DNA of 20,404 nucleotides. It comes from a virus. Each line of letters opens with the position of its first letter. The stretch's first letter is position 1. The stretch is taken from positions 1-20,404 of IMG/VR virus record IMGVR_UViG_3300008448_000859; one strand, given 5' to 3'. The notes below the pieces were generated by a model that saw only the letters and a program-made list of their open reading frames with translations, had not been told where the DNA came from and made no database searches. The position numbers and the translations under genes are program-made. Shown here piece after piece: positions 1 to 20,404 of the stretch.

Positions 1-1350
1 CTCAATGTCGTAGAGCTCTGGCTTTCCGTACGGGCTGCCTGGGATCATGCTGTTCCTGAGCATGATGTAAGGAATCACACCCTCAAGTTCTGGGTGCTCA
101 GTTCGCTTGACAACCGTGTTGCCGACAATGATTGCATTGCACACAAGCGGCGGCTTGCCTGGGGTTGTGGCATGCTTGTACCAGTAGTCAATGACTTCAA
201 TTTTCATCTGGTCATATGCAGTCTGGTAGCGGATTGGGTCTCGGTGGTAGCTGTTAAGATAAATGCTGGCGATTGGATCGTCATGCGTGCTGGACGATGT
301 GTATGGGAACCACTTGTTGCCGTCGTTGACTGGGATCACGTCTACTCCCCAGTCCTCTAGGACAGACTGTGGGGATTGCCCGTAGCTGTAAAGCGCCCAG
401 TCTACTCGGGTGTAGTCGCTTGTACCATACCCAACGTAAAGGTTCTCAGGGGTGTCAACAATCTGGACACGTGGAATCTTCTTGATAGGGTCGTAGTAAA
501 CCTTTGCCGCAGTATTTCCGTAAAGGGACTTGAGAAGAGTTGCCTCTTCTAGCTTAAGGTCGAAGTCGTTTGCATCCCACCATGCGTAGAATAGGCGCTC
601 TCGTCGTGCTGCCTGCTCGCGCTCCTCCATCGTAGGACCGGTTGGCACATAGTTCACAACAGGCGTAACAGCCTGTAGAGAGGCCGGGATCTGTACATAC
701 GAAGCATGTAGGTTAACTGACACGTGTGACCGGCCAGAAAGGCGGGCACTTGGGTCTTCCGCCCAGTGGTCCGCTCCGCCAAGTGTAAACGTCTGTGGGT
801 GGTAGTAGTGGTCAAACCTTCGGTACAGAGCTCGCATTCGGTTCTGCTCAGGCTCAACCATCTGCTTGCGGTTCATGGCCTCCAGTGCCAACATGAAGTC
901 TTCGTTGTCTTCGGCTACCTCACCAAGCTGATTGAGTCGCTGCTTCTCGAGAGACATGCCGCGCTTCTGCTCGGCAGTGAGAGCCTGAAGTCGGTCAAAC
1001 TTAGGATTGATCTTGGCAACTCGTACCTTGCCGCCGGAGATAACGGCGTCATTGATCGTGCGACCAGAGCCAGCCTTCTTGGTTCGGCCATTGGCGATAG
1101 CGCTGGGGAGTGCGCTAGCCTTGCGTCCCTTAGTTGCTGCTGGTGTAGCTTCTGTCTTGATTGGTGCGCCAGGAGCTGCGACTGCAGTAGTCTTCTGGCC
1201 ACGGATCTCCTTTCGGGCCGTCTCAATGGCCTTCTTGATTCCCTGGATGTTACCCGGGGTGACTACGTTAGGGTCAGTCGTGATCATGGAAGGAACTTCC
1301 TTGCCATTTACGAACGACCCAGAGGTCATCTTCAGTTTATCTTTGGCCAT
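1..1350 (-). CDS. Portal protein, N-terminal 450 residues (runs off left edge)
   Basis: An open frame of 450 sense codons starts at ATG 1350 and reaches the window edge without a stop. GGGGAG sits about 8 bases before the start, and the frame overlaps the end of the terminase gene by 14 bases. The first ~140 residues are Ala/Lys-rich and probably flexible. The remainder looks like a phage portal: it includes LFYAWWDANDFDLK, a stretch around LLKSLYGNTAAKVYYDP, a later YDQMKIEVIDYWYKH, and a final PYIMLRNSMIPGSPYG, which resembles the segment where portals read 'G.SPYG..ele'. Portals form the dodecameric ring at the capsid vertex through which DNA is packed and ejected. The position directly after TerL is the usual one. 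The call rests on motif memory and gene order, not on a search. Confidence 0.8.
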   Translation of the reverse strand, partial: MAKDKLKMTSGSFVNGKEVPSMITTDPNVVTPGNIQGIKKAIETARKEIRGQKTTAVAAPGAPIKTEATPAATKGRKASALPSAIANGRTKKAGSGRTINDAVISGGKVRVAKINPKFDRLQALTAEQKRGMSLEKQRLNQLGEVAEDNEDFMLALEAMNRKQMVEPEQNRMRALYRRFDHYYHPQTFTLGGADHWAEDPSARLSGRSHVSVNLHASYVQIPASLQAVTPVVNYVPTGPTMEEREQAARRERLFYAWWDANDFDLKLEEATLLKSLYGNTAAKVYYDPIKKIPRVQIVDTPENLYVGYGTSDYTRVDWALYSYGQSPQSVLEDWGVDVIPVNDGNKWFPYTSSSTHDDPIASIYLNSYHRDPIRYQTAYDQMKIEVIDYWYKHATTPGKPPLVCNAIIVGNTVVKRTEHPELEGVIPYIMLRNSMIPGSPYGKPELYDIE

Positions 1351-2845
1351 TTGTCATCTCCCCAAAATAGCTGAACACCGGGTTAGCGACCGGGCTCGAA
1401 GGATTTCTGGTCGCATGCCTTACCGACAACGCCAGTGCCATTACAGCATCAGTTTCCAGCTTCTTGTCATCTAGCTTGTAGCCCAGCAGCTGGCGCCGGA
1501 GCTCCATCCATGCTCCTCTACGAGGGAGCTTTAGCTGTTGGCGATCCACCACCGCCTTGAGGTCCGCTAGAAGCTCTAACTTCTTGGCCCTGGTGCCACC
1601 AAAGTCGTAGTCTCTGAGTGGCTTAATGATGCTGAACTCCTGGCGGAAAAGCTTTCCACCGAATCCAGTTGAGTCGATTGTTGTTGTGCATGCAGCGCCA
1701 TCCTGGTTGTATAGAAGGTGACCTTCTCGTACCATGTTGACCACCGCTGGGATTGTCTGCTTGCCTACCTTGCGCCGGCACCGCACCCCCACCATTAGCG
1801 CACGCTCTGTGTAGTCAATGGTGACTGCCCAGGTTGCGTCTGATGAAATGCCAGGGTCTACTCCCTGCGAGTACCTCTGTCCCTTTGTTGGAGCAATCTC
1901 TTCCTCAAAGTCCACGAAGCACTTGTCAATCATGTCTGCGTTGAAGTATGCGTCTCTGGCCTCGATGAAGTACCCGTCGATGTTCTGCGGTACCAGGTAC
2001 TCTGCCTGCTGCCTAACAATAGAATCAAAGGTTTCTGAGTTTAGTCCGAAGCCTACGTTGTCCCTTGTCGAAAGACGGAAGCTCATAAACTGGGAATCGC
2101 GCCCCGGGTTCTCTGGGTTGCCCAGCTCCCACAGGTCTGCGTAGTCGTTGATACCCTCAGTAGGTGTACCGATAAAGTGTAGCTGGCCACCGGTAGATAG
2201 TCGTCGTAGGTTCAGAACCTCTTGGTAAATCATCAGAAGGTGCGGCTCAAAGGCCGCCTCGTCGAACGAGATGCCATTCATGTCCTTACCCAAGAGGGCC
2301 TTGGCCTTGTCCTGGGTTGTCCGGAAGTGGATGTTGGCCCCACCGAAGATGGGATCAACCTTGATCCACAGGTACTCTCCACGCCACTTCTTCTCGAAGT
2401 TGTAGACCGGTCCGATGTCTTTCACTATTGGACATCCTCTACCTCGTTGGGCGGGGTGGCTTCCTTGAAGAAGCATCGATAGTTCCCTGTGCACCAACTC
2501 AGCAGTTTCCTGCTGGATACCAATGTGATACCATTCGTAAGGCTCGGTAGTCCAACGCTCGGCGTCCTCAATGGAACCGTTAGTCGGGGGGCGAAGCCCC
2601 AGCTTGTAGGTGGCAGAGTGCAGGACTCCAACAGCCATCCCCAAAGTCTTACCGGCCCGGTTGCCAGCGCTGCACACAGTGGTCAGGTATTTAGGCCTGA
2701 ATCCTGTTTCATCACGGGCAACCATACCTTCTAACCAGGCCAACTGGCCCGGATTGAGATTGACACCTAGCCAACGAGAGGCGAAGAAACCGATGTCGGT
2801 TCGACCTCTGGTTAGATCTTGGGCAATCTCAGCATTAATGTTCAA
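1337..2845 (-). CDS. terL: Terminase large subunit (packaging ATPase/nuclease)
   Basis: The 502-residue product is the motor that packages DNA into the prohead and cuts the concatemer. The Walker A-like motif is AGNRAGKT (residues 60-67). Walker B is ISFDE with D195/E196, and the coupling-motif region is GTPTEG near 226-231. The C-terminal RNase H-like nuclease has three plausible metal-binding acidic residues: D330 (GVDPGIS), D391 (TTIDSTG) and D466 (ETDAVMALAL). The length is normal for the family. The start is TTG at 2845: an in-frame TAA lies only 18 bases upstream with no ATG or GTG between, and AAAGGAAAG precedes the TTG. TTG and the upstream gene's TGA overlap as TTGA, implying translational coupling. 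The portal gene follows and overlaps by 14 bases. Confidence 0.96.
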   Translation of the reverse strand: MNINAEIAQDLTRGRTDIGFFASRWLGVNLNPGQLAWLEGMVARDETGFRPKYLTTVCSAGNRAGKTLGMAVGVLHSATYKLGLRPPTNGSIEDAERWTTEPYEWYHIGIQQETAELVHRELSMLLQGSHPAQRGRGCPIVKDIGPVYNFEKKWRGEYLWIKVDPIFGGANIHFRTTQDKAKALLGKDMNGISFDEAAFEPHLLMIYQEVLNLRRLSTGGQLHFIGTPTEGINDYADLWELGNPENPGRDSQFMSFRLSTRDNVGFGLNSETFDSIVRQQAEYLVPQNIDGYFIEARDAYFNADMIDKCFVDFEEEIAPTKGQRYSQGVDPGISSDATWAVTIDYTERALMVGVRCRRKVGKQTIPAVVNMVREGHLLYNQDGAACTTTIDSTGFGGKLFRQEFSIIKPLRDYDFGGTRAKKLELLADLKAVVDRQQLKLPRRGAWMELRRQLLGYKLDDKKLETDAVMALALSVRHATRNPSSPVANPVFSYFGEMTNGQR

Positions 2846-3180
2846 GCAGTCTTTCCTTTGTTTTTAGCGCTAATGGCCCTTGCCTTAGCTTTGGCATCAG
2901 CCTTGCTACTAGCTCCCCACGCTTGAAGAGAGAGCAGGAGACGCGTCGGTCGCCCTTTGGAGTCCCGCTCCGGCCCGGGCATGTTACCCATGCGGGCCAG
3001 GAACGACGCACGACGCGGATTGTTGCCGGATTTAACCGGCGCCTTGAGCGTGCCACCCTTGTAGGAGGCACGCCCCTTAGCATTTAGCCCACCCGCAGGA
3101 TTCTTACCTTCTTTGCGAGTCCAGGCTGGAGTCTTAGCCACGCTGGGCTGGGGTACGCTGACCCGCTTTGTTGGTACCAA
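2842..3180 (-). CDS. Small basic protein, DUF6321-like
   Basis: A 112-residue, strongly basic protein lies just before TerL and overlaps its start by 4 bases (TTGA). The core AWTRKEGKNPAGGLNAKGR, then NNPRRASFLARMGNMPGP and KPTRLLLSL-like text, ends in an Ala/Lys helix. This resembles a small family I recall as DUF6321, found in phages and marine or freshwater metagenomes near packaging and head genes. Its function is unknown. The best start is TTG at 3180, with AAGGGAGG about 11 bases upstream. That start makes it overlap the preceding 57-residue gene by 47 bases in another frame. A GTG at codon 14 has no obvious ribosome binding site. The gene is very likely real; the family name is less sure. 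Confidence 0.75.
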   Translation of the reverse strand: MVPTKRVSVPQPSVAKTPAWTRKEGKNPAGGLNAKGRASYKGGTLKAPVKSGNNPRRASFLARMGNMPGPERDSKGRPTRLLLSLQAWGASSKADAKAKARAISAKNKGKTA

Positions 3181-3307
3181 AGAGAGTCTTGCCTCCCTTA
3201 GGAAGCTTCTTTCCCTTTGCTGCCTTGCCCTTAGGCTTGGCCTTTCCCTTGGCGCCCTTCTTGGCGTACATATCCATAAGGAACGCTGGCATCTTCTTTC
3301 CTGGCAT
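3134..3307 (-). CDS. 57-residue lysine-rich protein
   Basis: This ORF begins MPGKKMPAFLMDMYAKKG and continues as a Lys/Gly/Ala/Pro-rich tail with 15 Lys and 2 Arg against one Asp. The start ATG at 3307 shares one base with the stop of the upstream gene (TAATG), and GGAGGTCG-like sequence lies just before it. The stop is at 3134. The C-terminus overlaps the start of the next gene in a different frame by 47 bases. The composition suggests nucleic-acid binding, for example DNA condensation in the head. Similar small 'MPGK..PAFL..M..KK' proteins are, from memory, frequent in phage late operons, but no function is established. Confidence 0.7.
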   Translation of the reverse strand: MPGKKMPAFLMDMYAKKGAKGKAKPKGKAAKGKKLPKGGKTLFGTNKAGQRTPAQRG

Positions 3308-3978
3308 TATCGACCTCCAATATTCTTCTTTTTCTTAGTCGGGCCCACATTCCGATAGGATCCGTTGTCACCAATCTTAGCTCCAGAGGCAGACCCAACA
3401 ATAGGGTTCTTGCTCCATGGTCGATAGGCGTTTGGGCCAACTTTTCGCCACTCTTTGTCCTTTGTTCCGGCAACACCATCAACGATGCGACCGCCTGACG
3501 CAGACCCTACAATTGGGGTTGGTCGAGCTGGCTCGGCTGGTGGCGTCTTGACGGTCTTACCCTTGCCGCTACCGCCGCCGTTCTGAGTGGACTTACGACC
3601 ACCGCCCCGTCCCGTATCCTTGGAGAAGCCCTCTTCCTTGCGGACCTTGACGGCTCCGCCGCCATAGGTGGTGACGCCCTTGGCGTCGCTCTTTGACTTG
3701 CGCTTGCTTTCCTTGAGCGTGCCAAGTGCTACGCGGTAGTTGTCGATCTGAGACCAGACCTTCTGCTTCTCCTTGTAGTTCTTGAACTTGCCGGTCTTAA
3801 CGTACTTGACTAGCTTCTGCATATCAGCAAGGATATCCTTGCGAGTCTGAGTACCGCGTGCTGGTGCGCCACTGCTATAGCGACGCTGACCAGGCTTAAC
3901 CTTTCCTGTGTTTCCCGTTGTCTCTGTCTTAGCCGCACCAGCTACACTGCGTGGCTCAGGCTTCTTCTTGTCTGCCAT
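3307..3978 (-). CDS. Basic, low-complexity late protein with internal repeat
   Basis: The 223-residue product is rich in Lys, Gly and Ser and is probably largely disordered. Residues ~45-92 could form a helical segment (RKDILADMQKLVKYV onward). A Gly-rich linker follows at ~104-145. The C-terminal third holds a duplicated module: PIVGSASGGRI at 155-165 and PIVGSASGAKI at 192-202, each followed by an aromatic-R-x-VGP (WRKVGP, YRNVGP). No enzyme motif is visible. It sits 2 bases after the holin-like gene and directly before two other basic proteins, so a head-internal or DNA-binding structural role is a reasonable inference only. The ATG start at 3978 has GGGAGAATAACT upstream. Confidence 0.75.
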   Translation of the reverse strand: MADKKKPEPRSVAGAAKTETTGNTGKVKPGQRRYSSGAPARGTQTRKDILADMQKLVKYVKTGKFKNYKEKQKVWSQIDNYRVALGTLKESKRKSKSDAKGVTTYGGGAVKVRKEEGFSKDTGRGGGRKSTQNGGGSGKGKTVKTPPAEPARPTPIVGSASGGRIVDGVAGTKDKEWRKVGPNAYRPWSKNPIVGSASGAKIGDNGSYRNVGPTKKKKNIGGR

Positions 3979-3980
3979 AG

Positions 3981-4193
3981 TTATTCTCCCTTATTCCCGA
4001 ACGCAACATCGTTCGGATTGAGCCAGCGAAGGATTACAGGGAGAACAGCTGCAAGTCCGGCGGCCACGAGAGCGCGAACGCCATCACGGTTAAGGTCAAG
4101 AACGCTGTCCCCAAGCACAATCAGCTGAGCGACTACTGCGGCTAGGAATGAACGCCCCCAGGACGCCACCAATGCCTTAAGTTCCTTGTTCAT
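3981..4193 (-). CDS. Holin-like small membrane protein
   Basis: The 70-residue product has a short charged N-terminus (MNKELKALVASWGR). A hydrophobic segment follows at ~14-30 (SFLAAVVAQLIVL), then a polar turn with DLNRDG, then a second hydrophobic segment at ~40-57 (ALVAAGLAAVLPVILRWL), and a charged tail with NPNDVAFG. Two membrane spans and this size fit a phage holin, which permeabilises the membrane to time lysis. The ILRWLNPND..FG ending is, from memory, common in small phage proteins annotated as holins. GAGGAGG lies 7 bases before the ATG. The gene overlaps the end of the upstream gene by 17 bases. No endolysin is visible next to it. Confidence 0.65.
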   Translation of the reverse strand: MNKELKALVASWGRSFLAAVVAQLIVLGDSVLDLNRDGVRALVAAGLAAVLPVILRWLNPNDVAFGNKGE

Positions 4194-4635
4194 CGTCTAC
4201 CTCCTCTGCAATCAGAGTATATGATCCGCCCCCCAAGATCCCAGCCATTGCGACTGCGAGACCACGGTCTGCGTTCTTTTCCGTTCTTCGGTCCAACATT
4301 TCTTGGGCCCGGAGTCCCTCCGACAGAGTCGGCATGAGATCCCCGTTTTCAACCATCTTAAATACGTATCCGCTTACCAGCTTGGCAAGATCGCTACTTG
4401 TAGATTCGATCTTTACTGCCTGCTGCACCTTTCTGGCTACCTCTTTACGAACATTCATGTGCTGGTCGGTAAGGTGCTGGCGCTTGTGGTTTCCCAATGT
4501 GATCCGGCTGATGTACGAGTTTTCGGCCTTTAGCCAATCGCTGATCTTGACGTCCGGCATTCCCTCGGTCATCTTTCGGTTGATGACGTCTACTAGCGGA
4601 CTTGAGCAGACTGCGCATTTACTCAGAAGTTTCAT
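4177..4635 (-). CDS. Cys/His DNA-binding-like protein, possible small terminase subunit
   Basis: The 152-residue product opens with CAVCSS at residues 8-13. It then has VDVINRKMTEG, a possible helix-turn-helix (PDVKISDWLK...YISRITLGNH) and KRQHL, so Cys2 and His residues could bind zinc. This N-terminal layout (CxxC, 'vd.iN..l..G....I...l', then H..H) resembles a widespread phage and bacterial zinc/HTH module used by small terminases and other site-specific DNA binders. The C-terminus is helical (EGLRAQEMLDRRTEKNADRG). A small-terminase role is inferred from the late operon and from the absence of another candidate near TerL. The ATG at 4635 shares one base with the fibre stop (TGATG), with only a weak ribosome site, so coupled translation is likely. 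Confidence 0.5.
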   Translation of the reverse strand: MKLLSKCAVCSSPLVDVINRKMTEGMPDVKISDWLKAENSYISRITLGNHKRQHLTDQHMNVRKEVARKVQQAVKIESTSSDLAKLVSGYVFKMVENGDLMPTLSEGLRAQEMLDRRTEKNADRGLAVAMAGILGGGSYTLIAEEVDDEQGT

Positions 4636-5732
4636 CAGGTCTTGATAATAAAGTTTAGCAACGTAGCCTTAGGGGTTAGTGTACCACCGCTGGAGGATGA
4701 GGTGACGGATGTGGTGCCAAGAGATGTCACCCCGCCACTTACGGTGTGGGTAAGGTTGGCGCTTTCTGCTGCGGACGTCACAGCTGCTGGGTTTGTTGCA
4801 TGGGTATGGGTTGATGTCCCAACATTAACAGATACTCCGGTACCAGCATACGTGATAACACCAACCGTAGCGCTAGGTGAACCAGAAGTTGTACTGGCAA
4901 CGTCAACAGAGTGGGTATGGTCTCCGTGGGTCGCTACTGCAATGGTGTCCGCATGTCCGTGGGCGATGTTAGTTGTGTGATCGTGGGCTGTAGCGTTTGC
5001 CGTGTTTGGAGCAAAGGTACCAGAGTTGTTGGCTAGCGCTGCAACTGTAGCTGCTCCTGCAGCGAAGCGATCCCGCATGTCCGGTAGGGTAAACGTTCCG
5101 GTTGTAACACCGAAAACTGCCGCTAGGGATGGGTATGTTGACTGGTTGTATGTTGCCCCGTCCAGGAAAAGCCAGTCTGCTGGAGCAGTAGCAGTTGGCC
5201 ACATTACGATAGATCCTGTTGGGCCTGTTGGGCCCATCGGTCCTGTTGCTCCAGTAGCTCCGTTAGTGCCATTTGTGCCATTGGTTCCAGCTGGTCCAGT
5301 AGGACCGGTTGGACCGGGTACCGTGCTATCTGCACCGGCTGGTCCCGTAGGGCCAGTAGCTCCAGTAGCTCCGTTAGTCCCGTTGGTGCCTGCTGCGCCA
5401 GTAGCGCCAGTAGCGCCAGTTGGGCCGGCTGGGCCGGCTGGGCCGGCTGGGCCAGTTGCACCAGTGGCACCCGTGGCACCTGTTGGGCCCGCTGGCCCAG
5501 TAGGACCGGCTGGGCCGACTGCCCCTCCTCCAGCCTCTAGCGCTGTAATCCTGGCACGAATGGTATTGCCCTCATCCTGATCAACCCACTCAAAAGTAGG
5601 CTCGACCAGCATTGCGGACTGGAGTTCGTTGTTGTATTCATCAGGAACCTCGAACACGGTGAGAGCTGGCCCCTCAAATAGGAGGCCATTCCACCTGAGT
5701 GAGATCGGTCTGTTGAACCTGAACTTTGCCAT
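4635..5732 (-). CDS. Collagen-like tail fibre with tail-collar domain
   Basis: The 365-residue product has three parts. Residues ~1-70 are a compact N-terminal domain ending in a short coiled stretch ([13 protein letters not shown]). Residues ~73-173 are uninterrupted-looking collagen Gly-X-Y triplets (GPAGPTG, GATGATG, GTNGTNG), with one break around ADSTVPG. Residues ~174-230 match the phage tail collar fold ([20 protein letters not shown], then [22 protein letters not shown]). The last part is Ser/Thr/His-rich with HxH-type pairs (AHDH, AHGH, THTH), a pattern seen in metal-bound trimeric fibre shafts, and ends in LLNFIIK. The protein should form a trimer that contacts the host surface. AAGGAG precedes the ATG, and a promoter-like element lies immediately upstream. 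Confidence 0.9.
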
Positions 5733-5746
5733 TAAGACTCCTTAAT

Positions 5747-5773
5747 CTCTCTATATATATCCACTCTTGTCAA
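5747..5773 (-). promoter_or_regulatory. Leftward promoter-like element before the tail-fibre gene
   Basis: On the minus strand TTGACA (5773-5768) is followed after 5 bases by GGATATATATAGAGAG (5762-5747). The same arrangement with identical spacing occurs upstream of the giant gene at 12427-12453. TTGACA matches a sigma-70 -35 box, but no good -10 box lies 16-18 bases downstream, so either the -10 is unusual or this is a phage-specific promoter. The position 15 bases before the fibre start suits an internal late promoter. Confidence 0.45.
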
Positions 5774-6165
5774 GAGCTGTGCACATCCACCGGAGGCAGG
5801 AGCCGTGCGACTACGGTCGAAAGAGCGTCGGCTGATCGCTCAATCTCCTTCTCGAAGATGGCAGATAGCAGGGCGTACGACTCAGCCCCGAGCACGCCCG
5901 ACAGAGACTCAACGGCCCTCTCCGGGCCGGCGTAGTGAACATGGAGTAGCTCGTGGGCGATAATCCGGCGCTTCTCTTCGCCGTCAAGGGTCCAGAAATC
6001 GCTAGATACCCGCAGGGTTGCGGTCCACAAGTTGTCTGATACCTCAATGTCGGCCCAGTTATCTTCCTCTGTTGGGTGCTTAGACACCTCTACCTTCCAC
6101 TGGGATAGGCCGAATAGGGGAACGCACCGGTTGACGTAGTTCTGTAGCTCCTGAATACTGTACAT
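5770..6165 (-). CDS. HELLH zinc-metallopeptidase-like protein
   Basis: The 131-residue product contains IIAHELLHVHY with H71, E72 and H75, the HExxH zinc-metallopeptidase signature. An acidic helix follows (AIFEKEIERSADALS), in which E107 or E109 could be a third ligand. Upstream are short beta-like stretches (WKVEVS, ADIEVSDNLWTATLRVS), as in small SprT/ImmA-like phage metallopeptidases. Its substrate is unknown: maturation of the adjoining giant virion protein, or a role in the infected cell, are both possible. It starts 2 bases after the giant gene's stop region and ends inside the promoter-like element of the fibre gene. The motif is clear; catalytic activity is not proven. Confidence 0.7.
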   Translation of the reverse strand: MYSIQELQNYVNRCVPLFGLSQWKVEVSKHPTEEDNWADIEVSDNLWTATLRVSSDFWTLDGEEKRRIIAHELLHVHYAGPERAVESLSGVLGAESYALLSAIFEKEIERSADALSTVVARLLPPVDVHSS

Positions 6166-6167
6166 GA

Positions 6168-9100
6168 TCAGCCTCCTAGTCCTTTGAATACGTTAAATGG
6201 ATCTTCTTCTTCCGGTACTGCTTGCTCGTTAAGGGTCGCGGTGTTATACGGAACCCTTGGCCCGGTGCTGCCTCCGCCAGCGAACTGTGAGTACAGTGCG
6301 TCGGCAGCTGCGGAACCGGCCACGCTACCAGCCATACCACCAGCGAACGATCCACCTACCGGCAGGACGGCTGTTCCAGCTACCGCGCCTGCGGCAGCAC
6401 CGCCAAATCCACCAATGATGTTGATCAGAGTTCGTAGCATATCGCCCTTGTTCATAGCCGTAAAGCCTAGGGCAGCAGCGTTGGACAGCGCCGGGCTAAC
6501 GGCCCCAAGAGCCTCAAACGCAAGGCCGGTCTTAACCATATCCTCACGTTCCTTGTCGCGCATTCCCTGAGTTAGTCCCGCCATACCAAGTGTAAGCAAG
6601 CCTCCACCAATGAACCCACCAGTCCTGCTGTTGAGGGCATTGTTGATTTTGCTAGGGCCGCTGTTAAGTAAATCGTTAAGCTTGCCCGACCTAAGCATGG
6701 CCCTGGCGGTCCGTGCAAGAGCCTTAGTCGAATCAGTTTCAACCCTTCTTCGAGACCCTCCAGGCCCGCCAAGTCGAGGCTTTGTTAGCTCGTCAGTAAT
6801 CTCCTTGTTGCGGATGGTCCTCTCCTCTAGTGCGGCATCAAGCATTGGGTCTTCGCCAACTGCAGGTGCGTCATCAATCTTGGCGATTGCTCGAGCAATC
6901 CTCTCCTCAACCGTCATCGGACCGTCGATAGTCTCTTCAGTTAGAATCCTAGGGATGATAGAGTCGCTAGGGAGGTCTTTGTTTTTAAGGTTCATCGCAA
7001 CTCTGATGCCGAACGGGCCGCTAGTATCTCCGAAGGTGGTTACTCCTTTTGCGTCCTTCAGGATCGACTCGACTTCAACCATTACCCTCTTAAGTGTAAT
7101 ATCTGCAAATGGAGCTTCCGCTCCGGAGTCAATAGCCATCTGGTTAATGTCCTGATAGAACTTGTACTTTACAAGAGCGTCAATAATCATTTTGTATTTC
7201 TTAATGCGCTGGCTGTCGCTAAGTCGCTCCATCTCCTTGATCATAAAATCGAACGTGTTGTCACGATCTGCCTTAATACCAAGAGTGTACCTGCCGGTAC
7301 CTGCTGGGTCCATGACTACTTCGAAGATCCTATCTCCGCCAGTTTCCTTTAAGAACGTTTTGATCCTATCCTCAGTCTGACTTGGCTGCATCTCATCGGC
7401 AAATGGCTGATAACCGTACTTCATTGTAAGTTCTTCTACGTCGCTGAAGTCGAGAGCCATCGTGGGGTTTTTACGCTGCTTGTCGTTTAGCTTAACAATG
7501 TAAACTGTTTGGTACTTAATTCCTGCTGGGCCACGCTCCTTGATGACAATAAAGTTCATTTGGTTATCCTCAGCAAACTGCACGTACCCGTTACCAAGAT
7601 CAGACGACTCTCTGATCCTGTCAACTTCATCGCTAGTAAGAATTCCGATATCTCCGCCGGACTGGGTCTTTAGATCTGGGATCTCCCCGCCTTCTGTGAG
7701 GACCATCGCGTTGTTAACCAGAATCATACGCCTTCCTGACGCCTCCCACTCAGACGAAATCAGCCTAGAAACTTCGTCTGCGTGGAGAACGTTATTAATA
7801 AACCTGACCCACCCATCTCCTGCGTCGTCTCTGGCGGCAAAGATTGAGAAGGCGGTATATGCCCTTTGGGCTACCGTTTGGATTTGCTCCTTTGTCAGAC
7901 CAGATAGAAGGCCCCTAAGCTCAACCGATGGTCGCATCGCTGGAGAAAGACCGACGGCAAGAGACGTCTCGGTATCGCTGGGAACCATAACGCGCTTGAT
8001 CGTCTTGCCGATCTTCCTGCCAATGTTTTCTGCGTTATTTGATGCATACTCATACCACAGCTCTTGCATTCTAATGTCGTATGGATCTTTTGAGCCGTCC
8101 GGAAGAAGGCCTCTTGTAATACTATCCTTGCTACCTCGAGGCTTAAACTCCCTCTCCCCTTTTGGCTTTTGCTTATCTTGCTGAAGTACCGCTTTGGCAA
8201 ACGCGTCTGGGTATGCAGAGTCAGTAACAGCTCGCATGTCAGAGCCGTTTTCCATAAGGGCCACGATTAGTGACCTGAACATCGGATCTTTAGTTTTTCT
8301 AAGCTCAGCCGCAAGCTTCTTGGTTTCTGGTGTCACGCGCAGGGCTTCCGGATCGTCTTCGGCAAGATTTACAATCTTCTCTACGTCAGATCCCATGTCT
8401 TTGATTGCGTCGGTTAGTTCGTTATCCTCTGTTCCGGTTGAATCATCTGGGAGCTCCGAGAAGAGAGACTCCATGCTTGTTTGAGGAGCACCCTTTCGTG
8501 CGGCAAGATGATCCATGGTCATAGTTCTTGCAATGCTGTACGCAATCTGGTCAAGTCGGTTTAGTGAGTCTAGACCAAGATCCTCTGGGCTCAGGAACGT
8601 ACTGTTCCCAGGGCCGAACCCCCTGCTCACCCCATACCCACCGCTAGATGTAACAGGAGTGACTTCTGACATAGTGATTCTGCGAACTTCCTTCTCCATC
8701 TCCTGGCGGAAGAACGCTTCATCTTCTGGGTTGTCAAATGGGGCTACGCTGCTTGCTGCGTCAATGAGATACTGCTGGTAAGCTGCTTCCGTGACGCCCA
8801 CCCGAACTAGCTCTGCTCTAATAGCTGCAATCCTTGGGGCGAAATCAACGATTTCCTCTACTTTTCTTTCCCCAGACTTGGAGTTCTTGCTATCCCAGAA
8901 CGCTTTGGTAGCTCTTACTTTAAGAAGTGTAAGCAAGTCAGCCTTAAGTACGCGTAGCTTCTTCTCTACGTCTGCAGTAATAGGCTCTGAGCTAAGTAAG
9001 ATCTCACCGTCTCCAACGCTATTGAGAACTGCGTCTCCTTCTTCTGGAGTTCGGACTAGAGCCTCTCTTCGCTCTCTATGCTTAACCTGCCAGCCGTCCT

Positions 9101-12100
9101 CGCTTGATTCAAATACTTCTGCTGCGTCATATGTAGTTCGCGCAGGGGAGAACTTAGTACCGCCGGTTGGCTGCATCGTTGACCTAGCAATATCAACCAG
9201 GCTTTGTTCGTCCGGATCAAGGACGGTCCGCGCTCGATGTGGTGTTCCAGCCTCAATCTCCGCATCAATCTGTCGGATAAGAGCCCTTCCCCTTTCTAGC
9301 TCAGCGTCGGTGATCCCGCCGTGCATAAGGCCAAAGAACTGGTCGCCGCTGGCAACTCTACCAGGCCTATCAATGCCCTGCTCTACGCCAAGGAGGTCCC
9401 CAAGAACCCATCGTCGTGGCTCATCTGGGGTGTCGATGTCTGCCAGATACCTATCTGCAAGGGTACCTAGGTTTGGGAAGTTACCGTCAGAGTCAGCAAC
9501 AAGGCCGGCAGCAATGCCTTCAGGCCAGTCTGTTGCAGATGCAGACACGTCTACATCTCGAACCCTGAGTACCGCCCTGCCTTCGTGAGTGAATGGCGTA
9601 AGGTCTCCTGGGAGCACTTCATCAACACCAAAGTCCGATCCTCTTTTAGCCTTTCCCTCACCACCCTGGCTAAACGTTTTCTGCGTGCCTGTGTCGATGT
9701 AGATGACATCCCCGTTCTCGTCCATGGTTGGAATTAGCTTCCTGCTAGGGATTCCGTCTCTATCGCGCACGGTAATTCGCACAAGCTCGCCGGTTTTCGC
9801 AAAAGACAGTGGGATCATGGCCACTGTTCCGCGTCTACCCATAGGATCAACAAGTGGGAGCGTGTGCTTGACTGCAGGGAATACGTGTGGGTCGATATCA
9901 ATGAGCAATTTCGAGAATACGTCAGGCCCAGCGATTGAGGAGATGTCAACCTCGCTACCAATGGCGAATGGGCTAGTTACCGAGCCTCCATTTGTGCGGA
10001 TAACCTGAACTAGAGGGCTATCGGCAAGCAAGACAACAATGCCGTCTTCACCAATGAGGCGAGAGGTACCCTTCCCGTCAGAAACTATGAAATCAGGGAA
10101 CTTATTTCGATCAATACGGGCAATAACTACCTGCTCTTTTGGCAAAAGAAGGCGTCGTCGGGTTACTTCTGACTCTACCACCTTCCTGTCTGTGGTATAC
10201 GTAATGTTGTCCCCAACACCAATGTCGCTATCAAGCGTTAACCCGTCATCCCAGGTCTTGCTGCTGTCGTCAAAGCCATTTTGGGCCAAATGGTCCTTCA
10301 GGGCCTTGATAATACTGCCCTCTAGCTTAAAGTCCCGCTTGATTTTGATACCTGACCTGTGGTGGATGCCGGTCGTTGGGTCAGTTGTAAGGATAAACCC
10401 GATTGCAGCCCTAGTCGAGTCAGGGTCTGGGTTCATTGTGTTCACAAACGAAGGAACATCGATGCCCTGTACGTCAACCTCCTGCCACCTTGGGTCGATA
10501 AGTCCCGCAAGGTCAAGAGCATACCGTCGACGGCTCCTTGTTTCGTAGTTAAGTACGTTGTTTGTTGTGAAATACTGGTCGTTTGCAGTTAGTGGAGACC
10601 ACGATGGGCGAGGAATCTCGCCAGACTCAGCGATAACTGTCTTAATATCTTCCCCAGTGAGCTCTTTAACGCGAGCAGCAAGCTCATCTGTAATAAACTC
10701 TAGGTTATCTACGAACGTTTGAACCGGCTTACCTGTCGGTTTTCGTGGGTCGAAGTTGATTGTTCGCTTCTCCGTGATGTCGGAGTCTAGCTCTGTGATT
10801 AGCTTGGTGAGCACCTCCAGGGCCGGGGCCACTTCTGGGCGGCGCAAGGCTCCTCCGCCCTTCAGCTCTTGAATAGTTTGAGTGATTCTTTCAATAATGC
10901 GCTGCTGGATCCCTACGTTTTCCCCTTCTCGCGTGCCGAAGGATAGTGGAGTCCAGTCAGAATCGCGTGTCGCTGGGATTTCACGACGGATACCCCTAAT
11001 GGTTTCGTCTTCAATGCCAATGCTACGAAGGATCGCGTCAAACCTCTTGCGTACCTCTTTTAGCCTTGGGTTCTTTTCGAACTCTGCCTCGCTAACAAAG
11101 CCAATGCCGTAGTGCAACAGTCGAATGCGCATGGCAAGAGACCCTCTGCTTACGCTCTCGGGGTCATTAAGCATGTTCCTGGCGTTGATTCCCTGAACGC
11201 CACTCTCACCTGAGATGTATCGTTCGTACAGGTTATACAGGTCGTCTTCCGGTGTGAGGGTACCGTACGTAAGCCGCTCGTACAAGATCTGCTGAAGATC
11301 CTTAATGCGTTTCCGCCGTGCGATTTCTTTAGCAATCTTAATGTTGTCTTCGTTTTCTGATTCGGACCTTGTGGGCCTATTGATCTCTTCGTCTGTCCTG
11401 GCCGTTCGGCCACCGAAGTACCTCGCCTCAGCCCGGTCAATGCTGGCGTCCTCACGCGTACCGGACACAGCTGCGTCAGCTTCCTGAAGCATGGCCAGCT
11501 CGTCAGGTGAGAGACCAGATTGACCGAGGGTCGACGCCGTTGTTGTTTTTTGGGGGGTCTCAGGCGCAGGTTCAGGGGTAGGAGCTTCTGGTACCGTGGC
11601 CTCAACACCGGAACTACCGCTGCGCCATGCCTGAAGCTGCTCTGGGGTGAGTGAGGCCTCCCAGGCATCTAGCTCTGGGATTTGCCCAGTAAACGGGAAG
11701 TCTCCACCATTGAGATACCCGTTTTTGTCTAGCCCATACTCTCTGGCCTTGGGGCTATTTAGTACCTCTTGTGGAATCTGGGGGCGGACTACCGGGCCAG
11801 CAGCCTCCGGGAGGGGTGTAGGAGCCACGGAGGCAAGAGTTTCCTGTGCCGGGGGTGTCTCCACCGCTCCTGGGGCCATTTCCGGTACTGGGGCCTGCGT
11901 AGCGGCCTCTTGTGCTTGGATTACTGCCGGGCTGTTCTGGGCCGTGAGCTTCTCTGTTAGGAACCCCTCGATAGCCTTGGCCGGGATCTTGCCCTTGGTG
12001 GAGTTAGAGATGTTTTTGGATAGGTCAATGACCTTCTGGTTGAGGCCCATAGCGTCGCCGCCAGCAGCCATGCGGTCACGGATGTCTCGGAAGGCGCTGA

Positions 12101-12353
12101 CGAACGCTGGGTTGCCCTTGATGACCTTGGCAATCTCGGCCTCGAATGCTACCTCGGCGGCCTGACCGGCTGACTGTCCTACCTCAGGGGGAACAGGAGT
12201 AGCCCCAGCTGCCGGTGCGGAGGGTGCGGCAGCAGCTGGGGTCTTAGGTGCCTTGGGCGCAGCCTTACCTTCGATCTGCTCGTCAACGACCTGGTTGGCG
12301 TTCTTCAGACCTTCTTCTAGCTGCTTCTGGATCTTGGTGTTCTTCTTTGCCAT
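6168..12353 (-). CDS. Giant (2061-residue) putative virion/DNA-ejection protein
   Basis: The product is the first of the leftward late operon. The first ~280 residues are Ala/Pro-rich and low complexity, apart from a small folded-looking patch (KNGYLNGGDFPFTGQIPEL). The long middle (~290-1900) is mixed alpha/beta and charged, without any protease, lysozyme or polymerase motif I can name. The last ~150 residues (from ~1912) hold Gly/Ala-rich hydrophobic stretches (GGFIGGGLLTLGMAGL, then IGGFGGAAAGAVAG and FAGGMAGSVAGSAAADAL at ~1977-2021). These look like a glycine-zipper membrane-inserting region, followed by an acidic tail. Size, operon position and the membrane-like end resemble internal virion or ejection proteins of podoviruses. 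A polyvalent effector delivered with the DNA is an alternative. The start is ATG 12353 with AAAGGAAG before it. Confidence 0.6.
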   Translation of the reverse strand: MAKKNTKIQKQLEEGLKNANQVVDEQIEGKAAPKAPKTPAAAAPSAPAAGATPVPPEVGQSAGQAAEVAFEAEIAKVIKGNPAFVSAFRDIRDRMAAGGDAMGLNQKVIDLSKNISNSTKGKIPAKAIEGFLTEKLTAQNSPAVIQAQEAATQAPVPEMAPGAVETPPAQETLASVAPTPLPEAAGPVVRPQIPQEVLNSPKAREYGLDKNGYLNGGDFPFTGQIPELDAWEASLTPEQLQAWRSGSSGVEATVPEAPTPEPAPETPQKTTTASTLGQSGLSPDELAMLQEADAAVSGTREDASIDRAEARYFGGRTARTDEEINRPTRSESENEDNIKIAKEIARRKRIKDLQQILYERLTYGTLTPEDDLYNLYERYISGESGVQGINARNMLNDPESVSRGSLAMRIRLLHYGIGFVSEAEFEKNPRLKEVRKRFDAILRSIGIEDETIRGIRREIPATRDSDWTPLSFGTREGENVGIQQRIIERITQTIQELKGGGALRRPEVAPALEVLTKLITELDSDITEKRTINFDPRKPTGKPVQTFVDNLEFITDELAARVKELTGEDIKTVIAESGEIPRPSWSPLTANDQYFTTNNVLNYETRSRRRYALDLAGLIDPRWQEVDVQGIDVPSFVNTMNPDPDSTRAAIGFILTTDPTTGIHHRSGIKIKRDFKLEGSIIKALKDHLAQNGFDDSSKTWDDGLTLDSDIGVGDNITYTTDRKVVESEVTRRRLLLPKEQVVIARIDRNKFPDFIVSDGKGTSRLIGEDGIVVLLADSPLVQVIRTNGGSVTSPFAIGSEVDISSIAGPDVFSKLLIDIDPHVFPAVKHTLPLVDPMGRRGTVAMIPLSFAKTGELVRITVRDRDGIPSRKLIPTMDENGDVIYIDTGTQKTFSQGGEGKAKRGSDFGVDEVLPGDLTPFTHEGRAVLRVRDVDVSASATDWPEGIAAGLVADSDGNFPNLGTLADRYLADIDTPDEPRRWVLGDLLGVEQGIDRPGRVASGDQFFGLMHGGITDAELERGRALIRQIDAEIEAGTPHRARTVLDPDEQSLVDIARSTMQPTGGTKFSPARTTYDAAEVFESSEDGWQVKHRERREALVRTPEEGDAVLNSVGDGEILLSSEPITADVEKKLRVLKADLLTLLKVRATKAFWDSKNSKSGERKVEEIVDFAPRIAAIRAELVRVGVTEAAYQQYLIDAASSVAPFDNPEDEAFFRQEMEKEVRRITMSEVTPVTSSGGYGVSRGFGPGNSTFLSPEDLGLDSLNRLDQIAYSIARTMTMDHLAARKGAPQTSMESLFSELPDDSTGTEDNELTDAIKDMGSDVEKIVNLAEDDPEALRVTPETKKLAAELRKTKDPMFRSLIVALMENGSDMRAVTDSAYPDAFAKAVLQQDKQKPKGEREFKPRGSKDSITRGLLPDGSKDPYDIRMQELWYEYASNNAENIGRKIGKTIKRVMVPSDTETSLAVGLSPAMRPSVELRGLLSGLTKEQIQTVAQRAYTAFSIFAARDDAGDGWVRFINNVLHADEVSRLISSEWEASGRRMILVNNAMVLTEGGEIPDLKTQSGGDIGILTSDEVDRIRESSDLGNGYVQFAEDNQMNFIVIKERGPAGIKYQTVYIVKLNDKQRKNPTMALDFSDVEELTMKYGYQPFADEMQPSQTEDRIKTFLKETGGDRIFEVVMDPAGTGRYTLGIKADRDNTFDFMIKEMERLSDSQRIKKYKMIIDALVKYKFYQDINQMAIDSGAEAPFADITLKRVMVEVESILKDAKGVTTFGDTSGPFGIRVAMNLKNKDLPSDSIIPRILTEETIDGPMTVEERIARAIAKIDDAPAVGEDPMLDAALEERTIRNKEITDELTKPRLGGPGGSRRRVETDSTKALARTARAMLRSGKLNDLLNSGPSKINNALNSRTGGFIGGGLLTLGMAGLTQGMRDKEREDMVKTGLAFEALGAVSPALSNAAALGFTAMNKGDMLRTLINIIGGFGGAAAGAVAGTAVLPVGGSFAGGMAGSVAGSAAADALYSQFAGGGSTGPRVPYNTATLNEQAVPEEEDPFNVFKGLGG

Positions 12354-12364
12354 TCTTCCTTTGC

Positions 12365-12379
12365 ACCCTCTAAGAGGGT
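12365..12379. repeat. Perfect inverted repeat ACCCTCT-A-AGAGGGT
   Basis: Seven-base arms around a single central base lie just before the giant gene's ribosome binding site. The half-site TAGAGGGTA recurs at 12410-12418. It could be an operator or a short mRNA hairpin in the late leader; the function is inferred only. Confidence 0.5.
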
Positions 12380-12383
12380 AAGA

Positions 12384-12397
12384 CTCTCTATATATCT
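12384..12397 (-). promoter_or_regulatory. Third, partial copy of the late promoter-like core
   Basis: On the minus strand this reads AGATATATAGAGAG, closely matching the core of the elements at 5747-5762 and 12427-12442. There is no TTGACA at the matching distance upstream. It may be a second weaker start site or the transcribed part of the leader. Confidence 0.3.
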
Positions 12398-12417
12398 ATA
12401 AAACCGTATTAGAGGGT

Positions 12418-12440
12418 ATATAACTACTCTCTAGTTATAT
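12418..12440. repeat. Perfect inverted repeat ATATAACTA-ctctc-TAGTTATAT (operator candidate)
   Basis: Nine-base arms are separated by 5 bases, overlapping the downstream half of the leftward promoter-like element. A dimeric repressor or activator binding here would control late transcription. The overlap with the promoter core supports a regulatory role, but no binding protein is identified in the window. Confidence 0.45.
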
Positions 12441-12453
12441 CCAATCGTGTCAA
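12427..12453 (-). promoter_or_regulatory. Leftward late promoter-like element before the giant gene
   Basis: On the minus strand TTGACA (12453-12448), five bases, then GGATATAACTAGAGAG (12442-12427). Layout and spacing match the element at 5747-5773 before the fibre gene. It lies ~75-100 bases before the giant gene's ATG and is the best candidate for the main late promoter. Confidence 0.5.
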
Positions 12454-12532
12454 GGGTTCCTGCACATTAAGGTTCCTTATCAAAGGGGTATGTCCAGTTG
12501 GGAGGTAGGGTAATCCCCCGAACAGACGGGGT

Positions 12533-12569
12533 ATTTGGAAAGGCCCTCACGGGACCCCCCTTTCCAAAT
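12533..12569. repeat. Long hairpin in the rightward leader
   Basis: ATTTGGAAAGG at 12533-12543 pairs perfectly with CCTTTCCAAAT at 12559-12569. A nested CCC/GGG mini-stem (12544-12553) lies within the loop. There is no T-run after it, so it is not an obvious intrinsic terminator; a leader structure or binding site is possible. Confidence 0.6.
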
Positions 12570-12578
12570 CCCTCCCTT

Positions 12579-12605
12579 ACGGGGTAGGGTTGTTCCCTAG
12601 CCCGT
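12579..12605 (+). repeat. Intergenic hairpin cassette copy 1
   Basis: Arms ACGGGGTAGGG and CCCTAGCCCGT pair with one mismatch around the loop TTGTT. They are followed by CCCGTAAAA, the conserved 3' flank of this repeat family. A second hairpin (12610-12641) follows and then the first rightward gene. Confidence 0.65.
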
Positions 12606-12609
12606 AAAA

Positions 12610-12641
12610 CCCGCACAAACCTGGTCACCCAGGTGTGCGGG
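12610..12641 (+). repeat. Second, bulged hairpin of cassette 1
   Basis: CCCGCAC pairs with GTGCGGG (outer stem) and ACCTGG with CCAGGT (inner stem). The 5' side carries a two-base AA bulge and the loop is TCAC. It ends 46 bases before the ATG at 12687. Like cassettes 6, 8 and 9, this leader places a tetraloop-type hairpin between the primary hairpin and the ribosome site. Confidence 0.6.
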
Positions 12642-12686
12642 CTAAACGCCGAGCTGCTACTTGGCGCAAGGAAGGGGGTGGTGCTT

Positions 12687-12890
12687 ATGACGAACGTGTT
12701 CAAGCAGGTCTGCGAGATCTGCGACTTCACGTTCACCTCAACGGAGAAGCGAGAGCTTTGCTCTCTCTGTCTCCGCAAGGTGAATACGGAGGAGTCGCCT
12801 CGCCGGCCTGGTTGCGACTGTGATCAGTCGGGCAGCGGCTTCAGCCTCTGCTCGTACTGCTACACAGAGCAGGTTGGTGGAGACGCCTAG
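12687..12890 (+). CDS. Zinc-ribbon miniprotein (67 aa)
   Basis: The product has four Cys pairs: CEIC, CSLC, CDC and CSYC. This is enough for two treble-clef or zinc-ribbon sites, with charged linkers (STEKRE, NTEESPRRP). The start ATG 12687 is chosen over an in-frame ATG at 12633 because GAAGGGGG lies at the same distance as the AGAAAGGGGGTGAT sites of the neighbours, and because the upstream stretch is structured leader. It is the first gene of the rightward block. The family is unknown; DNA, RNA or protein binding through zinc is inferred. Confidence 0.75.
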   Translation: MTNVFKQVCEICDFTFTSTEKRELCSLCLRKVNTEESPRRPGCDCDQSGSGFSLCSYCYTEQVGGDA

Positions 12891-12910
12891 GGCCTAGCAG
12901 GGCCATTAGC

Positions 12911-12937
12911 ACGGGTGGGGGGTGTACCCTCACCCGT
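12911..12937 (+). repeat. Intergenic hairpin cassette copy 2
   Basis: ACGGGTGGGGG pairs with CCCTCACCCGT over 11 positions (one G-T) around the loop GTGTA. It is followed by AGAAAGGAGGTAGATC and the ATG at 12954. This is the strongest copy. Confidence 0.75.
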
Positions 12938-12953
12938 AGAAAGGAGGTAGATC

Positions 12954-13154
12954 ATGGGTATATGGTATGAGAAGTGCGACATGTGTGGCGAGCTGTTCGA
13001 TCTCGCTGTCATGGTGCGGTATCGCGGATACGACCGCAATACCGGAGAACCAGAGCCGGACAATATCTGGCGCTGGGTAGATAAGAAGTGCCACGCGTGG
13101 GCCGAGAAGTACGGCCAGGATCTCGCGGATGAGCACAACAGAATCAATAGCTGA
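12954..13154 (+). CDS. Small zinc-finger-like protein (66 aa)
   Basis: The product starts MGIWYEKCDMCGELFDL and later has KKCHAWAEKYGQ, giving a CxxC pair plus CH as possible zinc ligands. YxKCxxCxxxFDL is shared with the 44-residue protein at 18951, suggesting a paralogue. A strong AGAAAGGAGGT precedes the ATG. The TGA stop lies inside the next hairpin cassette, so a ribosome terminating here would disturb that structure. Function unknown. Confidence 0.75.
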   Translation: MGIWYEKCDMCGELFDLAVMVRYRGYDRNTGEPEPDNIWRWVDKKCHAWAEKYGQDLADEHNRINS

Positions 13155-13168
13155 GGGATGTACCCTCA
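13152..13168 (+). repeat. Intergenic hairpin cassette copy 3
   Basis: TGAGGG and CCCTCA form a six-pair stem with loop ATGTA. The first three bases are the stop codon of the upstream gene. CCGTAGAAAGGAGGTGAT follows, then the ATG at 13192. Confidence 0.7.
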
Positions 13169-13191
13169 ACCGTAGAAAGGAGGTGATATAG

Positions 13192-13467
13192 ATGCCACAC
13201 TTTATGTGCACAGTGTGCAACAGGCGCAGGCCTACCCCAATCGTTGAAGGCAACGGACTCGAGCACGAAGAGCTCGGTTGGGTATGCCTGGACTGCTTGC
13301 ACCACTACACGTTTGAAGCTTTGCGAATGATCGCAAAGCTCAACACGTGCAGCAACTGCAGCATCAAAGGTACCGATATCGACGGTGGTTGGTTCAACCA
13401 GGAGAAGGATTGGTACTGCGATCTCTGCACATACGAGCTCCACGGGCCTTCGGCAGGCAAGGAGTAG
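13192..13467 (+). CDS. Four-CxxC zinc-ribbon protein (91 aa)
   Basis: Cys pairs CTVC, CLDC, CSNC and CDLC are spaced so that pairs 1-2 and 3-4 could each form one zinc ribbon. The segment between them (HHYTFEALRMIAKLN) looks helical. The first half (CTVCNRRRPTPIVEGNGLEHEELGWVCLDC) resembles phage and bacterial treble-clef fingers. The ribosome site AGAAAGGAGGTGAT before the ATG is a 14-base match to the inferred 16S tail. Function unknown; a nucleic-acid-binding or host-modulating role is only inferred. Confidence 0.78.
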   Translation: MPHFMCTVCNRRRPTPIVEGNGLEHEELGWVCLDCLHHYTFEALRMIAKLNTCSNCSIKGTDIDGGWFNQEKDWYCDLCTYELHGPSAGKE

Positions 13468-13472
13468 CAAGC

Positions 13473-13505
13473 TCAATAGCTAAGGGCTGCGCCCTTATCT
13501 ATTGA
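13473..13505 (+). repeat. Intergenic hairpin cassette copy 4
   Basis: An inner stem TAAGGG/CCCTTA with loop CTGCG is extended by an outer stem TCAATAG/CTATTGA across a C-T mismatch. It begins 5 bases after the upstream stop. TTTAGAAAGGGGGTGAT follows and then the ATG at 13529. Loop and outer stem diverge from the consensus while the shape is kept. Confidence 0.65.
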
Positions 13506-13528
13506 ACTTTAGAAAGGGGGTGATACAG

Positions 13529-13759
13529 ATGTCGATTCCGAATCCCACAATCGAGCAATGCGAGCATTGCATGGGAGCAATCGAGACCGTAGGGTTTGAC
13601 TACGTAGTCTTGATTGGCGGAAGCAACGAGGCTAGTCCCGAGGCTTTCTACCATCCGTGCTGCGCGCAGATCGTTACAAAACGATATGTGCGGGACTGCT
13701 GCGAGAAGCATTATCTCGAGGGCAGAAAGGCTCGAGGTGTAGACGAAGAAGTAGAGTGA
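13529..13759 (+). CDS. Cys-rich miniprotein (76 aa)
   Basis: The product is MSIPNPTIEQCEHCMGAI and onward, with CEHC, then HPCC and DCCEKH as further zinc-ligand candidates, and a charged C-terminus. The start is ATG 13529, preceded by AGAAAGGGGGTGAT. An upstream in-frame ATG at 13502 lies in the hairpin cassette and is not used. The TGA stop lies inside the next hairpin. Function unknown. Confidence 0.72.
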   Translation: MSIPNPTIEQCEHCMGAIETVGFDYVVLIGGSNEASPEAFYHPCCAQIVTKRYVRDCCEKHYLEGRKARGVDEEVE

Positions 13760-13774
13760 GGGATGTACCCTCAC
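13756..13774 (+). repeat. Intergenic hairpin cassette copy 5
   Basis: GTGAGGG/CCCTCAC, a perfect seven-pair stem with loop ATGTA. The stop codon of the preceding gene is within the 5' arm. CCGTAGAAAGGGGGTGAT follows, then the ATG at 13797. Confidence 0.72.
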
Positions 13775-13796
13775 CCGTAGAAAGGGGGTGATATAG

Positions 13797-13871
13797 ATGA
13801 AGGACTTCATCGCAGCGGCAGTGTTCGTTGTGATCTTGTGGTTCTGCCTGGTGGTATTCTGGCAGATCTGA
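13797..13871 (+). CDS. 24-residue single-span membrane microprotein
   Basis: The short ORF encodes MKDFIAAAVFVVILWFCLVVF and WQI, essentially one hydrophobic helix. It carries the same cassette and strong AGAAAGGGGGTGAT as its neighbours, which is the main reason to call it real. The stop TGA abuts the next hairpin. Possible roles include membrane modulation or superinfection exclusion; neither is shown. Confidence 0.6.
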   Translation: MKDFIAAAVFVVILWFCLVVFWQI

Positions 13872-13913
13872 GGGTAGGGACTATCCCTATCCCGTAAAAT
13901 GGGGGAGACCCCA
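13872..13913 (+). repeat. Intergenic hairpin cassette copy 6 (two hairpins)
   Basis: The first stem is GGGTAGGG/CCCTATCCC with a one-base bulge and loop ACTAT (13872-13893), followed by CGTAAAA. The second is TGGGG-GAGA-CCCCA (13900-13913), with a GNRA-type tetraloop. AGGAAGGAG and the ATG at 13927 follow. Confidence 0.65.
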
Positions 13914-13926
13914 GGAAGGAGACATT

Positions 13927-14265
13927 ATGCCAGTGGCATATGTCAAGCGGGCCCTAGTTCAGGGCGATATGGAGCACGAAGGGGCGAAAGCCGCCCCGAA
14001 GGGCTTCAATGGGTCTTGGGATATCAGGTATGATTCCAAGACCGGCGCCCCTATGCGCCTGTTCACGATTGAGGAGCGCTCAATCGATGAGACAGGCAAG
14101 ACCAAGGTGACCGGTTATTTCAACTGCGTCGCCAAGGGTGAGCTGATGGAGCAGATCGATGCTCTTCAGTGGTCTGTGGTTGAGATCGTAGCAGAGCTAC
14201 GCCACAACCGGGACACCAAGTACCTCCAGTTCGAGGTTGTAAAGGTCTCCGCAGTAGAGGCCTAA
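13927..14265 (+). CDS. Duplicated phage protein, copy A (112 aa)
   Basis: The product begins MPVAYVKRALVQGDMEHEG, contains KGFNGSWDIRYDSKTG and FTIEERSIDETGKTKVTGYFN, and ends YLQFEVVKVSAVEA. It is about 79% identical (89 of 112 positions by hand alignment) to the gene at 14584, and both have exactly 112 residues. Alternating beta-rich segments suggest a small beta-barrel or OB-like fold, but I recognise no family. GGAAGGAGACATT precedes the ATG. The most divergent region is ~70-92. A terminator-like hairpin follows 17 bases after the stop. Confidence 0.82.
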   Translation: MPVAYVKRALVQGDMEHEGAKAAPKGFNGSWDIRYDSKTGAPMRLFTIEERSIDETGKTKVTGYFNCVAKGELMEQIDALQWSVVEIVAELRHNRDTKYLQFEVVKVSAVEA

Positions 14266-14282
14266 GCGACCCCAGGTAAGAA

Positions 14283-14308
14283 GGGTGAGGGTAGCAATAC
14301 CCTCACCC
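14283..14308 (+). terminator. Terminator-like hairpin after copy A
   Basis: GGGTGAGGGTA (14283-14293) and TACCCTCACCC (14298-14308) pair perfectly over 11 bases around GCAA. The tail is CTTATCT, only weakly T-rich. Confidence 0.6.
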
Positions 14309-14421
14309 CTTATCTGGATCCGGTAAGGTCCCTGCCCTGGCCCGTAATAGCGGGTCAAGCTTTCCCAACCTGGCGAATCTATATCGAGCTTGAAAAACTT
14401 GACGGATGGGTTGGATACGAA

Positions 14422-14450
14422 AGCATACTCATACCGGCATGCCTTGTCAA
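14422..14450 (-). promoter_or_regulatory. Leftward sigma-70-like promoter candidate
   Basis: On the minus strand TTGACA (14450-14445) is followed after exactly 17 bases by TATGCT (14427-14422). The -35 is perfect and the -10 matches 4 of 6. Transcription would run antisense to copy A and the zinc-ribbon genes, so it may be fortuitous. Confidence 0.3.
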
Positions 14451-14499
14451 GTGATAAGGTAACAATGGGGTAAGCACGAGCGGTAGCGTATTACCCTTG

Positions 14500-14569
14500 G
14501 GGTGGGGTGGATCCCTCGCCCGTAAAAAACCTGCCTCATGGCAGGCTATTGTAGTCCCGCTAACGCGGG
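14500..14569 (+). repeat. Intergenic hairpin cassette copy 8 (three hairpins)
   Basis: GGGTGGGG pairs with CCTCGCCC (14500-14521) around a six-base loop and is followed by CGTAAAA. Then come CCTGCC-TCAT-GGCAGG (14530-14545) and CCCGC-TAAC-GCGGG (14556-14569). The ribosome site GAAGGAG lies at once downstream. It is the most elaborate copy and precedes paralogue B. Confidence 0.65.
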
Positions 14570-14583
14570 GGAAGGAGAAGCAA

Positions 14584-14922
14584 ATGCCAACAGCATTTGT
14601 GAAGCGTGCCCTAGTTCAGGGAGATATGGATCATGAGGGTGCCAAGCATGCGCCCAAGGGATTCAACGGGAGTTGGGATGTCAGGTACAACTCCAAGACT
14701 GGAAAGCCGATGAGGCTCTTCACAATCGAGGAGCGCAGCTCAGACGAGACTGGCAAGACCAAGGTTACAGGTTACTTCAACTGCGTAGCAGCAGAGGAAG
14801 TAATGGAAGCAATCGAAGCAGTTCAGTGGACAGAGGTAAGCCTAGTCACTGAACTCAGGTTCAACCGGGATACCAAGTACCTTCAGCTAGAGGTAGTAAA
14901 GGTTATCCCAGTAGAGGCATAG
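14584..14922 (+). CDS. Duplicated phage protein, copy B (112 aa)
   Basis: This is a paralogue of the 13927 gene with the same length and no gaps. The N-terminal 69 residues are nearly unchanged (KRALVQGDMDHEGAK, GFNGSWDVRY), while the 70-92 segment has diverged. The ATG at 14584 is chosen over an upstream in-frame start at 14497, because GAAGGAG and the hairpins lie between them and the paralogue starts at the equivalent codon. Third-position A is commoner than in copy A, so the pair has drifted or one copy came from a related phage. Function unknown; high expression is inferred from the leader. Confidence 0.82.
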   Translation: MPTAFVKRALVQGDMDHEGAKHAPKGFNGSWDVRYNSKTGKPMRLFTIEERSSDETGKTKVTGYFNCVAAEEVMEAIEAVQWTEVSLVTELRFNRDTKYLQLEVVKVIPVEA

Positions 14923-14956
14923 GGTTCACCTTAGAACCCAGTATCAACCGGATAAG

Positions 14957-14988
14957 TGGCATCCCGCGCAAGCGGGGTGCCATTTATT
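14957..14988 (+). terminator. Intrinsic terminator after copy B
   Basis: TGGCATCCCGC (14957-14967) pairs with GCGGGGTGCCA (14972-14982) over 11 positions with one G-T, loop GCAA, followed by TTTATT. Confidence 0.7.
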
Positions 14989-15007
14989 CCCAATGCCAGG
15001 CTTGAAC

Positions 15008-15018
15008 AACTTGGCGAA
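15008..15018 (+). repeat. AACTTGGCGAA dispersed motif, copy 1
   Basis: This is an exact 11-base word shared with 16297-16307 and 19672-19682. Context CTTGAAC-AACTTGGCGAA-TG, 20 bases after a terminator and 20 bases before the GTG start at 15038. Too close to the ribosome site to be an ordinary -35. Confidence 0.55.
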
Positions 15019-15037
15019 TGTGATAAGGAGATGACAA

Positions 15038-15226
15038 GTGCCTAAGTGTCCATGGTGTGAGCACATTAGCGAGCTAAAGTACCAAGGCTTCTGCTCAGCC
15101 GACTGCCTAGCGGCAGCAGGCCATGAGTATGAGCATTTCTTAGACAAGTTCAACGACTACATGGCAGGATACCCAGTAACATTCGAGAAGATGAAGAAGC
15201 ACCCTAAGAAGGAGACAGACCAATGA
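15038..15226 (+). CDS. Zinc-finger-like miniprotein (62 aa)
   Basis: The product starts MPKCPWCEHISELKYQGFCSADC: CPWC and CSADC with about 12 residues between, a pattern of small zinc-binding phage proteins. A helical charged tail ends KKHPKKETDQ. The start is GTG 15038, with AAGGAG 7 bases upstream. The TGA stop overlaps the next ATG (ATGA). It is the first of five closely packed genes (to 16229). Function unknown. Confidence 0.75.
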   Translation: MPKCPWCEHISELKYQGFCSADCLAAAGHEYEHFLDKFNDYMAGYPVTFEKMKKHPKKETDQ

Positions 15227-15450
15227 TCTGCCAAGCTATGAACGACAAGCGGTTATGTACCTATGATGGTATCCGTACCGTCAAAGGTGGCAAGCTGCTA
15301 TGTATAGTACATATAGACTCGTTCTTCAAGGGTGAACGGATCAAGTGGGCGCCGAAGCGCCTAATCTCTTGGGAAGTTGAGCGCCGCGCATCGGCAGCAG
15401 TCGAACGCCACCGCATCAACAAACTAAATGAGGAGTATAACCGTGCCTAA
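15223..15450 (+). CDS. Cys/His miniprotein (75 aa)
   Basis: The N-terminal half MICQAMNDKRLCTYDG and LLCIVHIDSFF supplies C3, C12, C27 and H30 as a plausible zinc site. The C-terminal half is a basic amphipathic helix (WEVERRASAAVERHRINKL). Its ATG overlaps the preceding stop by 4 bases, with AAGGAG upstream. Zinc-dependent nucleic-acid binding is possible; no family recognised. Confidence 0.72.
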   Translation: MICQAMNDKRLCTYDGIRTVKGGKLLCIVHIDSFFKGERIKWAPKRLISWEVERRASAAVERHRINKLNEEYNRA

Positions 15451-15631
15451 TGAACCGTATGTAACAATCAGTTGTATCAACTGCGGCAAGCTAAGAGTAT
15501 ATAGAGATTACTTTGGGAACTGGATTAGAATAGTAGAGTTGCCTAAGTTCTGCGATGATTGCGGAGAAGCATACCTCGCAAGCTATATAGAGTATGTAGT
15601 TCCAACATCAGAGAAAGGAGGTAATCAATAA
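15443..15631 (+). CDS. Zinc-ribbon miniprotein (62 aa)
   Basis: CINCGK near residue 11 and CDDCG near residue 38 form a two-CxxC zinc ribbon separated by a beta-rich YRDYFGNWIRI segment. The start GTG 15443 is preferred over ATG 15428: GAGGAG (15430-15435) lies 7 bases before the GTG, and the ATG would overlap this ribosome site. The gene overlaps its upstream neighbour by 8 bases. Its stop TAA shares one base with the next ATG. Function unknown. Confidence 0.72.
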   Translation: MPNEPYVTISCINCGKLRVYRDYFGNWIRIVELPKFCDDCGEAYLASYIEYVVPTSEKGGNQ

Positions 15632-15738
15632 TGGATTTAGCAGCATTCCTATGGACAGTAATCGCGTCTATCATAGGCACTGTCACTGGCATCATCGTAT
15701 TGTCAGTGCTAGATAAAGCCTACAATGTATTCAAGTAA
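15631..15738 (+). CDS. 35-residue membrane microprotein
   Basis: The product MDLAAFLWTVIASIIG-TVTGIIVLSVLDKAYNVFK is one hydrophobic span with a short basic cytoplasmic-type end. AGAAAGGAGGT lies ~10 bases before the ATG, and TAATG couples it to the upstream gene. The downstream RadC-like gene begins 11 bases later. Strong ribosome site and tight packing support it. Role unknown. Confidence 0.62.
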   Translation: MDLAAFLWTVIASIIGTVTGIIVLSVLDKAYNVFK

Positions 15739-15749
15739 GGAGAAAGATA

Positions 15750-16229
15750 ATGTTGTATCAGAAGTATGAGTTCACAATCACAAGGAAGGAACTCAACCCA
15801 AGAGACATGCGGATTGAGACCCCAGCCAAAGCAGTAGAATACTTCAGAGAGTTCGCATATGAGGCTAGCCAAGAGTCATTGTTCGTAGTTGTATTGGATG
15901 GCCGCAACAATCTGATTGGTATCCAAGAGGTATACCGTGGCACGGCAACTGGTACAAGCGTCCGCATTGCGGAGCTATTCACACCGGTATTGCTAGCTCA
16001 TGGTGTTGGTATGGTTGTAGTCCACAACCACCCAAGTGGTGACCATCATCAGTCAGATGAGGATGTCAGACTAACAAGTGACCTAGTAAAAGCTGCTAGG
16101 ATTATGGACATTGAGATGCTTGATCATCTTGTCATTGGCAAAGACAAGCATACTAGCATCAGGTCTATTATGCCTGGCATGTGGGATCCATTCGATAACA
16201 TCGAGGAAGAAACCATCTTCGAAGGATAA
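15750..16229 (+). CDS. radC: RadC-like JAMM/MPN-domain protein
   Basis: The 159-residue product carries a canonical JAMM signature: E42, then H92-N-H94-PSGDHHQ-S102-x-x-D105 (HxHx7SxxD), in the usual RadC context VHNHPSG...S..D..LT..L..A. DHLVIG follows. The N-terminal helix-hairpin-helix of full RadC is absent, so it is the MPN domain alone. RadC proteins are common in mobile elements; despite the name, a role in DNA repair is not established, and JAMM domains are zinc hydrolases. TAAGGAG precedes the ATG. A hairpin follows after 15 bases. Domain call strong, role unknown. Confidence 0.9.
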   Translation: MLYQKYEFTITRKELNPRDMRIETPAKAVEYFREFAYEASQESLFVVVLDGRNNLIGIQEVYRGTATGTSVRIAELFTPVLLAHGVGMVVVHNHPSGDHHQSDEDVRLTSDLVKAARIMDIEMLDHLVIGKDKHTSIRSIMPGMWDPFDNIEEETIFEG

Positions 16230-16244
16230 CCAAAGGAGCAGTGA

Positions 16245-16270
16245 TGGGGTAGCCAGAGTAGGCTACCCCA
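16245..16270 (+). terminator. Terminator-like hairpin after the RadC-like gene
   Basis: TGGGGTAGCC and GGCTACCCCA form a perfect 10-pair stem with loop AGAGTA. Only two Ts follow directly (TTACTCT), so termination may be partial. Confidence 0.55.
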
Positions 16271-16296
16271 TTACTCTCAGTAAAAGCCGACTGAAT

Positions 16297-16307
16297 AACT
16301 TGGCGAA
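16297..16307 (+). repeat. AACTTGGCGAA dispersed motif, copy 2
   Basis: Exact 11-base word in the context CTGAAT-AACTTGGCGAA-AGC, 27 bases after the hairpin at 16245-16270 and before cassette copy 9. Confidence 0.55.
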
Positions 16308-16339
16308 AGCGCAAGCGATCGGCGCGTGCTCTTGGTTGT

Positions 16340-16385
16340 GGCGGGGGGTGTTCCCTCGCCCGTAGTAGAAGCTGCCTTAAGGCAG
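16340..16385 (+). repeat. Intergenic hairpin cassette copy 9 (two hairpins)
   Basis: GGCGGGGG pairs with CCCTCGCC (one G-T) around loop GTGTT (16340-16360), followed by CGTAGTAGAA. Then a perfect palindrome CTGCCTTAAGGCAG (16372-16385) runs straight into AAGGAGG and the ATG at 16398. It is about 1.8 kb from the other copies. Confidence 0.7.
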
Positions 16386-16397
16386 AAGGAGGAATCA

Positions 16398-16808
16398 ATG
16401 GACTTACCAAACAGGGTACAAGTAGAACTTGAGTTCGGATTCAGCGAGGAAAAAGCACCGGATGCTCTTGCAATCCTTATCTCAGGGTACTATATGTTCA
16501 AGTCTCTAGGAGATGCACCTCGCAGGTTCCGAGAGAACTATCCAGAAGTATTCAACTCTTCTGAAGAGTCGATGATGGCTGATGGTTCAACCAGGATTGA
16601 GGCCGAGGCGCAAACAATCGCAGCGCTTGAGCAGTACTTCGATCTTCTTGGCAAGATGGTATACATGCTAGGTTATGAGCTAGCAGAAGTAATGGGTGTA
16701 GACTATCCAAGAGATGAAGACATCTCAGGACATCGCTTAGTAGTAGACGGTATGAATAAAGAGGAGGTGATGAATGAACTAAACCGCATCATGAATATCA
16801 ATAACTAA
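16398..16808 (+). CDS. Hypothetical phage protein (136 aa)
   Basis: The product opens MDLPNRVQVELEFGFSEEKAP. It has a likely helix (DALAILISGYYMFKSLG), a second (TIAALEQYFDLLGKMVYMLGYELAEVMG) and an acidic, helical C-terminus. It is probably a soluble alpha-helical protein; no known motif. The start is ATG 16398, directly after AAGGAGG; the longer in-frame version from 16326 would read through the hairpin cassette and is rejected. First gene of a unit running to 17917. Confidence 0.72.
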   Translation: MDLPNRVQVELEFGFSEEKAPDALAILISGYYMFKSLGDAPRRFRENYPEVFNSSEESMMADGSTRIEAEAQTIAALEQYFDLLGKMVYMLGYELAEVMGVDYPRDEDISGHRLVVDGMNKEEVMNELNRIMNINN

Positions 16809-16817
16809 GGAGGAAGA

Positions 16818-17036
16818 ATGGAAGAAGATAACATTTGTGATGGAGTTAATCATCACGTGAAGGTAGATTTTATTACCTTCATCTCACACCCGGACAGTGT
16901 CACCCGTCAGTGGGTCAATGGAACAACTGATACTGTGATCAATACGATCAAACAGTATCGAGCGGCCAAAGAACCAGACGTTGACATGTTCATTGATTAT
17001 TGCTGCGAAGCATGTAAGGAGGCAAGTAATGGCTGA
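16818..17036 (+). CDS. Hypothetical small protein (72 aa)
   Basis: The product is acidic (MEEDNICDGVNHHVKVDFITF) with C7, a HH pair and a C-terminal CCEACKEA; these Cys and His could bind a metal. The middle has a helix (TVINTIKQYRAAKE). TAAGGAGGAAG precedes the ATG. The end overlaps the next start by 8 bases. Not recognised. Confidence 0.68.
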   Translation: MEEDNICDGVNHHVKVDFITFISHPDSVTRQWVNGTTDTVINTIKQYRAAKEPDVDMFIDYCCEACKEASNG

Positions 17037-17466
17037 CATCAGCGACTTCAAAGAGCAGCTAGAGTCTGCTCAGTCTAGCATTGAATCCGCAGGGTACAAT
17101 GCAGACCAGGCAGCAGATGATGCAAGGGCTGCAGTTAGTAATGCAGACCAAGCAATCTCTATCCTTAGTAGTCTCATCGATGAGGTTGAAGGTATCATGG
17201 GTTACAGCAAGCATGATCTTGAGGTAGCAATGCGCCACCTCGGTGTCATCAACAAGCTGCAAGCTATGTTCTACAATCGACTCGACAATGTGATTGATGG
17301 CAATTACATTGAGGATAAGATGAAGTACAATAACTTCATCTCATTCCTAGAGATGATCACTGAGTCCGAGAATGGCCAGCTTGTATGGGAAAAAGCATAC
17401 AGACTGGAAGCATACTATGTCGACTCAACATATGGATATAAGACTGTAAAGTCAGAGGAGGTCTAA
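17029..17466 (+). CDS. Coiled-coil-like hypothetical protein (145 aa)
   Basis: Residues ~5-55 are an Ala/Ser/Asp/Gln-rich heptad-like helix (FKEQLESAQSSIESAG, QAADDARAAVSNADQAISILSSL). A helical domain with several aromatics follows (NKLQAMFYNRLDNV, WEKAYRLEAYYVDSTYGY). No enzyme motif. The ATG at 17029 with AAGGAGG 8 bases upstream is preferred over an in-frame ATG at 16981 that lacks a ribosome site and overlaps the upstream gene by more. Probably oligomeric; function unknown. Confidence 0.72.
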   Translation: MADISDFKEQLESAQSSIESAGYNADQAADDARAAVSNADQAISILSSLIDEVEGIMGYSKHDLEVAMRHLGVINKLQAMFYNRLDNVIDGNYIEDKMKYNNFISFLEMITESENGQLVWEKAYRLEAYYVDSTYGYKTVKSEEV

Positions 17467-17467
17467 C

Positions 17468-17917
17468 ATGGCAACCAATAAGACAGAGAAGTGTGGAGCA
17501 CCTAAGCTCAAGGAACTGAAGGCTGAGTTCAATCAGCAGGTAAGTATCCAGGTAGATAGCGCAACCGTTGTTAGCTTGATCATGCAGGCGTCATTGCCTG
17601 ATCTGGCCAAGCGCGTTGCCAAAGGTAACGGCTACAGCAACAGCGTCAACAGTGCAGTCAAAGCATTGAATGCAGCAACAGCGCTTGATCTCAAGGTAAC
17701 GGAAATCAATGATGCCTGGGATGGCTATCATGGATTCAAGGATACCCTAGAAAACGAGGGTATCCTGCGCCAGTGGCGAGCGCAGCGACCAGGCTGTGAC
17801 TTCACTGAGGGTGTAGACACATCTGATTTGTACGAGAGTACAGTCGCTGAGGTTCACATCACCTTCAGCAAGAAGTTGAAGGACAAGAAGTTCTTGGCAT
17901 CAAAGGGTGTCAAGTAA
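17468..17917 (+). CDS. Hypothetical phage protein (149 aa)
   Basis: The product is MATNKTEKCGAPKLKELKAEF and onward. A helical N-terminal half is followed by a mixed region with DAWDGYHGFKDTLENEGILRQWRAQ and a beta-like AEVHITFSKKLKDKKF end. GGAGGTCTAAC precedes the ATG. It starts 1 base after the upstream stop, so the two are probably co-translated. No family recognised. Confidence 0.7.
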   Translation: MATNKTEKCGAPKLKELKAEFNQQVSIQVDSATVVSLIMQASLPDLAKRVAKGNGYSNSVNSAVKALNAATALDLKVTEINDAWDGYHGFKDTLENEGILRQWRAQRPGCDFTEGVDTSDLYESTVAEVHITFSKKLKDKKFLASKGVK

Positions 17918-17934
17918 TAGCTAAGTAGGGTGCA

Positions 17935-17971
17935 GCCGGATAGGTAGAGGTGTGGTCACCGCCTATCCGGC
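17935..17971 (+). repeat. Long two-stage hairpin in the leader of the 17994 gene
   Basis: GCCGGATAGG (17935-17944) pairs with CCTATCCGGC (17962-17971). Inside, GGTG-TGGT-CACC forms a second stem. No T-run follows, and the ribosome site AGAAGGAG lies 11 bases downstream. It is unlike the cassette family in sequence. A weak terminator or a leader control element. Confidence 0.55.
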
Positions 17972-17993
17972 ACACGCTATAGAAGGAGTAGTT

Positions 17994-18347
17994 ATGTGCA
18001 AAGAATACAATGGCTGGGCTAACTGGGAAACATGGAATGTAGGCCTATGGATTGGTGAGGTAGATGGACTACCCGATATGATCTTCGAGCAAGCAAAGAA
18101 AGAAGTAGAAGAACAGTTCAACGATGACGAGTTCGACAAGTGGACAGCAACTAGATCATTGGCTAAGTACCTAGAAGAACTATGTCATGAAGTGTTTGAC
18201 ACTGAAGATTCATCGCCAACACAGGGGCCATTAGCAGATGCTATTGGTATGTATTACGCACAGGTACAGTGGCACGACATCGCAGAGAACTACATCGATG
18301 AAGCAGTGCAAGAGCTAGGGATTAACCCATCAGCAATCGTAGTGTAG
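17994..18347 (+). CDS. Phage protein with NGWANWETWNVGLW motif (117 aa; DUF7249-like)
   Basis: The N-terminus EYNGWANWETWNVGLWIGE matches a motif ('NGxxNxETWNVxLW') that I recall in many phage early proteins, possibly Pfam DUF7249. A helical, acidic remainder follows (EQAKKEVEEQF, SLAKYLEELCHEVF, WHDIAENYIDEAV). Its function in any phage is unknown to me. The start ATG 17994 has AGAAGGAG upstream; an in-frame ATG at 17952 lies inside the hairpin and is rejected. The gene at 18356 follows after 8 bases. Confidence 0.75.
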   Translation: MCKEYNGWANWETWNVGLWIGEVDGLPDMIFEQAKKEVEEQFNDDEFDKWTATRSLAKYLEELCHEVFDTEDSSPTQGPLADAIGMYYAQVQWHDIAENYIDEAVQELGINPSAIVV

Positions 18348-18355
18348 GAGGAATC

Positions 18356-18958
18356 ATGAACAACGTTATAGAAGCTGGAGTAACAGAGTCAGGAATCTAT
18401 TGGGAAACAAATATGGATAATGACTATGAACTAGAAAGAGACTTCTGGATCATTGCATCACGGGGTACCGGCAGGTACCTTCCAGTAGATGAAGTATGCG
18501 ATAGCATGGATGAGTTCGATGCCGCACTGAAGTCGGACACTATCGTGTACTACCAGCCACTGTTCATGCTGGCACACAGCGGTGTAAGCATCAGCCTTGG
18601 TGGGTACAATGACCCATGGGACAGCGGCCAATGCGGATTTGCTTGCATCACAAGAGCTGATGCAGACAACTGGGGCATCCTACCTCACGAGTACAAGGCA
18701 TTCCTAGAATCAGCAGTGCTGAACTATGATGCTGGCCTTAGAGGTGAGGTGTTCAGGTTCGACATCTATCTACAGAACAAGTGCAAGGAGTGCGGATCCG
18801 CTAGAACTGAGACATTAGATGGGGTAGGTGGATACGTGTACCCAGGAGGGTACCGCAAGTTCTTCGAAGAAGTAGTAGAGCCAGCCATTGCTGAGTGCGA
18901 GCGGCAGCTAGCTGAGGCAGAGCATCAGTCAGAGAAAGGAGTTAAGTCAGATGATTAG
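18356..18958 (+). CDS. Phage orphan with SGVSISLGGYNDPWDSGQCG motif (200 aa)
   Basis: The core around residues 75-95 (HSGVSISL, then DPWDSGQCGFACIT) and the later YDAGLRGEVFRFDIY belong to a protein type seen in many phages ('SGI.ms...F.cPWDSGq.Gf', '.yl.G.vy.y'), whose function I do not know. A single CKEC lies near residue 142. The C-terminus is an acidic coiled helix (EPAIAECERQLAEAEH). GGAGGAATC precedes the ATG. The end overlaps the next gene by 8 bases. Confidence 0.75.
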   Translation: MNNVIEAGVTESGIYWETNMDNDYELERDFWIIASRGTGRYLPVDEVCDSMDEFDAALKSDTIVYYQPLFMLAHSGVSISLGGYNDPWDSGQCGFACITRADADNWGILPHEYKAFLESAVLNYDAGLRGEVFRFDIYLQNKCKECGSARTETLDGVGGYVYPGGYRKFFEEVVEPAIAECERQLAEAEHQSEKGVKSDD

Positions 18959-19085
18959 TTGGCCCTATCTAGAAACACTAGGTTACGCCAAGTGTCCAGA
19001 GTGCAACAGAGTATTCGACCTAGACATAGAAGAGCAAGCAGCAGAGTGGTACTATGGCCACGACTGCTTCTTAGAGGAGGAGTAA
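18951..19085 (+). CDS. 44-residue zinc-finger miniprotein
   Basis: The product starts MISWPYLETLGYAKCPECNRVFDL and ends with GHDCFLEEE: CPEC plus HDC gives a complete zinc site in 44 residues. YAKCPECNRVFDL resembles YEKCDMCGELFDL of the 12954 gene. AGAAAGGAG lies ~11 bases before the ATG. The gene overlaps its upstream neighbour by 8 bases, and the next gene starts one base after its stop. Confidence 0.65.
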   Translation: MISWPYLETLGYAKCPECNRVFDLDIEEQAAEWYYGHDCFLEEE

Positions 19086-19086
19086 A

Positions 19087-19248
19087 ATGTGGATGCCAAC
19101 TAGCCGAGTATGTTGGGAGTGTGACCAGGCACTAGCAGAGTACGACGAGGGTCACATCGTTACTGATTTCTCTGCGTCAGCAGAAGACTGGAAGATGTAT
19201 TGTGAAGATTGCTGGCAGAGAATGTTGAAAGATAAGGAGGGCTCATGA
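19087..19248 (+). CDS. 53-residue zinc-ribbon miniprotein
   Basis: The product has CWEC near residue 9 and CEDC near residue 39, about 26 residues apart, with a charged helix at the end (WQRMLKDKEGS). The spacing equals one zinc-ribbon or treble-clef unit. GAGGAGGAG precedes the ATG. Its TGA overlaps the next ATG as ATGA. Function unknown. Confidence 0.65.
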   Translation: MWMPTSRVCWECDQALAEYDEGHIVTDFSASAEDWKMYCEDCWQRMLKDKEGS

Positions 19249-19601
19249 AGATATCAGCAGTAGAGCTAGACGACACAGATGTCGTAGAGATTTTCATTAC
19301 AGCTATGGAAGGCGGCATCGGGTACTGGGCAGTAGCTGACAACTACAAGTGGATGCACCTGTACAACGATGACACATACCGGACAGCCATCTCTCTTGGA
19401 GATGACTATGTACTAGCAGTACTATCAGACACAGAAGGCGATGACTTCAAAGATTTGAAGCTGACACCATTCGTCATCAGACGGGGTGTCAACTGGGTCA
19501 TGCATCACAGGCCTGACCTCATCAACATCAATGACATCGATGCAACAGCAGCCGATGCAATAGTTCAAGCAGGATTGTTTGACGAGATTGTATACGGCTG
19601 A
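19245..19601 (+). CDS. Phage orphan with EGGIGYWA motif (118 aa)
   Basis: The product reads MKISAVELDDTDVVEIFITAMEGGIGYWAVADNY and onward. The 'aEGGIxYWa' core is, from memory, shared by small early proteins of many actinobacteriophages of unknown role. A second half with FVIRRGVNWVMHHRPDL and ATAADAIVQAGLFDEIVYG is helical. AAGGAGG lies before the ATG, which overlaps the upstream stop. It is the last rightward gene, followed directly by the strong terminator. Confidence 0.75.
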   Translation: MKISAVELDDTDVVEIFITAMEGGIGYWAVADNYKWMHLYNDDTYRTAISLGDDYVLAVLSDTEGDDFKDLKLTPFVIRRGVNWVMHHRPDLININDIDATAADAIVQAGLFDEIVYG

Positions 19602-19608
19602 TAGCTAC

Positions 19609-19652
19609 GCCCTGGCAGTGGATTCCTTCCCCACTGTCAGGGCATTTTTTTT
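19609..19652 (+). terminator. Strong intrinsic terminator of the rightward unit
   Basis: GCCCTGGCAGTGG (19609-19621) pairs with CCACTGTCAGGGC (19631-19643), 13 positions with one G-T, followed by eight Ts. It stands between the convergent rightward and leftward units. The minus-strand side has no T-run, so it acts on rightward transcription only. Confidence 0.88.
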
Positions 19653-19671
19653 CAAGGCACCGACCCGTAAG

Positions 19672-19682
19672 AACTTGGCGAA
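19672..19682 (+). repeat. AACTTGGCGAA dispersed motif, copy 3
   Basis: Exact word in the context CCCGTAAG-AACTTGGCGAA-AGC, 20 bases after the terminator T-run and just before the 3' end of the convergent gene. There is no downstream rightward gene here, which argues against a plain promoter role. Confidence 0.5.
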
Positions 19683-19684
19683 AG

Positions 19685-19915
19685 CTAGTTGATTAAGTTT
19701 CTCTTGCCCCTAGATGGAGGCTTAGGCGTTTCAGATGGAGGGTTTATTCCTTTAGCCCGGAGCACAGAGTTTAACAGGGCGAAGGCGGCATCCCATCCGT
19801 CGTCGTATCCCTCGTCGTATGTATCTTGCAACAGCTGTGTCATCTTGTGTTCGCTGTGTTCGCACACCGCGACCGGGCACTTGCACTCTACCTCTAAGAA
19901 TACTTTCTTTGGCAT
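19685..19915 (-). CDS. Small Cys/His-rich protein downstream of the helicase (76 aa)
   Basis: The product begins MPKKVFLEVECKCPVAVCEHSEH, with three Cys and two His clustered in 14 residues as a possible metal site. A helix follows (DTYDEGYDDGWDAAFALLNSVL), with a basic Pro-rich tail. ATG 19915 is chosen over the in-frame ATG 19948: GGGGGTAAC sits right before it, and the longer form would overlap the helicase by 32 bases. It starts 1 base after the helicase stop. Function unknown. Confidence 0.65.
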   Translation of the reverse strand: MPKKVFLEVECKCPVAVCEHSEHKMTQLLQDTYDEGYDDGWDAAFALLNSVLRAKGINPPSETPKPPSRGKRNLIN

Positions 19916-19916
19916 G

Positions 19917-20404
19917 TTACCCCCTGAAGCTAGCGGTCGACTTGACAAACTCTAGATCGCATACACCTGTCGGACCATTGCGGTGCTTTGCAATCTTGCA
20001 GCTGACTGTCTCAGACTGCTTAGTAAAGTCTGGTTGTTCCTTACGCCAGAGCATTAGTACCATGTCCGCATCCTGCTCGATGGCACCGGAGTCACGCAAG
20101 TCGGAGAGCCTGGGCTCACCGGTATCACGGTACTCACTCATGCGACTGAGCTGGGACAAGGCGATGATCGGCACGTCGATCTCTCGAGCCATCGCCTTAA
20201 GCGCACGGCTGATGTCGGCCACCTCGTTGACCCTGTTCTGATCCTTGCCGGTACGGTCAGGGACCATGAGCTGCAGGTAGTCAACGATGATCAGGTCAAC
20301 GCCACGCTCAGCTGCAATCTTGCGGCACTTAGAACGCATGACTGCAGGGCTGGATGTAGGCGAGTCATCAACGTAGATGCCAAGCTTAGAGATGGTATCT
20401 GCCC
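19917..20404 (-). CDS. dnaB: Replicative DNA helicase, C-terminal part (runs off right edge)
   Basis: The open frame enters from the right edge with no start in the window and ends at TAA 19917. The visible 161 residues are the C-terminal RecA-like ATPase part of a DnaB-family helicase. They show IYVDDSPTSSPAVMRSKCRKI, Walker B in LIIVDYLQLM, the sensor-like strand IIALSQLSR, and LSDLRDSGAIEQDADMVLML with the arginine and Asp-rich segment typical of DnaB motif H4. The enzyme unwinds DNA at the phage replication fork as a hexamer. Walker A and the primase-binding N-terminal domain lie outside the window. Confidence 0.95.
   Translation of the reverse strand, partial: ADTISKLGIYVDDSPTSSPAVMRSKCRKIAAERGVDLIIVDYLQLMVPDRTGKDQNRVNEVADISRALKAMAREIDVPIIALSQLSRMSEYRDTGEPRLSDLRDSGAIEQDADMVLMLWRKEQPDFTKQSETVSCKIAKHRNGPTGVCDLEFVKSTASFRG

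Follow-up and report, generated by a model that had tools for sequence, protein, structure and literature searches.

What are the hairpins that precede a series of small genes in this phage, and what would read them? The window, by which we mean the whole stretch of DNA analysed (20,404 nucleotides, positions 1 to 20,404 of IMGVR_UViG_3300008448_000859), comes from an uncultured phage and carries a cassette array on the + strand. A preliminary description had proposed a family of hairpins followed by Shine-Dalgarno (SD) sequences. This family was found again independently by repeat finding (D2, 8 copies) and is nearly absent from shuffled sequence, which indicates that it is real. The pattern GGG-N5-CCCT-N2-CCCGTA gave 6 exact matches on the + strand of 12354-19601 and none in 300 shuffles. 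Hairpins of the form GGG-N5-CCC in which no more than one of the 8 pairs is missing numbered 7 (shuffle mean 0.07, maximum 1), and 0 in a 4.5 kb coding control. In total, the window holds eight good hairpin copies and one conserved off-type site, each of them lying at a gene boundary of the + strand and 5′ of an SD. Rfam gave no match over the gathering score, the best overlap being Clostridiales-2 (20.3 bits vs 58.6); membership of an Rfam family was dropped, as the matches were at chance level only.

The eight good copies compare with at least seven and a looser one at 14500 described before. All are on the + strand, and their coordinates are those of the 33-nt model. Copy 1 (P1; 12576..12608) lies in an operon leader and has a 13-bp stem with one mismatch and the loop TTGTT; a second hairpin (12611-12641), a third hairpin and then the SD follow. 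Copy 2 (12908..12940), with an 11-bp stem and the loop GTGTA, adjoins the SD AGAAAGGAGGT. Copies 3 (13144..13176) and 5 (13749..13781) both have TGAGGG/CCCTCA, the loop ATGTA, and the stop codon of the preceding gene inside the 5′ arm. Copy 4 (13473..13505) joins an outer TCAATAG/CTATTGA to an inner TAAGGG/CCCTTA, with the loop CTGCG. Copy 6 (P2; 13866..13898) heads the first of two SSB-like genes, S1 (13927..14265, +; 112 aa, OB-fold), with a second hairpin, GGGG-GAGA-CCCC, ahead of the SD. Copy 7 (P3; 14494..14526) heads the second, its paralog S2 (14584..14922, +), with two more hairpins (TCAT and TAAC loops) ahead of the SD. Copy 8 (P4; 16334..16366) heads a 136-aa gene, the first of an operon with a 72-aa Cys/His gene, w16818 (16818..17036, +).

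The stem-loop and then SD layout thus stands before genes in 8 leaders, and the second hairpins and tetraloops are present as first described. Five of the eight copies are wholly intergenic; in those at 13144, 13749 and 13866 the last 6–11 nt of the upstream gene, with its stop codon, enter the 5′ arm. The proposed loop NTGTW holds in 5/8 copies and the CGTAR flank in 7/8, while the remaining copies deviate. To call the site an SD, as was done before, says too little: in several leaders it reads AGAAAGGAGGT(GAT), which is complementary over its full length to a 16S tail ...ATCACCTCCTTTCT. The site at 14321..14365 (+), taken earlier for a degenerate copy, fits that name only in part: it is a hairpin of another kind, with a conserved CCTGGCCCGTAA motif in its loop, and is conserved in L005, L016 and L018. 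No gene follows it.

Our analysis supported the earlier claim that the pairing is under selection. When own arms were compared with swapped arms in the window alone, the observed matching was reached by 0.18% of 40,320 permutations; over 27 copies, own-arm matching was reached by 0 of 5000. The paired positions do covary: the score was 0.244, while shuffles gave 0.126 and slid partners never exceeded 0.072. In copy 4 the whole outer helix is swapped (TCAATAG/CTATTGA for TACGGG/CCCGTA) with pairing kept. Orthologous compensation was found before the SSB gene, where the window has GGGTAGGG/CCCTATCCC, L016 has GGAGAGGG/CCCTCTCC and L018 has TTCAGGG/CCCTGA, and also in the leader of gene F in two close relatives (GTGGGG/CCCTCAC vs GTAGGGG/CCCTTAC).

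With a covariance model, both orthologous copies and additional ones were identified in four more phages, every one before gene starts. Strong matches in 7 related records were all in + strand leaders and none in gene bodies; the expectation that related phages would carry the element just before start codons was borne out. Pattern matches in L004, L006-L008, L010-L012 and L014 proved to be one unrelated common sequence outside any leader context and were left out. Among cultured phage records, the window, the terminase, S1 and w16818 had no relatives at the DNA or the protein level. Bacterial genome contigs gave no relatives either.

Several observations bear on whether the hairpin acts in mRNA. 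The sense fold is the more stable one in 55 of 74 copies, but shuffle z-scores are similar. An excess of G.U over A.C pairs was rejected as proof of RNA; strand-specific pairing is not proved by it, because it matches the expectation from column composition (18 vs 18.3 expected; 7 vs 7.0). The hairpins of Families IV and V are weaker. Within the array, the hairpins begin at or within the stop codon of the preceding gene, which leaves no space for a separate upstream promoter; the hairpin would therefore belong to a polycistronic mRNA. Sigma-70-like sites show no excess. A simple enhancer in which the hairpin exposes the SD was also rejected on predicted folds: deletion of the hairpin gave no consistent fall in predicted SD accessibility, and predicted accessibility is similar in genes with no hairpin.

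An antitermination site (nut/put-like) or a transcription terminator would suit the element at P3 and P4, where it sits after a terminator-like hairpin in an operon leader, and a lineage-specific hairpin recalls boxB. We regard this as very improbable, since the sense stem has no U-run and is skipped by the terminator scan, and since one copy per small gene with no terminators between them is unlike nut sites. An intrinsic terminator as such was rejected, the U-run being missing and the stems continuing into GTARAA.

The reading that we tentatively prefer, while putting it somewhat short of probable, is that of a structured element in the mRNA leader with a matching trans-acting partner, which is specific to the lineage and probably encoded by the phage. 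It draws on the comparison among lineages, a side of the locus that the preliminary description missed while being right on structure, position and turnover. The element exists in at least six lineage-specific versions, which head the same genes and change at every site at once. Sister phages with individual proteins up to 99% alike have different hairpins ahead of the same genes. Copies within a genome are more alike than orthologous copies from different lineages: mean similarity was 14.4 between positions of one genome, whereas a given position compared across lineages averaged 8.0 and shuffles 6.4 (p = 2e-18, the pairs being non-independent).

An unbiased co-segregation scan of 124 ORF clusters, whose effective sample is about six lineages, showed that only a few real genes follow the version, namely those of the SSB-like OB-fold protein, the 72-aa Cys/His protein w16818 and three large virion proteins, also overlooked before. 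The intervening genes do not track it. AUC was 1.000 for SSB and 0.997 for w16818, as against 0.43-0.83 for the 16 other genes, and the nearest neighbour of w16818 was of the same version in 20/20 cases. Partial correlation with element similarity was 0.74 for SSB and 0.65 for w16818, and both correlations hold when elements next to the gene are left out. Linkage fails to explain the tracking of w16818, because the gene between P4 and w16818 gave 0.07. The fold of w16818, a candidate partner, is predicted as bb-a-b-a, and a fold search gave no significant match. As the three large virion proteins track the element too, however, the link may stem from adaptation to the host or from an injected factor, and not from w16818 or SSB. 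One of these virion proteins has weak similarity to a crAss-phage cargo protein (E 0.007). A 2061-aa protein encoded divergently from P1 (6168..12353, −), probably an internal virion protein, is lineage-specific.

This co-segregation also suits two other explanations. In bacteriophage N4, a virion RNA polymerase uses hairpin promoters and SSB takes part. By analogy, the element might be a DNA-level hairpin or an asymmetric promoter or operator, whose reader would be either a transcription factor of the phage or a virion RNA polymerase that is injected, with the versions reflecting promoter-polymerase co-evolution. The single orientation, the lineage-specific consensus before early genes, and the joint tracking of the SSB-like protein and three large virion proteins, one of them faintly cargo-like, would all fit, as would Family V, which keeps 15 invariant bases despite weak stems. 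We nevertheless consider it unlikely, if a serious contender. Unlike N4, these phages have more copies, often inside an operon, and no virion polymerase was detected: PF00940 was absent in 21 records (control genomes gave no match either), the large proteins have no RNA polymerase motifs, and PHROGs and PDB gave no polymerase match. A T7/N4-type polymerase that might be the reader was not found in these searches. The full helix replacement in copy 4 with pairing kept is a better fit to RNA.

Host-adapted mRNA processing or stability is the other explanation. Here an intercistronic hairpin would be cut or bound by host RNases and the strong SD would be stabilising, while versions, SSB and virion entry proteins would track the host genus. 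The hairpin plus AGAAAGGAGGT(GAT) does resemble the stabilising SD leaders of RNase J hosts, and the tracking proteins are the ones expected to adapt to a host. This also appears rather unlikely to us: stems of 11–13 bp are short for RNase III, host machinery should not require a new 15-base consensus per lineage, and gene exchange, at identities of up to 99%, takes place between phages whose versions differ.

Under the preferred reading, each copy would be a hairpin that acts in cis within an early gene's 5′ leader, either directly upstream of the SD or separated from it by 1–2 small hairpins. In the mRNA it would most likely serve as a recognition site (operator) for the lineage-specific partner, which would set expression of the headed genes by acting on the start of translation or on the stability of the leader. 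The best candidates for this partner are themselves products of the element-headed operons: the 72-aa Cys/His protein, the SSB-like protein, or both. The regulon would then be autogenous, as with T4 gp32, an ssDNA-binding protein that exerts autogenous translational control with a structured element in its own mRNA leader. The SSB-like gene likewise has the element in its own leader; as a difference, the element here also heads unrelated genes.

A more specific form of this reading, possible but carrying greater doubt, is a "hairpin code". Here the hairpin operators ahead of a set of early genes would be particular to each lineage and would be read by a cognate protein of the phage (the 72-aa Cys/His and/or SSB-like protein), operators and readers resisting exchange while the genes between move freely. 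If so, the operator-reader pair would define compatibility groups, and any small gene could enter the regulon by gaining one hairpin-SD unit. The start-associated repeats of actinobacteriophages were already described in 2011, to our knowledge with neither a reader nor a mechanism being known. The scan leaves a handful of possible readers, two of them small and easily purified, which makes the question of what reads such elements, in RNA or in DNA, and for what reason, directly testable, and the element versions provide naturally occurring pairs, both matched and mismatched.

The closest known systems are the CR3/CR4 stem-loops of cluster M mycobacteriophages and the SAS/ESAS of cluster K. In cluster K, to which the preliminary description had likened the family, SAS is a 13-bp sequence, GGGATAGGAGCCC, located 3–7 bp before start codons, and ESAS consists of 17-bp inverted repeats upstream of SAS (PMC3203893). 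The likeness is apt in concept. Both sets of repeats occupy the non-structural arm, in one orientation and immediately ahead of start codons, sometimes with the upstream stop codon inside the element, and the cluster K inverted-repeat consensus differs by subcluster, comparable to the versions here. The sequence differs, as had been stated: SAS GGGATAGGAGCCC is absent, its one 2-mismatch match lying at 9274 (+ strand) among the leftward genes, against 0.6 expected by chance. However, ESAS was reported not to support RNA pairing (PMC3203893), whereas the inverted repeats here covary as pairs, and cluster M is closer.

In cluster M (PMC7953290; Estes MT657341), strong hairpins and a conserved SD repeat directly precede many small accessory-arm genes. 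Compared with the Estes leaders, the 8 leaders here have the same order of stem-loop, SD and small gene. In cluster M, the SD repeat CACACGGAGAAGGGA is invariant and the hairpins vary freely, whereas here the hairpin itself holds conserved sequence; lineage-wise replacement, seen in these phages, is not described in the available part of PMC7953290. CR3 CACACGGAGAAGGGA is absent from the elements, with two matches in all and no more than a 3-mismatch match at 12931 (shuffle mean 0.65), and covariance model R1 gave no matches in Estes (MT657341).

The small genes were found to be gained, lost and reordered at the hairpins between relatives, in line with the movement first suggested for them. 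The cassette genes of the window, all on the + strand, are A (12687..12890, 67 aa), B (12954..13154, 66 aa), the Cys-rich C (13192..13467, 91 aa), with homologs at other cassette slots in L013 and L016, D (13529..13759, 76 aa), with homologs in L005 and L018, and the hydrophobic E (13797..13871, 24 aa), with similar 25-aa genes in L005, L013 and L016. Cassette orders in five relatives are B-C-D-E, E-D-F, E-C-F, C-E and D, and homology blocks between relatives stop at hairpins. The phage encodes an ERF annealing protein and a Cas4-like nuclease.

These facts would also be expected if the element were mainly a recombination handle, PeSL-like, that shuffles small genes and has no regulatory role. 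As cited in PMC4503421 (Arbiol 2010, Comeau 2014), the T4-type PeSL comprises an early promoter and a terminator hairpin after a gene. It shares with the window a repeated stem-loop at gene boundaries with shuffled gene content, but the array here has neither promoter nor terminator tail, and its sense hairpins are not terminator-like. Such a handle is quite improbable as the main role, since homology requires neither compensatory arm changes nor strict one-sided placement before the SD, and since P2–P4 head single conserved, unshuffled genes. Our best reading is that the leader hairpins double as gene-exchange junctions. As a by-product, the hairpin and SD repeats would offer short homology by which the ERF protein and the Cas4-like nuclease could join small-gene cassettes, an example of how accessory small genes may plug into a phage expression programme. 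In cluster M, gene insertions likewise arrive with a copy of the repeat (PMC7953290).

The window, a 20,404-base fragment from an uncultured virus record, has leftward genes in its left part for a terminase, a collar/tail fibre protein of collagen-like type and a 2061-aa protein that matched no family, and rightward small genes from 12.6 kb as far as a leftward DnaB-type helicase gene. No relative was found among the cultured phages or bacterial genome contigs searched. The Shine-Dalgarno (SD) sequence of several cassettes, AGAAAGGAGGT(GAT), is the complement of a ...ATCACCTCCTTTCT 16S tail, consistent with a Gram-positive host, perhaps an actinobacterium. By eye, TTGACA-N-GA-N-TGGATATA is repeated 5′ of leftward genes (12390–12450 and 5745–5765, − strand), with a spacing shorter than in a normal sigma-70 promoter.

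Analysis of the + strand gene boundaries revealed eight good hairpin copies and one off-type copy; the exact pattern gave six matches, against none in 300 shuffles. In small genes the 3′ arm adjoins the SD, and in larger genes one or two additional hairpins lie between. The 5′ arm of three copies includes the stop codon of the preceding gene. The array therefore has no space for a separate promoter, and its hairpins are expected to lie within a polycistronic mRNA. The off-type copy (14321–14365, +) is a hairpin of another kind, whose loop holds the conserved CCTGGCCCGTAA, with no gene after it; the related contigs L005, L016 and L018 share this arrangement (arms CTTGCCC/GGGGCAAG in L005 and CTTCCC/GGGGAAG in L016).

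Five phages supplied 27 distinct copies, in which 80.5% of cells pair and 20 changes are two-sided. The covariation score is 0.244; shuffles score 0.126, and slid partners 0.072 or less. Arms match the partner in their own copy more closely than partners taken from other copies, a preference also seen within the window alone, and in one copy the outer helix is wholly replaced with pairing kept. These results indicate that base pairing in the hairpin is selected. Wobble counts do not discriminate RNA from DNA as the level of pairing. The cluster K SAS/ESAS repeats and the cluster M CR3/CR4 stem-loops of mycobacteriophages share the layout but not the sequence, and the support for pairing is the reverse of that in cluster K ESAS.

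DNA and protein searches found six close relatives (L005, L009, L013, L016, L017 and L018). Matches of a covariance model built from five phages, including the window, sit before genes, with no strong match within gene bodies. The array reads A-B-C-D-E-S1 in the window (A–E, 12687–13871, +; S1, SSB-like), E-D-F-S1 in L005, E-C-F-S1 in L013 (both omitting a first short gene), G-C-E-S1 in L016 and G-D-S1 in L018. Gene F is hairpin-headed in the L005 and L013 arrays but lies in another operon, without hairpin, in the window and L016. Homology blocks mostly start or stop at hairpins, and one hairpin was lost in L005 with its SD retained. ERF-type annealing protein and Cas4-like nuclease genes are present in sisters and in L013 and L018, the family I phages with sufficient sequence for this check.

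Some 50 additional contigs were recovered using conserved downstream proteins as queries. The model gave no confident copy in them, only three weak matches (best E 0.013). Inspection of leaders showed different hairpins at equivalent gene starts: CCCTCRCCCGTAR in the window group (version I), GGTCTGCCCCCCGWAG (II), GGTTCTCCCAAA (III), TGACTCCCTCGTA (IV), GTTGCTCTCCCGTAT (V) and GTCCGCTGGACTNCCCTCCATA (VI), families II–VI being delimited by eye and repeated 9-mers. Their positions are P2, before the SSB-like gene; P3, before the next operon; and P4, before the 136-aa gene. Mean similarity was 14.4 between different positions of one genome, 8.0 at the same position across lineages and 6.4 in shuffles; thus the copies of one genome change together. 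The sample consists of metagenomic fragments from about six independent lineages.

For 18 genes, in up to 22 genomes, we tested protein identity as a discriminator between pairs of the same version and pairs of different versions. It separates them for the SSB-like protein (AUC 1.000, nearest neighbour 16/16) and for w16818, a 72-aa Cys/His protein (16818–17036, +; AUC 0.997, 20/20); the remaining genes gave 0.43–0.83. Contigs G003 (I) and G010 (II) share 99% identity in ERF, 97% in DnaB and in the 15038 homolog and 89% in A3, but 28% in w16818 and 30% in SSB; G003 and the distant G006, both version I, share 61% in w16818 and 63% in SSB, yet 34% in A3. With genome background removed, partial correlations with element similarity were 0.74 (SSB-like) and 0.65 (w16818), and the correlation persists using non-adjacent elements. 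Linkage is not the cause, because the 136-aa gene that separates P4 from w16818 fails to track the element (partial correlation 0.07).

The SSB-like paralogs S1 and S2 (13927–14265 and 14584–14922, +) have a predicted OB fold (pLDDT 88), with bacterial SSBs as best structure match (7f5y, E 5e-5). This gene is duplicated in family I phages only; the sister phages examined have one, between P2 and P3. For w16818, with invariant H12 and CC..C, the predicted structure (bb-a-b-a, pLDDT 83) has no significant fold match.

Joint replacement of copies lying between freely exchanged genes, together with a few tracking proteins, is what a matched cis–trans pair would leave. The reader of the element would most simply be one of these proteins. 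Since w16818 and SSB would be made from operons that are themselves element-headed, the arrangement suggests autogenous control. The link may instead reflect an injected reader or host adaptation: in a scan of all 124 shared ORF clusters, three large proteins of the virion (1746, 905 and about 2061 aa) also track the version, which is compatible with either; the portal, terminase and capsid proteins show no such tracking. Shadow frames of tracking genes were also among the top ranks, and for the 1746- and 905-aa proteins the scan covers 7–8 genomes, in which every within-version pair belongs to lineage II. The profile of the 1746-aa protein is weakly similar to a crAss-phage cargo protein (E 0.007). 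The 1746- and 905-aa genes (G003, G007–G012, G021) lie between the capsid and portal genes, with 28–42% identity across lineages; the flanking portal and terminase genes have about 79–96%.

A second intergenic repeat, ACNTGGCGA, occurs at 14368, 15009, 16298 and 19673 (+) of the window (four observed, 0.68 expected). The similar ACCTAGCGAATG and CCTGGCGATGG lie 5′ of elements in sister phages with several different versions; this motif, a candidate promoter or operator, is therefore not lineage-specific. A tRNA-Arg-like gene seemingly lies, by eye, inside the large leftward ORF region of L032, a contig from a sister phage (4935–5010, −). In L067, an otherwise different 63-kb phage, about eight palindromes GGGACA-N3-TGTCCCACTT occur at 5475–10435, most of them directly before SDs and one with a compensatory change.

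Follow-up and report, generated by a model that had tools for sequence, protein, structure and literature searches.

Small Cys/His proteins of an uncultured phage: a syntenic core and a variable set behind a hairpin leader

The non-structural half of an uncultured phage encodes several very small proteins with conserved Cys residues. We propose, with a probability of roughly 60%, that these small Cys/His proteins form two sets, a syntenic core and a group of swappable cassettes led by a hairpin and a strong ribosome site (SD), and that they are most likely Zn(II) adaptors. The window analyzed here is a single 20,404-nt stretch of the phage. The nine small rightward genes of 44-91 aa listed in an earlier sequence-only reading are all present, with reading frames open from 12687, 12954, 13192, 13529, 15038, 15223, 15443, 18951 and 19087 (67, 66, 91, 76, 62, 75, 62, 44 and 53 aa, respectively; GTG is the start codon of 15038 and 15443). 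A tenth Cys gene, at 16818-17036, had been overlooked. All nine genes are real, but they are poorly described as an array, since they lie in three blocks across 6.5 kb with unrelated genes interspersed.

Cys makes up 3.0% of the residues of the rightward proteins versus 0.22% of those of the structural proteins (8 Cys in 3621 residues over eight proteins, the 2061-aa protein having 0 Cys). The 21 rightward proteins contain 17 CxxC motifs, compared with a shuffled mean of 1.8 and maximum of 7 (residues pooled, 1000 shuffles), and 9 of the 21 carry two separated Cys/His knuckles (shuffled mean 1.5, maximum 5). Of the nine genes, seven pass this two-knuckle test; 12954, with 3 Cys, and 15223, with C-x8-C-x14-C-x2-H, fail it. 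When the proteins were shuffled one by one at their own Cys content, the CxxC excess had P<0.05 only for 12687, 13192, 15443 and 19087. Conservation is the stronger argument that the genes are real. A lack of Cys conservation in homologues had been named beforehand as refuting; the eight families aligned keep 35 of 36 Cys invariant, versus 141 of 499 other residues, and dN/dS is 0.08-0.49 in 24/24 pairs tested. Left out of the alignments were L002 (near-identical to the window), L005 and L009 (whose protein matches equal those of L004) and duplicate cuts from a single contig.

The non-structural region opens with the variable set of four genes, followed by a membrane-peptide gene:
12687..12890, plus strand: 67-aa Cys-rich gene, CxxC-CxxC followed by a C-terminal module CDCDQSGSGFSLCxYCxxEQVGG; SD -21.7 kcal/mol
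12954..13154, plus strand: 66-aa gene, KCDMC...KKCH; SD -17.6 kcal/mol
13192..13467, plus strand: 91-aa gene, four CxxC pairs (two sites), 8/8 Cys invariant in 3; SD -23.5 kcal/mol
13529..13759, plus strand: 76-aa gene, CxxC...HPCC...CCxxH, 6/6 Cys invariant in 3; SD -22.6 kcal/mol
13797..13871, plus strand: 24-aa membrane-peptide gene with no Cys site, same hairpin and SD leader as the cassettes

Gene content here differs from record to record. The full-length 12687 protein is found in 0 of 10 kin records. Its C-terminal module recurs in other phage lineages behind different N-termini, in L028/L029 and in L032-L035. L012 and L014 begin inside the region and are uninformative on missing cassette genes. 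The 12954 gene is found only in the window and in L002; 13192 and 13529 have two kin each, not the same ones; and peptides similar to the 13797 product occur in L003, L006 and L004. A tblastn search of a phage collection returned no strong whole-protein match for 12687, 13192, 13529 or 18951. Putative gene exchange in the block 12687-13529 is supported, since the sets differ among kin and the 12687 module stands in two unrelated protein contexts. Recruitment, which the earlier reading offered beside rapid divergence for all nine genes, is supported for this block; it is not supported for 15038, 15223 and 18951, whose synteny is kept and which evolve under purifying selection. A likeness of the GG tail of the 12687 module to that of Pup was weighed and dropped, as the tails vary (GGDA, GGE, GGES, GGEA).

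The exceptionally strong ribosome sites first ascribed to many of the nine genes are confined to four of them, 12687, 12954, 13192 and 13529, with SD duplex energies of -17.6 to -23.5 kcal/mol as scored against an assumed 16S tail, which may not be the host's. The other five range from -8.1 to -13.0 kcal/mol, and the 15 window starts without a strong leader from -8.1 to -13.4. Among the cassette starts of four kin, 6 of 7 fall at -20.7 to -23.9 (the exception being L006 start 551, only -12.7), while their core starts, 40 of 40, lie at -8.6 to -15.6. The same strong type of site stands before 13797 and 15631, which encode tiny membrane proteins.

A hairpin of the form GGGNNRGGG-5 nt-CCCTNNCCCGTA, absent from the earlier reading, precedes the cassette genes and several of their neighbors:
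12578..12606, plus strand: hairpin copy 1, before 12687
12910..12938, plus strand: hairpin copy 2, before 12954; MFE -22.8
13146..13174, plus strand: hairpin copy 3, before 13192
13475..13506, plus strand: degenerate hairpin, its sequence unlike the other copies, before 13529; not counted in the hairpin alignment
13751..13779, plus strand: hairpin copy 4, before the 24-aa gene 13797
13868..13896, plus strand: hairpin copy 5, before 13927
14318..14346, plus strand: copy 6, 3' half (CCCTGGCCCGTA) kept and 5' arm lost; no gene directly downstream
14496..14524, plus strand: hairpin copy 7, before 14584
16336..16364, plus strand: hairpin copy 8, before 16398

The hairpin alignment, made without the degenerate copy at 13475 and the L004 copy at 8270, holds 34 copies (28 distinct) with 84.5% of cells paired. 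Compensatory changes are present: both sides are changed in 16 cells, versus at most 7 when the alignment is slid, and the covariation score was reached by 0 of 500 shuffles. Kin with the cassette block carry the hairpin, as does L012; it occurs in 0 of 5 sister records, where another repeat stands at matching places instead. Single hairpins from a pattern scan in L020 and L022, which are unrelated contigs, were taken as chance. Cys genes do not have the leader to themselves, as it also precedes two membrane peptides, and the hairpin alone precedes 16398 and both 112-aa paralogues described below. No description of the hairpin was found in the literature searched.

The strongest competing view, a real possibility though short of an even chance, is that the hairpins act at the level of DNA or transcription (as repressor sites, promoters or terminators) and that the Cys genes merely lie among them. 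Pairing alone would not require so strict a conservation of the 3' half, copy 6 retains it without the 5' arm, and promoter activity is reported for intergenic repeats in HF1-group haloviruses (PMC7230728). The compensatory changes argue against it, as does placement: all copies are on the coding strand and nearly all lie ahead of genes, the single reverse match being copy 1 read backwards. Intrinsic terminators were dropped, the coding strand having no terminator-like T-run, and promoter-like sites are not above shuffles. Rfam and tRNA scans were empty. Under the cassette reading, the hairpin would act as RNA rather than DNA, and the four variable genes would be one-gene cassettes, each in the order hairpin leader, almost full complement to the 16S tail, small ORF. 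This layout would give each cistron strong, independent translation and make it exchangeable between phages.

The core set comprises 15038, 15223, 16818 and 18951, with 15443 and 19087 patchier, all ordinary and often overlapping operon genes (15223 overlaps both neighbors). These genes and the two paralogues are as follows:
13927..14265, plus strand: first tandem 112-aa paralogue, OB/SSB-like by eye only; no Pfam or PHROG match
14584..14922, plus strand: second tandem 112-aa paralogue, OB/SSB-like by eye only
15038..15226, plus strand: 62-aa core gene, CPWC...FCSxxC, then helix; treble-clef-like model; weak Pfam YacG/DUF2116/MYND-like
15223..15450, plus strand: 75-aa core gene, C-x8-C-x14-C-x2-H and basic helix; 3/3 Cys and His invariant in 11/11
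15443..15631, plus strand: 62-aa gene, CINC...CDDC; present in 3/10 kin
16818..17036, plus strand: 72-aa gene, CDGxNH...YCCxxC; 4/4 Cys and His invariant in 11/11
18951..19085, plus strand: 44-aa gene, CxxC...YGHDC; within a longer protein in L010 (L013 and L015 stop before it)
19087..19248, plus strand: 53-aa gene, CWEC...YCEDC; 4/4 Cys invariant in 4

Clustered, conserved Cys/His ligand pairs like those of zinc ribbon and treble clef proteins are present in eight families, and from the invariance of these residues we infer that the proteins bind zinc. The label zinc ribbon is too narrow, since both structures predicted, 15038 and 13192, weakly show a treble-clef-like order of elements; Foldseek with either model gave E>=0.42, which is insignificant. 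The 15038 model (AF2 pLDDT 74) has a knuckle, short strands and a helix starting with the last Cys pair, like the FCS/MYND-like and DUF2116 treble clefs of Pfam, to which matches are only weak. The 13192 model (pLDDT 52, second half <50) is treble-clef-like in its N-terminal half at low confidence. The adaptors are most likely of mixed treble-clef and ribbon-like fold. None of the nine window proteins matches a Pfam family at the family's cut-off or a PHROG below E 0.02; VIA-align returned no row at or above Z 5, and no family match assigns a function to the Cys proteins. A PDB sequence search gave one chance match each for Cys-family alignments A2 and A8. Kinship of alignment A11 to eukaryotic multi-finger C2H2 chains (E from 1.9e-10) was rejected as a motif effect, covering only ~9-14 residues around CxxC.

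As to function, it is somewhat unlikely, if plausible, that the core proteins are nucleic-acid-binding helpers of replication or transcription working with the 112-aa paralogues, a RadC-like protein and a helicase. The core genes are syntenic with these neighbors in up to 11 records and the basic stretch KWAPKRL is invariant in the 15223 family, but no fold or family indicates nucleic-acid binding and some of the proteins, such as 18951, are acidic. Queries of the phage collection with the terminase, the 112-aa paralogue and the whole region found nothing, and a scan of genome contigs with the 15223 family found no relative. Host takeover or anti-defence, in which the small zinc proteins would each inhibit a single host enzyme, is improbable in our estimate. 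The case for it centers on 15038, which might act on gyrase as YacG does and which we take to resemble the plan of YacG (DNA gyrase inhibitor, PF03884), a small CPxC...FCSxxC zinc protein that presumably differs beyond the second knuckle. Within the 15038 family, 4 of 11 proteins match Pfam YacG weakly (best E 0.029), gyrase-bound YacG ranks second in Foldseek (E 4.3) and VIA-align (Z 2.7, rmsd 4.1 over 42), and the variable gene content is compatible with an arms race. Against it, the window's own 15038 has no Pfam match at E<=1, every fold score is insignificant and FCS-type small fingers are common. That the Cys-rich ORFs are chance and not genes can be dismissed, several lacking a CxxC excess when shuffled singly but the genes being conserved, under purifying selection and behind good ribosome sites, which already contradicts chance for eight; 12954 is known only from the window and L002.

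In phages, the majority of non-structural genes are short and lack an explanation. If the Zn(II)-adaptor reading is right, the proteins may be made early and may dock on nucleic acids or host proteins. A bolder, distinctly doubtful version is that the leader (hairpin and full-length anti-SD complement) is portable and makes the head of the region a docking strip on which zinc-adaptor and membrane miniprotein cassettes are gained, lost and traded, the leader providing both short homology for exchange and strong independent translation, and the sister lineage having evolved another hairpin for the same job. With a leader that marks exchangeable, strongly translated genes, candidate miniproteins acting on the host could be picked out of raw contigs, and the hairpin with its sister-lineage replacement would offer a directly testable phage-specific translation or processing signal.

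Two known systems are close in layout. HF1-group haloviruses have conserved repeats between genes and many CxxC genes, mostly <100 aa and none in the assembly region (PMC7230728). The CxxC genes of the window are likewise <100 aa and missing from the assembly region (the one exception on the minus strand is a CAVC in a 152-aa protein), and they may be a bacterial-virus counterpart to the halovirus microproteins. Unlike those archaeal viruses, whose repeats are reported as promoters, the window has repeats that are hairpins before genes, and some of its genes bear a 14-nt anti-SD complement. In Cluster K mycobacteriophages, SAS/ESAS are found only in the non-structural half, where they immediately precede some of the genes in the same orientation; roughly half have an inverted repeat upstream, with a consensus that varies between subclusters (PMC3203893). 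The window hairpin also lies upstream of a subset of non-structural genes in the same orientation, and would work like SAS/ESAS without being a member: the 13-bp SAS GGGATAGGAGCCC, an element of translation starts, is not in the window (a single match with 2 mismatches, at 9274 within a gene on the minus strand, is at chance level), and the repeat is of other sequence, a single hairpin with a 5-nt loop, in leaders that mostly precede Cys or membrane miniproteins. The arrangement resembles known phage gene layouts but is a new version of them.

The window, a 20,404-base virus record that is probably a fragment, carries structural genes on the minus strand in its left part and about 21 small genes in its rightward part. 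Its other features are:

1337-2845, minus strand: terminase-like gene (PHROG)
4635-5732, minus strand: collagen-like gene
6168-12353, minus strand: 2061-aa ORF with zero Cys and without a Pfam or PHROG match
13797-13871 and 15631-15738: tiny membrane peptides of 24 and 35 aa, each a single helix, which share the strong leader type described below and have relatives in several kin
15750, rightward: RadC-like protein
17994, rightward: DUF7249 protein
Window end, strand opposite to the rightward genes: DnaB-like helicase fragment (PHROG)

The sequence-only reading proposed nine zinc-ribbon miniprotein genes, named here by start position (12687, 12954, 13192, 13529, 15038, 15223, 15443, 18951, 19087), and an open reading frame was confirmed at all nine. 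The rightward proteins contain 60 Cys in 1975 residues vs 8 in 3621 for the structural proteins. They hold 17 CxxC motifs (pooled shuffles, n = 1000: mean 1.8, maximum 7), and 9 of 21 have two separated knuckles (shuffle mean 1.5, maximum 5). The proposed Cys/His sets passed this two-knuckle test in seven of the nine genes but failed in 12954 and 15223; 16818 and 18356, absent from the original list, complete the two-knuckle set. Given each protein's own Cys content, CxxC exceeds chance (P<0.05) only in 12687, 13192, 15443 and 19087.

Cys conservation in homologues, whose absence was set beforehand as one of the refuting outcomes, is nearly complete. Across eight family alignments (A2 and A7-A13, with 3, 3, 11, 11, 11, 9, 4 and 4 rows), 35/36 window-protein Cys are invariant vs 141/499 other residues; the single exception lies in 15038, where the row of contig L010 barely aligns. 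Pairwise dN/dS is 0.08-0.49 (24 comparisons), ratios that are rough because dS is close to saturation in several pairs; constraint is weaker on 13192 and 13529 (0.25-0.49) than on 18951 (0.09) or 19087 (0.08-0.18). The Cys-rich small ORFs are real genes.

These genes fall into two sets, a stable core and a group of exchangeable genes that have a leader of their own. Scans of IMG/VR returned L002, which is nearly identical to the window, and ten distinct contigs of kin (L003, L004, L006, L010, L012, L013, L014, L015, L016, L018; L005, with the same matches as L004, is listed apart), across which gene order is conserved. By tblastn, 15223 and 16818 occur in 10/10 kin, 15038 in 9/10, 18951 in 8/8 contigs long enough to include the locus, 15443 in 3/10 and 19087 in 3/8. 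In L010 the 15038 position is taken by a Cys-rich gene with roughly 21-23% identity. Among the eight kin contigs covering the region head, 13192 is found in two (L003, L004), 13529 in two (L006, L010), and 12687 and 12954 in none. There, L006 carries a different 44-aa Cys gene (MVECVICKK...), and a 95-101-aa gene lacking Cys pairs is common to L004 and L010. The four contigs of the sister lineage among these eight gave no match to the four head, or cassette, genes (head sequence inspected in L016 and L018).

We also observed that the 18951 finger (CEEC...YGHDC) forms the C-terminus of a 118-aa protein in L010 (7257-7613), which we read as a fusion or domain split. Tandem 112-aa paralogues (13927-14265 and 14584-14922, 79% identical) are both retained in L003, L004, L006 and L010 and matched at ~25-33% identity in a single place in sister records. 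They have no match in Pfam or PHROG, and by eye look OB-fold/SSB-like.

Ribosome sites were scored against the 16S tail GAUCACCUCCUUUCU, the type of Actinobacteria and Bacillota, which may differ from that of the host. The starts of 12687, 13192, 13529 and 13797 show 14-base pairing (−21.7 to −23.5 kcal/mol), with 15631 at −20.8 and 12954 at −17.6; the remaining 15/21 lie at −8.1 to −13.4, and 152 other ATGs of the region average −4.4. The exceptionally strong sites claimed for many of the nine genes thus hold for 12687, 12954, 13192 and 13529 but not for the other five. In four kin, six of seven cassette starts score −20.7 to −23.9 (the other, L006:551, −12.7) and 40 core starts −8.6 to −15.6. 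As strong sites occur at cassette starts and before the membrane peptides, and weaker ones in the core, they are a property of the slot and not of Cys proteins per se. The complement of a 16S tail ending in UUUCU may point to a host among Gram-positive bacteria, perhaps an actinobacterium.

The leader also contains a hairpin, with eight intergenic copies on the coding strand of the window (12595-16353, counted at CCCT). A gapless alignment of 34 copies (28 distinct; window, L003, L004, L006, L010, L012) has invariant CCCT and CCGTA and variable inner columns. When the copies are read as a stem of nine pairs closed by a 5-base loop, 84.5% of cells pair (slid structures, 45-63%), and both sides have changed in 16 cells (at most 7 in slid structures), this compensatory evidence being confined to two of the nine pairs. 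Whole records of five kin contain the 3′ half CCCTNNCCCGTA (6, 6, 6, 6 and 2 copies), in one orientation in each and spanning 2.4-3.1 kb where there are six; there are no copies in five sister records or the record of L028, and one in that of L032. A stricter pattern scanned collection-wide found the lineage itself and two isolated stray matches. A different repeat, GGTCTRCCCCCC, is present in the five sister records (3, 2, 4, 4 and 4 copies, one orientation), at sites that include those upstream of the 112-aa gene, 15038 and 16398 homologues, and is absent from the other seven records. These repeats fold less clearly than the hairpin, and some likewise end in CCCGTAG. In L013-L018, the lineage-specific repeat GGTCTRCCCCCC(G)TAG lies around 7050-9500, in places matching the window hairpins.

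Separately, the hairpin 3′ half CCCTGGCCCGTA occurs without its 5′ arm (window 14335-14430; L003 2039, L004 8835, L006 1636) as a conserved copy 3′ of the first 112-aa gene, followed by AACCTGGCGA; this site is possibly an origin or other regulatory site. An intergenic direct repeat, AACTTGGCGAA, lies at 15005, 16294 and 19669.

The AlphaFold2 model of 13192 (3 rows, pLDDT 52, residues 50-91 <50) has an N-terminal half in which two paired strands (22-32) are followed by a helix beginning at the second CxxC, a modelled element order as in treble clefs; Foldseek returned 36 rows with a best E of 0.42, many of them LIM, ADD and PHD fingers. That of 15038 (11 rows, pLDDT 74) has a knuckle, short strands and a helix (21-42) with the last Cys. 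Its best match is PNUTS:Tox4 (Foldseek E 1.4; VIA Z 3.4 with rmsd 3.8 over 47), followed by YacG (Foldseek E 4.3; VIA Z 2.7 with rmsd 4.1 over 42); none is significant, and Pfam scans of 11 family members gave YacG (4), a MYND-like finger (6) and DUF2116 (1), all weak. On these models and weak matches the zinc ribbon label is not established for any gene; the models make a treble clef more likely for 13192 and 15038. By spacing, 15443 and 19087 could be ribbons.

Recruitment, also proposed earlier, is supported by 12687. A block close to its C-terminal end, CDCDQSGSGFSLCSYCYTEQVGG, has 20/23 residues in common with L028 and L029, where it stands at the end of a protein with an unrelated N-terminus, and the module recurs in L032-L035 behind a third N-terminal domain, again preceded by CxxC...CxxC. 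Because DNA differences within the match fall mainly at third positions, the module looks old and under selection, and its sharing speaks for domain recruitment from one phage lineage to another. L036 and L037 were dropped as carriers, their match covering only the first 9-10 residues. L028 (1566-4615) and L029 (4707-7690) represent another phage lineage with its own series of small Cys-rich genes, followed in L028 by a DnaB-like protein (by eye).

The small Cys proteins are probably zinc adaptors, which would act in contacts with nucleic acids or host proteins; an anti-defence role is one possibility among several. The layout is like that of Cluster K mycobacteriophages, where SAS/ESAS repeats lie 5′ of starts in the non-structural half as an inverted repeat whose consensus varies by subcluster (PMC3203893), yet the window hairpin is not an SAS/ESAS. 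HF1-group haloviruses are reported to have an assembly region without CxxC microprotein genes and strongly conserved intergenic repeats (PMC7230728), and similar remarks are made for Hardycor1 (PMC7911831). With CxxC microproteins outside the assembly region and intergenic repeats, the window resembles the HF1 group in architecture.
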